Assembly: GCA_903868145.1 (NCBI GenBank)
Contig: CAIPTY010000015.1
Location: forward strand, 1-64,000
Origin: an uncultured Desulfuromonadales bacterium
GTDB lineage: Bacteria; Desulfobacterota; Desulfuromonadia; Geobacterales; Pseudopelobacteraceae
Direction of reading: 5' to 3'
DNA: 64,000 bases
Positions 1 to 64,000 of the stretch are shown piece by piece. A program made the translations under genes and the position numbers. The notes under the pieces were generated by a model. That model saw only the letters and a program-made list of their open reading frames with translations. It had not been told where the DNA came from and did no database searches. Every line of letters begins with the position of its first letter. The stretch's first letter is position 1.

Positions 1-464
1 ATTACTGCCTTGAAATCGGGACTGCCGCACGCATACTCGGAAAGCACTATCGCAAGCGTATAGGGCTCTTCGCCGGTCGAACATCCGGCGCTCCAGATTC
101 TGACCGGGTCGCGCGACGTCCCGCCACGGGCATCAAGAATATTCGGCAGAGCCGTTTTTACCATGTAGTCGAAGTGACCCGGTTCACGGAAAAAATCGGT
201 CTTGTTGGTGGTCACGACATCGATCAGATGCACAAGTTCGCTGAATTGTCCTTCCGGGCTGAAAACAAAATCAGCATATTCCTCGAACGAATGCATACCT
301 ACGATCTTGAGACGTTTCTGCAGACGTGCCTCCAGCATGGTTTTTTTTGCAGGCGGCATCTTGATGCCGACGTTCTCATAAATCAGAGCACTAAAGCGCA
401 TAAACTCACGCTCACAGAGCGTGGCCGGGAGGTGGGCTTTCGTGATATCGCGATGGGCGGACAT
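1..464 (-). CDS. cheR: CheR chemotaxis methyltransferase, cut by window edge
   Basis: Only the first ~154 residues are in the window. CheR methylates glutamates on chemoreceptors with S-adenosylmethionine in the cytoplasm. The helical N-terminal domain spans residues 1-80. TTNKTDFFREP (85-95) and the SAM-binding motif WSAGCSTGEEPYTLA (124-138) are typical of the family. The ATG at 464 lies 3 nt after the cheA stop, so its ribosome-binding site is inside cheA and translation is probably coupled. It is the last visible gene of the cheY-cheA-cheR run. The family call is very secure; the C-terminal half cannot be judged. Confidence 0.93.
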   Translation of the reverse strand, partial: MSAHRDITKAHLPATLCEREFMRFSALIYENVGIKMPPAKKTMLEARLQKRLKIVGMHSFEEYADFVFSPEGQFSELVHLIDVVTTNKTDFFREPGHFDYMVKTALPNILDARGGTSRDPVRIWSAGCSTGEEPYTLAIVLSEYACGSPDFKAV

Positions 465-467
465 GGT

Positions 468-2585
468 TTAGCTGTTCTCCATCTGTTCTATATTCTGCAA
501 CAGGACGTTCATATCCAGAATAAGCGCTACTGTTCCGTCACCCAGAATTGTTGCACCGGAAATACCCTTCACATCACGGTACACCTTGCCGAGGGATTTG
601 ATTACGGTCTGGTGCTCTCCGACCACGCTGTCTACTACAAATCCGACCTTGGTTCCGTGTATATCTGCAATTACGATCTGTTCAATCTCCGGGCGCTGAT
701 CGGTGATCTGAAAATGCTGACGCAGCGGTATGTAGGGGACAATAGCACCTCTCACATTGGCAAGATTGCGTCCGTGCGAGTTCTTTACATCATCACTGGT
801 CAGTTCAATACACTCCTCAACAGCCGCCAGCGGCAACACAAAGTGATCCTTGCCGATCTTGACCAGCAGGCTGTCGATGATCGCCAGAGTCAACGGAATC
901 TTCAGGGTGATGGTGGTACCGGTGCCACGGACGCTATCAACGGCGATTGATCCCCGCAGCCCCTCAATGCCGCGCTTGACGACATCCATCCCCACGCCGC
1001 GTCCGGAGACACTGGTAACTTTGGCGGCAGTCGAAAATCCGGGAGCGAAGATCTGTGCGTAAATTTCGCGGTCGGATACGTCGGCAGTCGCTGAAAGCAG
1101 TCCACGCTCAACAGCCTTGGCACGGATGGTGTCGCGATCGAGACCGGCGCCGTCGTCCCGGATGGTCACCAGAACCGAGTCTCCCGAGTGCTCTGCACCC
1201 AGGTAGACTTTACCGACGGGAGATTTACCGGCTGCTCTGCGCGCTTCCGGCATTTCAATACCATGATCAATGCTGTTACGGATAATATGGACCAGCGGAT
1301 CATTCAGCTTTTCGATAACGGTCTTGTCCAGTTCGGTCTCGGCGCCGAAAGTTTCCATTTCAATCTCTTTGCCGAGTTCATTTGAGAGATCACGCACCAA
1401 CCGCTTGAATTTGCTGAAGGTGCTGCCGATCGGAAGCATGCGGATATTGAGAGCGGTATCCCGCAGCTCGTTCGTCAGGCGTTCCACCTCTTCAGATATG
1501 GCGATGAAGGTGGAATAACCGCCCGCCAGCGAGACCTGCGACAGGTGCGCCTGTACCGTCACCATTTCACCAACCAGATTGATCAGTTGATCAAGGCGTT
1601 CAGCCGGAACCCGTATGCTGGCGGCAGCCTCTGCCGGAGGTGCTTCGCTTCGTTCCTTGCGGACACTCTTTACATGTTGCTGCTCTACCAGAGCCGACTG
1701 AACTTTTTCCGGAGTGACGATGCCCTGCTCAACCAGCAGTTCACCGAACCTCTTTTGCAGCATCAGGACCTTCTTCATTTCAACCGGAGAGAGGTCGCCA
1801 CGTTCAACAAGAATGTCGCCTAATTTCTTGTACCCCTCTTCCCTGTCGATCAGTCCACTGCTGTCAATCAGTTCTATCTTGATGTCGCAGTCATCCTCGA
1901 CAAAGATGAAGACATCCTTGATGGCATCTTCGCCACTGGAGGTGGTCAGGATGATATCCCAGTAGATGTAGAGGTTTTCAGGCACCAAGTCGGCAAGTTG
2001 CGGGATTTCGTCAAACTGGGCGACAACATGGGCCGTGCCGAGACCGCGCAGTTCATTGATCAGAGATATCGGGTTGGTTCCGCACAGGAGAATGTTGGGG
2101 GCGGGCCGGAAACGGATGCGCCAGGTGCTTTCATTGGCCAGTTCTTCCTCTGACACTGCCGGAAGAGTGATGGCGGGAACTTCAGTTGAGCCTTTTTGCG
2201 GCATTTCCGGTCGCGGTACAAGCTGGCGTAAGCCGGCGATAATTTCATCCCCGGCGCTGCGATCGACCCCTTCGCCGATGGCACAGCCGAGCAGATAGGT
2301 GATGTGGTCGCGCGACTGGAGCGTCAGATCCAGCAAACGTTTGGTGACGGTCATCTTGCCGTTGCGCACCATATCGAAGACGGTTTCGACTTCGTGGGTA
2401 AAGGTGGCGATCTCTTCAAAACCGAACATTGCGCCCGACCCCTTGATGGTGTGCATGGCACGGAAGACGCGGTTGATCAGGTCGTTGTCATCAGGAGTTT
2501 CTTCCAGATCAAGCAGGGAAGTCTCAAGTTCGGCCAGAAGTTCACCGGCTTCTTCTCGATAGGTTGCAATGGCTTGTTCCATCAT
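468..2585 (-). CDS. cheA: Chemotaxis histidine kinase CheA with a GspE-N-like insert
   Basis: CheA autophosphorylates on its Hpt histidine and passes phosphate to CheY. From the chosen ATG (2585; a second ATG follows directly) the protein has 705 residues. In order: Hpt domain with AMHTIKGSG (His ~45); a linker domain; two ~25-residue repeats, KLGDILVERGDL and RFGELLVEQGIV, like the N-terminal module of GspE/PilB-type proteins; dimerisation helices; ATPase with N box HIIRNSIDHG and glycine boxes DDGAGLD and GRGVGMDVV; and a C-terminal CheW-like domain. An upstream extension to 2618 is open but overlaps cheY and is less likely. It lies between cheY (4 nt gap) and cheR. Confidence 0.95.
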   Translation of the reverse strand: MMEQAIATYREEAGELLAELETSLLDLEETPDDNDLINRVFRAMHTIKGSGAMFGFEEIATFTHEVETVFDMVRNGKMTVTKRLLDLTLQSRDHITYLLGCAIGEGVDRSAGDEIIAGLRQLVPRPEMPQKGSTEVPAITLPAVSEEELANESTWRIRFRPAPNILLCGTNPISLINELRGLGTAHVVAQFDEIPQLADLVPENLYIYWDIILTTSSGEDAIKDVFIFVEDDCDIKIELIDSSGLIDREEGYKKLGDILVERGDLSPVEMKKVLMLQKRFGELLVEQGIVTPEKVQSALVEQQHVKSVRKERSEAPPAEAAASIRVPAERLDQLINLVGEMVTVQAHLSQVSLAGGYSTFIAISEEVERLTNELRDTALNIRMLPIGSTFSKFKRLVRDLSNELGKEIEMETFGAETELDKTVIEKLNDPLVHIIRNSIDHGIEMPEARRAAGKSPVGKVYLGAEHSGDSVLVTIRDDGAGLDRDTIRAKAVERGLLSATADVSDREIYAQIFAPGFSTAAKVTSVSGRGVGMDVVKRGIEGLRGSIAVDSVRGTGTTITLKIPLTLAIIDSLLVKIGKDHFVLPLAAVEECIELTSDDVKNSHGRNLANVRGAIVPYIPLRQHFQITDQRPEIEQIVIADIHGTKVGFVVDSVVGEHQTVIKSLGKVYRDVKGISGATILGDGTVALILDMNVLLQNIEQMENS

Positions 2586-2589
2586 GGCG

Positions 2590-2955
2590 TCACCCCAGTA
2601 CCTTTTTGATAACGGCAATCAGTTGTTCCGGCTTGAAAGGTTTGACAATCCAGCCGGTGGCACCGGCCGCTTTGCCTTCGGCCTTCCTGGTGTCGTTTGA
2701 TTCTGTTGTCAGCATGACAATCGGAATGAACTTGTTGAGTGTCCCGGCGCGAACCCCTTTGATGAGACCGATGCCGTCCATGTTGGGCATGTTGAGGTCG
2801 GTCAGCAGCATATCGACCTTCTGGGTGCTCAACTTGTTCAGGGCATCCCTTCCGTCAACCGCTTCGATTACGTCATAGCCATTCTGTTTGAGAGTGAACG
2901 TCACCATCTGACGGATGCTGCCCGAATCATCAGCCGACATGATCAGTTTTGCCAT
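2590..2955 (-). CDS. cheY: CheY-type response regulator
   Basis: A single-domain receiver of 121 residues. Acidic pocket D9-D10, phospho-acceptor D53 in LLTDLNMPNMDG, the conserved Thr in MLTTES and Lys in VKPF are all present, so it should be phosphorylated by CheA. Its ATG overlaps the stop of the upstream STAS gene (TAATG), and cheA follows after 4 nt. Together they form a tight STAS-cheY-cheA-cheR unit. Confidence 0.93.
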   Translation of the reverse strand: MAKLIMSADDSGSIRQMVTFTLKQNGYDVIEAVDGRDALNKLSTQKVDMLLTDLNMPNMDGIGLIKGVRAGTLNKFIPIVMLTTESNDTRKAEGKAAGATGWIVKPFKPEQLIAVIKKVLG

Positions 2956-3302
2956 TACTGTGCTCCTCCGAACCAGATACAGGTTGAATCGTTGTTATGT
3001 TTGCAGGCGGCGTAGCGTTCGGCACCGCTGCTGAAGATAATGTCAGTCAGACCCTGCGGCTGCGGGCCGCTATAGGTGAATTTTCTGCCGCTGCCGGAGG
3101 CACTTTTGCAGGCCGAACAGAGAATCTGGACACCGATAATGTCGATAGCGACATCAGCTTCAAACTCAATGGCTACAACATGTGCGGCATCAAGAGCCTC
3201 GCGCAGGATCCGTGAAAATTCGGCTGCGTTTTCAATTGTCAGGCTATTTCCGCTGGTGATGACGACATTGCCATTTTCGCGGACGGAACTGTTGAGTGGC
3301 AT
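2955..3302 (-). CDS. STAS-domain protein of the chemotaxis operon
   Basis: A 115-residue single STAS domain (SpoIIAA/MlaB-like fold), known elsewhere for protein-protein switching. The start ATG 3302 is chosen because AAGGAG lies just upstream; an in-frame ATG at 3353 has no such site. The usual phosphorylation motif D-S-x-G is replaced by DIIG in AIDIIGVQIL, so the switch serine is missing. The stop overlaps the cheY start. A role as scaffold or adaptor for CheA signalling is inferred from position only. Confidence 0.8.
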   Translation of the reverse strand: MPLNSSVRENGNVVITSGNSLTIENAAEFSRILREALDAAHVVAIEFEADVAIDIIGVQILCSACKSASGSGRKFTYSGPQPQGLTDIIFSSGAERYAACKHNNDSTCIWFGGAQ

Positions 3303-3450
3303 GGTGAACTCCTTGAAACAAAAGTCGGAATAACACGGAGATTCGGAGAACACGGAGAAAAACTGAATTACGATCTATAGTCCTTGGTTAAACCATTCTC
3401 TTGTTTGACGTACTCCGTTTCTCAGTGTTATTGAGCTGTTGTCAATCGGT

Positions 3451-5286
3451 TTAAAACAAATCTACATTATCCCCGAATTCCGAATCATCGCCGGAACTGT
3501 TCTGTGCAACATGCTCATCCACGACAGCCGACTGACCGCTCCGCTTTCGGGCAAGTGCCTCATGAATGTGCCGTTCACTCTCCATGGTGTAGCGTTCTTC
3601 CATGTGACGCAGATTCTGTTTGAACTCTGTGCTGGCCGGCACAATCTGGCGTGACTGCATTACAATCTGCTCAAGGCTTGCCAGCACACCGTCAGACAGG
3701 GCTTTGGTCCGTTCATGCACATCTATGGCGCATACCGAATATTCCACATCATAGCTAAGGGAGGAGACACGATCGCTCAGGTCGGAAATTATTGAGAAAA
3801 GTTGCGCATTCATACGGGACAATGAGCCCAATATTTCGGCCACCTCTTCCTGCATGGACGTAATCCGGCTACCGGGCTGTTCCTCATCAGTGCCCACAGA
3901 TAAATGTTCAGTGGCCGTATGTATCATGTTCAGGGTGGCTGCCACAGAGTCGGTCTGACAAACCGCTTCGTCGGAGAGACGTTTGATCGCCACAGCCAGA
4001 ACTCCGAGTGCGGCGCCTTCGGGCCCGGTATGGGCGGCCTTGATCTGGGCATTCATGGCGATCAGATCAATTTCGGAGCCGATCATTTCGATGTCTGTGA
4101 CAAAGGTGGCAATCTCACCAATCGTTTGAGCGACTTTTTTCATGGTGTCAGACATATCGCGGTCGGCCGAGGCGCATGAAGTCAGCATGGCGGTTATGGC
4201 GTTCATGCCGTGGCTCATGACATCCACGAACGAGGCGCCTGAGGAGTCCGCTACGCCCGCGACATTTCTGGTTTCGTATGCTATCAGTGATTGTTTGCAG
4301 GCAACATCACGCATGTTGTCTACTACGGTGCAGACGGCGTTGTACAGTTCCGTTGAAGAAAAACGGAGCTGGGCTTCCTGCAGTTCGCAGACGTCACCCG
4401 ATTCGACAATCAATGCCTGACATCGGTTTTCATCTGTGGCAGCAGCATCAGAATCGGGCAAATCAGCCAGAAGGCCTTCCAGAGCTTCGAAGACATGCTC
4501 AAACTGCTGACGGGTCATGTCATGCATCTGAAGCGAGGAGACGACCTCGCTGATGCTGCCGGTAACCGCGGCAGATATGCTCGAAACCGTGGCGCCGAAC
4601 TGTGTGCAGCGTTCGTTGACCGATACCAGTTCCTGAAGACTGGATGCGGTGCTTTTGAGGGATGAGGCGACCTCGGCATCCTGAACGGCCTCCGATGATC
4701 GAACGCCGGCAAGGTTGGATTCAATCATGCTTGCCATCATATTTCGATGAGTCAGTATGGTTGCAGATTTCTCGTTGACCTGGTGGGAAAGCTTTTCCAC
4801 GTCCATAGCCAGATTGACGAAGCCGCTCCCCATCTCACCCAGGCGGGCGCTTTCGATCTTTGTTGAGATGCTCAGCATCCGAAGAACCTTGTTCATCTTC
4901 TGAAACCCTTCCAGGGGTTCTGAAAGCTTTTCAAGGAGAACCTGTACCTGTTCCAGAGTTCTACAGCTCTCACTGCTGCGGGAGCGCGCCTCCGTCAGGT
5001 AGGCTTCCATGTCGGCCATCATCTGCTGCAGACGTCCGGTAAGAGACTGAGTCCCTTCGCCGGAAACTAACTCCAGCAACTGGTTCGATATCCAGGTTAT
5101 ATCTGCAGATCTTTGATAAAAGCCCTGCACCTCTGAACCGATCTGCAAAAATTCGTCTTCGGTGGTGCCTGCCATCCGCCGCAGGGTTTCAATTGCAGGG
5201 GAGAGTACCCCCCGCCAGATGCACAGGGCTTCCACCCCGGTACCGGGGTCGTTGGAAAAAAGTGTGCTGGGTGTTTGAAATGACAT
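3451..5286 (-). CDS. Soluble methyl-accepting-chemotaxis-like protein, degenerate signalling hairpin
   Basis: A 611-residue, largely helical protein without signal peptide or membrane segment. A stretch near its C-terminal third (EIDLIAMNAQIKAAHTGPEG) follows the tip pattern of receptor signalling domains ([17 protein letters not shown] in typical members), but the rest of the hairpin is weakly conserved. The ATG 5286 is preferred over an upstream start because AAGGA lies 11 nt before it and the upstream extension overlaps the response regulator. It begins 5 nt after that regulator's stop. It may be a cytoplasmic receptor or a CheA docking protein. Confidence 0.7.
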   Translation of the reverse strand: MSFQTPSTLFSNDPGTGVEALCIWRGVLSPAIETLRRMAGTTEDEFLQIGSEVQGFYQRSADITWISNQLLELVSGEGTQSLTGRLQQMMADMEAYLTEARSRSSESCRTLEQVQVLLEKLSEPLEGFQKMNKVLRMLSISTKIESARLGEMGSGFVNLAMDVEKLSHQVNEKSATILTHRNMMASMIESNLAGVRSSEAVQDAEVASSLKSTASSLQELVSVNERCTQFGATVSSISAAVTGSISEVVSSLQMHDMTRQQFEHVFEALEGLLADLPDSDAAATDENRCQALIVESGDVCELQEAQLRFSSTELYNAVCTVVDNMRDVACKQSLIAYETRNVAGVADSSGASFVDVMSHGMNAITAMLTSCASADRDMSDTMKKVAQTIGEIATFVTDIEMIGSEIDLIAMNAQIKAAHTGPEGAALGVLAVAIKRLSDEAVCQTDSVAATLNMIHTATEHLSVGTDEEQPGSRITSMQEEVAEILGSLSRMNAQLFSIISDLSDRVSSLSYDVEYSVCAIDVHERTKALSDGVLASLEQIVMQSRQIVPASTEFKQNLRHMEERYTMESERHIHEALARKRSGQSAVVDEHVAQNSSGDDSEFGDNVDLF

Positions 5287-5291
5287 GGAAA

Positions 5292-5696
5292 TTACGTTCC
5301 TTGAACCAGATTGAGCGCCTGCAGTTCTTTGAGAAGCTTTTGCCTGTTGAGCGGTTTCACGATATACGCATCGGCTCCACACTCGTAGAAGGATTTGATT
5401 ACCGTGCGCGGTTCATCCAGTGCGGTCGTCATAATAACCTTGACAGCCAATTGTGGGGGAATATCCATAATTTTTTCAAGAGCACGGATGGAACGCAAAG
5501 CCTCCATTCCATCTAATACCGGCATCATGATATCCATGAAGACGACATCATATGGTCGCTTTGATTCGTGTCCATATGCAAAGGAGTCGATAGCCTCCTG
5601 ACCGTTGACTGCAATGTCGCAGTCACCCGCAGAGGAAAGCAACTCCTGCAGAATCCGGCGGGATATCAGATTGTCTTCGACAATCAGGCACTTCAT
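5292..5696 (-). CDS. Single-domain response regulator
   Basis: A CheY-like receiver of 134 residues with acidic pocket E7-D8, acceptor D55 in VVFMDIMMPVLDGME, Thr in MTTALD and Lys in IVKPL. There is no output domain. It is followed within 6 nt by the receptor-like protein, suggesting co-transcription and a partner function in the same signalling module. It differs clearly from the cheY next to cheA, so the cluster has two receivers that could share or compete for phosphate. Confidence 0.88.
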   Translation of the reverse strand: MKCLIVEDNLISRRILQELLSSAGDCDIAVNGQEAIDSFAYGHESKRPYDVVFMDIMMPVLDGMEALRSIRALEKIMDIPPQLAVKVIMTTALDEPRTVIKSFYECGADAYIVKPLNRQKLLKELQALNLVQGT

Positions 5697-5713
5697 AAGG
5701 GTTTTCCCCTCTA

Positions 5714-6514
5714 CTACGGCAGATTGAGAGTCAACTGTGTTGTGAATGCCGGTTTTCCGCCAGGCAGGTCGCCGGCTCCGGACGGTTTGTAGAAGGGATT
5801 GAAGAAAACAGCCCCCGCCAGAACAGTCACCTGTTTTGAGAAGGCCCAGGATGCGCCCAGACTCAACTCGCCGTTGGCATTGTTGCCGCTCATGTAGTCA
5901 ACCCCCAGCCAGAGCTTGTCTGAGACTTCAGTGATGGTGCGATCCCAGGATGCCATCATGCCGCTGTTCATGTCTGTGTTGACCGGGTTATACGCCGTCG
6001 CAAGGGCGCGGTGTGCACCATAATAGCCACCGGCCGAAAGCCGACCGATTACCGGGAATGTTTTGGCCACCAGCCCGTAGACTATATTCTGGCGGGTAGA
6101 CTGGCCCAACTCAGGCTTGTCGTATGTCCCAAGGCCGTAGACACCGACCGCAAAAGCAGGCAGCAGCTTGATTCCAAAGGCGCCTTCGGGTGTTCCGAGC
6201 TTTGCGTTGAAATAGAAGGGATGGCTGTCTGCGAAATTATCATTCTGCAGATTGCTGGTAATATAGTCAAAACCGACCTCCAGTTTCAGATTTTCAAACG
6301 GCAGCAGTCCGGTTGTAACCCCGATATCGTAAGAATTTGCCCCGGCATCAGCCTTGGATGAAAACCGGCCGATATAGGTAAATCCGACCGCAACTTCTTT
6401 AAGTGCCTTGACGTCGGTCGAGGGAATCATGATTTGCGCGGATGGACCTGCCAGAGCGGCGGTAGTAAGGAGCAGGGTTGCGCCTATGGTTGCAAGTAGA
6501 GTTTTGATTTGCAT
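5714..6514 (-). CDS. Exported beta-barrel-like protein of unknown function
   Basis: 266 residues with a clear signal peptide (cleavage near ALAGPSA, residue ~23). The rest is rich in alternating polar and hydrophobic strands and ends in LTLNLP, which suggests a small outer-membrane or periplasmic beta-barrel. I do not recognise a named family. A strong site (CCGGAGG) precedes the ATG. It sits 17 nt upstream of the response regulator, so it may be co-transcribed with the sensing genes, although a structural link is not evident. Confidence 0.65.
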   Translation of the reverse strand: MQIKTLLATIGATLLLTTAALAGPSAQIMIPSTDVKALKEVAVGFTYIGRFSSKADAGANSYDIGVTTGLLPFENLKLEVGFDYITSNLQNDNFADSHPFYFNAKLGTPEGAFGIKLLPAFAVGVYGLGTYDKPELGQSTRQNIVYGLVAKTFPVIGRLSAGGYYGAHRALATAYNPVNTDMNSGMMASWDRTITEVSDKLWLGVDYMSGNNANGELSLGASWAFSKQVTVLAGAVFFNPFYKPSGAGDLPGGKPAFTTQLTLNLP

Positions 6515-6590
6515 AGTTTCCTCCGGAATTTAATCCCCCTTCCGTAAAGCGGCATATACGATAACTTAAGCAGAAATGCCTTGCTTTTCT

Positions 6591-6711
6591 CCCTCCCTTT
6601 CAAGGGGAGGGTCGGGGTGGGGATGGGGTAGATTGCATGATTTCAGCAGGTTATCAAAAACAGCCCCATCCCCATCCCCATCCTAACCTTCCACTTGAAG
6701 GGGAAGGGGCT
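6591..6711. repeat. Inverted pair of a dispersed GC-rich intergenic element
   Basis: Two related copies face each other. Copy 1 (~6591-6626) has hairpin CCCTCCC / GGGAGGG followed by GGGGTGGGGATGGGG. Copy 2 (~6662-6711) reads CCCCATCCCCATCCCC and ends in AGCCCC / GGGGCT arms. The pair lies between convergent-end and start regions of two minus-strand genes and could fold into a large hairpin acting as a terminator. A third, weaker copy is at 28501-28552. Confidence 0.6.
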
Positions 6712-6768
6712 AAAAACTCTAAGTTAGCCATATATCCGTCAAGGGTGGGAGAGTTTCCCCCATCTTTT

Positions 6769-8454
6769 TCAATATTTCTCAAACTCGTCATCCAGATGGT
6801 CCGGGCCGGAATGCCCCAGTTCAAGATTGATTCCGCCGCCGGATGTACGCTTGGCCGGAGCCGATTTTCCTTTTGCTGCGGCATGGGCAATCTGAACCCT
6901 GTGAGCCGGTTTGCGAGGGGCTGGTGCCGATGTGGTGCGCCGGCCTGAATTGCCGATGTCGAAGAAACTGATGCTGTGCTGAAGCTGTTCTGCCTGGCTG
7001 GAGAGTTCTTCGGATGTGGAGGCCATCTCTTCGGAGGCGGAGGCGTTCTGCTGGATGACCTGATCAAGCTGCTGGATGGCCTTGTTAATCTGCTCGGCTC
7101 CGGTGTCCTGCTCTTTGCTGGAGGCGGTGATCTCCTGAACAAGTTCGGCGGTGCGCTGAATGTCCGGTACCATGCGGGTCAGCATTTCACCGGCCTGTTC
7201 GGCAATTGCAACGCTGCGGGTCGAAAGTCCGGAAATCTCACCGGCGGCTGACTGGCTGCGCTCGGCCAGCTTGCGGACTTCGGAGGCCACAACTGCGAAA
7301 CCTTTGCCGTGCTCACCGGCGCGGGCGGCCTCGATGGCGGCGTTAAGTGCCAGCAGGTTGGTTTGGCGGGCGATCTCTTCGATAATGCTGATCTTGGTGG
7401 CGATCTCTTTCATGGCGGCCACGGTCTCGGTAACAGCCTTGCCCCCCTCTTTGGCATCAACCGAGCTCTTGATGGAAATCTTCTCGGTCTGCATGGCGTT
7501 GTCGGTATTCTGGCGGATGCTGGAGGCCATCTCTTCCATGCTGGAGGAGACTTCTTCTGCCGAAGCTGCCTGCTCGGTGGCGCCCTGGCTCATCTGCTGG
7601 GCGGTGGCGGAGAGTTCCTGACTGCCCGAGGCAACGTTATCGGAGGCGGTCATGACTTCACCGACGATACTGCTCAGCTTTTCCACCATCTGGTTCAGAG
7701 CCAGTGCCAACTGGCCGATTTCATCCTTCTGATTCAGATCGATCTTCTGGGTCAGGTCTCCAGCGGCAACGGCCTGGGCAAAGGTGACTCCCTTGCGCAG
7801 CGGATTGCTGATGATGTTGGAGATGAAGAAACCGAAAATTATAGAAATAAGGGCACCGGCGATTGCCAGGCCGATCATCAGGCGTGAGGCTGCGTTTGCA
7901 AGCTTGGTATTATCGTCCGATGTTTGCTTGGCAGCTTTGATCTTGAGGTCTCCCATCTTATCAAGTGGATCCTGAACCGCTTTACGAAAAGTGTTCAGCT
8001 CTCCCTTCCAGAGAAGTATGGCCTCTGCCTTTTTGCCACCTATTACCAATGCATCATATTTCTTGCCTAACTCCTCAAATTTTTTATAATTATCCTGCAA
8101 CTCCTTGAATAGCTTGCGACCTTCATCGGTCAGGATTGTTTTTTCAAACTTTGGAAACAACTCGGCAACCTCTTTTTCGTGTTCAGCTGTCCGTGTTTCA
8201 AGCTTTTTCATCTCCTCGCCTGTTTCAGTAAACTGCATTTCCAGCATATTGCAGCGAATTCTCTGGAATGCTACACCAATGTCACCAAGCTCTCCCAGCG
8301 GCACGGTCATCTTTTCATACAGCCTGGTGTCTGCATCATCGATTTCTTTAATCTTTGTCACTCCCTCGTAGCCGATGACTCCAGCTATCAAAGCTACAAT
8401 GATAAATGCGGACAAAAGTTTCACACTGATTTTAAGATTTTGATACCAGCTCAT
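6769..8454 (-). CDS. Methyl-accepting chemotaxis protein (4HB sensor, HAMP, signalling domain)
   Basis: 561 residues. Membrane segment 1 is at ~11-30, followed by a periplasmic four-helix-bundle sensor (~31-190), membrane segment 2 at ~190-212 and a HAMP domain. A full signalling hairpin has the canonical tip [18 protein letters not shown]. Candidate methylation helices flank it. The tail is Pro/Ala/Lys-rich and lacks a terminal pentapeptide for CheR tethering. GAGGAGG precedes the ATG. It lies 48 nt downstream of cheW and is probably co-transcribed. The ligand cannot be predicted from sequence. Confidence 0.93.
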
Positions 8455-8502
8455 AATGCCTCCTCTTTCGTATTGTGATAGTATGGTGGTTATCGCTCAG
8501 AT

Positions 8503-8979
8503 TTACTCAGTGTCCTGAACCGCAGACAGTTCGTCCGAAGAAAAGACCTTGTCAATATCAAGGATCATGACGAAACGCCCGTCATGTTTCCCCATCCCTT
8601 TGATGAAATCGGTTTTGAGATTGGTTCCGATGTGAGGCGCAGCCTCGATCTGTGCCGGCTCCATTTCGATTACCTCCTGTACGCTGTCAGCCAGTGAACC
8701 GAGGACGATGTTCTCGCCGTCCATCGCAACTTCGACAACGATGATACAGGTGTTGACGGTTTGAGCCGTTTCCTGCATTCCGAATTTCTGGCGCAGGTCG
8801 ATAACCGGCACAACGCAGCCGCGCAGGTTGATAACGCCAAGCATGAAATCCGGCACCTGCGGCACCTTGGTGATGCTGGGCATCTCCAGTATTTCTCTCA
8901 CCCTGGCAACATCGACGGCAAACACCTCATCGGCCAGCGTAAAGGTCAGATACTGGGTTGTCTGTAACTCCTCAGCCAT
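8503..8979 (-). CDS. cheW: CheW adaptor
   Basis: 158 residues forming a single CheW domain that couples receptors to CheA. Typical stretches are LADEVFAVDVARVREI near the N-terminus and GVINLRGCVVPVIDLR in the middle. It heads the cheW-receptor pair. The upstream region to 9562 holds no other gene on this strand, so the promoter of this unit should lie between 8980 and about 9250. A short purine-rich site (GAGAGGAGG) precedes the ATG. Confidence 0.94.
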   Translation of the reverse strand: MAEELQTTQYLTFTLADEVFAVDVARVREILEMPSITKVPQVPDFMLGVINLRGCVVPVIDLRQKFGMQETAQTVNTCIIVVEVAMDGENIVLGSLADSVQEVIEMEPAQIEAAPHIGTNLKTDFIKGMGKHDGRFVMILDIDKVFSSDELSAVQDTE

Positions 8980-9562
8980 AACTGCCTCCTCTCAAGCTTT
9001 GTTGATAACACGTCTTCAGTTTGTCATGCCTTCCGGATTCCAAACGCAAAAACGCCGTTTCTCCGGCATTAATACGGAAAAACAGCGTTTATAAACAGTA
9101 ATTTCCCACCCACGACACCCCCCGTCGAAGTGGCGGGAGAAACATTCAGGAGTTCTGTCAGGCTGAACTGCGGGCTCATACCATGAGCCCCTACGGATGA
9201 AATTGACTGTTCGGCGGAAAGCCGGTCTGGATTATCGGTGAGTAGAGCCACGTGTGTGACTGTGTGACGTGTGACGTGTGACGTGTGACGTGTGACGTGT
9301 GACGTGTGAAACGTGCCCGACCGCCAAGCTTCTGTCAAGCATTATCTGCGGGGCGCCCCATCTTTTTTCAAGGAGAAAAACCATCTGGACAGCCACCTTT
9401 TGTGTAAAATAGAAGGTCATTAGACATAATGTTGTGATGCTTATAACATCGATTGAAAGTATGTCAAGCGAGAGAATGCATTTTTTATAATTATTTTTTG
9501 TAATGCGTTATGCTATCATAATTTGATTGCAAGTTATGGCATTTCATGCTCATTATCTCTCA
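8980..9562. other. Long intergenic region between cheW and hicA
   Basis: No supported gene. It holds an imperfect inverted repeat around 9045-9091 (AAACGC...GCGTTT ends), a short hairpin GGGCTCATACCATGAGCCC near 9171-9189, and the 7-bp tandem repeat at 9262-9310. An A+T-rich stretch (9420-9530) probably contains the hicAB promoter. Short open frames in it come from the tandem repeat and have no recognisable family. Confidence 0.6.
9262..9310. repeat. 7-bp tandem repeat GTGTGAC x6 plus one variant
   Basis: Six perfect GTGTGAC units (9262-9303) are followed by GTGTGAA (9304-9310). Another unit at 9254-9260 is separated by one T. A number of units that changes by slippage would alter spacing between any flanking promoter elements. 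It lies in the cheW-hicA intergenic region and is outside any supported coding sequence. Confidence 0.9.
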
Positions 9563-9818
9563 ATGAACAAATCGCATCGAAAAACCTTGACTGATATTTT
9601 CTCGCAGCCGGTTCCTGCGACGTTAGAGTGGCGGCGCATCGAGTCTCTTTTTGTCTCGTTAGGTGCGCAGACTATTGAGGGCGCTGGCTCTCGAGTTCGC
9701 TTTGATTTAAAAGGTGTAATAGCCACATTTCACCCACCACATCCGGCAAAAGAGGCAAAGCCATATCAGAGTTAGAGACGCGAAAACTTTTCTGGAGAAC
9801 GCGGGAGTAAAGCCATGA
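9563..9818 (+). pseudogene. hicA: HicA-family mRNA interferase toxin, frameshifted near the 3' end
   Basis: From the ATG at 9563 (MNKSHRKTL, the usual family start) the reading frame runs through GSRVRFDLKGVIATFHPPHP, the HicA dsRBD-like core, and PYQ, then hits TAG at 9773. Removing one A near 9770 restores VRDAKTFLENAGVKP and a TGA at 9816-9818, the normal family C-terminus. That restored stop overlaps the hicB ATG (CCATGA), as in intact hicAB operons. The missing piece is the C-terminal ~15 residues. It could be a real mutation, a sequencing error, or a programmed shift; the first is simplest. Confidence 0.8.
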
Positions 9819-10141
9819 ACACGATGATTTGCAAGGGGTATGCTGCCAGAATTGAATACAGTGACGAAGATGGATGCTTCATTGGTCACATTGCAGGGAT
9901 TAAAGACGTTATTGGTTTTCACGCCGATTCCGTCAAAGAGCTGCGCGCTGCCTTCGTTGAGGCTGTTGACGACTATCTGGCAACGTGTGAAAAACTTGGA
10001 AGGGCACCACAAAAACCCTATTCAGGCAAACTGATGTTAAGAGTTCCGCCTGAAGTTCATGCCCACGCGGCAATGATGGCCGAAGCTCATGGAAAGAGTC
10101 TGAACCAATGGGCAGCGGACGTTCTCATGTATGCTTCCTAA
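9815..10141 (+). CDS. hicB: HicB-family antitoxin
   Basis: 108 residues: an N-terminal degenerate RNase-H-like HicB fold (YAARIEYSDEDGCFIGHI) and a C-terminal ribbon-helix-helix DNA-binding segment (KLMLRVPPEVHAHAAM...GKSLNQWAADVL). HicB binds and neutralises HicA and represses the operon. It is intact, although its toxin partner carries a frameshift. Its ATG overlaps the restored hicA stop, showing the ancestral operon. Confidence 0.88.
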   Translation: MNTMICKGYAARIEYSDEDGCFIGHIAGIKDVIGFHADSVKELRAAFVEAVDDYLATCEKLGRAPQKPYSGKLMLRVPPEVHAHAAMMAEAHGKSLNQWAADVLMYAS

Positions 10142-10216
10142 AAAAACCGTCAGGTCAGCCTCTATACCGTTGAAGGACTTTGCCGAATAAACAAAGTCTG
10201 CTACTATCCCCCGGCC

Positions 10217-11131
10217 ATGAAACTCCGACCCCAATTCAATCTGCTCACGATCCTCGGTCCCACCGCCTCGGGCAAGACCCGCCTGGCCGTCGCACTGGCG
10301 CGGGAGCTTGAGGGCGAGATCATTTCAGCCGATTCGCGTCAGGTCTTTCGCGGCATGGATATCGGCAGCGGCAAGGATCTGGATGAGTATGGCGGGGTAC
10401 CGTATCACCTGATCGACATACTGGAATCGGGGGAAGAGTTCAACGTCTTTGCCTTCCAGCGCCTTTTCTATGCGGCCTTCGGGAACATAGCGGCACGGCA
10501 GCGCCTGCCGATTCTCTGCGGCGGCACCGGTCTGTATCTGGATGCCGTACTGCGCGGCTACAGGATGACGGAGGTGCCCGAGGACGCTCAACTCCGCAGT
10601 CAACTGGATACACTGGACACCGACGAACTGACTTCCGCGCTCCGGCATCTGAGGCCGGATCAGCACAATACCAGTGATCTGCTGGATCGCGACCGTACCA
10701 TCCGGGCCATCGAGATTGCACGTTACCAGAACGGACACACTGGCAGCCAGCCTCCTCCCCCGGAGATATCCCCTCTGGTGATCGGCATCCGCTGGGAACG
10801 TGCTGAACTGCGTAAAAGAATCACGGAACGCCTCCAGCTGCGATTGCACAACGGGATGATCGAAGAGGTGCAGCATCTGCACGACGCCGGCGTCGCCTGG
10901 GAGCGGCTTGACTACTACGGCCTGGAGTACCGCTACATCGGAGCATTTCTGCAGGGCAGGCTGAATCGAAATGATCTGTCCCAGAAGCTGAACAGCGCCA
11001 TCCACGACTTTGCCAAGCGTCAGGAAAACTGGTTTCGCAACATGGAGAAAAAAGGCGTGGTTATCAACTGGGTGGAGGGTTCGGGTGATCCGCTTGCCGA
11101 GGCTCGGGAGATAGTGGCGAACTGTACGTAA
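10217..11131 (+). CDS. miaA: tRNA dimethylallyltransferase MiaA
   Basis: 304 residues, the usual length. MiaA transfers dimethylallyl from DMAPP to A37 of tRNAs that read codons starting with U. The P-loop GPTASGKT (residues ~14-21), the substrate motif ISADSRQVFRGMDIG, and the later LDYYGLEYRYIG and RQENWFR stretches are all present. It stands alone on the plus strand and is followed by a strong bidirectional terminator shared with ndk. Confidence 0.95.
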   Translation: MKLRPQFNLLTILGPTASGKTRLAVALARELEGEIISADSRQVFRGMDIGSGKDLDEYGGVPYHLIDILESGEEFNVFAFQRLFYAAFGNIAARQRLPILCGGTGLYLDAVLRGYRMTEVPEDAQLRSQLDTLDTDELTSALRHLRPDQHNTSDLLDRDRTIRAIEIARYQNGHTGSQPPPPEISPLVIGIRWERAELRKRITERLQLRLHNGMIEEVQHLHDAGVAWERLDYYGLEYRYIGAFLQGRLNRNDLSQKLNSAIHDFAKRQENWFRNMEKKGVVINWVEGSGDPLAEAREIVANCT

Positions 11132-11132
11132 A

Positions 11133-11164
11133 AAACCTCCGGGGTTTGAAAGCCCCGGAGGTTT
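11133..11164. terminator. Bidirectional rho-independent terminator between miaA and ndk
   Basis: A perfect 12-bp stem AAACCTCCGGGG / CCCCGGAGGTTT with an 8-nt loop (11145-11152). Runs of A before and T after make it work in both directions. It sits between the converging ends of miaA and ndk. Confidence 0.9.
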
Positions 11165-11177
11165 CAATCTGGCCGGG

Positions 11178-11591
11178 TCAGACCAGTTCCAGCGCGCTGA
11201 AGAAGTAGGGGATTTCAAACGCTGCGGTTTCAGGTGCATCGGAACCGTGCGAGGAATTTTCCTCGATATTGACGGCGAAATCCTTGCGGATGGTTCCCGG
11301 CTCGGCGTTTGCCGGATTGGTGGCGCCCATCAGGGTGCGCCAGTCGGCGATGGCATTTTCCTTCTCCAGGCAGAGCACGATCACCGGGCTGCGGGACATG
11401 AATGCGCACAGGTCGTTGAAGAAGGGGCGTTCCTTGTGAACATAGTAAAAACCTTCGGCCTGACATTTCGTCAGTTTGATCTTTTTCATGCCGACGATGC
11501 TGAATCCGGCACTCTCGATACGATCCAGGATTTTACCGGCCAGTTTGCGCTCAACGGCGTCCGGCTTGATGATGGCGAATGTACGTTCCAT
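11178..11591 (-). CDS. ndk: Nucleoside diphosphate kinase
   Basis: 137 residues. It balances NTP pools by transferring the gamma phosphate through a phosphohistidine. The family start [12 protein letters not shown], the [10 protein letters not shown] segment and the active-site NSSHGSD (His near residue 117) are all intact. It is a single gene on the minus strand with the shared terminator downstream. GGAGG precedes the ATG. Confidence 0.96.
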
Positions 11592-11744
11592 GTGTTCCTC
11601 CGATAGTGTTAAAATAAGAACATTTCTGATAGCACCCCTGCGCGATTCTTGTCAAGTTTTTTGCCGTCGGCCGATTCATGGATTGATTCGGTGCCGCCGA
11701 CGCGTGTATGATGTGCCGAATTCAAAAGAGAGGTTATTCACGAT

Positions 11745-13256
11745 ATGAAAAAAAGCTGGCTGATACTCCTGATTGCATGCCTGTACACCACAGCGCTTGA
11801 TGCGGCTCCCGCTGCGCCGGAACCCAGGGCTGCCCTTGAGGAGAAGGTAATCGAACACACCCTGAAAAACGGCATGAAGCTGCTGATGGTCGAGAGGCAC
11901 AGCTCGCCAACGGTTTCGGCCTGGATCCGCTTCCGGGTCGGCAGCGTTGATGAGCGCAGTGACGAACGCGGGTTGGCGCATCTGCTGGAACATATGCTCT
12001 TCAAAGGTACTACGACCCTGGGAACCAGGGACTACGCCTCCGAGAAGCCGATCCTTGAGACCATCGAGCAGACCGCCCAGGAGTTGATGGCCGAAAAAGC
12101 CCGGCGCGAGCAGGGAGACGCAAACCGGGTTGCCGATCTGCAGAAAAAACTGACAGCACTGGAAAGTGACGCCTCCAGGTTTGTGGTCAAGGATGAGTTC
12201 TTCGAGCTGTACGCCCGTAACGGTGGTGTGGGCTACAACGCCTTCACCAGCCGCGACGGCACCACCTATCTGATCAGCCTCCCCTCCAACAAACTGGAGT
12301 TGTGGGCGGCCATAGAATCGGATCGCATGCAGAATCCGGTGCTGCGGGAGTTCTATTCCGAGCGGGCCGTTGTGATGGAGGAACGGCGCCGGACATATGA
12401 TTCAGATCCGGAGAACAAACTCTGGGAAACCTTCGTTGCCGCTGCCTATCTGGCTCACCCTTACGGCCAGCCGACTATCGGCTGGATGCGGGAGATTGAA
12501 AACCTGACCCGCACCAAGGCTGAACGATTCTTCCGCGCCTACTACGGCCCGCAAACCGCCATCGTTGCCATCGTGGGTGATATTGAACCCAGGGCCACCG
12601 TTGCGCTGGTGGAGCGTTATTTCGGCCAGATGCCGGCCGGAGGCAGGCCAGCACCAGTCACGGCAGAGGAACCCCGGCAGGGGGGTGAACGGCGGATCGA
12701 GCAGGTGGCGGATGCGGAGCCGACGGTAGTGATCGGGTTCCACAAGCCGGCCATAACGGCACCCGACGACTACGTGTTTGACGTGATTAAAATGATTCTG
12801 GGCAATGGCCGCACCTCGCGGCTCTATAAAAAACTGGTGATCGAAAAGCAGATCGCCGCTGAGGTGAGTGTGTTTGATGCACCCGGCAGCCGGTATCCCA
12901 ACATGCTTGTCGTGAACGCCAATCCGAGGGCTCCGCACACGGTCAAAGAAGTCGAGGACGCCATCCTGGCAGAACTGGCGCTGCTGAAAAACGAGCCGGT
13001 CTCCGGGCGGGACCTTCAGCGGATTCTCAACAAGCTGGAATACGACGAAGCGCGACGCATGGGCACCAATGGCGGACTGGCGCGCAACCTTACCGAATAT
13101 GAGGCGGTTACCGGCAACTGGCGCTACATGACCGAATACCGTCGCAAGGTGGCATTAGTCACTCCGGCGGATATCCAACGGGTGGCTCGCCAGTATTTTA
13201 CCCGAGAAAATCGACTGGTCGGATTTATCACCAAAAAAGGAGGTGAGGGACAATGA
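11745..13256 (+). CDS. Exported M16 zinc peptidase, catalytic member
   Basis: 503 residues with a signal peptide (cleavage after ~residue 20). The zinc motif HLLEH (H79, E82, H83) is complete, and the distal Glu lies in VVMEE near residue 212. About 50 extra residues (~95-150, charged and helical) separate the two metal sites more than in most relatives. It should degrade peptides or short proteins in the periplasm. Its stop overlaps the ATG of the second M16 gene by 4 nt, so the two are made together, as in known heterodimeric M16B pairs. Confidence 0.9.
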   Translation: MKKSWLILLIACLYTTALDAAPAAPEPRAALEEKVIEHTLKNGMKLLMVERHSSPTVSAWIRFRVGSVDERSDERGLAHLLEHMLFKGTTTLGTRDYASEKPILETIEQTAQELMAEKARREQGDANRVADLQKKLTALESDASRFVVKDEFFELYARNGGVGYNAFTSRDGTTYLISLPSNKLELWAAIESDRMQNPVLREFYSERAVVMEERRRTYDSDPENKLWETFVAAAYLAHPYGQPTIGWMREIENLTRTKAERFFRAYYGPQTAIVAIVGDIEPRATVALVERYFGQMPAGGRPAPVTAEEPRQGGERRIEQVADAEPTVVIGFHKPAITAPDDYVFDVIKMILGNGRTSRLYKKLVIEKQIAAEVSVFDAPGSRYPNMLVVNANPRAPHTVKEVEDAILAELALLKNEPVSGRDLQRILNKLEYDEARRMGTNGGLARNLTEYEAVTGNWRYMTEYRRKVALVTPADIQRVARQYFTRENRLVGFITKKGGEGQ

Positions 13257-14686
13257 AGCGCCTGATCATCTCCCTGTTCCTCGCCGTAATCTGTGTGACC
13301 CCGACTTTTGCGGCAGACAGTGCCAAGGCAAACCCGCGAACCATGAGCTTTCCACCCCTGCGGTTCGAGATTCCAGCATCAGAGCGGATTGTGCTGGAGT
13401 GCGGCATGCCGGTTTTTCTCCTGCGTGACCCGGAGTTACCCATCATCAATGTCACCGCCATGGTGCGTACCGGCTCGGTGTATGATCCGGCGGCGTCATC
13501 CGGTCTGGCTGCCCTGACCGGCAGTGTCATGCGTAGCGGCGGTGCCGGTGCTCTTTCTCCCGAAGCGATGGACGACGAACTGGAGTTCATGGCATCGGCT
13601 GTGGAGAGCAGCATAGGTGCCGACATGGGGACCGTTTCCCTGACCAGCCTCACCAGAAATTTCAGCCGTACCGTGCGCATTTTTGCGGATGTTTTGCTGC
13701 GCCCCGATTTCAGTGAAAAGCGGGTGGATCTGGCCCGTAAAAAGCTGATCGATGGCTTGTTGCGCCAAAACGACGATCCCAAGGATATTGCCGGACGTGA
13801 AATAGGCAAAGCCATCTTTGCCGGCCATCCGCTGGGAGCTGTACCGACTTTTGAATCGGCGGGGACGATTACCCGTCAGGGCCTGGTGGATTTTCACCGG
13901 CGCTTCTTCCGAACCGACAATATGATTCTGGCCGTTTCGGGTGATTTTGACCGGACAGCGATGATCAGGGAGCTTAACGCCGTTTTCGGGAAACCGGTTG
14001 ATGCCGCTCCGCTCGTCCTGCCTGTCGTTCCCCAGCCGCCCCGCTTGTTTGCCGCCGAAGTCCTGTACGGGAAAAAGGAAGTAAACCAGTCCGTGATCCG
14101 CATGGGGCATCTGGGCATCACCAAGGACAGCCCCGATATCTACGCCATCCGTATCCTCGACTACATCCTGGGCGGCAGTTTTACCTCGCGTTTGACCATG
14201 GAGATCCGTACCAATCAGGGCTTGGCGTACAGTGTTGACAGTCATTTCGATATCGGGCGCCGCTTTACCGGCACCTTCATTGCCGAGACCGAGACCAAAA
14301 CCGAATCCACCGCCAAAGCGATTACCCTGATGAAGCAGATCATTGAAGGCATGATGAAGGAGGCAGTTACTGATCAGGAGCTGAAAACAGCGCAGGAGCA
14401 CATTATAAACTCCTTCATGTTCGGCTTTACCAACCCCGCTTCGATTGTGAGCCAGCAGGCACGGCTTGAATACTACGGATATGCCCCGGACTACCTTCAG
14501 AGCTATCGTGAGAGGATCTCTCGGGTGACGAAGCAGGAGGTGCTGGATGCCGCCAGAAGACATCTCAGGCCGGATGCGTTCAAACTGGTGGTGGTAGGTG
14601 ACGCTGCAAAATTCGGCACATCGCTGGAGACGTTCGGTGCGGTGCGCGAGCTTGATTTAAGGCAGAAGATGGATACTGCCCGATAA
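13253..14686 (+). CDS. Exported M16 peptidase, non-catalytic partner
   Basis: 477 residues with a signal peptide (cleavage near AFAADSA, residue ~21). It has the M16B fold but where the zinc motif should be it reads GLAALTGSVMRSG, so the HxxEH ligands are absent. The Arg/Tyr segment that closes the partner active site is present (TSRLTMEIRTNQGLAYSV). This fits the known pattern of one catalytic and one inactive subunit. The 4-nt overlap with the upstream gene supports equal production. Confidence 0.9.
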   Translation: MKRLIISLFLAVICVTPTFAADSAKANPRTMSFPPLRFEIPASERIVLECGMPVFLLRDPELPIINVTAMVRTGSVYDPAASSGLAALTGSVMRSGGAGALSPEAMDDELEFMASAVESSIGADMGTVSLTSLTRNFSRTVRIFADVLLRPDFSEKRVDLARKKLIDGLLRQNDDPKDIAGREIGKAIFAGHPLGAVPTFESAGTITRQGLVDFHRRFFRTDNMILAVSGDFDRTAMIRELNAVFGKPVDAAPLVLPVVPQPPRLFAAEVLYGKKEVNQSVIRMGHLGITKDSPDIYAIRILDYILGGSFTSRLTMEIRTNQGLAYSVDSHFDIGRRFTGTFIAETETKTESTAKAITLMKQIIEGMMKEAVTDQELKTAQEHIINSFMFGFTNPASIVSQQARLEYYGYAPDYLQSYRERISRVTKQEVLDAARRHLRPDAFKLVVVGDAAKFGTSLETFGAVRELDLRQKMDTAR

Positions 14687-14695
14687 GGAGATTGT

Positions 14696-15100
14696 ATGGC
14701 ACTTTTGGCATGGGATGAAAGTCTCGAAACAAGGATTCCCCACATTGATGAGCAACACCGGGGGCTGGTCAAGCTGATCAATGACCTTGATCAGTCGCTG
14801 CAGGAAGGAACGGCCGGACTTCTCGTCAGCAACGTCCTTCAGGAACTGATGCGCTACGTTAAGGATCACTTTGAAGATGAGGAACAGTTTATGCTCCGCC
14901 ACGCCTTTCCAGACTTACCCGCACATCGCAGGGAGCACGACCTCTTTGTCACCAGACTGAAAGATATCCATGCGAACTTCCTTGACGGGGACGCCTTGAG
15001 CAGCAACATCCTCGATTTTCTCAAGGGCTGGCTCGTACACCACATCAGGGGAACCGATCAGGTCTATGTTGCGTTTATCAATGGCACACCGGGGGGCTGA
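14696..15100 (+). CDS. Bacteriohemerythrin
   Basis: 134 residues forming the four-helix oxygen-binding hemerythrin fold. All diiron ligands can be placed: H21, H58, E62, H77, H81, H116 and D121. It is cytoplasmic, with no signal peptide. It is likely used for O2 sensing, storage or delivery. It starts 9 nt after the M16 gene, so it may be read from the same transcript. AAGGAG precedes the ATG. Confidence 0.93.
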   Translation: MALLAWDESLETRIPHIDEQHRGLVKLINDLDQSLQEGTAGLLVSNVLQELMRYVKDHFEDEEQFMLRHAFPDLPAHRREHDLFVTRLKDIHANFLDGDALSSNILDFLKGWLVHHIRGTDQVYVAFINGTPGG

Positions 15101-15101
15101 T

Positions 15102-15129
15102 TAAAGTTTTACCGCTTATATGCCGAAGG
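15102..15129 (+). promoter_or_regulatory. Candidate sigma-28 (FliA) promoter of flgM
   Basis: TAAAGTTT (15102-15109) and GCCGAAGG (15122-15129) resemble the FliA elements TAAAGTTT and GCCGATAA. The spacer is 12 nt instead of the usual 11. The site lies 38 nt upstream of flgM, a gene commonly under this sigma factor. The -35 is perfect and the -10 matches 6 of 8. Confidence 0.5.
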
Positions 15130-15167
15130 GTGAGTCATAAGGACATCAGGTGATACGGGAGTAACCA

Positions 15168-15443
15168 ATGGAAATCACTAATACTGCCCAGCTCACGATC
15201 ATACCGAGGGATTCCCAGAAAACAAGGCCGGTTGCTCACGAAGAGCCGTTGGCAGCCAGGCCCGGCAATGCGGCATTTAACGTTCAGCTTACGGAAAGGG
15301 CGAAGCAGATGAACGAACCTGTCAGAACCGACACAATCAGTCATGACAAGGTGACCTCCATCAGAGATCAGCTTGCTGCCGGCACCTACAGCATCAGTGG
15401 CAAAGATGTCGCCAACAGGATTCTTCAGGCTCTCAAAGGCTGA
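15168..15443 (+). CDS. flgM: Anti-sigma-28 factor FlgM
   Basis: 91 residues, mostly disordered N-terminal half followed by the sigma-binding C-terminus. The segment KVTSIRDQLAAGTYSISGK then DVANRIL is the family signature. FlgM holds FliA inactive until the flagellar hook is complete. It stands alone in this window, away from other flagellar genes. It has its own candidate promoter and a clear terminator. Confidence 0.92.
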   Translation: MEITNTAQLTIIPRDSQKTRPVAHEEPLAARPGNAAFNVQLTERAKQMNEPVRTDTISHDKVTSIRDQLAAGTYSISGKDVANRILQALKG

Positions 15444-15463
15444 TTCCGGCTTTTGAATTCACT

Positions 15464-15493
15464 CAAAAGGCCACACTCATCTGTGGCCTTTTG
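15464..15493 (+). terminator. Rho-independent terminator after flgM
   Basis: Stem CAAAAGGCCACA / TGTGGCCTTTTG (12 bp) with loop CTCATC, 21 nt after the flgM stop. T-rich sequence in the 3' arm supports termination of the plus-strand transcript. Confidence 0.88.
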
Positions 15494-15525
15494 CTTTAAA
15501 CCGGTGCGCTTCCCGGGAGGTTGTT

Positions 15526-16389
15526 ATGCGCTGCGCATTCATCGCCGGTTGCGGCTATATCGGCATCCGGATTGCCAGGCTCTGGCGTGAGGCTGGTAGA
15601 GAGGTGTCGTGTCTGGTTCGTTCGCCGGAAAAGTCTCAAAAACTCCGTGAGCAGGGTTTCCAATCGGTGGCCGTTTCGTTTGATGAGCAGGAAATTCCCG
15701 TGCCCGATCTGTCCGCCAGCATTATCTGCTATCTGGTTCCGCCACCGGGCGGCGGCAATGCCGACACCCGGGCCCGTAATTTTGTCAATGCCATGAAGGG
15801 TTCTGGAACACCGGCACAGATTATCTACATGAGTGCCACCTCGGTTTACAGCGAGACAGCCGGAGGTGTTGTGACAGAGGAGTCTCCGACGGAGCCCGCA
15901 TCTGCCATGGGCAAACGCCGACTGGATGCTGAGGCCGCCTTTCTTGAATACGGCGTTGCCAATGGCGTCCCTGTAACGATTCTGCGGGTAAGCGGTATCT
16001 ACGGACCGGGTCGGCTGCCGGTGATGCAGATCAGCCAGGGGCAGCCCCTTCTGCGTGAGGATGAGTCGGGGCCGTCCAACCGTATTCATGCCGATGACCT
16101 GGCCGCCGTCTGCGTTGCTGCTGCCGAAAAAAGCGAGGCGGGCGGCATCTACAACGTCAGTGACGGCCACCCCGGCAGCATGACCAGCTATTTCAACGCC
16201 TGCGCCGACCTGCTGGGCCATCCCCGACAGCCGCAGGTCACACGGGAGGAAGCGCGCCTGGTCATGTCACCGCTGATGCTCTCCTACGTAACCGAATCAC
16301 GGATTGTGGACAACACACGGATGCTGAATGACCTGGGGATCAGGCTCACGTATCCTGCCATGGCAGAGGGGTTGCAGGCGTGCCGGTGA
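15526..16389 (+). CDS. NAD-dependent epimerase/dehydratase-like protein (YeeZ type)
   Basis: 287 residues, extended short-chain dehydrogenase fold. The dinucleotide motif is GCGYIG at residues 8-13. The usual catalytic YxxxK is not obvious; the Ser/Tyr region reads SATSVYSETAGG, a pattern of the atypical YeeZ-like subgroup. The substrate is unknown. It overlaps the following glycosylase gene by 10 nt, so the two are co-transcribed. Confidence 0.8.
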   Translation: MRCAFIAGCGYIGIRIARLWREAGREVSCLVRSPEKSQKLREQGFQSVAVSFDEQEIPVPDLSASIICYLVPPPGGGNADTRARNFVNAMKGSGTPAQIIYMSATSVYSETAGGVVTEESPTEPASAMGKRRLDAEAAFLEYGVANGVPVTILRVSGIYGPGRLPVMQISQGQPLLREDESGPSNRIHADDLAAVCVAAAEKSEAGGIYNVSDGHPGSMTSYFNACADLLGHPRQPQVTREEARLVMSPLMLSYVTESRIVDNTRMLNDLGIRLTYPAMAEGLQACR

Positions 16390-17048
16390 AGCGGACGTAC
16401 ACTATCCCGGAAGTTTTTGACCTGTTGTTCCAGTATTATGGTCCCCTCGCATGGTGGCCGGCCGAAACCCCCTTCGAGGTCTGCGTCGGAGCGATTCTCA
16501 CGCAGAACACGGCCTGGAGCAATGTGGAAAAAGCGATCTTCACCTTGAAACAGGCCAATCTGCTCACGCCGGACGGGATTCGCCAGGTCAGAGTGGAACG
16601 GCTGGCGGGGCTGATCCGGCCCGCCGGATATTTCAACCTGAAGAGCAGTCGCCTGAAGGATTTTGTCACCTGGCTTTTTGAGCGTTACGGCGGTTCGCTT
16701 GAGCTGATGTTCAGTGGAGACTGGCAGGAATTACGCCGTGAGCTGCTGGAGGTTCGTGGTATCGGTCCCGAGACCTGTGATTCGATCCTGCTCTATGCCG
16801 GCGGCAAGCCGTCGTTTGTGGTGGACGCCTATACCCGCCGCCTGTTTCACCGGCTGGGGCTCCTCCCCGAACGTATCGGCTATGACGAGATCCGCAGCCA
16901 GTTTCAGTCGTATCTCCCGGCCGACCGGCACCTGTTTAACGAGTATCACGCCCTGATTGTTGAACAATGCAAGCTGTTCTGTCGCAAAAAACCTGTCTGC
17001 CGGGGCTGCCCGCTCTTCTCCGACTGTCCCTCATCATCGCCTGTCTGA
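16380..17048 (+). CDS. HhH-GPD DNA glycosylase with 4Fe-4S cluster (endonuclease III/MagIII-like)
   Basis: 222 residues. It should remove damaged bases in base excision repair. The helix-hairpin-helix is VRGIGPETCDSILLYA and the catalytic Asp lies in FVVDAYTRRL. The Lys that gives endonuclease III its lyase activity (GVGxKTA) is replaced (GIGPETC), so it is probably a glycosylase without lyase step, closer to MagIII-type 3-methyladenine enzymes. Cysteines in CKLFCRKKPVCRGC...DC form the iron-sulfur loop. The start is GTG at 16380; a GTG at 16386 is possible. It overlaps the epimerase gene. Confidence 0.88.
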   Translation: MPVKRTYTIPEVFDLLFQYYGPLAWWPAETPFEVCVGAILTQNTAWSNVEKAIFTLKQANLLTPDGIRQVRVERLAGLIRPAGYFNLKSSRLKDFVTWLFERYGGSLELMFSGDWQELRRELLEVRGIGPETCDSILLYAGGKPSFVVDAYTRRLFHRLGLLPERIGYDEIRSQFQSYLPADRHLFNEYHALIVEQCKLFCRKKPVCRGCPLFSDCPSSSPV

Positions 17049-17105
17049 CGACACTTTTTATTCTGCGCGGTTGACGCCTCCCGGCATCTATGTTTTAATC
17101 CCGTT

Positions 17106-17594
17106 GTGCAAAGGGATGCCTACATAGCGCTCGGCTCGAACCAGGGTGATCGTGAGTTGAATCTGCTCCGTGCCGTAGCGGAGATCGGCCGGTTACCTGG
17201 ATGCAAAGTCACCGGACTGTCGTCTTTTTATGAAACATCACCGGTTGGCGTGATCGATCAGCCGCACTTTTACAATGCTGTCGTGCGTCTTGCTACGACC
17301 TGTTCTCCCCGCGATCTGCTGGAGCATCTGCTCAGCATCGAAACGTCCAGCTTCCGGCGCACCCGCGCCACCCATTGGGGACCGCGCAGTATGGATCTGG
17401 ATCTGCTGCTCTATGGTCAGTCGGTGATTGAGGAAGACGGCTTGTGTGTGCCGCATCCCCGCATGACCGAGCGGCGTTTTGTGCTGCAACCATTATGCGA
17501 CATCGCTCCGGATCTGCTGCATCCGCTGGCGGGTACAACCTGTGCGGAACTTCTTTCGGCGCTGCGCACAACCGAAACCGTAACCAAAATCTGA
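17106..17594 (+). CDS. folK: Hydroxymethyldihydropterin pyrophosphokinase FolK
   Basis: 162 residues. It transfers pyrophosphate from ATP to 6-hydroxymethyl-dihydropterin in folate synthesis. Signature parts are ALGSNQGDRELNL near the N-terminus, FYETSPVG, and the metal-binding GPRSMDLDLLLYG. The start codon is GTG at 17106, since no upstream ATG fits. It is followed after 11 nt by the YHS-domain gene. Confidence 0.95.
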   Translation: MQRDAYIALGSNQGDRELNLLRAVAEIGRLPGCKVTGLSSFYETSPVGVIDQPHFYNAVVRLATTCSPRDLLEHLLSIETSSFRRTRATHWGPRSMDLDLLLYGQSVIEEDGLCVPHPRMTERRFVLQPLCDIAPDLLHPLAGTTCAELLSALRTTETVTKI

Positions 17595-17605
17595 GGGAGG
17601 CCGCC

Positions 17606-17869
17606 ATGATCCGAATGCTCATCTACGTGCTGCTCATCTATGTCGGCTATAGGCTCATCAAATCTCTGACACGGGGTAAAACTCAGGAAACCGTCAAGCG
17701 TGACGCCAGCCCTGACTCCGCTGTTACCTACCGTGATCCGGTATGCGGCATGTATGTTTCCGAATCCGACGCAGTCGTCGGTAAGCTTGACGGTCAGAGG
17801 CACTACTTCTGCTCCATGACCTGTCTGGAGAAGTTCAGCGAACAGCTTGGGCACGAACCACATTCATAA
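17606..17869 (+). CDS. Small membrane-anchored YHS/TRASH-domain protein
   Basis: 87 residues. An N-terminal membrane anchor (residues 1-20) is followed by a charged linker and a YHS metal-binding domain with DPVCGMYV and HYFCSMTCLEKF (Cys residues spaced as in copper/heavy-metal TRASH domains). The ATG 17606 has GAGGGAGG just upstream; longer in-frame readings run into folK and are unlikely. It may bind metal or heme near the inner membrane; the partner is unknown. Confidence 0.8.
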   Translation: MIRMLIYVLLIYVGYRLIKSLTRGKTQETVKRDASPDSAVTYRDPVCGMYVSESDAVVGKLDGQRHYFCSMTCLEKFSEQLGHEPHS

Positions 17870-17881
17870 ACGGGAGGCAAC

Positions 17882-18526
17882 ATGAAGTTTTTCATCGACA
17901 CTGCAGATGTGAAGGAAATCCGCGCAGCACACGAACTGGGACTGGTTGACGGCGTTACCACAAACCCATCCCTGATTGCCAAATCGGGGCGTAAATTCAA
18001 GGATGTCATCAAGGAGATTGTGTCGATCGTGGACGGACCGATCTCGGCCGAAGTCATCTCACTGGACGCGCCGGGAATGATCAAAGAGGCCAAAGAGCTG
18101 GTCAAGATTCACAAGAACATTGTCATCAAGCTTCCCATGACGCCGGAAGGGCTCAAGGCCTGCAAGTCTCTCACCGGTAAAGGGATCAAGACCAACGTTA
18201 CCCTGATCTTTACCCCGATGCAGGCGCTGTTGGCTGCCAAGGCGGGCGCGACCTACGTTTCACCCTTTGTCGGGCGATTGGATGACATCTCCCAGGACGG
18301 CATGCAGATCATCGAAGAGATCCGCACCATCTTCGATAATTACGGCTATATGGCGGAGATCATCGTTGCCAGCGTCCGCAATCCGATTCATGTCCTCAAC
18401 TCCGCCCTGATGGGCGCCGACATTGCCACGATTCCCTATTCGGTCATGATCCAGCTCGCCAAACATCCGCTGACCGATGCCGGTATCGAAAAATTCCTGA
18501 AAGACTGGGAAAGCGTCCCCCAATAA
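17882..18526 (+). CDS. tal: Transaldolase-like protein (short TalC/Fsa type)
   Basis: 214 residues, the compact transaldolase family. [13 protein letters not shown] at the start, [13 protein letters not shown], the Schiff-base Lys in IVIKLPMT and [12 protein letters not shown] are all typical. It works in the non-oxidative pentose phosphate pathway, or as fructose-6-phosphate aldolase in close relatives. It begins 12 nt after the YHS gene with GGGAGG before the ATG. Confidence 0.94.
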
Positions 18527-18553
18527 GAAGTCTTACGATGCCCGGAGGTTTCC

Positions 18554-19672
18554 ATGTTCGATGCCGCCAAGATTCTGATCACTGACGATAACCCTGATGT
18601 ACATGAAATAATGAGGCGTACCTTTGAATCGCCGGGAGACACGGGCACAGCAGCCCCTTTGCTCTTCCATGCCGATAATGGACAGGCAGCGCTGGATGTA
18701 CTGGCGGGAAATCCGGATATTGATGTCATCGTGCTGGATCTGATGATGCCGGTGATGGACGGATTCGAGTTTCTTGTGCATGTCAAGAACGAGGCGCGGT
18801 TCCGGTCGATCCCGATCTGTGTTTTGAGCGGCAGCAGGGATGAGTCAACCAAAGCACTTAATCTGGGTGCCCGTGACTTTATTATCAAGCCGGGCAACCA
18901 CGCCGAAAACAGGCTGAGGATACTGAACCTCATCCAGAATAAACGTCAGGTTGAAACAAGCGAGCGAGCCAAAGTACAGTTTCTCGCCGCCATCAGCCAT
19001 GAATTACGCACGCCGATGAGTGGCGTGATCGGCATGACACAACTGCTTCGGACAACCGAACTGACCGGCGAACAATCAGGATACGTCAAGTATCTGGAAC
19101 AATCCGCAATAAAAATGATGACCCTGGTCGATGATGTTTTCGCTTTTCTTGAGAGCGAGAACCCCTTCCATCATCTTCCCAAAACACCTTTTTCCTTACG
19201 GGCAATCATTCAGGAACTGATTGACACCCTGGCTTCCGATGCGGCAAAGAGCGGCGTTTCGCTTTCAGTCGATATTCATCCCGATCTTCCCGATACTCTG
19301 TCCGGACTGCCGGATAAAATCCAGATGATATTTCGCCATCTGATGGGCAATGCCATCAAGTTTTCGCCTGCCGGAAAGGTTCGTCTGTGCATTGAGCCGG
19401 GCACACAGGAAGCGGGCACCGTTCAGCTGCGCTGTTCGGTAGCCGATAGCGGGGTCGGCATTCCACCGGATATGCAAAAGTCCGTCTTTGAGCCATTTAC
19501 CCAGGCGGATGGGTCATTTTCCCGAAAATTCGGCGGGCTTGGCATCGGCCTGTCAATTGCCAGCCGCATGGTGCAGATGATGGGGAGCGCCCTGAAAGTT
19601 GAAAGTAACGCCAACGGCAGTACGTTCAGTTTTTCCCTTACCTGCGATCTTGATGTTTCGGCATCTGTCTGA
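18554..19672 (+). CDS. Response regulator-histidine kinase (REC-HisKA-HATPase)
   Basis: 372 residues. Receiver domain with D62 in VLDLMMPVMDG, then dimerisation domain with H149 in AAISHELRTPMSG, then ATPase with VADSGVGIPP and GGLGIGLSIA. It is cytoplasmic, with no membrane segment or sensor domain, so its input probably comes by phosphotransfer to the receiver. It closes the plus-strand run, ending opposite the cluster of exported proteins. No cognate regulator is adjacent. Confidence 0.92.
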   Translation: MFDAAKILITDDNPDVHEIMRRTFESPGDTGTAAPLLFHADNGQAALDVLAGNPDIDVIVLDLMMPVMDGFEFLVHVKNEARFRSIPICVLSGSRDESTKALNLGARDFIIKPGNHAENRLRILNLIQNKRQVETSERAKVQFLAAISHELRTPMSGVIGMTQLLRTTELTGEQSGYVKYLEQSAIKMMTLVDDVFAFLESENPFHHLPKTPFSLRAIIQELIDTLASDAAKSGVSLSVDIHPDLPDTLSGLPDKIQMIFRHLMGNAIKFSPAGKVRLCIEPGTQEAGTVQLRCSVADSGVGIPPDMQKSVFEPFTQADGSFSRKFGGLGIGLSIASRMVQMMGSALKVESNANGSTFSFSLTCDLDVSASV

Positions 19673-19709
19673 AAAAACTCTCCTGTAAACGATTACGGTC
19701 GCTTTACCC

Positions 19710-20585
19710 TCATCTCATGAAATATTCCGCAGTGGTCTTGACCGACCTGATGCCGACTGAAATCTTTGTGCCATCGGCTTTTCTGCCATGCAGGACAAAT
19801 TCACTCAGGCCGACATGATTGCTGCTGCCCCAGTCGTAGGTGTACCCGAGGCGCGTCCAGGGATAGGGGGATGAGCCCATGGTGTAGATGTTTCGGGTGC
19901 GGTTATTGAACCATGAGGTATAGGTTTTGAAAATGCCATAATCCTTTCCTTCGGTCGCCCTGACCTTGTTGTTCAGATCAAGCATCCGGAATGCATCTGT
20001 TGGAAAACTGGTTTCGCAGACCGTATCCGATATCTCGGTGTCTGGACAGGGACGGAAAAGATCCTGCGGGGAGACCCACATTTCCAGCATGTATTTTGCT
20101 TCGCTGGGGCTCCCCTGCACGGCATATTCCGACGGGAGTCCCAGAAGCTGGGCGATGCGGAGCGGTTGGGGTACGGTAACACCAAAAAAAGTTTTGATCT
20201 CCGGTACCACCGTCACCCACGAGTCATATGTGTACGTCGGACATTCCCCGCCTTCAACGCAGGAGGTGTTGCCGCTGCACCCCCCTGGGTCGGCGCATTT
20301 GTAGTATTTCCCCGCATCGCCCAGCCAGGAAACCACCAACAGACGCGATCCCTTCACGCCGTTTTCCCAGATAATGTTGGGATTGTCGTTGGAAATCGGT
20401 GTCAGGTAGCGTGAAATTTTTGAAGGTGTGACCGTGCGTGCATCGGCAACAGCGCTGGAATACTGGGCCTGCAGGCTGACCGGGGCAGACGCGGGAAGCG
20501 CTGCAGAGTCGCTGCCGCAGGCGGCAAGAAGCCAGACGAGTGAGCCGCATGACAGTGTAGTAATTAGGTGTCTCAGGAATCGCAT
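19710..20585 (-). CDS. Lipoprotein of unknown function
   Basis: 291 residues with lipoprotein signal (lipobox LLAAC, Cys ~23). Several paired cysteines follow (CADPGGCSGNTSC, then CPDTEISDTVC), suggesting disulfides outside the cytoplasm. I recognise no family. It is the last gene of the minus-strand exported cluster, 29 nt after the phospholipase B-like gene, with GGGAGG before the ATG. A role alongside the neighbouring exported enzymes is inferred from position only. Confidence 0.7.
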   Translation of the reverse strand: MRFLRHLITTLSCGSLVWLLAACGSDSAALPASAPVSLQAQYSSAVADARTVTPSKISRYLTPISNDNPNIIWENGVKGSRLLVVSWLGDAGKYYKCADPGGCSGNTSCVEGGECPTYTYDSWVTVVPEIKTFFGVTVPQPLRIAQLLGLPSEYAVQGSPSEAKYMLEMWVSPQDLFRPCPDTEISDTVCETSFPTDAFRMLDLNNKVRATEGKDYGIFKTYTSWFNNRTRNIYTMGSSPYPWTRLGYTYDWGSSNHVGLSEFVLHGRKADGTKISVGIRSVKTTAEYFMR

Positions 20586-20614
20586 CAGGCCTCCCTTTTA
20601 TCTTCGCAGTCGAC

Positions 20615-22258
20615 CTACTTCAGATACAGCGGCATCAGTGTGAAGCTGCCGTCCAGCCGATCGGGCACATTGCGCAGTTTCTGCCCCTTCCATATTGACT
20701 GGCTCCAGACGAAGGGGGCCTGGTTCACCTTGGCAGTTCCATACAGCATCCAGAAACCGGTATTCGAAGCTGAGATATCCATCGTTCCGGACAGCCCCAT
20801 GAAAGAGCGGGCCATGCCGGCAGAAGCTGCCTTGGAGTCAACGGAACCATCCGGTATCGTCTTGGGATAGTCCGTCAGCCCATACCCCAGATCCCAGCGG
20901 CCGAAAATTGAGAGGGGGTTGGTCGGATCAGTATAGGTTATGAGGGCTTTGGCAGTCTCAAGATCATTCACACCGGGCAGCAGCTTCTTGAATTGTACCC
21001 GTCGGGCCGGACGATTATCAGTAGACTGGAGATCTTTTGCCACCTGATACGATGCCGGATAGTTGATTCCCATCAGGTAGTCAGAGGTAACCATTTCCGG
21101 GTCGTAATCGGTTGTGCAGACACCGCCGTCCGATGCTTTGCTGGTTACCGTGTAGGGGCCGCCGCTCGAACGGTAGTAGACAAAACAACGATATGACATC
21201 TCCACCAGGCCCGTTTCATTGTTTTTGGCATCCACCAGCATGTAGCCGTTCAGATAGGTACCGGTATTATCCAGCGAAACCGCGTCAAAGAAATCGGTGA
21301 TAGAGCTTGAAAACTGCTCCGCCAGGGCTGCCCGCCAGAAGAGCCAGAGCCCGTCAGTCCTGACCTGGGACTTGGACTGTCGGTGGGTGGTCTCGTTAAA
21401 CATGATCCCCTTGTTGTTGTAGCCGAAATCTGTGCCCGAACCGATAAGTCCGGGTGTTGCTACATTCTCGGTCAACATATCTGTATTCACGGATAGTGTC
21501 TGGTTCATGGTCTGGGAAAGAAATCCCATCCAGGAATTGTGGGTCAGGAATATTTCGCTGCCGCTTCGCTTCAGGAAGGCGGAGCATTTTTCCGGCCTCT
21601 TGGCGGCAGTTCCTTCTGCGGGATGTGAGATAACATCCATAGCGTCATTGAAGGCGTTTATGTAATAGACATCCATGAACGTAACGCCGGCCGTCTCATA
21701 ACCCAGTGAAAGTTCCGCGGCTTTCAGATAGGCGCTGTCAGGCAGCCAGGCACCGGAAAAATCAAGGTCGGACGGCTGGGTGAGGGAGGCACCGTGATAG
21801 ATGCCGAGCATGCGGAACAGGAGTCGCTTCAGGCGGAATGCCGTTACACTGTTTGTGGCGGGGTTGGCGATATATTTCAGCAGGTAGGTATAGTTTGAAT
21901 TCAGCGTGCTGGCCATTGTATCCAGCTCTGCTTTAGTGGGGCCGAGCTGTTTGGGAAAGCCATGGTCGGGATCCGTCAGGTAGGCGTTATCCCAGGAGTT
22001 GTCACGGGCCGACGCGATGGTTTTGCCCTGAAGCTTGCCCTGAATGAATCCCGCCCTGTATTCGGCCTTGAGATCATTGGCATCCTTGGAGACCACGGTC
22101 AGATTGACGATGTTGTTGAGGGTCTCAATCACCCCGGAGGCATTGGCGTCCAGAAGGTAGGTGGTGCGGTTGGATACGGTGGCATTTCCTGAATCGGAAC
22201 AGCCCGCAAAAAGCAGCGCTGACAGCAGACAAACCACAACGTTGATAAAGCGCTTCAT
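20615..22258 (-). CDS. Phospholipase B-like (PLBD family) Ntn-hydrolase lipoprotein
   Basis: 547 residues with lipobox FAGC (C20). It carries landmarks of the mainly eukaryotic phospholipase B-like family. These are KCSAFLKRSGSEIF with C225 as the expected N-terminal nucleophile after self-cleavage, THNSW just after it, NTGTYLNGYMLVD (331-343) equal to the family NSGTYNNQWMxVD, the aspartate region DGSVDSKA, and a final VWSQSIW. The family forms two chains by autoproteolysis before the Cys and attacks amide or ester bonds of lipids. An outer-membrane or periplasmic lipid-hydrolase role is inferred; the exact substrate is unknown. Confidence 0.8.
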   Translation of the reverse strand: MKRFINVVVCLLSALLFAGCSDSGNATVSNRTTYLLDANASGVIETLNNIVNLTVVSKDANDLKAEYRAGFIQGKLQGKTIASARDNSWDNAYLTDPDHGFPKQLGPTKAELDTMASTLNSNYTYLLKYIANPATNSVTAFRLKRLLFRMLGIYHGASLTQPSDLDFSGAWLPDSAYLKAAELSLGYETAGVTFMDVYYINAFNDAMDVISHPAEGTAAKRPEKCSAFLKRSGSEIFLTHNSWMGFLSQTMNQTLSVNTDMLTENVATPGLIGSGTDFGYNNKGIMFNETTHRQSKSQVRTDGLWLFWRAALAEQFSSSITDFFDAVSLDNTGTYLNGYMLVDAKNNETGLVEMSYRCFVYYRSSGGPYTVTSKASDGGVCTTDYDPEMVTSDYLMGINYPASYQVAKDLQSTDNRPARRVQFKKLLPGVNDLETAKALITYTDPTNPLSIFGRWDLGYGLTDYPKTIPDGSVDSKAASAGMARSFMGLSGTMDISASNTGFWMLYGTAKVNQAPFVWSQSIWKGQKLRNVPDRLDGSFTLMPLYLK

Positions 22259-22308
22259 GGAATTTTCTCCTTTTGTAGTGGTGTATCACCTTGTTAAAGT
22301 TTTTAAAA

Positions 22309-23505
22309 CTATTCAGTGGATATCTCCATCTTGATTGCCTCGGCTGGGCATACATGGCTACAGAGTGAACATCCGCTACAAGACGTCTGGTCGAAAACCG
22401 GCAGCAGGTCGTTCCAACCGATGGCTTGGTAGCCTCCGTCACGGCAGGCTGCACGGCAGACGCCGCAGCCTGTGCAGCGCTTTGCCAGCAGGCGGGGGCG
22501 ATAACCATGTCCGGTCGAAAGTTCTCCGAAGCTGGTGGTACTGTTCCGGCGGAGGCCGATAAAATCAGCCGTTTTGGTGAAACCATGCCACCCCATGAAC
22601 TCCCGCAGTTCCTGCTGCATCCCGTCAACCAGCCCGAACCCCCGCAGCATGACTTCGGTACCCACTTGTACCAGCGGCGCTCCCAGGAGCATGAATTCCG
22701 CCGCATCAAAGCCGTTGACTATCCCGCCGCTGGCCATGACCGGTAATCCGGGCAACTGACACAGTTCACTGACCGCACGCAGGGCGATCGGCTTGATACC
22801 GGGGCCGGAATAGCCGCCGTAACTGGTCATTCCGTTGATGTCGGGCTTAGGGCGCAGTGTCTTCAGGTCAAAGCCAAAGAACGAGGGCACGGTGTTGATG
22901 GCGCAAAATCCGTGGGCGCCCGCTTTGGCCAGCTCTTCAGCAATATGCCGGATATCTGCCACTGCAGCGGTCAGCTTGGGGATTATCGGTATGGTTATGT
23001 CCGCGCAGGTTGCCAGCCAGGCGGTTATCCGTGCCGCATAGTCCGGGTTCTGGCCGATGGCCGCTCCGCGTCCCTGCTCCGGGTAACCGTGCGGGCAGGA
23101 AAAATTCAACTCCAGCAGATCCGCCCCGGCATCCTGACATCCCCGTGCCAGGGAAAGCCATTTATCAGGAGCGTCGGCAGTTCCCATGATGCTGCCGATG
23201 ATCGGACGGTGAGGAAAGTCGGTCTTGATGACTTCAATGGCGCGATACCACTGATCGGGCGTCTGCTCGCTCAGCAGTTCCAGGTTTTCAAACCCGGTAA
23301 TCCGGTTACCGTTTCGGATTACGGCAAAGCGGTTGGGCAGGTTTCTCACCGGTTCATGGGTCAGGGTTTTAATTACCGCTCCGCCCCAACCCGCCTCAAA
23401 TGCCCGCCGCACCATGTCACCCGTGGCTGTGGGTGGGGCAGACGCCAGTATGAACGGGTTTGTAAATGCGACGCCAAGATATGTCGTACTCAGATCAGAA
23501 GGCAT
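22309..23505 (-). CDS. preA: PreA-like dihydropyrimidine dehydrogenase subunit
   Basis: 398 residues. A dihydroorotate-dehydrogenase-like FMN barrel (NFSCPHGYPEQGRGAAIGQ is the family hallmark) is followed by two 4Fe-4S motifs: CTGCGVCRAAC and CSGCSLCSHVC. In known systems PreA works with PreT to reduce uracil or thymine. No preT is seen here, so the electron donor or even the substrate may differ. It is cytoplasmic, unlike its exported neighbours, and lies 16 nt downstream of the pyruvoyl decarboxylase gene. Confidence 0.87.
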   Translation of the reverse strand: MPSDLSTTYLGVAFTNPFILASAPPTATGDMVRRAFEAGWGGAVIKTLTHEPVRNLPNRFAVIRNGNRITGFENLELLSEQTPDQWYRAIEVIKTDFPHRPIIGSIMGTADAPDKWLSLARGCQDAGADLLELNFSCPHGYPEQGRGAAIGQNPDYAARITAWLATCADITIPIIPKLTAAVADIRHIAEELAKAGAHGFCAINTVPSFFGFDLKTLRPKPDINGMTSYGGYSGPGIKPIALRAVSELCQLPGLPVMASGGIVNGFDAAEFMLLGAPLVQVGTEVMLRGFGLVDGMQQELREFMGWHGFTKTADFIGLRRNSTTSFGELSTGHGYRPRLLAKRCTGCGVCRAACRDGGYQAIGWNDLLPVFDQTSCSGCSLCSHVCPAEAIKMEISTE

Positions 23506-23521
23506 TATCTCTGCTCGCTTT

Positions 23522-24466
23522 CTAAAAGCCCATCGACTTTTCCCACTCTTTCAAACTCATTTTTTCCAGCACGGCAAAATCGCCGCCGGGCAGTGCCTTC
23601 CTGGCCAGCGTCACGTAGGGGGCGACCGTCAATGCAGTTCCGGCCTCTCCCGGTTTCATCATTACAAATGCATACCCCAGATAGGTGCGATCGTACAACA
23701 CGCTCTGGTTTTTGCCGCAGTCAATGGTCGTTTTGGCTACGTTTTTTTGATGTTCCTTGAGAAATTTGACCATATCAGCTTCATTGTCGTTTTTCGTCCA
23801 AGTACCCGCGTCTTCGATGAACAGACTGGCCGCTTTGGTGCGATCTTTGGCCAGGGAGATACTCAGATAGGCCCATACGCCGTACGCTTCCCCCTTGTCC
23901 GGATTTGGCCTCCCCGTTGCGGGTCGGTAGGACACGGCGCTTTTATTGGCGCATATAATCTGTCCACCCGGTGCCGGTGGAAAACGGCGGGCTTTTTCTG
24001 TCCCGAACAGGGCTTGTCCCGCCTTGAGCAGTGGCGCTACATCGTATACCGGCAGTGGGGAACCGTCATACTGTTTCAGCGTAAACATCGGTTTCTGGGT
24101 GTTGTTTCTGATCTCTTCGGCAGTCGCCAGATCATAGCCCCAGATACTCCCTATCAGTCCGTTGAAAGAAGAGGCGGTAATCATGTTAATCTGCCCGATG
24201 TAGGCGTCGGTGGCTTCGGCCTTGTCGTAGGTAACGATACCGTCAAGCAGCATATCATTGGTTTTTGGCGCGACGCCGGTGGAAAGCTTGAGCACCGAGA
24301 CATACCCCTGCCCTTTAGCACCCGGCATGCCATATCCGTCACAGTAGTCATCAAACGGGCCTATGGCGGTTTTGTCGAATTTTGCGGGTTCAGCAAAAGC
24401 GGTTGAGGTTGAAAATGATGCTGCGCATCCAAGGACAAACACTGCTGCCACGATAATTCTTTTCAT
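23522..24466 (-). CDS. hdcA: Exported pyruvoyl-dependent histidine decarboxylase proenzyme
   Basis: 314 residues. It closely follows the pyruvoyl histidine decarboxylases of Gram-positive bacteria: GYGMPGAKGQGYVSVLK, DGIVTYDKAEATDAYIGQIN, the self-cleavage site ITASSF (Ser99/Ser100), YDGSPLPVYD, FIEDAGTW and TVAPYV. Cleavage would turn Ser100 into the pyruvoyl group that decarboxylates histidine to histamine. Unlike those cytoplasmic enzymes it starts with a signal sequence, either Sec type (AFA before EPAKF) or lipoprotein (VLGC, C14). Its ATG overlaps the stop of the methyltransferase remnant. Substrate by homology only. Confidence 0.85.
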   Translation of the reverse strand: MKRIIVAAVFVLGCAASFSTSTAFAEPAKFDKTAIGPFDDYCDGYGMPGAKGQGYVSVLKLSTGVAPKTNDMLLDGIVTYDKAEATDAYIGQINMITASSFNGLIGSIWGYDLATAEEIRNNTQKPMFTLKQYDGSPLPVYDVAPLLKAGQALFGTEKARRFPPAPGGQIICANKSAVSYRPATGRPNPDKGEAYGVWAYLSISLAKDRTKAASLFIEDAGTWTKNDNEADMVKFLKEHQKNVAKTTIDCGKNQSVLYDRTYLGYAFVMMKPGEAGTALTVAPYVTLARKALPGGDFAVLEKMSLKEWEKSMGF

Positions 24467-24714
24467 AAAATCCCCCTGTGTTTGAAATCGTTGTCGCTGG
24501 CATTACATGGATTTTCCCCACTGACTACAGCAATCTCCTCATCCGTCAGCCCGTACAGTTCATTTACCAGCTTATCTATCTGGCGGTCAACGGCATCAAT
24601 CTGACGCTGGATGAGGGGCTGGTCATGGCCGGTTTTGGCGTTGGCTGAAGCAAGGTTAGGGTCATCTTGAATCCAAAAAGCCGAATAAGCACGAATGTCT
24701 TTAGCTTGGTGCGG
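24463..24714 (-). pseudogene. C-terminal remnant of a class I DNA methyltransferase (type IIG/Eco57I-like)
   Basis: Between two cluster genes the minus strand encodes an open stretch reading AKTGHDQPLIQRQIDAVDRQ, then IDKLVNELYGLTDEEIAVVSG. This is the conserved tail of large SAM-dependent DNA methyltransferase or restriction fusion proteins. The upstream frame is closed by TAG at 24715-24717, so only ~80 codons survive. It overlaps the end of the DUF4239 gene in another frame and its TGA overlaps the hdcA start (ATGA). It marks the scar of a lost restriction-modification gene. Confidence 0.7.
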
Positions 24715-25501
24715 CTATCCCGTCAAGCTTCCAGTATTGCAGAAGATCTGTAAAAGGAGTTGGTGAAACAGCAACCGGCGGCGTGAACGGGAAATTATAC
24801 ATGATCAGCAGATAGTAGACCAAGGCGAGGAAAGCCGCTAAAGATCCTATCATCATGGCATGATGCCTTTCATCCGGAACATCCAGAAAGCAGAGGAAAA
24901 GCAGGTACAGCAAGGTGCCGCCGATCAGAGTCAACCATATCGGAGGGGTAAGGTTGGGTTTGCCGCCGATTATCCGGTTATGGCGATGCCCCCGGTATTC
25001 ACTCAGTTGTCTCATAGTTTCCTGATGAAGCACCAGCTCACTGTTGGTATGGGGATCAAATTTCAGAATCAAGGCGTTGATGCGGTTCATCAAACGGTGG
25101 GCATTTTGATCCTGTTGGGCTTGCGCCAGTTTCGGCCATTCATCATTGATGACAACCTGCACATACTGGCGTATGAGCTGCTTTGCCTGGCCGCTGACCG
25201 GTTCCGGGTACGCTTCCAGGTTGCGATAGATGCTGTGCAGGGAATTTGCCTCCCGGGAAACGTCATCGTTTACCTTATCGTAGTTTTGCCAGATTGCAAC
25301 CGTCACAAAAGTCAGGATCAGGGCGAACACCAGGCCGAGCGAGTTTGAGAAAATATTGCCGAATTCCGTATGATCGGTAAACAGAAACGGTTTGAAAAAG
25401 TACCGCACCGCCCGGAGTGAGATGAGCGACAGGACGACAAATGACACAACCATTATCGCTGCAACGGTATAGGTAGAAAAATGTGAAAAGAAATCGACCA
25501 T
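24701..25501 (-). CDS. DUF4239 membrane protein
   Basis: 266 residues with membrane segments at ~10-30, ~55-75, ~185-205 and ~212-232. Between them is a soluble helical section with REANSLHSIYRNLEAYP and YVQVVINDEWP, typical of the DUF4239 (bestrophin-like) family, whose function is not established. It lies 26 nt downstream of the phosphatase-like lipoprotein gene. Its last codons overlap a methyltransferase remnant in another frame. Confidence 0.8.
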   Translation of the reverse strand: MVDFFSHFSTYTVAAIMVVSFVVLSLISLRAVRYFFKPFLFTDHTEFGNIFSNSLGLVFALILTFVTVAIWQNYDKVNDDVSREANSLHSIYRNLEAYPEPVSGQAKQLIRQYVQVVINDEWPKLAQAQQDQNAHRLMNRINALILKFDPHTNSELVLHQETMRQLSEYRGHRHNRIIGGKPNLTPPIWLTLIGGTLLYLLFLCFLDVPDERHHAMMIGSLAAFLALVYYLLIMYNFPFTPPVAVSPTPFTDLLQYWKLDGIAAPS

Positions 25502-25527
25502 AGTTCTTTCTTCTCCCCCGGAAACTG

Positions 25528-27030
25528 TCAGAACAGAGGCGCCGTGGCCGGCAGACTGGCAGAATTTATGCCTTCGCAGAGTGCGTTGTCTACGGTTAAA
25601 TTACCCAGGGCGTCAAGTTTTACCGTCCAGATGGTGTCGTAGTCAGTGCTCGGCCAACCGCCCAGAGGTGGCCCGTCAGTCGGGAGTTGCGGGATGTTGT
25701 TGCCGCCATAGCTGGTAAGGAGGGCATTTATAATCGGCCTGATATGTCCGGACTCCCACGCCAGCAAAACGGTATGATTGGAAAGCTTGCCGCCGGTAAA
25801 GAAAAAATTACTCGTGGTCTGGGCTGCGACCGGATCGGTCGGATTAGCCCCCAGTGAGAAACTTGATACCAGTGAATAGGGCAGATTATTGTCGATAGCA
25901 AATGGCAGTATCGTTAATGAGGGTCTGACGTACGAAACATTGAAAGTGCCAAAAAGATTGAACCACTGTGCGGGATCGATGGAATAAACCATGTCAGGTT
26001 GTATCTTGCCGCGCAAAGCCTTGGAAAGTGCCAGTGCACGCCATTGCCCCGCCCCCACGTAGTTGCCATCTTCAAATTTGGACCCCGGATCCGGATGCGC
26101 ATCAGTGTGCCGTATGATATAAACCGTTAGTCTGGTGTTGGCGTTTGCAGGAACTACGACGCCATCTACACCGCCGGTCCGTACGGTGCTGAAATAGGGC
26201 TGCGATGTGTTCGTGCATGCAGCGCTCGCAACCGGTGAGGGGAGTACGGGGTAGGTGGCAGGGGGATTCAGATTGCTGTTGTAGGTTACCAGGCTGGCGC
26301 TTCCGGATGACGGAATTGAAACCGCATAGACTAGGTTTGGCCCGCTGTAGGCAACCGGAAGATTCAGGTTATATCCCTGTTGCCTATTTATAAATGTCAT
26401 CAGCGAGTTGATTGTCTTCCAGGGCGCCGAAAAGACATAATAACCGGAGTTTTTCCTGGAGATGATACCGGACAGCAAGGCATCGTTGTTGCCGCCTGTG
26501 TTGTTGTAATCCAGCCCGGTGCAATTTGGACAGTATGAAGTCGGTACAGCAACACCGTCAGGCACGCCCCCTGAGGCATACGCAGCGTTGATCGGGTAGC
26601 TGTTGGCCGTATAGGTAGCTCCCGTAGGATCAACGGGTAGAGTGATCTGGTTAAGAAGGGCGAACTGCTGAATGGAGCCGATTGAGGCCATGTCCGGATA
26701 GTTGTTTGCGGTCTGCAGATGGGTCATCGGCGACAGAGCGTAAATTCCGGTTACGTTATTTCCACCCAGCACCTGCTGCTTCAGAAACGTGGCCATCTGG
26801 AGTGAGCGCTGCAATCCCTGACTGGTGAGGTTTGCCGTTTTTAAATCCACATCACCGGGCGCGTGGTTATCCAGATCCGGGCTTACCACAAAGATCAGAT
26901 TGACATTACTGGCGCTCAGCGGAAAAGGAAAGGTTGAATTGGCACTGGAATTCCCGCTACATCCTGCCAGAAGTGTCACGGCAAGAACCAGGAACAGCGA
27001 AAATACTACGGAGATTTTTTTCATTTTCAT
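25528..27030 (-). CDS. Histidine-phosphatase-superfamily-like lipoprotein
   Basis: 500 residues with lipobox LLAGC (C~23). Two parts resemble the phosphoglycerate-mutase-like fold. The first (IFVVSPDLDNHAPG... and YALSPMTHLQTA) lacks the RHG triad. The second has IIRHTDAHPD, QWRALALSKAL, DMVYSIDP and a late LLAWESGHI that can supply the second histidine. So one half may be catalytic and the other a decayed duplicate. It would act outside the cytoplasm on an unknown phosphoester. Confidence 0.65.
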   Translation of the reverse strand: MKMKKISVVFSLFLVLAVTLLAGCSGNSSANSTFPFPLSASNVNLIFVVSPDLDNHAPGDVDLKTANLTSQGLQRSLQMATFLKQQVLGGNNVTGIYALSPMTHLQTANNYPDMASIGSIQQFALLNQITLPVDPTGATYTANSYPINAAYASGGVPDGVAVPTSYCPNCTGLDYNNTGGNNDALLSGIISRKNSGYYVFSAPWKTINSLMTFINRQQGYNLNLPVAYSGPNLVYAVSIPSSGSASLVTYNSNLNPPATYPVLPSPVASAACTNTSQPYFSTVRTGGVDGVVVPANANTRLTVYIIRHTDAHPDPGSKFEDGNYVGAGQWRALALSKALRGKIQPDMVYSIDPAQWFNLFGTFNVSYVRPSLTILPFAIDNNLPYSLVSSFSLGANPTDPVAAQTTSNFFFTGGKLSNHTVLLAWESGHIRPIINALLTSYGGNNIPQLPTDGPPLGGWPSTDYDTIWTVKLDALGNLTVDNALCEGINSASLPATAPLF

Positions 27031-27067
27031 GTTTCTCCTTGGATTGATGGTGGTTGCCGTACGAGCC

Positions 27068-28459
27068 TCAATAGCTGTTCACACAATTGATAAAATCCTG
27101 TTGCTCCATTTTCGCAACACCGCACCAGAAAATCGGCCAGTTTGTGTTGGTAATCGGCAGGTTCAAACTGCCTGTGGCATTTGTGTAATTATGTCCGGAA
27201 AAATAGTGATCCCGGTAAAGAACCTGTTTCTGGCTATCGGTAACGAGCAGTGGAGTAAGTTGTGCCAGAGAACTCTTCAATGAACCCTGCATGGAGTAAG
27301 TCGCCGAAAAAATGTAGTAGCTGTTGAACTGTGCCGGAGTTGCAGCCAGATCATAGTTAATCACACTATAATCAACCGGCTCAAGTGTAAGGCTTGAAAG
27401 TGCGTAGAGTTTATAGGCAGGATTATTGCCAAATACAGGTGTTATGGAAGGGGTTATCTCCAGCAGATTGTCAGGTGACATTATACGGTATTCATCCATA
27501 TGGGTGTGTGCAGCAAGTGTCATCGCTATAACCCCTTGATATTTTGAAAGTATCTGTATGAAACTGGTCTGATGCGCCGATTGCCACATCATCAGCATCG
27601 GGCTTATCGTGGTAATGTGACCGTTGCTATCGGCACTGACGGCGGCCGCATTTATATCTGCGCCGGGGGGAATATGCATCAGGAGCCACACTTTTTTGCC
27701 TCCTGCCTTGGCTGCTGCAAGTTTTGAGTCAAACCAGGCAAGTTCCGCGTTGACTGCAGTCTCATTGCCCGGGTATGCAAACGGGACGGTATTAAGTCCA
27801 ATAACCATCAGATTTGTTCCTGTCGGCTCTGCGGAATAATATCCTCCACTCTTGAACGTGGTAATAAATTCCTGATGATCTACGGTAGCATTCAAAAATT
27901 TTGTATAGAAAATTTCGGCATTTTTTGAAAGAAAACTGTTTTCCGGCAGAACCCCTACGTATGAATCGCTATTTCCAAGAGCGAACATGACCGGAATATT
28001 TCCGGCTGCCGCTCTTATCTGACCGGCAACAAAGGCAACCGTTTTATCGGCGAACGCCTCCATGGCAGCAACGTCCTCGCTCCCATACAGCGTGAAAAAT
28101 GTTTTCGGAAAGTTGTGGCCTAGAATGTCGCCGGTGTAGATAAGAAACGGACTCGCTCCCAGGTTCTGCTTTATTCCGGAGAGTGCAAGCACAAGTGAAG
28201 GATAATTAGTGTCTTTGCCCCACACGGAAGGTGCTGTGAGCTTTGATGTCTGGAAAATAGCCCCCCACTGACTGGCATCTGCAAGAACAAGCTGCTGAAA
28301 AAGAGATGTGTCATAGTAAGGGTTAAAGTGAACATCCGAGAATACAACCACCGGAAAGTTGCTGGTGGCTGTCGTGGGGGGATTGTCGCTGCAGCCGCCG
28401 CTGATCAGGCAGATGTTCATCAAAACCAGTAAAAATATCCAGCGGCAACTTTTTATCAT
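27068..28459 (-). CDS. Acid-sphingomyelinase-like phosphodiesterase lipoprotein
   Basis: 463 residues with lipobox ISGGC (C~23). Calcineurin-like metal motifs appear in order: SDVHFNPYYD, YTGDILGH, ALGNSDSY, LLMHIPPGAD and AHTHMDEYRI. The order, the variant GNSD, and the paired C-terminal cysteines (FWCGVAK...FINCV) match the acid sphingomyelinase-like group, which cleaves phosphodiesters of sphingolipids, nucleotides or polyphosphate. It would be membrane-anchored outside the cytoplasm. Confidence 0.82.
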   Translation of the reverse strand: MIKSCRWIFLLVLMNICLISGGCSDNPPTTATSNFPVVVFSDVHFNPYYDTSLFQQLVLADASQWGAIFQTSKLTAPSVWGKDTNYPSLVLALSGIKQNLGASPFLIYTGDILGHNFPKTFFTLYGSEDVAAMEAFADKTVAFVAGQIRAAAGNIPVMFALGNSDSYVGVLPENSFLSKNAEIFYTKFLNATVDHQEFITTFKSGGYYSAEPTGTNLMVIGLNTVPFAYPGNETAVNAELAWFDSKLAAAKAGGKKVWLLMHIPPGADINAAAVSADSNGHITTISPMLMMWQSAHQTSFIQILSKYQGVIAMTLAAHTHMDEYRIMSPDNLLEITPSITPVFGNNPAYKLYALSSLTLEPVDYSVINYDLAATPAQFNSYYIFSATYSMQGSLKSSLAQLTPLLVTDSQKQVLYRDHYFSGHNYTNATGSLNLPITNTNWPIFWCGVAKMEQQDFINCVNSY

Positions 28460-28500
28460 GTAAATATCTCCTTTTTATCCACAATTCCGCACGTTCCACA

Positions 28501-28552
28501 CTTTAACCCCATCCCCGCCTGACCGTCCTCATGAAAGGGAAGGGACAAAAGC
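28501..28552. repeat. Third, weaker copy of the GC-rich intergenic element
   Basis: Sequence with AACCCCATCCCCGCC and AAAGGGAAGGGAC resembles the elements at 6591-6711. It lies between the PLP decarboxylase and the sphingomyelinase-like gene. It may slow or end transcription within the cluster. Confidence 0.45.
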
Positions 28553-28565
28553 CAAAAATCCGCAG

Positions 28566-29861
28566 TTATCCGGTAATACCCTTCCTGGCAACATCTTTCT
28601 TGAGGTCTGCGATGAACTCATCAACTGTCATTCTGCTTTCATGCTGCATCAGGATGTCATGGGCCAGGTCGCCGCCGAGTCTCGTGTCGTGGTCGGGGGC
28701 AAGATCCCACTTTTTCATGATCCATTCACCTGGACGCTTGTAAAATACGGTGTTGGACATGGGATTTAGCCAGGCGGGGTACTTCATTTCGTCAAGTTTT
28801 TCCTTCTGATACTTTGCCAATTCAAGAATGTAGGCCGCCTGTCTCGTATACTCTTTTTCGCCGTTGCGGGTCATCTGCCACCAGAACTTTAGCGCCCCCA
28901 ACGCCGAACGGGAACAGGTAATGGTGGGGACGGCATCGTTCAGATACGGAACCTGAAACGGATTCTGGCTGTTGAAAACCGTCTTGGTTGTTATGAAAAG
29001 CCCCAGCGGCTCATCGAATCCGAAGAATTTATGCCCGCTGACGGCAATTGCGTCAAAAGGAAGCTTCTGTCTGTTGATGAGATCCTTGAACGGAGAAAAT
29101 GGCAGATAACCGCCGAAGAGCGCCGCGTCCAGCATGGTGTACACAGCCGGAGGATTAGCCCTGCGTAGAGCGGCTGCTATGGCAGGATGATCGTCAACAG
29201 CCCCTTTAAACGTAGTTCCGATGGCAACTACCACCAGTGCCGGTTTTTTGGGATCAATCACCTTTTCAAAGGCGGCTACGTCCATCTGGCCCATGGGAGA
29301 GGTCGGTATGATCCTCAATTCGAGGTTCTGTATATCAGCCAGTTTTTTGATGGAGTAATGAGCCTGTTGGGAAACGTAGGCAATGGGCAATTGCTTTGTC
29401 ATGGCCTGAAGATATTTGACCCCGAAATACATGCCGTGCATATTGCCGTCAGTCCCGCTGTGGGTCACAATTCCCCAGCTTTCGCCCGGTTTGAACCCGT
29501 ATAATGGCGCGAAATATTCGATAACTTCATTCTCGAATTCGTGGGTATTCATCATGGCGCTCTCTTTCCGAGGGTTGCCCACGTTGTTCATGGACACATT
29601 GCACAGCCCGGAGTCAACAAACCACGCGTAAAAGTCTTTCATATTGAGATCTTCATTTACCGGGTAACCAATGGCATGTTGCTTTCGTTCAATCGCGTCT
29701 TTGGCAAAGGCGTTTAAGCGGTTCATGGGGAGCGGCCCTGCAAAGGCATCGCCAACCATTACCCCCGCCGGTCCTTTGGCCATCAGCTCTTTCAATGTGT
29801 CACCGCCTGCCAATGCAACTGCCATAGCTCCCGTAAGCTTGATGAAGTTTCGACGATCCAT
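28566..29861 (-). CDS. hdc: Tat-exported PLP-dependent histidine decarboxylase-like enzyme
   Basis: 431 residues. A twin-arginine signal (MDRRNFIK at 1-8, then a hydrophobic stretch) precedes a group II decarboxylase domain most like bacterial PLP histidine decarboxylases. Shared features are AIGYP, FENEVIEYFAPLYG, SWGIVTHSGTDGNMHG, stacking His168 in QQAHYS, IGTTFKGAVDD, D245 in MLDAALFGGYLPF and PLP-Lys278 in SGHKFFG. Tat transport suits an enzyme that folds with cofactor inside the cell. The ATG 29861 has GGAGG upstream; a longer open frame to 30434 is a non-coding extension. Substrate by homology. Confidence 0.82.
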   Translation of the reverse strand: MDRRNFIKLTGAMAVALAGGDTLKELMAKGPAGVMVGDAFAGPLPMNRLNAFAKDAIERKQHAIGYPVNEDLNMKDFYAWFVDSGLCNVSMNNVGNPRKESAMMNTHEFENEVIEYFAPLYGFKPGESWGIVTHSGTDGNMHGMYFGVKYLQAMTKQLPIAYVSQQAHYSIKKLADIQNLELRIIPTSPMGQMDVAAFEKVIDPKKPALVVVAIGTTFKGAVDDHPAIAAALRRANPPAVYTMLDAALFGGYLPFSPFKDLINRQKLPFDAIAVSGHKFFGFDEPLGLFITTKTVFNSQNPFQVPYLNDAVPTITCSRSALGALKFWWQMTRNGEKEYTRQAAYILELAKYQKEKLDEMKYPAWLNPMSNTVFYKRPGEWIMKKWDLAPDHDTRLGGDLAHDILMQHESRMTVDEFIADLKKDVARKGITG

Positions 29862-29929
29862 ACTGTTACCTCCTTGACTAGGTTCGAGGTTGAGGGGCCT
29901 GGTATCAGTGAGGCTCCAGGTTAAGGTTT

Positions 29930-30427
29930 TCAGGGCACAGCAGGCCAAGGAACAGGTGCAGTGCCCGCGTATGTCTGGGCTGCAAGGGAATTGCCCGACG
30001 TCGTGAAGTCGCTCGTAAAGACCGACTGGAGCCGTGCGATCATGGCCGGGTCGGTGAAGAGTGTGCCCAGTTCGCGGTTCTGGATCAGCGAGGTGTTTGT
30101 CAGGTTTTCCGATCCGACAAAGGCCTGGACGCCATCCACGATAACCTGCTTGCCGTGCATGTAGAACGGTGTTATTTGAGGCGCCGAGGTGGCGGGCGGT
30201 GTCGGTTGCCCTGGCATAACCCGGATCGAAAGATTCGACAGACCAAGACCCAGCAGTGTCGTCACCGCCGATGCGTTGCTGCCGGTGTCGCCGGACAGCA
30301 GGATGCGGACGGTCGGTTTGGTTGATGATTGAGCCACGGTCTTGATCTGGCAGACCATGTCGGCGTCTGAAATTTCTTCCGTGGTGATTACCAGCGATTG
30401 TTTGGCGCTGACAGCACGCAGATGCAA
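29930..30427 (-). pseudogene. Phospholipase D-like protein, N-terminal half missing
   Basis: The frame encodes ~165 residues equal to the second half of a two-domain PLD/cardiolipin-synthase-like protein. One HKD site is intact: MHGKQVIVDG...FVGSENLTNTS. The first HKD domain is absent, and homology begins mid-protein (SAKQSLVITTEEISD) right after the metallophosphoesterase stop at 30435, with a TTG as the only nearby start. A single-HKD protein could still work as a dimer, but the abrupt start favours truncation. Confidence 0.65.
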
Positions 30428-30434
30428 CGCCCAC

Positions 30435-32264
30435 TTATATCGGTGTTCCTGCCTTGGCGATAACCGCCTGCATCGCTGGTGTCAATTGTACCACAAGTTC
30501 TGCATTTATGGCGTGGGAGGTGGAATCATCAATGGGAGCGGCAGCGGTTATCCGTGACGTGGCGATTGCATTGCCCCGTGATGTTGTTGCAGGTGAAGCT
30601 GCCGCAACTGCCGGGTCAACATTGGTTATGATAATTGAGATGGTGTTGTTGCTGTTACGGCAAATTCTGAACGTACGGAACTGCTGCGGGAAATCCCGAA
30701 GTGACGAAGTCTCAACCTCCCAGAAACTGAGTGTCGGATCAGTGGGATGAATTTGAGGCGTAACGGTGTTCATATGGCGATGTCCGGAGATCCACATGAT
30801 AAGGTTCGGATAGTTTTGGAGTATGCCAAGCAGCGATTGAATCGTAGCTGAGGTTGTTGCATCACTGACAGTGGAATAGGGTGCAGGGAGAAACAGGTCC
30901 ATACGTTGAGGATTTAAGGCCACCTGGGTTGGATCAGTCACAAGACTCTTATACACATTAAAAGGAATATGCGCGGCGATGACCATCAACTGGTTGCTAT
31001 CCTGTCCAGCCTTGAGCTCTTTTTGGAGCCAGTCGAGTCGGATTTGGTCAAGACACCCCGCGGCATAGTTTGGCAGACCGGGGCCTTTTACGGTATCATC
31101 AAGCACAATTATCTTGATCGGGATGTTTGCCTTGGGTAGAAAGCTGTAGCAGGCAAAGCCGCTTCCGCTTTTCATGGCCGGATCTACCAAATGAAAACCG
31201 TGACCGACAGGGGTTGATGTTGTCGTGAAAAATTCTTTTACCCAGTTTGGGCCTGTTGATGTAAGTGTTGAGAGTGAATGACGATTCGGGTCGGCAACAA
31301 CTATCGGGGGCGTGGGGTATTGTCGCTCAGGTCCTGACATAATGACCGCTCCCAATGGATCAGAACCATCAATAACCCCCATATAGTAGCCCGATGCGTC
31401 CACGGCATCCGACGCAGCATTACCAATACCCATATTGAGAACCGTGTTGGAAATATGGGACGCCAGAGTTTTGGCATCCTCATAAAAGGATCCCATCCAG
31501 AACTGATCATGGTTACCGATAACCTGGTACCAGGGAATTGTCTTGTCGAGCCCGGCGGCTTGATACGGCTTCTGATAATCAATGGTGCCGGCCCCGATAT
31601 TGGCGCCGGAGCTGGGGGTGATGAGTTTGCCGTCAATGACGTCAATATACCATCTCAGCTCGTTATACTGCGTGTTGTTGCAGGCATCACCAAGGGCAAT
31701 GCCGAAGTCGAACGGCGATTTTTTGTGCACCGCATTGATCGTCTGAACTGCAGCATCAAGCACGTGGGTCGTTGCGAGTACGACCGGCGAATAGGCCGAC
31801 GAATTGCACGCAGGGCCATATGTCTGGCTCCATTCGATATAGAGGGGTTGAGACGGGGATTCCTTATCAGCAATATGGACGTCGGTTATGGTAAAAAATG
31901 ACAGCAGGAGCGCGGCATTCGGTGATTTATTATAGCCGGGCGCGATGGTGTCCCATACCGTACAGGCCAAACCCTTCCCTACGGTATACGAACTGTAATT
32001 ATACTGGGTATAGAGTGCCAGGTCTTTTGGATTGATCTGAGGCGCGCTTGCAGATACGGGAACCGGGAGAAGCTGGCGTTCTGCGGTTGTGTAGACATCG
32101 CTCGAGATCGGCCACGTTACGGTTTGAGAAGCCGTAGACGTGTTGCTGCTACCGCAGCCGTAGGTCAATGAGCCCAGGGAGATACAGGCAACGGTTCCGG
32201 CGGTATATTTAATAAAATCGCGCCGCGTTACTTCACCGCTCTTTTTTGAATCTTTGTCATTCAT
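30435..32264 (-). CDS. Tat-exported metallophosphoesterase, copy 1
   Basis: 609 residues. Twin-arginine signal TRRDFIKYTAG near residues 13-23 followed by LTYGC, possibly lipidated. Calcineurin-like metal sites: TDVHIADKE, LGDACNNTQYNELRW, IGNHDQFW, AAHIPFN and SGHRHMNTV. It resembles the RPA4764-type metallophosphoesterases as I remember them. It is a paralogue of the gene at 32964-35090, sharing the signal region almost exactly. GGAGG precedes the ATG. Substrate unknown. Confidence 0.83.
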   Translation of the reverse strand: MNDKDSKKSGEVTRRDFIKYTAGTVACISLGSLTYGCGSSNTSTASQTVTWPISSDVYTTAERQLLPVPVSASAPQINPKDLALYTQYNYSSYTVGKGLACTVWDTIAPGYNKSPNAALLLSFFTITDVHIADKESPSQPLYIEWSQTYGPACNSSAYSPVVLATTHVLDAAVQTINAVHKKSPFDFGIALGDACNNTQYNELRWYIDVIDGKLITPSSGANIGAGTIDYQKPYQAAGLDKTIPWYQVIGNHDQFWMGSFYEDAKTLASHISNTVLNMGIGNAASDAVDASGYYMGVIDGSDPLGAVIMSGPERQYPTPPIVVADPNRHSLSTLTSTGPNWVKEFFTTTSTPVGHGFHLVDPAMKSGSGFACYSFLPKANIPIKIIVLDDTVKGPGLPNYAAGCLDQIRLDWLQKELKAGQDSNQLMVIAAHIPFNVYKSLVTDPTQVALNPQRMDLFLPAPYSTVSDATTSATIQSLLGILQNYPNLIMWISGHRHMNTVTPQIHPTDPTLSFWEVETSSLRDFPQQFRTFRICRNSNNTISIIITNVDPAVAAASPATTSRGNAIATSRITAAAPIDDSTSHAINAELVVQLTPAMQAVIAKAGTPI

Positions 32265-32330
32265 AGAACCTCCAGGTTGTTTTAATTTGTATGAACAGAT
32301 CTGTCGGTGATACCGCCCTGCTTATATATG

Positions 32331-32840
32331 TCAGCCTCTGGCAATGTTCTGACCACCAAAAAACATTTTGATGACCTTGTCCCTGCCGATGGCTCTGACA
32401 AGTTCTCGCAAAGAGCAATAGACGAAGAAAAGTACAAGCAGCCAGATCTGAATCAGCCAGAAATGGGGCCAGACCGTCTCAGCCATAAAATGGCGGTGCG
32501 CCTCCATGATGCTTTCATGTCTCATAAAAAATGGAACGGTACGCTCCAGATACTGGAGGAGATTTGCTGTAAGAAAATATATCAGACATTTCCATAAGGT
32601 GTTACAGATCAGCTGCCGGTCGGGAAATTTGTTTGCAAAGGGAAGTTTATCTACCATAAGCAACACTTTAGCGACCACCAAGGCTCCAACAACTGCAGCG
32701 CCAAAACCGGACCAGGAGATGCCGTATTCACTTAGAATCAGGCGTTTGGTGACCAGGATAAGACTGAAGGCAATGAAGAAAAAGATCGCCGGGGGGAGCA
32801 GTTCACAATAGTCGTGCTTGATTGTCTGTAATAGTTTCAT
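32331..32840 (-). CDS. Four-helix integral membrane protein of unknown function
   Basis: 169 residues from ATG 32840 (MKLLQTIKHDYCELLPPA). Predicted membrane segments lie at about 18-36, 43-62, 85-105 and 135-158. A longer open frame to 32936 only translates a terminator-like hairpin and is rejected. It lies between the two metallophosphoesterase genes, which suggests a shared role such as anchoring or transport, but no family function is known to me. Confidence 0.75.
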   Translation of the reverse strand: MKLLQTIKHDYCELLPPAIFFFIAFSLILVTKRLILSEYGISWSGFGAAVVGALVVAKVLLMVDKLPFANKFPDRQLICNTLWKCLIYFLTANLLQYLERTVPFFMRHESIMEAHRHFMAETVWPHFWLIQIWLLVLFFVYCSLRELVRAIGRDKVIKMFFGGQNIARG

Positions 32841-32884
32841 TGGGTTGAAAACTCTTTTGTGTGCTTGGTTGAAACCTCTTACGC

Positions 32885-32917
32885 AGACCTCCGAGGTTTT
32901 CAAAACCTCGGAGGTCT
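32885..32917. terminator. Perfect 16-bp hairpin between membrane protein and metallophosphoesterase 2
   Basis: Arms AGACCTCCGAGGTTTT / AAAACCTCGGAGGTCT around a single C. It is palindromic, so it could stop transcription from either side, or act as an attenuator inside the cluster, since genes on both sides read in the same (minus) direction. Confidence 0.6.
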
Positions 32918-32963
32918 TGCCTGAAGTGAGTGTCATTCTGAGTGAAAATGCGAATACGTGAGG

Positions 32964-35090
32964 TTAGGGGAACTTGGCTTTCAATACGTTGACCATCTTC
33001 GTGCTCAACTGTTTGAAAAGTTGCGCATTATACGATGCACAGTAGGGAACACCGGCAGGCGTTCCGTAAACAATAGTCGGATCCAGAGGGCCAGACGTTC
33101 CCAGAGCTCCCTGCGGTCGGGTCGGGTCCATGCTTGGAATCGGTATAAGATTGGGCGCAGTACCAATCGAGGCGTCATTTGTACAGTTCACCAGTAAATT
33201 ATTCTGGACTATCTGCTGCGCTGCGATCGAGTATTTACGTGATTTGGCAGCCGGAGTGCCCTCAGCGACCGCCGGATCAACGTTGACCGTGACGATTGAA
33301 ACCGTATAGTCACTGTTGAGATAGATCTCGAAGGTACGGAACTGCTGAGGAAAATCGTGAAGCGATGAGGTTTCAACCTGCCAGAAACCTTGATCCGGAG
33401 TGCCACCGGCAGGTGGCATGAAAGCCTTAACCGTATTGAGATGTCGATGACCGGCCATCCACATCAGAAGGTTCGGCGAGTTCCAGAGCGTGTCGACAAG
33501 CCCCTTCAGGGTTACGGCATTCTGAACAGTTGTGGACGGATCACCGATCGGATTCGTAGCGGTTCTGCCTCCCTGCCACCACTCGGTTTCGGCAGCGAGA
33601 TTGACGACAGCGATCGGGATATGCGCCGCGATGATCATCAACTGATCGGCAGCCTGACCGTCTGCAAGTTCCTTCTGAAGCCACGCCCAGCGAGTCGCGT
33701 CAAGAAAACCGTGTCCGTGAATATCAACGGATCCGTCGTCTTCCCGTTGGGTATCGTCCAGCACAATGATCTTGAGCGGCACATTTGACTTGGGCACAAA
33801 GCTGTAACAGGCAAAACCTGCCCTTTCGCTGGCCGGAACCAGGTTGAAATTGGGGTTGGATGCAACCAGGTTGAAACCATGCCCGACCGGGCCGGTGGTG
33901 GTGTAGAAAAATTCCTGAATCCATTCCGTCCGCAACAGCGAGCGGCGATTGGGGTCGGCGGCTATCTTTGGAGGAGTGCTGAAATTTGCGACAGGCCCGG
34001 CCTTGATAATGTCGCCAAACGGGGTTGAACCATCGATCACACCGGAATAATACCGGGGCGTCGCGTTCTTCAAAGTGTTCACGCTGAACATGGCCGGGTA
34101 GACGGGGGGAACCGAGGTGGTGTCAGGGATGAGAAAATCCGATACTGTCCAGACCGTATCACTGATAAATGATGAGGCAAGGCCGGTTTCATAGGGAGGG
34201 AGCGAACCGAGCAGAAAATGGTCATGGTTGCCAATCGCCTGATAGAACGGGATCGATTTATCCAGTCCGGCTGCCTGGTATGGCTTCTGATAGTCGATGG
34301 TTTCGGCGCCGAGATGGGAGCCGGAGCTTGGTGTAATGACCTTGCCGTCAATGACGTCAAGATACCATCTGAGCTCGTTGTACATCGTGCAGTTGCAGGT
34401 GTCGCCCAGAGAGATGAAGAAATCAAAGGGATTTTTCTTGTGCAGTGTGTTTGCCGTCTGAATGGCGGCATCGAAGACATGGGTTGTGCACATCATGATC
34501 GGCGAATAGATGGATGTATTGCCACCCGAGTAGGTTTGATCCAGCTGCTGGAGGTAAATGAACGAGTTTGGCGCTTCCTTGTCGGTGATATGGATATCGG
34601 TCATGGCAAAGAAATTCAGCAGCCTGGTTTTGGGTGTGACCTCTTTGGCATTTACTTTGGCTAGATAACCCTTCGGGTCCGCCATGATATCGGTCCGCGG
34701 TACAACCAGGAGAGGAGTGTCTGTATATTTCCACGCGCCATAGCCTCTGCTGTCATATTCTGAAACCTTGCACATTTCAGTTATGCGAAGACCGGCGCCG
34801 CCGTTAGGGCTGGGAGGAACAGGAGAAGAGGGAGGCAGCAGGTTTGGAGGAGGGCTGGCCGGAGTGTAGGGAAATGTGATCATCCTCTCTGCCGTAGTCT
34901 TGACCGTGGAGTCAATCGGGTAGGCTAAGATGCCTGGCGTTGCGCTGTTGCTGCTGCAGCCGTAGGTCAGCGAGCCCAGGGAAATACACGCGACGGTGCC
35001 GGCCGTATATTTCATAAACTCGCGCCGTGTTACATTACTGTTCATTGTTGCTTCGATATCCTGTTTTTGGTCGTCGGTTTCCATGCTCAT
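32964..35090 (-). CDS. Tat-exported metallophosphoesterase, copy 2
   Basis: 708 residues. Twin-arginine signal TRREFMKYTAG near residues 21-31, then LTYGC. Metal sites: TDIHITDKE, LGDTCNCTMYNELRW, IGNHDHF, AAHIPI and AGHRHLNTV. It is ~100 residues longer than its paralogue, with extra proline-rich sequence near residues 75-95 (PPNLLPPSSPVPPSP) and a longer C-terminus. The chosen ATG 35090 has AAAGGGG upstream; an ATG at 35045 is possible. It is the first enzyme gene of the cluster after the small head protein. Confidence 0.83.
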   Translation of the reverse strand: MSMETDDQKQDIEATMNSNVTRREFMKYTAGTVACISLGSLTYGCSSNSATPGILAYPIDSTVKTTAERMITFPYTPASPPPNLLPPSSPVPPSPNGGAGLRITEMCKVSEYDSRGYGAWKYTDTPLLVVPRTDIMADPKGYLAKVNAKEVTPKTRLLNFFAMTDIHITDKEAPNSFIYLQQLDQTYSGGNTSIYSPIMMCTTHVFDAAIQTANTLHKKNPFDFFISLGDTCNCTMYNELRWYLDVIDGKVITPSSGSHLGAETIDYQKPYQAAGLDKSIPFYQAIGNHDHFLLGSLPPYETGLASSFISDTVWTVSDFLIPDTTSVPPVYPAMFSVNTLKNATPRYYSGVIDGSTPFGDIIKAGPVANFSTPPKIAADPNRRSLLRTEWIQEFFYTTTGPVGHGFNLVASNPNFNLVPASERAGFACYSFVPKSNVPLKIIVLDDTQREDDGSVDIHGHGFLDATRWAWLQKELADGQAADQLMIIAAHIPIAVVNLAAETEWWQGGRTATNPIGDPSTTVQNAVTLKGLVDTLWNSPNLLMWMAGHRHLNTVKAFMPPAGGTPDQGFWQVETSSLHDFPQQFRTFEIYLNSDYTVSIVTVNVDPAVAEGTPAAKSRKYSIAAQQIVQNNLLVNCTNDASIGTAPNLIPIPSMDPTRPQGALGTSGPLDPTIVYGTPAGVPYCASYNAQLFKQLSTKMVNVLKAKFP

Positions 35091-35148
35091 ACTCTAATCC
35101 CCTTTCGTGATTTATATTTATTGCCCGCTACAATAGATTTTGACAGGT

Positions 35149-35361
35149 TCACGCATCAGACCGGCACAGGCCGGGGTTCAGTTGATCGGCAATCTCCGTG
35201 ATCATCTCCAGCTTCAGGCCGGTCAGCATTCGCAACTCTGCCGGGGAAAGCGTATACCCCGCCAGCAGGCAGGCAGACTCCAGCGAATCAGAGGCTGAAC
35301 GGCGAAAACGGCCGTCGGTGATCAACCGACCCAGTAATCTCTCAACAGCGTCTTGTGACAT
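35149..35361 (-). CDS. Small RiPP-precursor-like protein (Franean1_4349-type)
   Basis: 70 residues: MSQDAVERLLGRLITDGRFR at the start, then LLAGYTLSPAELRML and a tail LNPGLCRSDA. The pattern of a helical leader with G-R-L-x-T-D-x-x-F-R and a L-T/S-x-x-E-L motif matches small proteins annotated as Franean1_4349-family RiPP precursors, as I remember the family. AGGAG precedes ATG 35361; an upstream extension lacks support. It is the first gene behind the candidate sigma-54 promoter. No RiPP-modifying enzyme is seen nearby, so it may instead be a small regulatory protein. Confidence 0.6.
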   Translation of the reverse strand: MSQDAVERLLGRLITDGRFRRSASDSLESACLLAGYTLSPAELRMLTGLKLEMITEIADQLNPGLCRSDA

Positions 35362-35383
35362 GATGGCTCCTGAATCAGCAGTC

Positions 35384-35399
35384 TGTCCTAAACAGGACA
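35384..35399. promoter_or_regulatory. Operator-like palindrome 3 (TGTCC-N6-GGACA)
   Basis: TGTCC TAAACA GGACA, extended by one pair to CTGTCC/GGACAG (35383-35400). It lies 22 nt before the ATG of the small head gene, downstream of the expected transcription start, so binding here could block or tune expression. Confidence 0.6.
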
Positions 35400-35435
35400 G
35401 ATCTGCAAATGTGAATGCAACACAAAGGGATAGAA

Positions 35436-35453
35436 AGCTAAAACTGTGCCGAA
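35436..35453 (-). promoter_or_regulatory. Candidate sigma-54 (-24/-12) promoter
   Basis: On the minus strand TTCGGCACAGTTTTAGCT holds GG (35450-35449) and GC (35438-35437) with exactly 10 nt between, the fixed spacing of sigma-54 promoters (consensus TGGCAC-N5-TTGC). It deviates at T-26 and T-13. A sigma-54 activator gene lies immediately upstream, and activator-type palindromes stand 62 and 81 bp before the GG. Confidence 0.6.
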
Positions 35454-35504
35454 CTTTTATTTTGTGTAATTTAAGGTGTTTATGAGTAAAGGACCACATA
35501 ATGT

Positions 35505-35520
35505 TGTCCGATGTCGGACA
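35505..35520. promoter_or_regulatory. Operator-like palindrome 1 (TGTCC-N6-GGACA)
   Basis: TGTCCGA TG TCGGACA, 7-bp arms. It shares the TGTCC-N6-GGACA core with the sites at 35520-35543 and 35384-35399. Its centre is 19 bp from the next site, about two helical turns, as expected for paired activator dimers. Confidence 0.68.
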
Positions 35521-35543
35521 TTGTGTCCAGAACGGGACACAAT
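35520..35543. promoter_or_regulatory. Operator-like palindrome 2 (TGTCC-N6-GGACA)
   Basis: ATTGTGTCC AGAACG GGACACAAT, 9-bp arms, the longest of the three. It sits between the stop of the sigma-54 activator (35566) and the promoter, in the normal place for an enhancer site. Confidence 0.7.
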
Positions 35544-35565
35544 GCGGGATGGAGGGGCCGACGTT

Positions 35566-36924
35566 TCAGTAAAACAGCTTGCGGGAGGCCTTCAAGAGGC
35601 GTGCTGCGGAGGACTTGTTGTTGCCACACCTCTCCATGGCCCACTCCACCACCTGTCTATTGACTGCATCAAGGGAGAACTCTTCGAGTGAAAAGTTGAA
35701 ACAGAGGGAGATACGGTCTGTCGTCCCTGCTTCAGGAAAGGGGGTATACTGGCGTTTCAAGCGCAGATGTTCCGGCTGGATCAGATCGCCGTTGGTAACA
35801 ATTGAGGCGTACTCTATCAGGTTGCGAAGTTCCCGTACGTTGCCAGGCCAGTCATGGGTCATCATCAGGTCGAGAGCCGCCTTTGACAGACCGGGCAATG
35901 CCTTGCCCTGATGCTGCCGGAAAACGTTGAGGAACAGCTCGGCAAGCTGCGGTATATCCTCGCGGCGCTCACGCAGGGGGGGGATTGTGATGGGAAAGAT
36001 ATTCAGGCGATGGTAGAGATCGCGCCTGAAGACCCCGAGATTGCAGCATTCGTCCAGGTTGCGGTGTGTGGCGACGATGATGCGGCAGCCTGCGGTGACA
36101 GTGCGGTCGGAGCCGACCTTTTCATACACACGCTCTTCCAGCAGGCGCAGCAGTTTAGGCTGAAGTGACAGAGGCATGTCTCCAATCTCATCCAGAAAAA
36201 GGGTGCCGCGATCTGCCCGGCCGCATTTTCCCTCCCGGTCGCGATCAGCGCCGGTAAAAGCACCTTTCACATGGCCGAACAGCTCGCTTTCCAAGAGGGT
36301 TTCCGGGACTGCGGCACAGTTAATCGCCACAAAGCTTGTCATATTCTGCCCGGAAGCCACATGAATAGCCCGTGCCAGCACCTCCTTCCCAACCCCGCTT
36401 TCGCCGAAGATGGAGACGGTTGTTCGTGGTGAGGCCGATACCTGTTTCGCCGTAGCCAGGGTAGCCCCCATGACGGGGGAACTGCTGGACATGCTCTGAA
36501 AGCTGAACTTTTCCCGTTCGGAATTCTGTATCCGATCCAGGCTGACCCGTAGACGGGCGTTTTCCAGCAGCCGCTCAACCACCAGCAGCAGTTCCTCCCA
36601 GTTGAGCGGTTTCAGCAGGTAGTCGTCGGCGCCTTTTTTCATTGCCTCCACGGCGCTGTCAACGCTGCCGTGCCCGGTGACCAGAACAAAGGGAAGCTGT
36701 GTGTGATGTTCACGCACCCGGTGCAATAAAGCCACACCATCCATCTCCGGCATGACCATATCGGACAGTATCAGGTCGAAGCTCCCCAGTTCCAGTTCCG
36801 CCAACGCGTCCTCTCCCGATGCGACACAGGTCGTCTGGTAACCCGCATCATCAAGGTACCCCTTGATCATGAAGCGAAAGCTTTGTGTGTCGTCAACTAC
36901 CAGTATTCGTCCGTATGATCCCAT
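35566..36924 (-). CDS. NtrC-family sigma-54 activator response regulator
   Basis: 452 residues: receiver (acceptor Asp in [14 protein letters not shown]), AAA+ domain with GESGVGKE, the sigma-54-contact loop [15 protein letters not shown] and [11 protein letters not shown], then a Fis-type HTH. The HTH ends at [10 protein letters not shown], a few residues shorter than usual (normally ...TLYRKLKEYG), so the recognition helix is near the terminus. It begins 2 nt after the hybrid kinase gene, its likely partner, and lies just before three palindromes and a -24/-12 element. Confidence 0.93.
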
Positions 36925-36926
36925 GT

Positions 36927-39374
36927 TTATCCTTCGACGGTATGCTTGTTTTTCATAAGCTGCTCTATCACCTGTCGCACCTGCTCAGGAGTGGCGGATG
37001 CCGCGTTCTCCTGCAGCCATGCTGCCTGTCTGGCGGGGCCGCTGTTTGCCAGGTTCAAGAGAAGGCCTTTCAGGGTGTGAGCGGAACGAACGAGATCGTC
37101 ACGTCCATCACGCTCAAGTGCTTCGTTCAGGCGCTTCAGCTCGTCGTTAATATCTTTTCGCAGCAACTTCCCAAACTGACGGGAGCGTTCAGGATCATTG
37201 CGCAACCCCTTGCGCGTTTCCCCGTTCAAGGGGAGATATTCCCCGCATGAACCCTCTGCGGATTTCCCGTACAGATCAGTAATGGTTTTGGCCAACTGTT
37301 CGGGGATGACCGGCTTTGCAAGTACCCTATTGATACCGGCGGCGACGCAGGCTTCGCGCGTGGCTGTATCGGTATCGGCGGTTATGGCGATGATGGGCAC
37401 AGGCGTTTCAGAGTGCTCCTTCTCCCGGCATCTTATCCGACACGCGACTTCAATGCCGTCAATACGCGGCATATGGATATCCAGCAGAACCAGATCAAAG
37501 GGTTGCTGCTCCAAAAGCCGCAACGCCTGCCAACCATCTTCCGCAAGAATTATCTGTTGCCCCCAGGAGGCAAGGATATCTCCCAGGAGATGACGGTTGT
37601 ATTCATTGTCTTCGACTACCAGAATGGTTCCTGATGACAGGGTTACTGGCGGTGCAGGGTTAACCGTCACCGCTTCGGTTTCCTGAAGCGGCAGTTCGAC
37701 GATAAAGCAGCTTCCCGCACCCTCCCGGCTTTCCAGGGTGATGCGGCCATTCATCATTACTGTCAGGCTGTGAACAATGGCCAGACCGAGACCGGTACCG
37801 CCATATCTGCGAGTGATCGCGGGATCAAGCTGACGAAATGGTTGGAAGAGCAATGCACGTTTATCGTCCGGAATGCCGATCCCGGTGTCGCGAACCTCAA
37901 AATATACGACAGGAGAGCCTTCCCCTTCTGTTTGACTCTGAATGCTGATCGAACAGGACACCGAACCGCACTCGGTGAACTTGATGGCGTTGGAAAGCAG
38001 ATTGGCGAGTATTTGGCGCAGGCGGAGCGGATCTCCAAGAACCCACGCGGGTACCATGTCGGCTACCGAAATCGTGAATGTCACATCTTTCTGGTCAGCC
38101 AAAGCGGCATACTGCTCTTTCAGGCTGTCGAGGAGATGATGCAGGTTCAGCGGTACGTACTCGAGCTCAATCCGTCCGGCTTCAATCTTGCTCATATCCA
38201 GTATATCGTTAACCAGCGCCATCAATGACTGCGACGATTTTTCAAGAATTGCATGGTATGTGTCAAGTTTGGCGGGATCCGTTGCGGTGCATGCCAGACT
38301 GCTGAATCCGACCAATGCGTTGAGCGGGGTGCGAATTTCATGGCTTACCAGGGCAAGGAACTCGGATTTGGCTTTATTGGCCTCTTCGGCTGCGATTTTG
38401 GCACGGCGTGATTCCTCTTCAGCCAGTTTGCGGTCGGTTATTTCCCGGGAAATACCGTGGAACCCAACCGTTACGCCATCCGTATCACGCTCCGGTGTAT
38501 AGCTTACTTCCGCCCATACCCATCGACCGTCCTTGCAACGATGTTGTGCTTCAAACGTCACAGTACCTGTCTGTGTGCCGTTTCTTTCAGCTTCATTCCG
38601 CAGGTAGGCCATTCGTTTGACCGTTGCAATTCCATCTTCACCAAACAATTCAAAAACATGGTGGCCGATCACCTCGTCCGCCCGGTAGCCGCGCTGGCGT
38701 TCATCGGCAGGGCTGATATAGGTGAAACGGTACTCGCTGTCCAGTCTCCAGACCACATCAGATGCATTTTCAGTGAGCAGGCGATAGTGTGCCTCACTCT
38801 CCCGCAGTGCTTCCTCGGTTTTTTTGTGTTCTGCCACCTCTCGCGCAAGATCTTCATTTATCTGCTGCAGTTGGTCATTTGTTCGGGAAAGCTGACCAGT
38901 CCGTTCGGTAACCATATTTTCCAGAAACTGATTACGCGCTGCCAGCTCTTGCAGCGGATAGACCTCACCATCACGAACCAGGTGATAGGGAATGGATATA
39001 CTGCTGTGTGATATTTTCCATCCCTCTGATTCCTGATGGAAAATCAGCACCAGGCGGGCGGTTTCCTGTGAGAGAATGTGGTCTTCAAGCGGCAGATGAA
39101 TGGTGAAAAATCCTGTGGCAACGGCCACCGTATCCGTTATTGACTGAATCGCCAGGTCTTTAAGTTCGATGCGGAGCGGATCCTTGACCTGGGCAAAGTC
39201 CTGGCGCGTAATGACGATCCACTGATCCCGCTCTTTGACGAGAACATCCCCACCGCCGGTAAAACCGGAAAAATTCTCGCTGAAACAGGAGGTGAGACGA
39301 TCATCGCGGTTTGCATACATGCGCAGATAGTCGTCAAACAGTTGCCGTATGGCTGTGTGGTCGGTTGCGCTCAT
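36927..39374 (-). CDS. Hybrid histidine kinase with SnoaL-like N-terminus, PAS, REC and Hpt
   Basis: 815 residues, no membrane segment. Residues ~1-130 look like a SnoaL/NTF2-like domain (IRQLFDDYLRMYANRDDRL, later ILSQETARLVLIFHQ), then a coiled coil, a PAS domain (~190-310), HisKA with SHEIRTPLNALVG, an ATPase with RDTGIGIPDD and GGTGLGLAI, a receiver (LVLLDIHMPRIDG) and a C-terminal Hpt (SAHTLKGLLLNLA). A cytoplasmic phosphorelay feeding the adjacent sigma-54 regulator is likely. The small-molecule pocket of the N-terminal domain is a possible input site. Confidence 0.9.
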   Translation of the reverse strand: MSATDHTAIRQLFDDYLRMYANRDDRLTSCFSENFSGFTGGGDVLVKERDQWIVITRQDFAQVKDPLRIELKDLAIQSITDTVAVATGFFTIHLPLEDHILSQETARLVLIFHQESEGWKISHSSISIPYHLVRDGEVYPLQELAARNQFLENMVTERTGQLSRTNDQLQQINEDLAREVAEHKKTEEALRESEAHYRLLTENASDVVWRLDSEYRFTYISPADERQRGYRADEVIGHHVFELFGEDGIATVKRMAYLRNEAERNGTQTGTVTFEAQHRCKDGRWVWAEVSYTPERDTDGVTVGFHGISREITDRKLAEEESRRAKIAAEEANKAKSEFLALVSHEIRTPLNALVGFSSLACTATDPAKLDTYHAILEKSSQSLMALVNDILDMSKIEAGRIELEYVPLNLHHLLDSLKEQYAALADQKDVTFTISVADMVPAWVLGDPLRLRQILANLLSNAIKFTECGSVSCSISIQSQTEGEGSPVVYFEVRDTGIGIPDDKRALLFQPFRQLDPAITRRYGGTGLGLAIVHSLTVMMNGRITLESREGAGSCFIVELPLQETEAVTVNPAPPVTLSSGTILVVEDNEYNRHLLGDILASWGQQIILAEDGWQALRLLEQQPFDLVLLDIHMPRIDGIEVACRIRCREKEHSETPVPIIAITADTDTATREACVAAGINRVLAKPVIPEQLAKTITDLYGKSAEGSCGEYLPLNGETRKGLRNDPERSRQFGKLLRKDINDELKRLNEALERDGRDDLVRSAHTLKGLLLNLANSGPARQAAWLQENAASATPEQVRQVIEQLMKNKHTVEG

Positions 39375-39521
39375 TGTGTGGAGGTGTTTGTCATGCGCTA
39401 CGCCTTCTTCCTGACCAGACTCCGGTACTGAATCGTCTCGGCGATATGCTGAACATGAATAGAGGCACTGCCATCAATCCGGAACCGGAACAGCAATATA
39501 ATCCAATAATTGTCATATTGC

Positions 39522-39615
39522 CACATCTCTGTCCGGTTAGAGAGCCTTCGACGCCGTTCCGGTAATGGATTTTGCTGATTCAGGAAACGCAAATTCTAAA
39601 CCGGACAGAGATGTG
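39522..39615. repeat. 17-bp inverted repeat upstream of the kinase gene
   Basis: CACATCTCTGTCCGGTT (39522-39538) recurs inverted as AACCGGACAGAGATGTG (39599-39615), with 60 bp between. Each arm contains a TGTCC/GGACA half-site like those of the downstream palindromes. It lies between the ccsB stop and the kinase start. It could be a stem that ends the ccs transcript or a pair of regulator sites. Confidence 0.65.
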
Positions 39616-39634
39616 CACAAATCAAAGTTTACAT

Positions 39635-40489
39635 CTATTTACCGCCACCATAACTGTGAAGGCCTGACAAAAATAGATTGACGCCCAGGTAGCAGAAGAT
39701 GGTTGCGGCAAAACCTATGATGGAGAGCCAAGCAGCACGTCTGCCTACCCATCCCTTGGTTATGCGTGCATGCAGAAAAGCGGCATACACGAACCAGACG
39801 ATCAGCGACCAGGTTTCTTTCGGGTCCCAACTCCAGTAGGTGCCCCAAGCATAGTTGGCCCAGGCAGCTCCTGTGATAATGCCCAGTGTGAGCAGGGGGA
39901 AGCCAATCATAATCGACCGGTAATTGAGATCGTCAAGCACCTTGATGGGCGGAAACATGCCCATCATGCTCCCATCACCAGCCTCTTGTCCGTTCTCATC
40001 ATGGTTGGCCCTGATAAGATACATGATGGAGATCCCGCAAGCTACCGCAAAGGCGGCGTATCCGAGGAAACAGGTGATGACATGATACAATAACCAGTTA
40101 CTCTGGAGGGCCGGAACGAGCGGTTCGATACCGGTATTCAGGCCAATCTGAGCCCAGGCCATGCCAAGCAGGGCAAACGGCATGACGAATGCTCCGATTA
40201 CCCGGTATGTGTATTTGATGTCAAGAAGAAGATAGATCAGCACAATCGTCCAGGAAAAGAACACTACCGACTCGTAGAGATTTGACAGCGGTGCATGCCC
40301 CACGCCCATGTCATATGATTCTTTCCAACGCAGGCCTATTGCCACTGTCTGGGCAAGTAGGCCGCCATAGGCACATGAAATGGCAACGGTACCGGATATT
40401 TTCGATCTGCTGGCAAGGAATGCGAAAAACGCCAACATGGAGACGAGATATGTAAAGGTAGTTATATTGAAAAGCATGGAACTGTTCAT
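39635..40489 (-). CDS. ccsB: Cytochrome c biogenesis membrane protein CcsB/CcsA type
   Basis: 284 residues with about eight membrane segments. The tryptophan-rich heme-handling loop (WANYAWGTYWSWDPKETWSL) and flanking histidines mark the CcsA/CcmC family that delivers heme to apocytochromes outside the membrane (System II). It overlaps the resB stop by 4 nt, giving a resB-ccsB pair. Confidence 0.93.
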   Translation of the reverse strand: MNSSMLFNITTFTYLVSMLAFFAFLASRSKISGTVAISCAYGGLLAQTVAIGLRWKESYDMGVGHAPLSNLYESVVFFSWTIVLIYLLLDIKYTYRVIGAFVMPFALLGMAWAQIGLNTGIEPLVPALQSNWLLYHVITCFLGYAAFAVACGISIMYLIRANHDENGQEAGDGSMMGMFPPIKVLDDLNYRSIMIGFPLLTLGIITGAAWANYAWGTYWSWDPKETWSLIVWFVYAAFLHARITKGWVGRRAAWLSIIGFAATIFCYLGVNLFLSGLHSYGGGK

Positions 40490-41868
40490 TGCTGTTTCTC
40501 CTTGGCAAGATGGTTGTTGAGTTTAGCGACGAGATCATCAAAGGTATTCTGGAAAGCGCCCTGATTTTTGCTGACATTGCCTCCCATGGTTGCGGCTCCC
40601 TCTTGAATACGTACCCAGATACGGCGATGAGAAAGAAAAAAGGCCGAATAGACACCGCATACCATCAGGAAACAGCCTATCCATACAATCCATACACCGG
40701 GGTCTTTAGCCACCTGCAGTCCGGTATACATTTTTTTCTGGGTGCCCTTGTACTGAAGAACCAGACCATTCTTATGCTCTTTTGCATGTTGTATATTCAG
40801 TTCGGGGAAGTTGGCAAAAACGACGACTTTTTCACTCGCTCCCTCTGGTGTGTGGATTTCAACTTGCGCAGCCGGCCCGGAATACTGTGGAATGAACTGC
40901 GAAACATCATCAGTTGCTTCAAGCACATGCATGCTGCTACCGTCTGGCAGGGTTGCTGACGAGTTGCTGTCCAGTGTCAGAGGAGTGGTGGTCTTTCCGT
41001 CCATGCTGCTGACGGTGAAAAAATAGCTTCCGGCATTACCGTAGCTGGACTGATAAAATGTGATACCTTTGTAGGTCAGTGGATCGTTGACTATAACACG
41101 GGCGTTAGTGTAGTCAGGCACCGGCCTGCCATTCTCCAGTACCGTAAGAATACTCTTGAATTCCTTCGGCGCACCGGTTGCATACTTGGCAACCGTGAAC
41201 TGTTCAAGACGTAAGGAAAAGCCAAGGTCGAGTTCTTTTTCCGAGCGAAGCATAATCCTGGATACGCTCTCTCCTTCAGGGATGTTTACGTAGCCCTTGT
41301 AGCCGAAGATCGATCCGATTATGGCACCAATGAAGATGACAATGACGCTCAGGTGGACGACATAGACGGAAAGCCGGCACCAGGGCATTTTTTGGGCAAA
41401 CAGGTGTACATCGCCATCTGTCTCGGACATAATCGGTTCGGCAAATTCGTTCTTCAGAAACAAAGAGATCTCTTCTTTGAGGACTTTTTGATCACCCGAA
41501 ATCTGTATTGTAGCGATATTGGCCAGGGATTTTTCCAGGCTGCTACCCAGAACCGTCACCGGTTGAGAAATGATTTTCCAGATATGAGGCAGCCGCTTGA
41601 TGGAACAGGAGATCAGGTTGATAGTAAGCAGGCAGAGCAGCAGGATGAACCACCAGGAGTGGTACATGTCGAAAAAACCGATTGACGTGTAGATCTTCAT
41701 CCTGGCGGGGCCGATCTGGGCAATATATTCTTCAGGAAGTCTGCCTTGGGGGATGATCGTTCCTATGATGGAGAGAACAGCCAGGGATATCAGCAGAAAC
41801 AAAGTAAGTTTCAGAGAACAGAAAAAATCCCGGAGGGACTGCAAAAAATTGCGTTGTTGGGTTGTCAC
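40486..41868 (-). CDS. resB: ResB-type cytochrome c biogenesis protein
   Basis: 460 residues. Membrane segments near 18-40, 70-90, 165-190 and 385-410, with a large extracytoplasmic part between the last two. Family stretches include LTLFLLISLAVLSIIGTIIPQG, shown here only in part as LAVLSIIGTIIPQG, and FYQSSYGNAGSYFF. With CcsB it forms the heme lyase of System II cytochrome c maturation, important in multiheme-cytochrome-rich Geobacter. The next gene overlaps by 4 nt. Confidence 0.92.
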   Translation of the reverse strand: MTTQQRNFLQSLRDFFCSLKLTLFLLISLAVLSIIGTIIPQGRLPEEYIAQIGPARMKIYTSIGFFDMYHSWWFILLLCLLTINLISCSIKRLPHIWKIISQPVTVLGSSLEKSLANIATIQISGDQKVLKEEISLFLKNEFAEPIMSETDGDVHLFAQKMPWCRLSVYVVHLSVIVIFIGAIIGSIFGYKGYVNIPEGESVSRIMLRSEKELDLGFSLRLEQFTVAKYATGAPKEFKSILTVLENGRPVPDYTNARVIVNDPLTYKGITFYQSSYGNAGSYFFTVSSMDGKTTTPLTLDSNSSATLPDGSSMHVLEATDDVSQFIPQYSGPAAQVEIHTPEGASEKVVVFANFPELNIQHAKEHKNGLVLQYKGTQKKMYTGLQVAKDPGVWIVWIGCFLMVCGVYSAFFLSHRRIWVRIQEGAATMGGNVSKNQGAFQNTFDDLVAKLNNHLAKEKQQ

Positions 41869-41996
41869 GAGTCAATTCTCCTTGAAATAAGTACCACCAT
41901 TGCTCTGCACACAAGAGTTCACAGAGGTATCCCCTGGATTACCAGCAAGGCGGTCTGATGGTGTATAAATTGTTGAATGTTATTGCTTTGGGCGTA

Positions 41997-42353
41997 TCAG
42001 ATGAGATTTTGCGGGGGTACAAAGATGGTGGAGTAAATCAGGGGGATTGACCAGAATGGCTCTGATATGCTTAAGTCCGCTTCTATCGCAACATAGGTGA
42101 GCCGCATACTGCGACTAAGTGGGGCATGGCATCCACAATCACAAAAAATAAAATCGCAGCATTCTGAACTTTGCCCATCAGAGCATGGACAGTCACTGCA
42201 TGGTGTAGCAGTTGTCGTGAGGAGGGATGCTTCCCTAGATGATGAAGGAGTATCCAGGTCGACCGAATGGGCAAACAGTGTTGCAGGAAGTACCAGGTAG
42301 ACGATAATTATTAATACTGCTACGCTATAGCTGTATGCACGAAATATGTTCAT
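41997..42353 (-). CDS. Small exported Cys-rich protein
   Basis: 118 residues. Signal peptide at 1-28 (LFAHSVD). A short cysteine-rich core reads CSDCPCSDGQSSECCDF then CDCGCHAPLS, ten cysteines within ~28 residues plus a His, which suggests metal binding. It resembles small proteins that accompany metal-efflux systems, but no such system is in the window. The 128 bp between it and resB hold no gene. Confidence 0.65.
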   Translation of the reverse strand: MNIFRAYSYSVAVLIIIVYLVLPATLFAHSVDLDTPSSSREASLLTTTATPCSDCPCSDGQSSECCDFIFCDCGCHAPLSRSMRLTYVAIEADLSISEPFWSIPLIYSTIFVPPQNLI

Positions 42354-42452
42354 AATAAATTGCTCAAAAGATTCATGACCGGCAACCTAAAGGATTTGGC
42401 AATAAATGTCAAACGACAAAGAGTTACCAAAATATTGATGTAGTCGTCGTTG

Positions 42453-43553
42453 TTAGTAAAAAGCCGCAATAGGCAAAACAATATTTACAGCAGTGTAGCC
42501 TATACCGATGACAACCCAGGAAACGCTATCAAGGTGTTTTGAAAACTCTTTTTCATCCCTCCTTAGGAAGTAGTAGCCCGACATCAATGTGGCACCCACG
42601 CAAAGCGATATGGTGAAAAGACCGATACCGGTCACAAGGTCCGCTAGGCCAAACTGCCCTGACGAAGGCATCATCGAATTTACCATGTAGGTGTTAGCTA
42701 CAGCACCGAAATAGGCAGCTGATGGGAGACCAAAGCGCGGTCCAGTATCAGAGGGGCGTATAAAAAAGCTGCCGAGGGTAAGTATAACACCTGCAAACAG
42801 ACCGATGAACAATTTAATGTAAACTCCAAGCCCTGCGCGCTTAATGGTAACTGCAAAGTTATATTCGCTGTAGGTGGTATGCTTGCCTTCCTGCATACGG
42901 GGATCGCCGTATGTTGTCTTGTAGGTGTGCGGTTTAACTACATTGCTGAAACCAGTTACTGTATAGCCAGGAACCTTGACGCGAGAACTGATGTTAGTGC
43001 CCGAATCGGTGACATAACGGAGTTGGGAAACATCGCGCGACGTGTCTTCAATGTATATATTCAGCATGTGATCATCGAGCGGCACACGAGTAGTATTAAA
43101 GAACTTTGTCATCTTCGCAACGACTTTATAACACTGATAATTGATGCCATCGGGACTTGCGTAGCTGTCTTGCAAATCCTTCTTTTCTATCTTTGCATCA
43201 ACGAGCCGAAATGACTTGCCCGGGTCGAGTGACTTGTCACCCTTCCAGCGGAACCATATATAGAACGTCGCAGTCCAGTACGAATCCTTGATAGAGACTA
43301 TTTCGATTCCATCCAGGTAGGTACCAATATTTACTGCCGTGAAATTGGTGTTAGTCGGAAGCGGATCGGGTGGTGTCTTCCCTGGTTCAACAGTACCAGG
43401 GGCCATGCGCAATAGATGATTGCGGTTAGCAGTCTGTTTTTCTCCAGCTATGATATTAAGGGACAGAAATCCAAGTGCCACGAAAATAATGGCAACTACA
43501 GTTATCCATATCTTGATGAATTTCTGTTGTCGCTGGGGAAGATCAGAAAACAT
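42453..43553 (-). CDS. Prokaryotic pentameric ligand-gated ion channel homologue
   Basis: 366 residues. An N-terminal signal anchor (~15-36) precedes a beta-rich ectodomain. IGTYLDGIEIVSIKD and WFRWKGD match the first strands of GLIC-type channels, TRVPLDDHMLNIYIED matches the Pro-loop, and GYTVTGFSNVVKP and SEYNFAVTIKR match the last strands. Four membrane helices follow (M1 ~246-266, M2 ~275-297, M3 ~304-330, M4 ~343-365). No Cys-loop cysteines, as usual in bacteria. AAGGAG precedes the ATG. The ligand is unknown; some bacterial relatives respond to protons or amines. Confidence 0.8.
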   Translation of the reverse strand: MFSDLPQRQQKFIKIWITVVAIIFVALGFLSLNIIAGEKQTANRNHLLRMAPGTVEPGKTPPDPLPTNTNFTAVNIGTYLDGIEIVSIKDSYWTATFYIWFRWKGDKSLDPGKSFRLVDAKIEKKDLQDSYASPDGINYQCYKVVAKMTKFFNTTRVPLDDHMLNIYIEDTSRDVSQLRYVTDSGTNISSRVKVPGYTVTGFSNVVKPHTYKTTYGDPRMQEGKHTTYSEYNFAVTIKRAGLGVYIKLFIGLFAGVILTLGSFFIRPSDTGPRFGLPSAAYFGAVANTYMVNSMMPSSGQFGLADLVTGIGLFTISLCVGATLMSGYYFLRRDEKEFSKHLDSVSWVVIGIGYTAVNIVLPIAAFY

Positions 43554-43737
43554 AATGATTATCTCCTTGAAAACAATTTCGCAATAAAATGTCTCACTAT
43601 GGAGGGATCAGATTGGTAACAACTATAACTTCTCATGTCAAGAGAAGCTTCGCTATCGGGTGTGAGTTAATAGAATTGCCCAATAAATCTAATCCGGATG
43701 GAAAATCCGCTATTTCTCGATCATATTGCCATTCATC

Positions 43738-43880
43738 TCATTCGGTGTCACAAACACCAAGCTTTACTCGCAATTTATGCTCCTGGCCCACCTGATCCAT
43801 CAGCTTGCCCACCACAAAATCAACCAGCTCAATGACCGATTGGGGTTTGTGATAGAAAGCTGGCATGGCAGGAATGATGC
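43738..43880 (-). pseudogene. Duplicated 3' fragment of ubiX
   Basis: About 140 bp repeat the 3' end of ubiX (44020-44093 region), nearly identical over ~80 bp that encode IIPAMPAFYHKPQSVIELVD. The fragment has an altered tail (LRVKLGVCDTE, stop at 43738) and no upstream coding part. It lies ~80 bp beyond the ubiX stop, in the same orientation. It is likely a partial tandem duplication followed by divergence. Confidence 0.8.
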
Positions 43881-43960
43881 ATTTGATAGAGAATACTTCA
43901 AGTGTTTTCGTAATCAGGAATTGCAGGGAATGGCGAGCAGATGCTGGTCAGCCGCCTATT

Positions 43961-44563
43961 CTATTTCCCCCAGCGACGATACAGGTCATGCTCCAGGCCT
44001 ATCTGGTCAAGCAGCTTGCCCACTACGAAATCAACCAGCTCAATGACCGATTGGGGTTTGTGATAGAAAGCCGGCATGGCAGGAATGATGCGGGCCCCGG
44101 CCCGGGACAGTTTGAGCATGTTTCCGAGGTGGATTTCCGACAACGGGGTTTCGCGGGGCAGAAGCAGCAGAGGCCTGCGCTCCTTGAGCATCACATCGGC
44201 GCTGCGTTCGATCAGATTGCCGGAAATACCGCTGGCGATTCGCGCCAGCGTTCCCATGCTGCAGGGCGCAACCACCATGGCGTCCGGCGCGGCTGAACCG
44301 CTGGCCGCTTCGCAGAACAGGTCGTCAGGGTGCACCATCTCGACGCCGCTTTCCACTTCAAGATGCTGGTACAGGCGCTGTGTGGCCTTATCGAGATCAC
44401 CGGACAGATCCAGACCGGTTTCTTCACGGCATACCAGCGTGCCGCTGCAACTGGCCGTGAAGGTCACATCTATCTCGCTCAGACAGAGCTGCTCCACCAG
44501 CCTCAATCCGTACACCGAGCCGGAAGCACCGGTCAGGGCGACAAAAACTCTTTGTACTGCCAT
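43961..44563 (-). CDS. ubiX: UbiX-like flavin prenyltransferase
   Basis: ~200 residues. UbiX joins dimethylallyl phosphate to FMN to make the prenylated flavin needed by UbiD decarboxylases. Seen: FVALTGASGSVYGLRLVEQL at the N-terminus, MVVAPCSMGTLARIASGISGNL and LLLLPRETPLSEIHLGNML. The ATG 44563 is preferred to GTG 44569 because GAGG lies at proper distance. It is the last of the ubiD-ubiA-ubiX run; all three match the late steps of quinone synthesis. Confidence 0.93.
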   Translation of the reverse strand: MAVQRVFVALTGASGSVYGLRLVEQLCLSEIDVTFTASCSGTLVCREETGLDLSGDLDKATQRLYQHLEVESGVEMVHPDDLFCEAASGSAAPDAMVVAPCSMGTLARIASGISGNLIERSADVMLKERRPLLLLPRETPLSEIHLGNMLKLSRAGARIIPAMPAFYHKPQSVIELVDFVVGKLLDQIGLEHDLYRRWGK

Positions 44564-44565
44564 AT

Positions 44566-45447
44566 TCACCTCGTCAAAACATCAGCGGCTGTAAAAATCA
44601 GGATGGCAACGCTGATGTAGCCATTCATATTGAAAAATGCCGCATCCATTTTTGTCAGATCTCCATCCCTCAACAGCCAGTGTTCATAGCCCAGCATGGC
44701 TGCAGCAGCCACGATCCCCGCAATAAAAAAACCGCCCAGATGCAGGAGAAGCAGAAGGCCCACCAGCAAGGCCAGCATTGCCAGATGGAACAGCCGCGCC
44801 GCCCGGAGCGAGCCGTTCACACCCAGCGCGACGGGGATGGAATGCAATCCGGCGCTGCGGTCGAACTCCAGATCCTGCAAGGCGTAGAGTATATCGAAAC
44901 CGGCCACCCAGAACAGCACGATGCCACCCAGAATCAGCGCCGGAGCTTCGACCGTCCCGCGAATGGCGATCCAGGCACCCATAGGCGCTGCGGCCAGGCA
45001 GATGCCCAGAACCACGTGGGCCAAGGCGGTGAAGCGTTTGCAGTAGGAGTATAAGACCAGAAAGAAAACAGCCAGCGGAGCCAGTTTCAGACAGAGCGGA
45101 TTGAGCCGGGCTGCCGCCACCAGGAGTAACGCCAGTGAGGCCACAATGAAAACCAGTGTGGCTCCTTTTCCGATCATTCCTGCCGGTATGGCCCGGTTGG
45201 CTGTGCGGGGGTTTTGAGCGTCGATTTCGGCATCGATCAGGCGGTTGAGACCCATGGCTGCGGTGCGGGCCCCGACCATGGCAAGCACGATCCAGAGCAA
45301 TTGCCAGATGCCGGGCATGCCGTTGGCGGCCAGCAGTGCGCCGGTCAATGCAAAGGGGAGTGCAAAGACCGTGTGGGAGAACTTGATCATCTCCAGAAAT
45401 ACGGTGATCTTTTTGATACAGCCGTCGTTTGCCGTGATTGTCGTCAT
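44566..45447 (-). CDS. ubiA: UbiA-family polyprenyltransferase
   Basis: 293 residues with about eight membrane helices. The allylic-diphosphate motif NRLIDAEIDAQNPRT and the second aspartate motif (YALQDLEFDRSAGLHSIP) are present. It attaches a polyprenyl chain to an aromatic acid. In Geobacter-type bacteria, which make menaquinone by the futalosine route, such a gene beside ubiD and ubiX probably acts on 1,4-dihydroxy-6-naphthoate (MqnP-like) rather than 4-hydroxybenzoate; that is inference. It overlaps ubiD by 4 nt. Confidence 0.9.
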   Translation of the reverse strand: MTTITANDGCIKKITVFLEMIKFSHTVFALPFALTGALLAANGMPGIWQLLWIVLAMVGARTAAMGLNRLIDAEIDAQNPRTANRAIPAGMIGKGATLVFIVASLALLLVAAARLNPLCLKLAPLAVFFLVLYSYCKRFTALAHVVLGICLAAAPMGAWIAIRGTVEAPALILGGIVLFWVAGFDILYALQDLEFDRSAGLHSIPVALGVNGSLRAARLFHLAMLALLVGLLLLLHLGGFFIAGIVAAAAMLGYEHWLLRDGDLTKMDAAFFNMNGYISVAILIFTAADVLTR

Positions 45448-46841
45448 TTCAATGAGACCCCGTACTCCTGCCAGCGCTGCAGCACCAGCAGGCTGATCGC
45501 CGGATCAGGGTGGAGCGGTCGGCGTGACAACCGATGACCGGTTGCATCCAGAGCCAGACGTTTCCCGCTGGAATCCTGGATAGTATCATGACTGAATTCC
45601 GCACGATTGATGCAGTGCCAGGCAATCTGTGACTGATCGATGCCATCGTCCGCATCGACAAAAATCAGCAACCGGGCCTCGGCGAACCAGGGAAAATCCC
45701 AGAGCCTGACCGCAATCTCCCTTACCATGCCGGGGTTCGGCTTTTCAAGGGAAATGATGGCGCTCTGGTGGAAGATCCACTCCAGCGGGAAATGGATATC
45801 TGTCACATCGGGGATCAACCTCCTCAGAAAAGCCAGCAGAATTCGCTCCCAACTCTTGGCCATCCAGCAATCCTCCATGGGTGGCGGCCCGACCACCGTG
45901 GCAGGAATTACTGCATCCGGGCGATGGGAGAGTGAGGTAACCCGCATCAGAGCCGCATCGCCGGTTGGGGAATAAGAGCCGGTATGGTTGCCGAAGGGAC
46001 CCTCCAGACAGGTTTCCGACGGATTTACATAGCCTTCGATTACCACCTCGGCAGAAGCGGGAACCCGCAGCGGGATGCTCCGGCAGGCTGCCATTTCCAT
46101 TGGCTCGCCGCGCAGAAATCCGGCAAAGAACATCTCGTCAAGATCACCCGGCAGAGGCAGCATGGCGCTGAATAGCGCCGCAGGTGCCCCACCCAGGGCA
46201 ATCGCCACCGGCATCGATTTACCCCGGCGACGGAATTCGTCAAGGTGGCGTGTCGCACCGCTTCCGGCCTTCCAGCGAATTGCCAGTTCCCGTGGACCTG
46301 TCACCTGAGCCCGGTACATGCCGCAGTTGGGAATGCCGCCGTCAGGATTGGCAGTGAAAACCTGCGGCAGGGTTATGTAGCGCGGATTACCGCTGCCAGC
46401 GCCGTCACCCGGCCAGCTCTGCAGGAAGGGAAAGAGTGTCAGGTCCGGCGGTTCCATAATTACATTCCAGGCAGGAGGAGTGGTGACCGGCGCGAACCGC
46501 GAAAAATCCTCCAGGACTGCAATATGTAGATCCATCCGGTGAATATCCCTATCAGAAAGCTGCTCAAGCAGCGCAGCCATCTTTGCCGTCAGTTGGTCAA
46601 GGTTTTCGAGTCCCAGTGCCAGGGCGGACCTGTGCAATGACCCGAACAGATTGGTGGCAATCGGAAATGCACTCCCCTTCGTTTGTTCAAAGAAGAGCGC
46701 CTGCCCGCCGCCAGGCTGTTTGCAGATCCGATCAGTGATGGCGGCAATTTCCAGAATGGGATCGGTCACAACAGTGAGGCGGGTGAGTTCGTTGCAGGAT
46801 TCCAGGAGAGTCACGTATTGGCGCAGATCAGATAATACCAT
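45444..46841 (-). CDS. ubiD: UbiD-family prenyl-FMN decarboxylase
   Basis: 465 residues. Full-length UbiD fold with family stretches YITLPQVFTANPDGGIPNCG, TGPRELAIRW, GGAPAALFSAMLPLP, EGPFGNHTGSY and the later GPPPMEDCWMAK. It removes the ring carboxylate of a prenylated aromatic acid using the cofactor made by UbiX. It is the first of the three genes; its neighbours supply prenylation and cofactor. Likely part of menaquinone synthesis. Confidence 0.92.
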   Translation of the reverse strand: MVLSDLRQYVTLLESCNELTRLTVVTDPILEIAAITDRICKQPGGGQALFFEQTKGSAFPIATNLFGSLHRSALALGLENLDQLTAKMAALLEQLSDRDIHRMDLHIAVLEDFSRFAPVTTPPAWNVIMEPPDLTLFPFLQSWPGDGAGSGNPRYITLPQVFTANPDGGIPNCGMYRAQVTGPRELAIRWKAGSGATRHLDEFRRRGKSMPVAIALGGAPAALFSAMLPLPGDLDEMFFAGFLRGEPMEMAACRSIPLRVPASAEVVIEGYVNPSETCLEGPFGNHTGSYSPTGDAALMRVTSLSHRPDAVIPATVVGPPPMEDCWMAKSWERILLAFLRRLIPDVTDIHFPLEWIFHQSAIISLEKPNPGMVREIAVRLWDFPWFAEARLLIFVDADDGIDQSQIAWHCINRAEFSHDTIQDSSGKRLALDATGHRLSRRPLHPDPAISLLVLQRWQEYGVSLK

Positions 46842-46984
46842 GTGGGAACTATATCAGCTTTTTTCCCTGCAACCAAGTATTGACCGTTTTTTCCCGGAGG
46901 GAAAAATGGTGATTGACTCTCCGGCAGGGGTGGTGGTATTTCTCGGCGCACGGTTTCATTCATGTCCGAGAGGAGGAGATGGTT

Positions 46985-47497
46985 ATGGGAAGATTAAACG
47001 TACTGGTCATTGGCGTGATGATGGCATCACTGTTGGTTTCAGGATGTAAAAAAGCTGCTGAAAAGGCAGCCGAAAAGGCTATTGAGTCTGGCATGGCCAA
47101 GGATGGGAACAAGGCCAAAGTGGATATTTCCGGTGGTAAGGTCTCCATTGAAACGAAGGATGGCACGGCTGTTTATTCGGGCGGCAAGGATGCCAAGCTG
47201 CCGGACAATTTCCCGAAAGATGTGTATGTGTACGACGGCGGAAATGTGGTCGCATCCATTTCAGTGCCGGACGGTTTCAATCTGTCAATTGAAACCAAGG
47301 ACGGGGCCGACAAGGTTTTCACAACGGTAAAAGAGAAAATGACAGGTTCCGGATGGAAACAGGAAATGGAAATGAAACAGGATAAGAATGCCATGGTCAC
47401 CTATAAAAAAGGGGAGCGCACCGTATCATTCAACATCGCATCTCAGCCGAACGCCACCCAGATCAGCATCTTTGTCTCTGCCGAGAAGGGTAAATAG
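46985..47497 (+). CDS. Small lipoprotein of unknown function
   Basis: 170 residues. Lipoprotein signal with LLVSGC (C~21), then a Lys/Ala/Glu-rich helix and two repeats of a SVPDG/SIETKDG type beta element (VSIETKDGTAVYSG and LSIETKDGADKVF). AGGAGG lies 8 nt before ATG 46985; the ATG at 46979 is too close to it. It is divergent from ubiD and followed by its own terminator. No family recognised. Confidence 0.75.
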   Translation: MGRLNVLVIGVMMASLLVSGCKKAAEKAAEKAIESGMAKDGNKAKVDISGGKVSIETKDGTAVYSGGKDAKLPDNFPKDVYVYDGGNVVASISVPDGFNLSIETKDGADKVFTTVKEKMTGSGWKQEMEMKQDKNAMVTYKKGERTVSFNIASQPNATQISIFVSAEKGK

Positions 47498-47521
47498 ACA
47501 GACTCCGACCGGATTCACATC

Positions 47522-47567
47522 AAAAAAGCTGCTTCTTCAGTCAGATGCTGAATGGAGCGGCTTTTTC
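47522..47567 (+). terminator. Terminator after the small lipoprotein gene
   Basis: AAAAAGCTGCTTCTTCAG and CTGAATGGAGCGGCTTTTT form an imperfect stem ending in a T run, 24 nt past the stop at 47497. Confidence 0.7.
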
Positions 47568-47589
47568 ATGTGTACCCGGCTATTTCGTT

Positions 47590-47714
47590 ATTCCAATTCC
47601 ATATCAAGGCCCTATCTTCGTTGGCTCGTCTTCGGCAGCTCAACGTACGAGAAAGTACGCCTCGTTGCCTCAATCCTCGCCGCCTTGATATCATCCTTGA
47701 TATGGAATTGGAAT
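47590..47714. repeat. 20-bp inverted repeat with inner hairpin at the glgA 3' end
   Basis: ATTCCAATTCCATATCAAGG (47590-47609) is repeated inverted at 47695-47714, separated by 85 bp. Inside is CGTAC GAGAAA GTACG (~47644-47659) and an extra partial copy of the arm, CCTTGATAT, at ~47683-47691. The right arm touches the glgA stop. A large stem-loop formed by the minus-strand transcript would end glgA transcription. Confidence 0.75.
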
Positions 47715-49234
47715 TATATCCCGAAACGGTTCCGGTAGTATTCCGCTCCCCGTCTGCGGCGGATGGCCAGGTGGTAGAGCTCGTCATATCGCGCTGCGGC
47801 GTCCTCCCAGGTGAAACGCTGCTTCATGCCGTTTTTTCGCAGGGCTGCCAGCCCCTTGGGGTTGTTGTAGAAGGTCCAGGCGGCCCAGCCGATCGTATCG
47901 AACAACGAAGTGGCGTTGTGGTTCCAGAACTTGAATCCCGTGCCGGTCAGCGTGGCCTCGTTGAAGTTCTCCACACTGTCATCCAGTCCGCCGGTAGCAC
48001 GAACGATGGGCGGCGTGCCGTAGGCCAGCGAATACATCTGGTTCAGGCCGCACGGCTCGAAGGCCGACGGCATAACAAAGAAATCGGCGCCCGCCTCGAC
48101 CTTGTGAGCCAGGGATTCGTTATAGCCGATGAAACAGGCAAATTTATCCGGATGGGCGGCAGCGATGTCGCCAAAGTAGAAGTGAGCCCACGGTTCGCCG
48201 TTGCCAACCATCACGAACTGCACATCCATTTCCAGAATACGGTGGATGGCCTCGGCGATGATGTCGGTGCCCTTCTGGCCGACCATCCGGGAAACGACAC
48301 CGAAAACCGGCACGTCGTCCCGCAACGGAAGGCCGAGCTGCTGCTGCAGGTCGCGTTTGCAGGCGGCCTTGCCCTTTTTGACCGTTCTGGCCGAATATGT
48401 GGTGGCGATAAACCGGTCGGTTGCCGGATTCCACTCATCGTAATCGACGCCGTTGAGGATGCCGTACAGATCGGCGGCGCGCTCCCGCACCGCGCCTTCC
48501 AGCCCCCACCCGTATTCGGAAGTCTGTATCTCGTGGGCATACCCCCGACTGACCGTATTGATCAGGGTCGCATGACAGATGCCTGCTTTCAGCAGGTTGA
48601 CCTGATCGTCTTTTTCCACTTCCAGGTAGTTGAAGTGTTTCCAGCCGATTCCCAGAACCTCCATCAGGCCGGGATAAAAACTGCCCTGGTACTGCATGTT
48701 GTGGATGGTCAGAATCGAAGCGGCATTTCCCACAAACCGGTCGTGGAGGTACGAGGTGTTGAGCAGGGTCGGGATGATGCCGGTGTGCCAGTCGTGGGCA
48801 TGCACCACATCCGGCTTCCAGTCCAGCAGCTTGCAGAGTTCCAGCGAGGCTTTCGAGAGAAAGACGAAACGATTGTCGTTGTCCATGTAGCCCTGGCCGT
48901 CCTGTTGATAGAGCCCTGAGCGGCCATACAGCGCCTCGTGCTCCAGGAAGTAGACCGGCACGTCGCTTCCCGGCAGGTGCCCTTCGTAGACACCGCAGTA
49001 CATTTCGCCAATAATGCCCATGGGAACAACCAGACTCCCGGGCAGCAGGCGCAGGCCGTATGTTTCGCGATCCACGGACCAGTAGCGTGGAAGCACCACC
49101 CGGACATCATACCCCATGCGGTGCAGGTATTTGGGGAGGGCGCCGACCACATCGCCGAGCCCCCCCTCCTTGGCAAAAGGTGCGGCTTCAGAGGCGGAAA
49201 AAAGAACGGAGAGGCGATCAGACTGTTTGTGCAT
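47714..49234 (-). CDS. glgA: Glycogen synthase GlgA
   Basis: 506 residues, GT5 family. The ADP-glucose motif near the N-terminus reads AKEGGLGDVVGALPKYL, equal to the family KxGGLxDV. The C-terminal FVMPSAFEPCGLNQMYSLAYG and ATGGLDDSV (family E-x7-E region) are intact. It elongates glycogen from ADP-glucose. No other glg gene is in the window. Confidence 0.95.
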   Translation of the reverse strand: MHKQSDRLSVLFSASEAAPFAKEGGLGDVVGALPKYLHRMGYDVRVVLPRYWSVDRETYGLRLLPGSLVVPMGIIGEMYCGVYEGHLPGSDVPVYFLEHEALYGRSGLYQQDGQGYMDNDNRFVFLSKASLELCKLLDWKPDVVHAHDWHTGIIPTLLNTSYLHDRFVGNAASILTIHNMQYQGSFYPGLMEVLGIGWKHFNYLEVEKDDQVNLLKAGICHATLINTVSRGYAHEIQTSEYGWGLEGAVRERAADLYGILNGVDYDEWNPATDRFIATTYSARTVKKGKAACKRDLQQQLGLPLRDDVPVFGVVSRMVGQKGTDIIAEAIHRILEMDVQFVMVGNGEPWAHFYFGDIAAAHPDKFACFIGYNESLAHKVEAGADFFVMPSAFEPCGLNQMYSLAYGTPPIVRATGGLDDSVENFNEATLTGTGFKFWNHNATSLFDTIGWAAWTFYNNPKGLAALRKNGMKQRFTWEDAAARYDELYHLAIRRRRGAEYYRNRFGI

Positions 49235-49324
49235 GGGGTATCCGGATTATCGTTGTATGGAATGAATGCGCGCATTGTAGGTTAATACCGCTGAACGGTC
49301 AAGCAGCGTCTCAGCAATAAACCG

Positions 49325-50326
49325 TTACGCGCACGGATCGGGATGTTGCATCCAGCGCCGCAGCCGGATCATCCCTTCATCAATTGAAATCTCGGGGTGA
49401 TAGCCGAAGTCCCGTTGTGCGGCGCCGATATCAAACCAGTGGGCAGTGGCAAGCTCGTGGGCTACAAAGCGGGTCATGGGAGGCTCGCTTTCCAGACGGA
49501 ACAGCCCCCAGAGAGCTTCGCAGATGCAGCCCGCGGTAAATGCCAGGTGCGGTGAGATGCTGCGGGTAACCGGGGGGATGCCGGCGGCTGAAAGGATGCG
49601 GTTTACCATTTCCCACACCGGGAGCGGTTCGTTGTTGCTGATGAAATAGGCGTTACCTGCCACGACGCTGCCGGGAGAGAGCCTGTCGGCAGCCAGCAGA
49701 TGGGCGTTGGCAGCGTTGTCCACATACACGGTATCCACCAGGTTGGGACGAGTGCCGATCCGGCGCAGTTTTCCAGCACGCCCTTTAGCAACGATGCGCG
49801 GAACCAGATGATTGTCTCCCGGGCCCCAGATCAGATGGGGGCGGAGAGCCGTTGTCCCCAATTCCGGCGAATTTGCCGCCAGCACCAGTCTCTCGGCAAG
49901 AGCCTTGGTTGCCGGGTAGTGGGCTTCATAGCGATCCGGATAGGGCAGAGATTCATCGCCCCCCTCCACATCGCTGCCATCGAAAACCACACTGGGGGAA
50001 CTGGTGTACACCAGTCGCCTGATGCCGTTGACCCGGCAGGCGGCCACGACATTCTCCGTGCCGACCACGTTGGCCTGATAAAAATCATGGTAGCTGCCCC
50101 AGATGCCTGCCCTGGCGGCCACATGGAACAACAGTTCGCACCCTTCGGCAGCTCCTGAAACAGATCCCCGATCTTCGAGCCGTCCCCTGAACTGCTTCAC
50201 GCCCAGTGCTGCCAGGGCCGGGTATTCGGCACGCGAGAAACTGCGCACCTCATCGCCCCGTTCGCACAGCATGCGCACAATGGCGCCACCGAGAAAACCG
50301 CCTCCTCCTGTGACAAGTACCTTCAT
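49325..50326 (-). CDS. oleD: OleD-like 2-alkyl-3-oxoalkanoate reductase
   Basis: 333 residues, extended SDR of the 3-beta-hydroxysteroid dehydrogenase type. GGGGFLGG at residues 7-14 and YPATK active-site pair. The ATG 50326 overlaps the oleC stop (ATGA); a longer open frame upstream is a shadow of oleC. In olefin synthesis OleD reduces the keto acid made by OleA to a 2-alkyl-3-hydroxy acid. Assignment rests on its place directly after oleC and oleB. Confidence 0.88.
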   Translation of the reverse strand: MKVLVTGGGGFLGGAIVRMLCERGDEVRSFSRAEYPALAALGVKQFRGRLEDRGSVSGAAEGCELLFHVAARAGIWGSYHDFYQANVVGTENVVAACRVNGIRRLVYTSSPSVVFDGSDVEGGDESLPYPDRYEAHYPATKALAERLVLAANSPELGTTALRPHLIWGPGDNHLVPRIVAKGRAGKLRRIGTRPNLVDTVYVDNAANAHLLAADRLSPGSVVAGNAYFISNNEPLPVWEMVNRILSAAGIPPVTRSISPHLAFTAGCICEALWGLFRLESEPPMTRFVAHELATAHWFDIGAAQRDFGYHPEISIDEGMIRLRRWMQHPDPCA

Positions 50327-51960
50327 CGCAGCTTCCCGTCCGCCCATGAGGCCAGCTTTTCTCGGAAGATCTTGGCGTTGTGACGGATATCCACCGGAAA
50401 AGCGGGATGGAAAAGGATCTCCCTGATGCCCTTGGTGTGGGGGTAGCGGCTGCCCAATTCCAGAAGCTCCCGCCTGATCCGCTCCTGCGCTCCCGTGGTG
50501 CACTTCGCTTCCAGTTCGACACACAGCACAGGTTGCTGCGACGCTTTTCTGCCGATGCCGACCAAAGCGCTGCGAAAAACCGCCGGGTGCGTATTGAAAA
50601 CCCCTTCCACCGGTATGGTATACAGGGTTTCATCTGCGGTGACCACCCGATGGGACTTGCGACCGCAGAACCAGATCCGGCCGCTTGTGTCCAGATACCC
50701 CGTATCTCCCATGCGATGCCAGACTCCACCGTCGGGGTCGGCTATTTTTGCCATCCTGGTCGCCTCGGGACGGTTCAGATAGGCACTGCTGACCTGCGGA
50801 CCGCGTACCGTGATCTCGCCCACTTCCAGGGTTGGCAGTACCAGTTCATCCTGCCAGACATCAATCGGAACGTCGCTGATGCGGATGATGGCAAGCGAGA
50901 TGCTTTCCACCGGTCTGCCGATGCAGATGCCGAGGCCTCTGCCGGTCAAGATTCCGGTTTCGCCCAGTATTTCACGGCTGCCGATGGAACTTACCGGCAG
51001 CGCCTCGGTTGCTCCGTAGGGGGTGAATATCTCGGCATCCGCCGACAGCAGGGTGGAAAAGCGTTTCAGCACCGCAGCCGGAACCGGCGCGCCGGCCGAG
51101 ATGACCCGTTTGAGGTTCGGGAGTTTGATGCCGTGCGTCTCAGCGTACCGCCCGACCCGGTCAAGCAGTGCCGGTGAGCCGAACATGGTCGTGGCGGAAA
51201 ATTCTGCGGCAGGACCGAGTATCCTGAGGGGATCGACCGATCCCGGTCGGGTGAAATCCATCTGCGGTATCAGGGCGGTCATGCCAAGGGCGGGCGCAAA
51301 CAGAGCAAACAGAGGAAATGTCGGCAGATCGATCTCGCCGGAACGGATATCGTACATCTCCCTCAAGGCGTCAATCTGGGCCGCAAAGGTACCATGGGTA
51401 TAGATCGCTCCCTTGGGCGGGCCGGTGCTGCCGCTGGTGAACAGTATGGCAGCCATATCGTTGAGTCCGGTTTCTGCCGCAGTAAACGGTATCTCGTGGG
51501 CGAAACGGCGCAGAGTATCCAGAGGCACACCGCCCCAGATTGCCCCTCCACCGACGACAACAGTGATGCGGATGCTTGTGCGGCCCCATCTCAGCAGTCG
51601 CCGCGCCACGTGGGCCTTGGGGATACCGATGAAGGCCTCCGGTTCCGCTTCGGCCAGGCATCCCTTCATATTGCGCGCACCTATGCCCGGATCGATGAAT
51701 ACCGGCACGGCTCCGAGTTTGAAGAGGGCAAAGGTCACGGAGAACAGCTCCGGAGATGGTGGAACCAGCAGCGCCACCCGGATACCACGGGAAATGCCGA
51801 TACGCGCCATCCCCCGAGCCAGGCGGTCGCTTTCCTGATCGAGTTCGCGGAAGGTGAGGCTGCGATTTTCCTGCGGGAATATGATGGCGGGTGTCTCCGG
51901 CTGGAGGCGGGCCATCTCGGTCAGAGAGCGGGAGATGTTGACGGTGTCGGTGCCGGTCAT
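50323..51960 (-). CDS. oleC: OleC-like beta-lactone synthetase (AMP-binding)
   Basis: 545 residues, ANL superfamily. P-loop-like ILFTSGSTGPPKGAIYTHG and the later GDTGYLDTSGRIWFCGR mark the adenylation core. It should activate the hydroxy acid and close a beta-lactone. It overlaps oleB by 4 nt on one side and oleD by 4 nt on the other, so the three genes are translationally coupled. Confidence 0.9.
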   Translation of the reverse strand: MTGTDTVNISRSLTEMARLQPETPAIIFPQENRSLTFRELDQESDRLARGMARIGISRGIRVALLVPPSPELFSVTFALFKLGAVPVFIDPGIGARNMKGCLAEAEPEAFIGIPKAHVARRLLRWGRTSIRITVVVGGGAIWGGVPLDTLRRFAHEIPFTAAETGLNDMAAILFTSGSTGPPKGAIYTHGTFAAQIDALREMYDIRSGEIDLPTFPLFALFAPALGMTALIPQMDFTRPGSVDPLRILGPAAEFSATTMFGSPALLDRVGRYAETHGIKLPNLKRVISAGAPVPAAVLKRFSTLLSADAEIFTPYGATEALPVSSIGSREILGETGILTGRGLGICIGRPVESISLAIIRISDVPIDVWQDELVLPTLEVGEITVRGPQVSSAYLNRPEATRMAKIADPDGGVWHRMGDTGYLDTSGRIWFCGRKSHRVVTADETLYTIPVEGVFNTHPAVFRSALVGIGRKASQQPVLCVELEAKCTTGAQERIRRELLELGSRYPHTKGIREILFHPAFPVDIRHNAKIFREKLASWADGKLR

Positions 51961-52853
51961 GTAGCAGGATCCGTCCGTTCGAGGAATGATCTGATCAACG
52001 GCATGACCTCTTTCCCGGCGTCCTCAAGGATGTAATGTCCACAATCGGCATAACGGTGCATTTCCGCATCCGGAAAGCGGTGCTGCCATTCGGCCAGAAA
52101 ATGCCGGTCGAAGACAAAATCCTGCTCTCCCCAGCAGATCAGCATTGGGAGGGTGCGAAACTGATTGATGCCGTCGTCTACCGAGCTGACCAGATCATAT
52201 CCCCGATCGCCTGGCATCAGGGGGATATCCTGAACGAATCGCAGGGTCGCGATGCGGTTTTGCCACGAATCGTAGGGGAGCTGGTAGAGGCTCCGCAGTG
52301 TGGCATTCATGGGGTTGCGCTTGCAGCCCACATGAGAGGCCGCCCGACTGAAGGCATTCAAACCACGCACCAGCAGCGTGCCAAGCGGCGTATCGCGACA
52401 GATGCGCAAGCCCAGCGGAAAGGGCTTGTTTTTCGGCAGGTGGAAGGCACCGGTATTGAGGATCACCAGCCGCTTGATCCTTTCGGGGTGGCGCACTGCG
52501 TATGCCATGCCGATCATGCCGCCCCAGTCGTGAACCACCAGGGTGATGTTCTCCATGAGACCAAGGTGATCAAGCAGCTTTTCCAGATCATCCACCCGGC
52601 GCGCAAGGGTGTATTCGTATTGATCATCACCCGGTTTATCGGACAGGCCGCAGCCGATGTGATCCGGAACGATGCAGCGATAGCGATCCTGCAGTGCCAG
52701 CACGAGATTTCGGTAATAGAACGACCAGGAAGGGTTGCCGTGCAGCATCACCACCGGCGAACCGCTGCCTTCATCCAGGTAGTGATACGAGAGTCCGTCA
52801 AGATCGAGACGCTTGCCGGTGAAGGGATACAGTTTTGATAAATCAGGATTCAT
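51957..52853 (-). CDS. oleB: OleB-like beta-lactone decarboxylase (alpha/beta hydrolase)
   Basis: 298 residues, haloalkane-dehalogenase-like fold. HGNPSWSFYYRNL near the N-terminus is the oxyanion loop, the nucleophile Asp lies in VVHDWGGMIG, and the catalytic His in CGHYILEDAG. OleB breaks the beta-lactone to the long-chain alkene. It should follow oleA directly in an uninterrupted operon, but a ~10.7 kb insert separates them. Its upstream 52 bp show only a weak ribosome site. Confidence 0.88.
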   Translation of the reverse strand: MNPDLSKLYPFTGKRLDLDGLSYHYLDEGSGSPVVMLHGNPSWSFYYRNLVLALQDRYRCIVPDHIGCGLSDKPGDDQYEYTLARRVDDLEKLLDHLGLMENITLVVHDWGGMIGMAYAVRHPERIKRLVILNTGAFHLPKNKPFPLGLRICRDTPLGTLLVRGLNAFSRAASHVGCKRNPMNATLRSLYQLPYDSWQNRIATLRFVQDIPLMPGDRGYDLVSSVDDGINQFRTLPMLICWGEQDFVFDRHFLAEWQHRFPDAEMHRYADCGHYILEDAGKEVMPLIRSFLERTDPAT

Positions 52854-52905
52854 GTTGAGGAGAATACCTTTCAGCTCTGTGTATGGGAAAGAAGAGTCTC
52901 TTGGA

Positions 52906-54999
52906 TCAGATAAAATTGACTGTAGAGTTGATTTTCAAATCATCCAGAAACTCAGACGGCACATCACCACTCGTCACCAGCAAATGATCACGTGCGCGAG
53001 TACATGCCACATACAGTAGATGCCGTTCGGTATCGTACACTTCCTGTAAGTCCGCATCATCAGTTACCGTCTCAATCCGCTCTTGAAGCGGAATGACCTC
53101 ATCATCGCACGCCATCACTGCTACTGCCCGGAACTCCAGTCCCTTGGCGAGATGCATGGTGCTGATTGATACCTGACCAACTGTAGTTTCAACATTCTCG
53201 TCAAGTACTTTGAATGCAATGCCAGCATTTTCAACGGCGGTACATGCTCGGTTCAGTTCTGCCGCCGATCTAACAAATATACCGATTTCATGAGGCTTGA
53301 TGCCTTCAGCGGATCGATCAGAAAGCCATTTACCAACAGCTATCATTTCATCTTCCGGAGTGTTCATTGCCGCAATGGTTGGAATTGGCCCGTTAAATAC
53401 CGAAGTGGTTCCAAGCCTGATTTCAGAATTGCCATCAACGTCTGAAACCTCTGGGCCTAACAGTCGGTCTGCTTGCATTCTGATCTGATGGGAAGTGCGG
53501 TAATTGATCTTTAGCGTTTTTGATCGTCCGCGCAATTCAACACCGAGAGATTTCCATGAAAATGGCTGCTGAAAAATTCTTTGACCAAGATCTCCAGCGA
53601 AGAACAGGCTGTTTGGCCGACCTTTGCCAAGTGCAGCCAGAAAACGTAACTGGGCAACGTTGATGTCCTGGGCCTCATCGACAATACAGAAATCGAATGG
53701 TTGCTGCTTACTTTCAGTCAGGTGATTTGCCAGTCTGTTGAACATACCGGCGCTCGTAATCATTCTCTGAGATTGAAGATTGGTTTGAACTTGCTCGAAG
53801 ATCGACCAGAACAGTTTGCGCTGTTGCTCGGTAAGTCGGGTTTTTCGTCCAAGCCTGGTTACATCGCGATACAACTCCCAGCTGTCCAGTTGCCAGGCAT
53901 CAACTACTTGCTCCCATTCTGTCCACAGAAAGTGCTGACTGAACTTGTTCCCTTCGACGGTTGCAGCCGCCCTTGAAATAAGCTGACTAACAATCTCACG
54001 AGTCGCTACCTGTGCTCGACCAAAGTTCATCTCGTAGAGACGTAATCCGATTGTATTCATGGAGTGAACATCAATGCGCTCACCGAGACGAGGTTCACTG
54101 CCGATCAACCGCTTCAGTTTTGTTCTCAATGCGCTTGCCAGGGTATCGGAGAAAGTTGTCAGCAGCACCCGTGCATCAGGGTTGCTACGAGTCAAGTAAA
54201 CAGCACGGTGCAGGGCAACAATGGTTTTACCCGTTCCTGCTGAACCTGACACTCGTGCTGGCCCGCTATAATCTTTTTCCACCAGTTGACGCTGTGCCGG
54301 GTGGAGAAACACTGTCCATTTTTCCCAAGGGTAATTGAGAGCATTTTCCAGCTCTTCCACATTATTCATCACTCGGAAACGGCGTTGAGCATCAGGATGA
54401 TCAAAAGGATTTGTACCTACTGCGGCTGCTTGAGGCTGTTGCGGCTTTCCGCCAGTCGCCAGTTCCAGTAAAGCTTCGGCTGCCTCGGCAGGGAGATGAT
54501 CGGCAAGCTCAAGGATGGTGTCTTCATTCGCGCTGCGGACATCATCCAGCCATTCTTTTGGTACGCCGTAGCCAAGCAGGGCATCTTCTGCAATATGCTC
54601 AAACAATGGCAGTTTTGGTTGAACCAGTTGTGGGGCTTCCACATACCTGGGGATGGTGATTTCCTGAACTGTCTCCCGAATTTCCACCAACTGTGCTGCA
54701 CCAGTTTTGGGGTGGATCTCCAGCTTGCGCCGCTCACCCCATTGGTAAGCTGGGTCGTGATGGTCTACATAACAGAGAAGCAGGCTATCGGCTGACTTAT
54801 GGACGATTATCCGCAAATCACTACCAGCCCGTACTGACCAGAAGTTCTTATCCCTGGCCTTTTCGAGTTTGTGGAAACTCATGCTTGGATTGGCCGGGTT
54901 CAGTTGCAAATCAAAAGCAGCGGTTTTGACATTCTTTTGCTCATCGCCGGTCAGTTTGGCGAGGCTATCTGTGAATGTATCGGCGATGCGGAATTCCAT
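52906..54999 (-). CDS. UvrD-type helicase with RelE/ParE-like N-terminal domain
   Basis: 697 residues. The first ~95 look like a RelE/ParE toxin fold (LNPANPSMSFHKLEKARD, then FWSVRAGSDLRIIVHK). After a linker comes a superfamily 1 helicase: Walker A GSAGTGKT at 252-259, DEAQDINVAQLRFL, QPFSWKSLG, ISTMHLAKGLEFRAV and the last motif YVACTRARDHLLVT. Whether the first part is an active RNase or only a fold is not known. It is the last gene of the island, 106 nt... from the hairpin at 55108, and reads toward oleB. Confidence 0.85.
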   Translation of the reverse strand: MEFRIADTFTDSLAKLTGDEQKNVKTAAFDLQLNPANPSMSFHKLEKARDKNFWSVRAGSDLRIIVHKSADSLLLCYVDHHDPAYQWGERRKLEIHPKTGAAQLVEIRETVQEITIPRYVEAPQLVQPKLPLFEHIAEDALLGYGVPKEWLDDVRSANEDTILELADHLPAEAAEALLELATGGKPQQPQAAAVGTNPFDHPDAQRRFRVMNNVEELENALNYPWEKWTVFLHPAQRQLVEKDYSGPARVSGSAGTGKTIVALHRAVYLTRSNPDARVLLTTFSDTLASALRTKLKRLIGSEPRLGERIDVHSMNTIGLRLYEMNFGRAQVATREIVSQLISRAAATVEGNKFSQHFLWTEWEQVVDAWQLDSWELYRDVTRLGRKTRLTEQQRKLFWSIFEQVQTNLQSQRMITSAGMFNRLANHLTESKQQPFDFCIVDEAQDINVAQLRFLAALGKGRPNSLFFAGDLGQRIFQQPFSWKSLGVELRGRSKTLKINYRTSHQIRMQADRLLGPEVSDVDGNSEIRLGTTSVFNGPIPTIAAMNTPEDEMIAVGKWLSDRSAEGIKPHEIGIFVRSAAELNRACTAVENAGIAFKVLDENVETTVGQVSISTMHLAKGLEFRAVAVMACDDEVIPLQERIETVTDDADLQEVYDTERHLLYVACTRARDHLLVTSGDVPSEFLDDLKINSTVNFI

Positions 55000-55008
55000 T
55001 TTTTTCCC

Positions 55009-55060
55009 ATCCCGTGCATCGCCCCGCCAGGGCTATACACGGCTAATATCCAATGTCCTT
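55009..55060. repeat. Partial REP-like element
   Basis: CCCGTGCATCGCCCC and AGGGCTATACACGGCTAATA match the left half of the larger arrays at 55647-55906 and 58724-58898. It lies immediately upstream of the helicase gene. Confidence 0.6.
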
Positions 55061-55107
55061 TCAGGATAATGATAGTAATTAATCTAATCAGAAAAAGACC
55101 TACTCTG

Positions 55108-55134
55108 CAGTTGTTCGGTAAAACCGAACAACTG
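55108..55134. repeat. Perfect 12-bp hairpin near the IS200-like gene
   Basis: CAGTTGTTCGGT and ACCGAACAACTG around a loop AAA (55120-55122). It lies 18 nt past the transposase stop. IS200/IS605 elements carry subterminal hairpins of this kind, though it may also terminate the transposase transcript. Confidence 0.7.
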
Positions 55135-55151
55135 AATACTGACGTTTTCTC

Positions 55152-55598
55152 CTACCACACATACCGTTCATCATACTCAACTCCTGCTTGTCTCAGAAAT
55201 TCAAGGTATTCTTCTTGAAACGTTCTGGTTCCGTGGTGCGTTTCCTGATTCATGACATAATGCGAAACCGCATCGCGGCGATTTTCGCTAACGGTAAATG
55301 CTCCGTAACCGTCTTGCCAACCAAATTCAGGCATTCCAATTGATTCATGCATCCAGCGGGAAGATGAATGCTTGATATCCCTCATAACGTCACAAAGACG
55401 GTGGGTCGCTTTTAGTCCGATCAGCAGGTGGACGTGGTCGGATGTACCGCCAACAGATTCTGGGATTCCATTCATATCACGGATAATGCCACCGATATAG
55501 GCGTGAAGGCGTTCACGGGATTCCGTTGTGATAAATGGTTCGCGGTTTTTGGTGCTGAAAACTATGTGATAATGAAGACTTAGATGTGTTGATGGCAT
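55152..55598 (-). mobile_element. tnpA: IS200/IS605-type (Y1) transposase TnpA
   Basis: 148 residues. HUH motif in SDHVHLLIGL and the catalytic Tyr region SHYVMNQETHH, followed by TFQEEYLEFL and VEYDERYVW, the family end. It acts on single-stranded DNA with hairpin ends. It may be a full IS200-like element or a REP-associated transposase (RAYT), since REP-like arrays flank it. No second gene (tnpB) is seen. Confidence 0.9.
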
Positions 55599-55646
55599 TT
55601 GATCACCATGTTTGATATTTATTTCGACCGCAATCGTCCCCGGTTT

Positions 55647-55906
55647 CCGTGCACCGTCCCGCTGGGGCTGTACACGGCTGATATCCTTCGCCCTTTCAGG
55701 GCGAAAATCAATTTATTGATGTTCCATTTTCGGGGGGAAATCCCCCGAATCCGGGGGGAAATCCCCCCGGCTGATTTCCATTGCCCCTTCGGGGCATGTT
55801 TTTGATCTTCGGCCTGAAAGGCCGGTTGGATATAAGCCGTGTGCAGCCCTGAAAGGGCGGCGCACGGAAAAGATCGGTATTATATTATCGCGCCCTGAAG
55901 GGGCGC
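55647..55906. repeat. REP-like hairpin array, copy A
   Basis: A cluster of short palindromes with GGGGGGAAATCCCCCCGG, TTTCCATTGCCCCTTCGGGG, CGGCCTGAAAGGCCG and CGCCCTGAAGGGGCG. Outer ends CCGTGCACCG...CGGCGCACGG form long imperfect arms. It sits between tnpA and mod and shares blocks with copy B beyond mod. It is not coding in any convincing frame. Confidence 0.85.
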
Positions 55907-55912
55907 AGGTAC

Positions 55913-58705
55913 CTACACCCGAAAAACCTTCATAACCTCATCCCCTAGGTGATTGATCACCTTCACAGCAATCCGTCCGGTTTTTGGTTTGTCGAATGGC
56001 CGGGAGGTGTCACTGTTCAGTGAAGCCCAGGCATCTTCGTTGATTTCAGCCTTGAGGGTGGTCTTCAGGGATTTGTACGGATCGTTTGCGCCCAGGAAAT
56101 AAGCGTGGCGGACGAAGAAGCTTTCTTCGTTGTAGTCGGTGTCGATGAACCAGCAGGCGATGCCTTCAGCGCCGTCGCTGCGGACTTCTCCTGTGTTGGG
56201 GTGGAATACATCCACGCCATTGACTTTGACTTTAACCTGGCCATCAGCAGCATCGATGATGTCGATATCTGGCTCACCGAAAATGACAAACAGGTTGCCT
56301 TTGCCGGTGTTCTTGAGGTCGTCGGCCATGTGCAGATCTGCGTTCATGCGTGCCTTGAGCACCGGGATACGTCCAAGTTTGTCGAATTCCGATGAGTGTG
56401 CATCGTAGTTGAAGGCGCAGGCAATCAGTACATCAAAACCTGCATCACCAGCTTCACGGGCGGCAGACACCAGGTCGGGACGGGAAACCGTACCGAATTC
56501 TGGGCCAATGAAGATAGCTGCACGCTTTTCAGTGCCTGATTCCTCATAGCGGCCTTCAGCACAGATCAGATATCCCGGCCATGGAGTAAGCGCAGTAAAA
56601 GCGACTTTGTCTTCCTTGTGGGCCTGCTGTACCCCGGCGGTCTTGAGGTTTTCCAATATCATCTGGACAAAATCTCTTTCCCCACCATAGCCTTCTTTGG
56701 ATTCAGCGGCGGTGTCGATCAGCTCGTCATCTGCGCCTACAGTCAACGTGCGGTGTGGGGATAAACTCTCAACTGTGAACGGTCCAGCAACACGGACTTT
56801 CTTTGGGTCTGGATAGGGCTTATCGTAAAGATAATCACAATCAATCTTAGCTTTAGCAACAATAGAGTCGTCAATAGCCTTCTGACGGCCAATTTTCTGC
56901 TCCCACCACTCTAAATGGAGCTTCTTGGCTGCATCGGTCCACTTGCTATCGACATCACAGGGAATTTCCCATTCTTCCCAGTTCTTGATCAGTAATTGAT
57001 TAAGCTGGTGACGCAGTTGCTCAAGCTTTTCCTGGAACTTTTCCCAGATGACGTCAATCTCGGCATTATTGGCAACAGATTTGAGGGTAACATTTGGTAC
57101 CCTCTCATAGACAAAACCTTGTCGAATATCGCCACGAGTAGGGTGACTAGATGGAGCAGTTTGAGTGATTTCTGCTTCTTTTTGCTGGCCGTCTTTTGAG
57201 TCGGTTAGCAAATAGTACGGATAGCGCGAACCCATAATTCGGGCACGTGCCAGAGCCAGTGCTACACGAGATGTATCAATAGTAATCCAACGGCGGCCCC
57301 ACTGTTCGGCAACATAAGCTGTGGTTCCGGAACCACAGGTTGGGTCGAGCACAAGATCTCCCGGATCAGATGCCATGAGTATGCAACGTTGAATTACCTT
57401 CTCTGAAGTCTGAACAACGTAAATTCTTTCCGCACTTAGGCCACCCAGTTGAGTATCTGTCCACAAATTCGACATATTAATATAATCATCATCACTACGA
57501 TACATCCGTACACGGAGTGTCTTGCCGTATTTGATCAAGTAATTAGCTTTACCAAGACGTTTCATTTCAACAAGCGGATCGTAAGTCCACTGCCGACCAT
57601 TTGGAGGAGTAAACTTTTCACCTTCAAACATTAGAGGTCCCGATCTTGTTTCGGACGGATGTTGAGAATTAATGGGACCAGGTTGAAATACATTGAGTCC
57701 ATCACGATTATATGATGAGGACAATTCTGATTTTGTTAGCTTCCTGTAACTTGTACCGTCAACACAAAGCCAAGGCGTAATATCGCTTGATAAATCACCC
57801 ATTCCAAGTTTCTGTTTGAGAACTCTAGACTTGCCACTTGCACAGTTTTTAAAAAACCACAATACTGTATCGAAAACGTTCTGAATATGCTTACCCGTCG
57901 TACTGCCAGTTTTTTGAATCTTGATCTCAGTGACGTAGTTCTCTTCTCCAAAGACTTCGTCAAGTAGAGCTCTTACGCGATGAACATTCTCATCTCCAAT
58001 CTGAACAAAAATCGATCCTCTTTCATTCAATAAATCCCGCGCAACGGTCAGTCGATCCCGCAAATAGGTCAGGTATGAGTGAATGCCATCTCGCCAAGTA
58101 TCACGAAATGCCTTAACCTGCTCCGGCTCACGAGTGATGTGATCAGCTTTGCCGTCCTTCACGTCGCGACTGGTAGTTGACCACTGGAAATTCGAATTGA
58201 ACTTGATGCCATAGGGTGGATCAAAATAGATGCACTGCACCTTACCCCGTAATCCTTCACGTTCTGCAAGGGATGCCATTACTTGCAAGCTATCTCCAAG
58301 AATCATTCGGTTTGCCCAGTGGGAGTCGTGCTGGTAAAATTCAGTCTTAGCACTTTCGTTGGGTAAACCGTTGAAATCTGAAAAAAGGTCAAACTGAGGC
58401 TCGGTGACTTTAGCATCGGCTTTGCTACGGCGCAGCAGATCATCAATCAGAACCTTTGGGTGTACTTTCTCCTGAATATAGAGAGGAGGTGCCTGCACTA
58501 CCAGATCAGACCAATCCTGTTCATCCTTGCCACGCCAGACAAGTTGCGGATCAAGATCGCGATTGCGGCGCTCATACGCAATGCGTACTGAATTTTTATC
58601 CGCATCATACATAAGCGACTGATGTTCGGCGGTGGGGATATTCTTTCGAGTCGCTTCTTCGTGATTGAGGGTTTCGACAGTTATCTTGGTTGGTGCTTTG
58701 GCCAT
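55913..58705 (-). CDS. mod: Type III-like adenine-specific DNA methyltransferase (Mod)
   Basis: 930 residues. Catalytic DPPY at 162-165 (IYFDPPYGIKFN), with the SAM-binding motif LDPTCGSGTTAYVAEQW later (~445-462), the beta-group order of Mod proteins. It is long because of a C-terminal region (~550-930) with no motif I recognise. It would methylate adenines in the site read by the partner Res. The gene stands between direct copies of REP-like arrays. Confidence 0.9.
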   Translation of the reverse strand: MAKAPTKITVETLNHEEATRKNIPTAEHQSLMYDADKNSVRIAYERRNRDLDPQLVWRGKDEQDWSDLVVQAPPLYIQEKVHPKVLIDDLLRRSKADAKVTEPQFDLFSDFNGLPNESAKTEFYQHDSHWANRMILGDSLQVMASLAEREGLRGKVQCIYFDPPYGIKFNSNFQWSTTSRDVKDGKADHITREPEQVKAFRDTWRDGIHSYLTYLRDRLTVARDLLNERGSIFVQIGDENVHRVRALLDEVFGEENYVTEIKIQKTGSTTGKHIQNVFDTVLWFFKNCASGKSRVLKQKLGMGDLSSDITPWLCVDGTSYRKLTKSELSSSYNRDGLNVFQPGPINSQHPSETRSGPLMFEGEKFTPPNGRQWTYDPLVEMKRLGKANYLIKYGKTLRVRMYRSDDDYINMSNLWTDTQLGGLSAERIYVVQTSEKVIQRCILMASDPGDLVLDPTCGSGTTAYVAEQWGRRWITIDTSRVALALARARIMGSRYPYYLLTDSKDGQQKEAEITQTAPSSHPTRGDIRQGFVYERVPNVTLKSVANNAEIDVIWEKFQEKLEQLRHQLNQLLIKNWEEWEIPCDVDSKWTDAAKKLHLEWWEQKIGRQKAIDDSIVAKAKIDCDYLYDKPYPDPKKVRVAGPFTVESLSPHRTLTVGADDELIDTAAESKEGYGGERDFVQMILENLKTAGVQQAHKEDKVAFTALTPWPGYLICAEGRYEESGTEKRAAIFIGPEFGTVSRPDLVSAAREAGDAGFDVLIACAFNYDAHSSEFDKLGRIPVLKARMNADLHMADDLKNTGKGNLFVIFGEPDIDIIDAADGQVKVKVNGVDVFHPNTGEVRSDGAEGIACWFIDTDYNEESFFVRHAYFLGANDPYKSLKTTLKAEINEDAWASLNSDTSRPFDKPKTGRIAVKVINHLGDEVMKVFRV

Positions 58706-58723
58706 TTATGTTTCTCCGGAATA

Positions 58724-58898
58724 TTCCTTCGCCCCTTCAGGGCGATCACATTTTATTGCTGTTCTATTACCGGGGGGAAATCCCCCCGGCTGATTTCCAT
58801 TGCCCCTGCGGGGCAAAACCAACCAATTCGCCTAATCTTCGGCCTGAAAGGCCGATTGGAAATCAGCCGTGTACAGCCCCAACGGGGCGGTGCACGGG
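58724..58898. repeat. REP-like hairpin array, copy B
   Basis: Shares with copy A the blocks CCGGGGGGAAATCCCCCCGG, TTTCCATTGCCCC, CTTCGGCCTGAAAGGCCG and AGCCGTGT-CAGCCC. Same orientation as A, so mod lies between direct repeats ~2.9 kb apart. Confidence 0.85.
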
Positions 58899-59081
58899 AA
58901 TGTGTTGTTTGCCAATGAGCCCTTTTTGAGCCGATTGGCGCAATTAAGAAATGTCCCCAATGTCCTTATTATGTCTCTATTGCTCCGTTATGCCCCATTA
59001 CTGATTCGTATAGGACTTAACCATTGAGGCATTTGGGGCATTAATGGGGCATTTACTCGTTCTCGTAATGAGGCATATGGG
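58899..59081. other. Intergenic region with short degenerate repeats
   Basis: No gene seen. On the minus strand several near-copies of ATGCCTCAT / ATGCCCCAT are spaced by 10-14 nt (59000-59100), beginning inside the last codons of the upstream gene (MPHL). The pattern suggests past slippage at the 3' end of that gene. Confidence 0.5.
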
Positions 59082-60518
59082 TCATAAATGAGGCATTCCG
59101 TTTGCTTTAACATAGAATGCTCCACGTCGCTCTCCTCGCTGTAGAAGGATTTCCTTCTTAACCAAATCTTCAAGGTCTCTGGTAGCTGTCTGTCGGCTAA
59201 CTCCTGTCAATTCTTGATACTTTCCACTTGTAAGTCGTCCTTCAGATCTTAGGTAATCCAGTCCTTTCAACTGCCGCTCATTCAAATTATACCCGGCGAG
59301 CACCTCCGGTGTCAGCCAGTCACGCCAGACCGTGGTGGTAAACTCTCCGCCACGCATTATAAAATCCGGTTCCGGCAGGTCATGCTCCAGGCTCTTGCGG
59401 ATCATCATGAGAGTGCCTGTGCCATATTTTTCGATATAACCGGCAAGAAAAAGAGCCTCACAGGTGCGGGGGTTGCGAGCTATGGAGCCGTGCGGATGGC
59501 GCAGGCTTTCCGGGGTGAGAGGTGGAGTCAGTATGCCGGGGTTCCAGACTTCCACCCGGTCGGCAAAGACGGAAACCTGAACAGCTCCGGCGGAGGTATA
59601 GTCCCGATGAGCAATGGCGTTGACAATGGCTTCCCGTATCACATCCGGTGGAATCTCGTAGCGGACAGGTGCCTGACTGCTTTCGGCGCGGGTGCCGACA
59701 CTGCGGTTAAGCTTGGAAAGAACAAAATCCACAGCCATATCCACCTGCTCGAAAATGGTCCCCTTGAAAATGCGGTAGAACGGTACCGGACGCTGGATTT
59801 CGGTACCATGAAAATGCATGCAGCGTATCTCGGCAGCAGGAAGAAACCGCTGAGGGTCACGACCGAAGAGGAGTAAGGCGGCATTAGTTGGCTGGTCACC
59901 AGAGAGCAGATGCAGATGCGCAAGCAGATCGGTTACAGGAGTATTGTCTGGCAGTGGAAACTGGCGTTCCATACGGGCCAGACGGAGAAAATTCGTAACA
60001 GAATGAAGATCGATGTCTTCAAGTGCGGCGTCAGGGCAAGGCCGCTCTTCAAAAGGGCGGGACTGAATAGCGCCACACCCTTCAAGATGATCCACAAGAC
60101 TGGAATAGAGAGCGGCAGTCAATTCCGGGATATCAGCAAACCGCCGCCGTATAAGCTGTTGGCCTGCCTTACGGATGAGAGACAGCATCTTCGGCTTCCG
60201 GTTTTGGTCATCCGCACCCTTCACAAAAATCAGCCGGGGTATACCGGTTTCGGTGGCCTGATCGAACTCTCGCTCTGTTGGAGAAATACCCTCAGCATCT
60301 TCAAATCCATATTCGTAGGCGAAAATGCCAATATAAACGGCACTCCGACCAACCTCGGCGATATAGACGGCATCTGTCCGGCGATCACTGGCAGGAATAT
60401 CTTCGAAAAGAAATGCCGTGAAGAAACGCCGCAGAAGCGGGTCGCTCTCAATGAACGTTTTTACAGCCCGCCGTTCTTCCGCTAGTTCATTCTGTACGCT
60501 GCTGATGAAGATTTTCAT
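59082..60518 (-). CDS. DUF4062 plus ATPase-like and winged-helix protein
   Basis: 478 residues. Residues ~1-110 are a DUF4062 (TIR-like) domain (MKIFISSVQNELAEERRAVK, AVYIGIFAYEYG). Then come residues like RecG-type putative regulators (PTNAALLLFGRDPQRFLP), a GHKL-type ATPase segment (REAIVNAIAHRDYTSAGAVQ, later GTGTLMMIRK) and a C-terminal HTH (LTGVSRQTATRDLEDLVKK). It overlaps the res stop by 4 nt. Role could be control of the island or an NAD-related defence sensor; the TIR-like part is not proof of activity. Confidence 0.82.
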   Translation of the reverse strand: MKIFISSVQNELAEERRAVKTFIESDPLLRRFFTAFLFEDIPASDRRTDAVYIAEVGRSAVYIGIFAYEYGFEDAEGISPTEREFDQATETGIPRLIFVKGADDQNRKPKMLSLIRKAGQQLIRRRFADIPELTAALYSSLVDHLEGCGAIQSRPFEERPCPDAALEDIDLHSVTNFLRLARMERQFPLPDNTPVTDLLAHLHLLSGDQPTNAALLLFGRDPQRFLPAAEIRCMHFHGTEIQRPVPFYRIFKGTIFEQVDMAVDFVLSKLNRSVGTRAESSQAPVRYEIPPDVIREAIVNAIAHRDYTSAGAVQVSVFADRVEVWNPGILTPPLTPESLRHPHGSIARNPRTCEALFLAGYIEKYGTGTLMMIRKSLEHDLPEPDFIMRGGEFTTTVWRDWLTPEVLAGYNLNERQLKGLDYLRSEGRLTSGKYQELTGVSRQTATRDLEDLVKKEILLQRGERRGAFYVKANGMPHL

Positions 60519-63500
60519 GTCACTATCTTTTCTATCATCTTATTGAATTCTTCCTCTACCTTGGATTCAAAGTCAGATTCGATCTGATAGACTTCGGTAA
60601 ATTCGGCAAAGGCCCAGCGGCCATAGCTCTTCAGATTGTTCACTCCCGGCACCCAGTACACATCCATAGTGCTTTTCTTCTCTTTGGCGTCCTCAAGACG
60701 ATAGCCTTTAATCTCGACTATCAAGTTGAGCAGGTCATCTTCACCTTTACCGTCATCCACCTTAACAATGAAATCGGGAAGATATTTGCGTGTCTCGGAA
60801 CCGTAACGGTAGGGCACTTCCAGCCCCAAATTATGATTCTTGACGTATGCCACAACCTTTGGATGTGCTTCAGCTACACGGCAGAATTCTGCTTCCCAGT
60901 CGCTATCCAGAATAACCCAATTGACATGGCAGCGGCGAGCATCAGTTTCCCAACGATCTTTTTTTGATGTATTGAAATTGACATACATACTGGAACCGGA
61001 AGGATTGTAAGCATCAAGCATCGCTTTGATCGGCCTCTCGCCCACAAGAGCACGGGTAATGCCAGCAGTAATCCTCTCACAAGCCATATCCGCTAACTCC
61101 TGATACATGAGCTGCGCCGGATAGGTTCCCCCAGTACAGACCAGGCAGGTATCAAGCCACGCTTTGGTAATACGCTTGAGCTGGCCGAACAGGTGCAGCT
61201 TGGCATCCTCACCAGGATCACGCCATTTGGTGTACAGTAACCGCTGAGTGACATGGAATAGTAACGTCGAGCGGCGCATATCGCCCAGATGTGCAAGATT
61301 GAGATCCACTGACTCGCCGATAATACCTGAGTTTTGAGTTTTTGATGGTCCCACAACGTCCGGATTAAGCTCCAAGACAGAATCCGCATTGAACTCTGCT
61401 GTCAGTCGTTCCTCTGGCAATTCGACCCGATACCCGGCAACACGAGGGAACTGGATTTCGAGCGGGTCGCGATCCGGACGGACAGCTTTAACATGAATGG
61501 TTTCGCGCGGTGGCTGTGGCGGTGCAATGACCGGCTTTGCGGTGAAGTCGAACGGAATACCGAGGACATCGGCATATTCCACATTGAACAGTCCATCCTC
61601 ATTCAAATCGTATGACTGGCGACGCAACGCACGACCAATAACCTGCTCGCACAAGAGCTGAGTGCCAAAAGCACGCACACCGAGCACATGGGTAACAGTG
61701 TTGGTATCCCAACCTTCTGTAAGCATGGAAACGGAGACGACACAGCGTATTGATTCGCCCAGACGGTCTCTCTTGCCGACAGTGTTCATTACTTCGCGCA
61801 ACAGTTCCTGATCGGTAAGGTTCTCTGCCTGACGCCGATCACCGGTTCTCTCAATGATTTCTCGACGGAAACGTTCGATCTCATCATCAGCCATCTTACG
61901 GAAGTTCTCATCAAGGGCATCGCCAGATTCCAACTGTTCGCTGTCGATCAACAACGTGCGAGGACGGGGGATCGGGTTACCATGATCGTCAAAGTTACGG
62001 AACAGTGCCAATCGGCCATTCTCCAGGGTGGTGGAGCCATCTTCATTCTCACGCTGAAAACCGGAGATGTAGTCATAGACCAGTTTGGATGTTGAGGTGT
62101 TATTACAGACGACAATAAAGCAGGGGGGCACCTTGATACCGCTCTGCTCCCAGAGGTTGTAGGTCTTTTCATAATGGCCGTAGAGAGCCTCCAGTGCAGT
62201 CTGGAGTTCGACGGGGATGCTTAATGGATCAAGAGCATTACCCTTGCCTCGCCCTTTCTTGGGCATCCGTTTACGAATATGTTCCCACAGATTACGGAAC
62301 TTGGGCATATCGCCACCGGGTATGTTGTCAGCCACCGGGACACGGGGCAGTTTAACAATTCCGCATTCAATGGCATCCATCAGCGAGAAGTCGCTCATTG
62401 TCCACGGAAAGAGCGTACCTTCGGCATAACCAGAACCGCGCAGGAAGAACGGTGTTGCTGACAGGTCTATAACTCGGGGAATTCCCAGCTTACGCTTAAC
62501 AATCTCCAGACCGGAAATCCAGAGACGTGCAGCCTCGTTGTTCTTTTCGGCTTCCTTCCTGTCATCACCGGTCAGGTCATCATCTTCATCGTCAAGGGCG
62601 GGCTTTTCGCGATAGCAATGGTGTGCTTCATCATTCAGGACCATGACGTTCTTCAGTCCCATCAGATCCGGCATTACCCGCTGGAGCATCTGACCTTCAG
62701 TTTCCAGCGTGTTCAGCTCTTCGCCGCCACGCCCTTGGAGCAGCAGGCGGCCACCCTTGGATAACTCCATCCGCTCGCGCAGCTTGAACGCATGGTAATT
62801 GGTGATAACGATCTTCGCCCGATCAAGGTCGTCCAGCATGTCACTGGGAACAATCTCACGGCTTTGATAATAGCTGTCAGGATCGTTGGGTTGCAGTACC
62901 CGCAAACGATCACGGATTGTCAGGCCAGGGGCAACTATCAGAAACCCACGGGTGAAGCGCTTGCTGGTAGGACGTCGAACCGAGTTGATCGTCTGCCAGG
63001 CAATCAGCATGGCCATGACGGTAGTCTTACCTGCACCGGTAGCCAATTTCAGGGCCAGGCGCATTAACTCTGGGTTGGCGTCATTGTTGGCATTAGCCAG
63101 GTGTTCGATGAACTTCTTGCCGTCCTTCACATTGGGGGCAACCTCAGTCAACCAGATAGCAGTCTCGATAGCTTCCACCTGACAGAAAAACGGTTTTACG
63201 CCATTGAATTTATAGTGACGCCAGTGCTGCAACAGACGAACTGTTTCAGGAGTGACCTGCCAGTGATTGGGGTTGGGAATTGTGCGCCACTGATCAACAT
63301 GGCGGCGGAGTTCATTGATTATCGAGGTGGGGTCGTACTGCTGATCCTTTGTTGAAAGGCCTTTACCTTCGTCAAACACAAATCCTTGCTGGTCAGCAGG
63401 TGCTGCCCTGCGTTTTTTTGGTTTGGGTATCGGCGTGATGAATTCGGCACGGCGACGTTTATCAAGAATCTGCTGAGTCGGTTGGCCTGATGGATCCAGT

Positions 63501-63568
63501 TCCCAGTGGCGAGCGGGGTATTCATATGGGGAATTGAGGATTGGCTGTTCGAAGAAACGGTTATTCAT
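60515..63568 (-). CDS. res: Type III-like restriction subunit (Res), helicase-nuclease
   Basis: 1017 residues from ATG 63568, which has AAGGAGG upstream. Superfamily 2 helicase: LATGAGKTTVMAML (Walker A), LNDEAHHCYR (DEAH), VSMLTEGWDTNTV and EQVIGRALRR. The C-terminal PDFIVKVDDG...LIVEIKGYR is a PD-(D/E)xK nuclease site. It forms the restriction half of the Mod-Res pair, here with the DUF4062 gene inserted between res and mod. Starts 37 bp after the oleA stop. Confidence 0.92.
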   Translation of the reverse strand: MNNRFFEQPILNSPYEYPARHWELDPSGQPTQQILDKRRRAEFITPIPKPKKRRAAPADQQGFVFDEGKGLSTKDQQYDPTSIINELRRHVDQWRTIPNPNHWQVTPETVRLLQHWRHYKFNGVKPFFCQVEAIETAIWLTEVAPNVKDGKKFIEHLANANNDANPELMRLALKLATGAGKTTVMAMLIAWQTINSVRRPTSKRFTRGFLIVAPGLTIRDRLRVLQPNDPDSYYQSREIVPSDMLDDLDRAKIVITNYHAFKLRERMELSKGGRLLLQGRGGEELNTLETEGQMLQRVMPDLMGLKNVMVLNDEAHHCYREKPALDDEDDDLTGDDRKEAEKNNEAARLWISGLEIVKRKLGIPRVIDLSATPFFLRGSGYAEGTLFPWTMSDFSLMDAIECGIVKLPRVPVADNIPGGDMPKFRNLWEHIRKRMPKKGRGKGNALDPLSIPVELQTALEALYGHYEKTYNLWEQSGIKVPPCFIVVCNNTSTSKLVYDYISGFQRENEDGSTTLENGRLALFRNFDDHGNPIPRPRTLLIDSEQLESGDALDENFRKMADDEIERFRREIIERTGDRRQAENLTDQELLREVMNTVGKRDRLGESIRCVVSVSMLTEGWDTNTVTHVLGVRAFGTQLLCEQVIGRALRRQSYDLNEDGLFNVEYADVLGIPFDFTAKPVIAPPQPPRETIHVKAVRPDRDPLEIQFPRVAGYRVELPEERLTAEFNADSVLELNPDVVGPSKTQNSGIIGESVDLNLAHLGDMRRSTLLFHVTQRLLYTKWRDPGEDAKLHLFGQLKRITKAWLDTCLVCTGGTYPAQLMYQELADMACERITAGITRALVGERPIKAMLDAYNPSGSSMYVNFNTSKKDRWETDARRCHVNWVILDSDWEAEFCRVAEAHPKVVAYVKNHNLGLEVPYRYGSETRKYLPDFIVKVDDGKGEDDLLNLIVEIKGYRLEDAKEKKSTMDVYWVPGVNNLKSYGRWAFAEFTEVYQIESDFESKVEEEFNKMIEKIVT

Positions 63569-63605
63569 GTTTATGCCTCCTTCATCCAACCCTTTGAAAG
63601 ATGTT

Positions 63606-64000
63606 CTACCATTCCATCCCCAGCATGAGGCAGTTCAGCCCGCTGCCGATCCCGAGAAAAGCCACCCGGTCGCCCGCTTCCAGGATGTCCCGCTCATCGG
63701 CAATGGCTGCCGTCAGGGGCAGGGAGACGGTGCCCATGTTGCCCAGGTATTCGTAGGTGGTGAAATCTTTTTCAGGAGGGATGTCAAGGGTCTTTAGGAT
63801 CGCGCTCTGGTGGGCGGAACCGACCTGATGGCAGACCACCTGGTCAACATCCTCCGTGCGCCAGCCGACCTGCGGAAGAAAGACCTCCCAGGTGCGTCGC
63901 CCCAGTTCGACACCGTAGTTCATGACATTGACCCCATCCGTTGACATGGACTGAACATAGCCCCCCTTGCCGTCCGGGATGATGCCCCAGAGACAGAGAC
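63606..64000 (-). CDS. oleA: OleA-like thiolase-family enzyme, cut by window edge
   Basis: Only the last ~131 residues are in the window. DQVVCHQVGSAHQ carries the active-site His and LGNMGTVSLPL the Asn of ketoacyl synthase III-type enzymes; the Cys lies beyond the edge. OleA joins two fatty acyl groups head to head, the first step of long-chain olefin synthesis. The stop at 63606 is followed directly by the island, while oleB-oleC-oleD lie at 49325-52853. Confidence 0.85.
   Translation of the reverse strand, partial: LCLWGIIPDGKGGYVQSMSTDGVNVMNYGVELGRRTWEVFLPQVGWRTEDVDQVVCHQVGSAHQSAILKTLDIPPEKDFTTYEYLGNMGTVSLPLTAAIADERDILEAGDRVAFLGIGSGLNCLMLGMEW

Follow-up and report, generated by a model that had tools for sequence, protein, structure and literature searches.

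A putatively exported pyruvoyl histidine decarboxylase encoded beside a predicted Tat-exported PLP decarboxylase in a genome lacking a GadC-type antiporter

Histamine-secretion systems have been described as cytoplasmic and antiporter-dependent, and the genome survey of histamine producers was filtered on a nearby antiporter (PMC8465708). Plesiomonas shigelloides is the only organism which that survey reported to carry both types of histidine decarboxylase (HDC), and the two lie in distant clusters (PMC8465708). Among the pyruvoyl-type enzymes, the closest described relative of the protein analysed here is HdcA of Lactobacillus saerimneri 30a (PDB 1pya/1hq6); hdcA/hdcP clusters and the three-component adiA-gadC-hdcA system for arginine and histidine also contain a pyruvoyl HDC. 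Our search of the open-access literature returned nothing relevant on periplasmic or secreted amino-acid decarboxylases. We analysed a stretch of 64,000 nucleotides, hereafter the window, in which two decarboxylase genes lie 4.1 kb apart on the minus strand. A putatively exported pyruvoyl HDC is encoded beside a putatively exported PLP-dependent decarboxylase, both with signal-like N-termini and conserved catalytic residues. This arrangement agrees with the original prediction, including its estimate of about 4 kb on one strand, and we likewise found no described system of this kind in the literature searched. The coordinates are correct, the similarities are not due to chance, and both genes are real.

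The first gene (23,522–24,466, minus strand) encodes a protein of 314 residues. It matches PF02329 with E=1e-129 (432 bits against a cut-off of 25 in the Pfam profile search) and scores 394 bits over its full length on TIGR00541, above the curated equivalog cut-off of 347. In addition, phmmer matched it to chains A and B of 1hq6. The self-cleavage site TASSF, with its Ser-Ser pair, occupies residues 97–101. All nine residues checked (I59, Y62, D63, E66, S81, S82, F83, F195 and E197) are the same in this protein and in the L. saerimneri 30a enzyme, where we take them to serve in histidine binding or catalysis. By family and catalytic residues, the protein is a pyruvoyl-type HDC proenzyme, as had been predicted from its cleavage site, and histamine is its likely product. 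It shares family, cleavage site and active-site residues with HdcA of L. saerimneri 30a, but differs in the putative signal peptide preceding the proenzyme and in its genome, which lacks a GadC-type antiporter.

The second gene (28,566–29,861, minus strand) encodes a protein of 431 residues from the HDC/SerDC superfamily. It matches PF00282 above the cut-off (E=2e-20, Pfam profile search) and keeps the PLP residues H168, T216, D245, A247, H277, K278, Y306 and S317. The Schiff-base Lys (K278, in the predicted SGHK motif), the PLP-stacking His, the N1-binding Asp and the catalytic Tyr are all present. Judged by these residues, the protein is a group II PLP-dependent decarboxylase, not necessarily specific for histidine. 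The original prediction took it for a second HDC, a reading that the evidence does not support. On the PRK02769 HDC profile it scores 267 bits, below the equivalog cut-off of 305, and its sister protein from L041 scores 281, compared with 477–489 for cytoplasmic HDC-like proteins from the window's class and 591 for that of Shewanella marina. In the tree it does not group with known HDCs; its own clade, supported at 100/100, sits on a long branch that puts 3.1 changes per site between it and both HDC and SerDC. The specificity position is occupied by Val, in contrast to Glu in HDC and Tyr in SerDC. In both structure and sequence it is matched best by plant serine/alanine decarboxylases, and the nearest folds to its AlphaFold model (pLDDT 75) are SerDC, then HDC. 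It shares the fold and PLP-binding residues with the HDC of Photobacterium phosphoreum (7eru/7erv) and the plant enzymes (8jg7, 8jik), but is only about 30% identical to them, sits on a separate long branch, and carries a putative export signal, extra residues after the GYP motif and the Val noted above. Since the second protein does not pass as an HDC, we rejected the reading of two histidine decarboxylases in one cluster. Its end branch is the longest in the clade (0.61), and a Met adjoins the PLP-binding Asp where relatives have His; for these reasons it could be drifting or inactive.

Signal peptides were judged by hydropathy and motifs only. By hydropathy, the N-terminal sequence MKRIIVAAVFVLGCAASFSTSTAFA of the window HDC reads as a Sec-type signal peptide, with a hydrophobic core averaging 3.1 over 10 residues. 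The cytoplasmic relatives measured show 0.1–1.3 at the N-terminus; they begin at the start of the mature part of the window HDC, without the hydrophobic extension. Hydropathy and this comparison both suggest a place outside the inner membrane for the window HDC. In agreement with the two possibilities first suggested, the extension fits either a Sec/SPI signal or, with less certainty, that of a lipoprotein, with Cys14. Extensions of this type, with a positive n-region, a hydrophobic core and cleavage-type sites, occur in further lineages. Signal-like N-termini were seen in 4 of the 17 pyruvoyl HDCs examined, from two separate lineages, and the putative export feature of the window HDC appears again in three further loci. 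In L003 the extension is kept (81% identical). The PLP enzyme starts with MDRRNFIKLTG, whose RR at residues 3–4 had been noted as a twin-arginine motif. TIGR01409 gives this Tat signal 18.7 bits, above its cut-off of 16.7, but Pfam TAT_signal remains below its cut-off. Given the RR motif, a moderately hydrophobic core (1.98) and a TatC encoded in the genome, the protein has the features of a Tat substrate and is predicted to be exported. The called ATG at 29,861 is preceded by a good ribosome site (AAGGAGGTAACAGT-ATG). Alternatively, the N-terminal extensions might be membrane anchors or products of mis-called starts, leaving both enzymes cytoplasmic like known HDCs, which would fit the Pfam TAT_signal result. 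We consider this very unlikely in view of the build of the extensions, their retention in L003 and occurrence in other lineages, the ribosome site of the PLP gene and the genome's lack of a GadC-type antiporter.

The original prediction further proposed that the transport route is matched to the cofactor, with self-made pyruvoyl crossing by Sec and pre-loaded PLP by Tat. This pattern was found in the window and in L007, a Planctomycetota MAG, but not in four other genomes, where relatives of the window PLP enzyme carry Sec-type signals. Because these close relatives use Sec-type signals, a strict cofactor-to-route rule was rejected as a general law. The exported PLP clade is monophyletic, with signal-like N-termini in all members whose N-terminal end is present. 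In L007, a putatively exported HDC directly precedes an aspartate 4-decarboxylase with a Tat motif (644 bits on TIGR03801, whose cut-off is 435), and thus the Sec-pyruvoyl/Tat-PLP pairing recurs. This partner resembles the window PLP enzyme in being a PLP decarboxylase with a Tat-type RR signal beside a Sec-type pyruvoyl HDC, but belongs to the aminotransferase class I/II family, has another substrate and has no counterpart in the window. A search for aspartate 4-decarboxylase in the window's class gave no match, but the controls were equally silent. Within the phylum of L007, only that genome among 294 contains a pyruvoyl HDC.

The two window genes might also form no pair at all. The HDC would then be exported and active, and the PLP protein would be either an unrelated exported enzyme, acting on serine, alanine or another substrate, or a decaying decarboxylase, the two having ended up in one island only through chance gene gain. 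We rate this account at a little below even odds. It fits the sub-threshold HDC score of the PLP family and its nearest matches among plant serine/alanine decarboxylases. It also fits gene distribution: PLP genes occur without a pyruvoyl HDC in G086, G084 and G036, and the window's genome is the only one of 277 in its class with a pyruvoyl HDC, no further one being found. Moreover, the PLP gene survives as broken remnants in G099 and G203, and is therefore dispensable. The recurrence in L007 of a Sec-type HDC with a Tat-type decarboxylase, there from a different PLP family, argues against chance.

No GadC-type antiporter gene was found in the window or its genome, so that none adjoins the window HDC as an antiporter does in hdcA/hdcP histamine-secretion clusters. 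By comparison, L004, L008, L009 and L010 have the known layout of a histamine-secretion system. GadC-type antiporters, the only family counted, were detected in none of the 4 genomes with a putatively exported HDC, versus 7 of the 8 whose HDC is a close cytoplasmic form (Fisher one-sided p=0.01), or 9 of 13 when all relatives are counted (p=0.03). This contrast draws on a small number of genomes, not all of them complete, and on about two independent events.

We propose, with a probability of roughly 0.6, that the pair forms an antiporter-free module for extracytoplasmic amino-acid decarboxylation. In this model, the pyruvoyl HDC proenzyme would be exported via Sec, fold outside the inner membrane and self-cleave there at Ser-Ser, making its own cofactor on site. 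The mature enzyme would then form histamine from histidine, either at the cell surface or in the periplasm. Its PLP-dependent neighbour would bind its cofactor and fold inside the cell, cross by Tat and decarboxylate an amino acid, not necessarily histidine. As both decarboxylases would act outside, a histidine/histamine antiporter would not be needed. Each turnover would consume one proton outside the inner membrane, so that energy would not be conserved as in cytoplasmic antiport systems; rather, the cell would alkalinise its own surroundings and release amine and CO2. If correct, bacteria would have a second route to amines, in which exported enzymes decarboxylate amino acids without the antiporter on which such systems normally depend, and the bioenergetic consequences would be opposite to those of cytoplasmic antiport. 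Such enzymes would be missed by antiporter-filtered surveys, because the search required a nearby antiporter. The model also poses the problem of how maturation would proceed outside the membrane in a proenzyme that generates its own cofactor. A broader version, which we regard as doubtful, holds that several phyla independently moved amino-acid decarboxylation outward, with enzyme export replacing the antiporter, pyruvoyl enzymes self-maturing after Sec and PLP enzymes partly pre-loaded via Tat, the whole consuming acid and releasing amine.

Both decarboxylase genes are accessory cargo of an island of exported enzymes, which in our model would move horizontally. The island, on the minus strand throughout, is headed by an NtrC-type sigma-54 response regulator that may control it (35,566–36,924; PF00158 and PF00072); L080 has a 79% orthologue in the corresponding position. 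The regulator's probable partner is a hybrid histidine kinase in which domain profiles find PAS and SnoaL-like domains (36,927–39,374; L080 orthologue 64%). The core comprises two metallophosphoesterases, one with a Tat signal (30,435–32,264; TIGR03768 9e-174, TIGR01409 above cut-off) and one with a Tat-type motif (32,964–35,090; TIGR03768 4e-239), an exported calcineurin-type phosphoesterase (27,068–28,459; PF00149, L080 orthologue 58%) and a lipoprotein with histidine-phosphatase-like features by eye (25,528–27,030). The latter has no Pfam or NCBIfam match, and its orthologues in L080 and L044 are 67–68% identical. The core island with the same regulator is also present in G086. Consensus sigma-54 promoter sites numbered 81 against 76 expected; being at chance level, they were dropped as evidence of NtrC control. 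A sigma-70 promoter and terminator scan fell below the shuffled mean.

Sister islands encode an exported arginine deiminase, a PSD-type decarboxylase, a beta-Ala-His dipeptidase, an aminohydrolase and a DHH/DHHA2 phosphatase. These are exported relatives of usually cytoplasmic families, in line with the extracytoplasmic module proposed above. The island may be a general scavenging set for dead biomass (phosphoesterases, lipases, chitinase, dipeptidase, deaminases), in which the decarboxylases would offset hydrolysis acid or alter liberated amino acids ahead of their uptake. The core of exported phosphoesterases with its single regulator pair is consistent with this, and so are the dipeptidase, deaminase, chitinase and arginine deiminase exported in sister islands. 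Yet no transporter for histamine or another amine was identified in the window, and what the cell would gain by giving up the carboxyl carbon is not evident. We hold this purpose to be possible, at rather less than even odds; as a reading of purpose, it is compatible with the mechanism of the antiporter-free module. By analogy, the released histamine or other amine could act as a signal or deterrent, or the enzymes could deplete amino acids that competitors need. Histamine is a bacterial chemoattractant and signal (PMC8231116), and a sister island has the exported arginine deiminase; still, this role is an unlikely one, a pure analogy, and neither a host nor a gene for a receptor or for immunity was seen.

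The remaining neighbours also lie on the minus strand. A Bestrophin-like (DUF4239) membrane protein is encoded between the two decarboxylases (24,701–25,501; PF14023 1e-48). A lipoprotein gene with no Pfam or NCBIfam assignment (19,710–20,585), for which AlphaFold gave no usable model (pLDDT 30), is conserved next to what is left of the PLP gene in L044 and L062 (77% and 68% identity). The dihydroorotate/dihydropyrimidine dehydrogenase-like protein, with a 4Fe-4S domain and no signal peptide (22,309–23,505; PF01180 3e-30), has a gene that adjoins the PLP gene in L041, with fragments near the PLP remnants in L044 and L062. Finally, tblastn placed relatives of the phospholipase-B-like Ntn-hydrolase lipoprotein (20,615–22,258; PF04916 1.6e-11) next to the gene for a pyruvoyl HDC in L007, L008 and L016.

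Contig 15, of which the window forms the first 64 kb, belongs to a 3.8-Mb genome that is 97% complete, and both decarboxylase genes lie where the original prediction placed them. The gene at 23522–24466 on the reverse strand encodes a pyruvoyl histidine decarboxylase (HDC) of 314 residues, as predicted. PF02329 covers its full length (E = 1e-129), its NCBIfam TIGR00541 score exceeds the equivalog cut-off, and it aligns with the solved Lactobacillus enzyme along both of its chains. Residues Ile59, Tyr62, Asp63, Glu66, Ser81, Ser82, Phe83, Phe195, and Glu197 of the latter, which are known to form its active site and cleavage site, are all identical. The N-terminus, MKRIIVAAVFVLGCAASFSTSTAFA, is followed by the family domain at the point where cytoplasmic relatives start, such as that of locus L004 in another genome (MSENIDKTAISPF). 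Peak N-terminal hydropathy is 3.0–3.5 in this enzyme and its relatives at loci L003, L007, and L016, versus 0.1–1.3 in the four cytoplasmic relatives measured. The predicted signal is possibly that of a lipoprotein, via Cys14.

The second gene (28566–29861, reverse strand) encodes a 431-residue protein which matches PF00282 and retains His168, Thr216, Asp245, Ala247, His277, Lys278, Tyr306, and Ser317, which in solved serine/alanine decarboxylases (SerDC/AlaDC) bind PLP and supply the proton. Against a histidine decarboxylase model with a cut-off of 305 bits it scores 267 and its sister in genome G086 281, versus 477–489 for cytoplasmic homologs of the window's class and 591 for a Shewanella marina protein, whose gene adjoins an APC-type transporter. 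A maximum-likelihood tree unites the six exported-type sequences in one clade (100/100), with 3.1 changes per site between it and known HDC and plant SerDC. By sequence and predicted fold, which is coarse given a model pLDDT of 75, the nearest solved structures are SerDC/AlaDC, followed by HDC. The plant Y111/F106 position, which sets serine versus alanine specificity (PMC11407765), is Val in the window's protein and Glu in HDC. The sub-cut-off score, the separate clade, the nearest structures, and this Val lead us to name the protein a predicted exported group II decarboxylase, its identity as an HDC not being supported. The observation behind the original prediction of two unrelated exported HDCs stands, with a pyruvoyl HDC and signal-like N-termini on both proteins, and its interpretation was half right, the PLP protein falling below the HDC profile cut-off.

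The PLP protein begins with MDRRNFIKLTGAMAVALAGG, which scores above the cut-off of the Tat model TIGR01409 and below that of Pfam's Tat model; TatC is encoded in the genome. The twin arginine is found only in the window's protein, and its closest relatives (L041, L043, L046, and L061) carry Sec-type signals, MKKYILSGCMVLATALAATAGE at L041 and similar ones at the other loci. Transport route and cofactor are therefore not rigidly linked: the proposed matching of Sec to pyruvoyl and Tat to PLP applies to the window and L007, not as a rule.

One scan of genome contigs yielded 16 relatives of the pyruvoyl enzyme, three of them with signal peptides: L003 in a Deltaproteobacteria/Myxococcota MAG (81% identical to the window), L007 in a Planctomycetota MAG, and L016 in a MAG labelled Aerophobetes. 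The exported state requires at least two changes on the tree. At L007, the exported HDC is directly followed by a 566-residue protein (10920–12620), an aspartate 4-decarboxylase by TIGR03801 (644 bits versus 435), which begins with the Tat-type signal MNRRDFGAVSLGILAGAWTG. L007 is an independent case of the predicted Sec-pyruvoyl and Tat-PLP pairing. A phospholipase-B-like gene, as at 20615 in the window, lies near HDC in L007, L008, and L016. Pyruvoyl HDC occurs in one of the 277 genomes of the window's class searched, the window's own, and was therefore probably gained horizontally. Divergent PF02329-type proteins at L012, L014, L015, L017, and L018 (31%–41% identical; L012 under the TIGR00541 cut-off) may be decarboxylases of other substrates.

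Histidine decarboxylation has been described as cytoplasmic and requiring an antiporter (PMC8465708). A GadC-like gene adjoins HDC in the cytoplasmic-form loci L004, L008, L009, L010, and L011, four of which also have an AdiA-like decarboxylase, giving the known three-component layout. None of the four genomes encoding an exported HDC yielded a GadC-like protein, versus 9 of 13 with cytoplasmic HDC (Fisher one-sided p = 0.03), or 7 of 8 (p = 0.01) counting only close HDC relatives, chosen after the divergence of the others was seen; this contrast concerns GadC-like proteins only, in few genomes, some incomplete, and the cases are not phylogenetically independent. It suggests, but does not prove, that exported HDC goes with an absent GadC-like antiporter.

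In a putative model, Sec would carry the unfolded HDC proenzyme out, where self-cleavage would make an imported cofactor unnecessary, and Tat would carry out the folded, PLP-loaded partner. Decarboxylation there would use up a proton outside the inner membrane and, unlike antiport systems, could not build proton motive force. The benefit must then come from alkalinising the surface or periplasm, from releasing the amine, or from processing amino acids that the cell scavenges; alkalinisation linked to scavenging is weakly favoured. This predicted arrangement, in which a pyruvoyl HDC would be exported alongside a PLP partner and would do without an antiporter, seems to recur elsewhere, and is of interest because of that apparent recurrence.

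Starting with a hybrid kinase at 39374 and ending at 19710, 15 genes lie on one strand with gaps mostly below 110 bases. Besides the kinase and the two decarboxylases, they encode an NtrC-type regulator, two Tat-type TIGR03768 phosphoesterases, other exported phosphoesterases and lipoproteins, phospholipase-B-like and dihydroorotate-dehydrogenase-like proteins, a conserved lipoprotein, and a small Franean1_4349-like peptide. Judging by gene position, the regulator may control the genes; no sigma-54 site stood out in a search for such control. The small peptide (35149–35499, reverse strand), between regulator and phosphoesterases, is related to Franean1_4349-type RiPP precursors (PF14407, just under cut-off) and is kept in L061 and L080.

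In G086, L080 has the same core (kinase, regulator, phosphoesterases, and a histidine-phosphatase-like lipoprotein) without decarboxylases, and the PLP gene stands elsewhere, at L041, beside the dihydroorotate-dehydrogenase-like gene. Nearby are a GH19 chitinase lipoprotein and a signal-peptide-bearing member of the arginine deiminase family (13012–14382). The PLP gene is broken in G099 and G203; in G036 it is divided over two contig ends (L042 and L046), possibly owing to a repeat or mobile element there. Signal-like N-termini are also seen, in sister islands, on enzymes that are usually cytoplasmic: arginine deiminase, PSD-type pyruvoyl decarboxylase, beta-Ala-His dipeptidase, aminohydrolase, and DHH/DHHA2 phosphatase. 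In G099, L044 (7869–15883) holds such an exported-type run of an aminohydrolase/deaminase, a DHH/DHHA2 phosphatase, a beta-Ala-His dipeptidase, and a pyruvoyl enzyme of the phosphatidylserine decarboxylase family (PF02666 and PF12588), with signal-like N-termini. In the window, a PLD-like fragment with one HKD motif only (29930–30460, reverse strand) overlaps its neighbour and is apparently a remnant; a 34-residue stretch of it is 91% identical in L080. Upstream of the HDC gene, a frame at about 24469–24700 (reverse strand) resembles by eye a restriction/methylase-type C-terminus (QPLIQRQIDAVDRQIDKLVNELYGLTDEE) and may mark an insertion edge.
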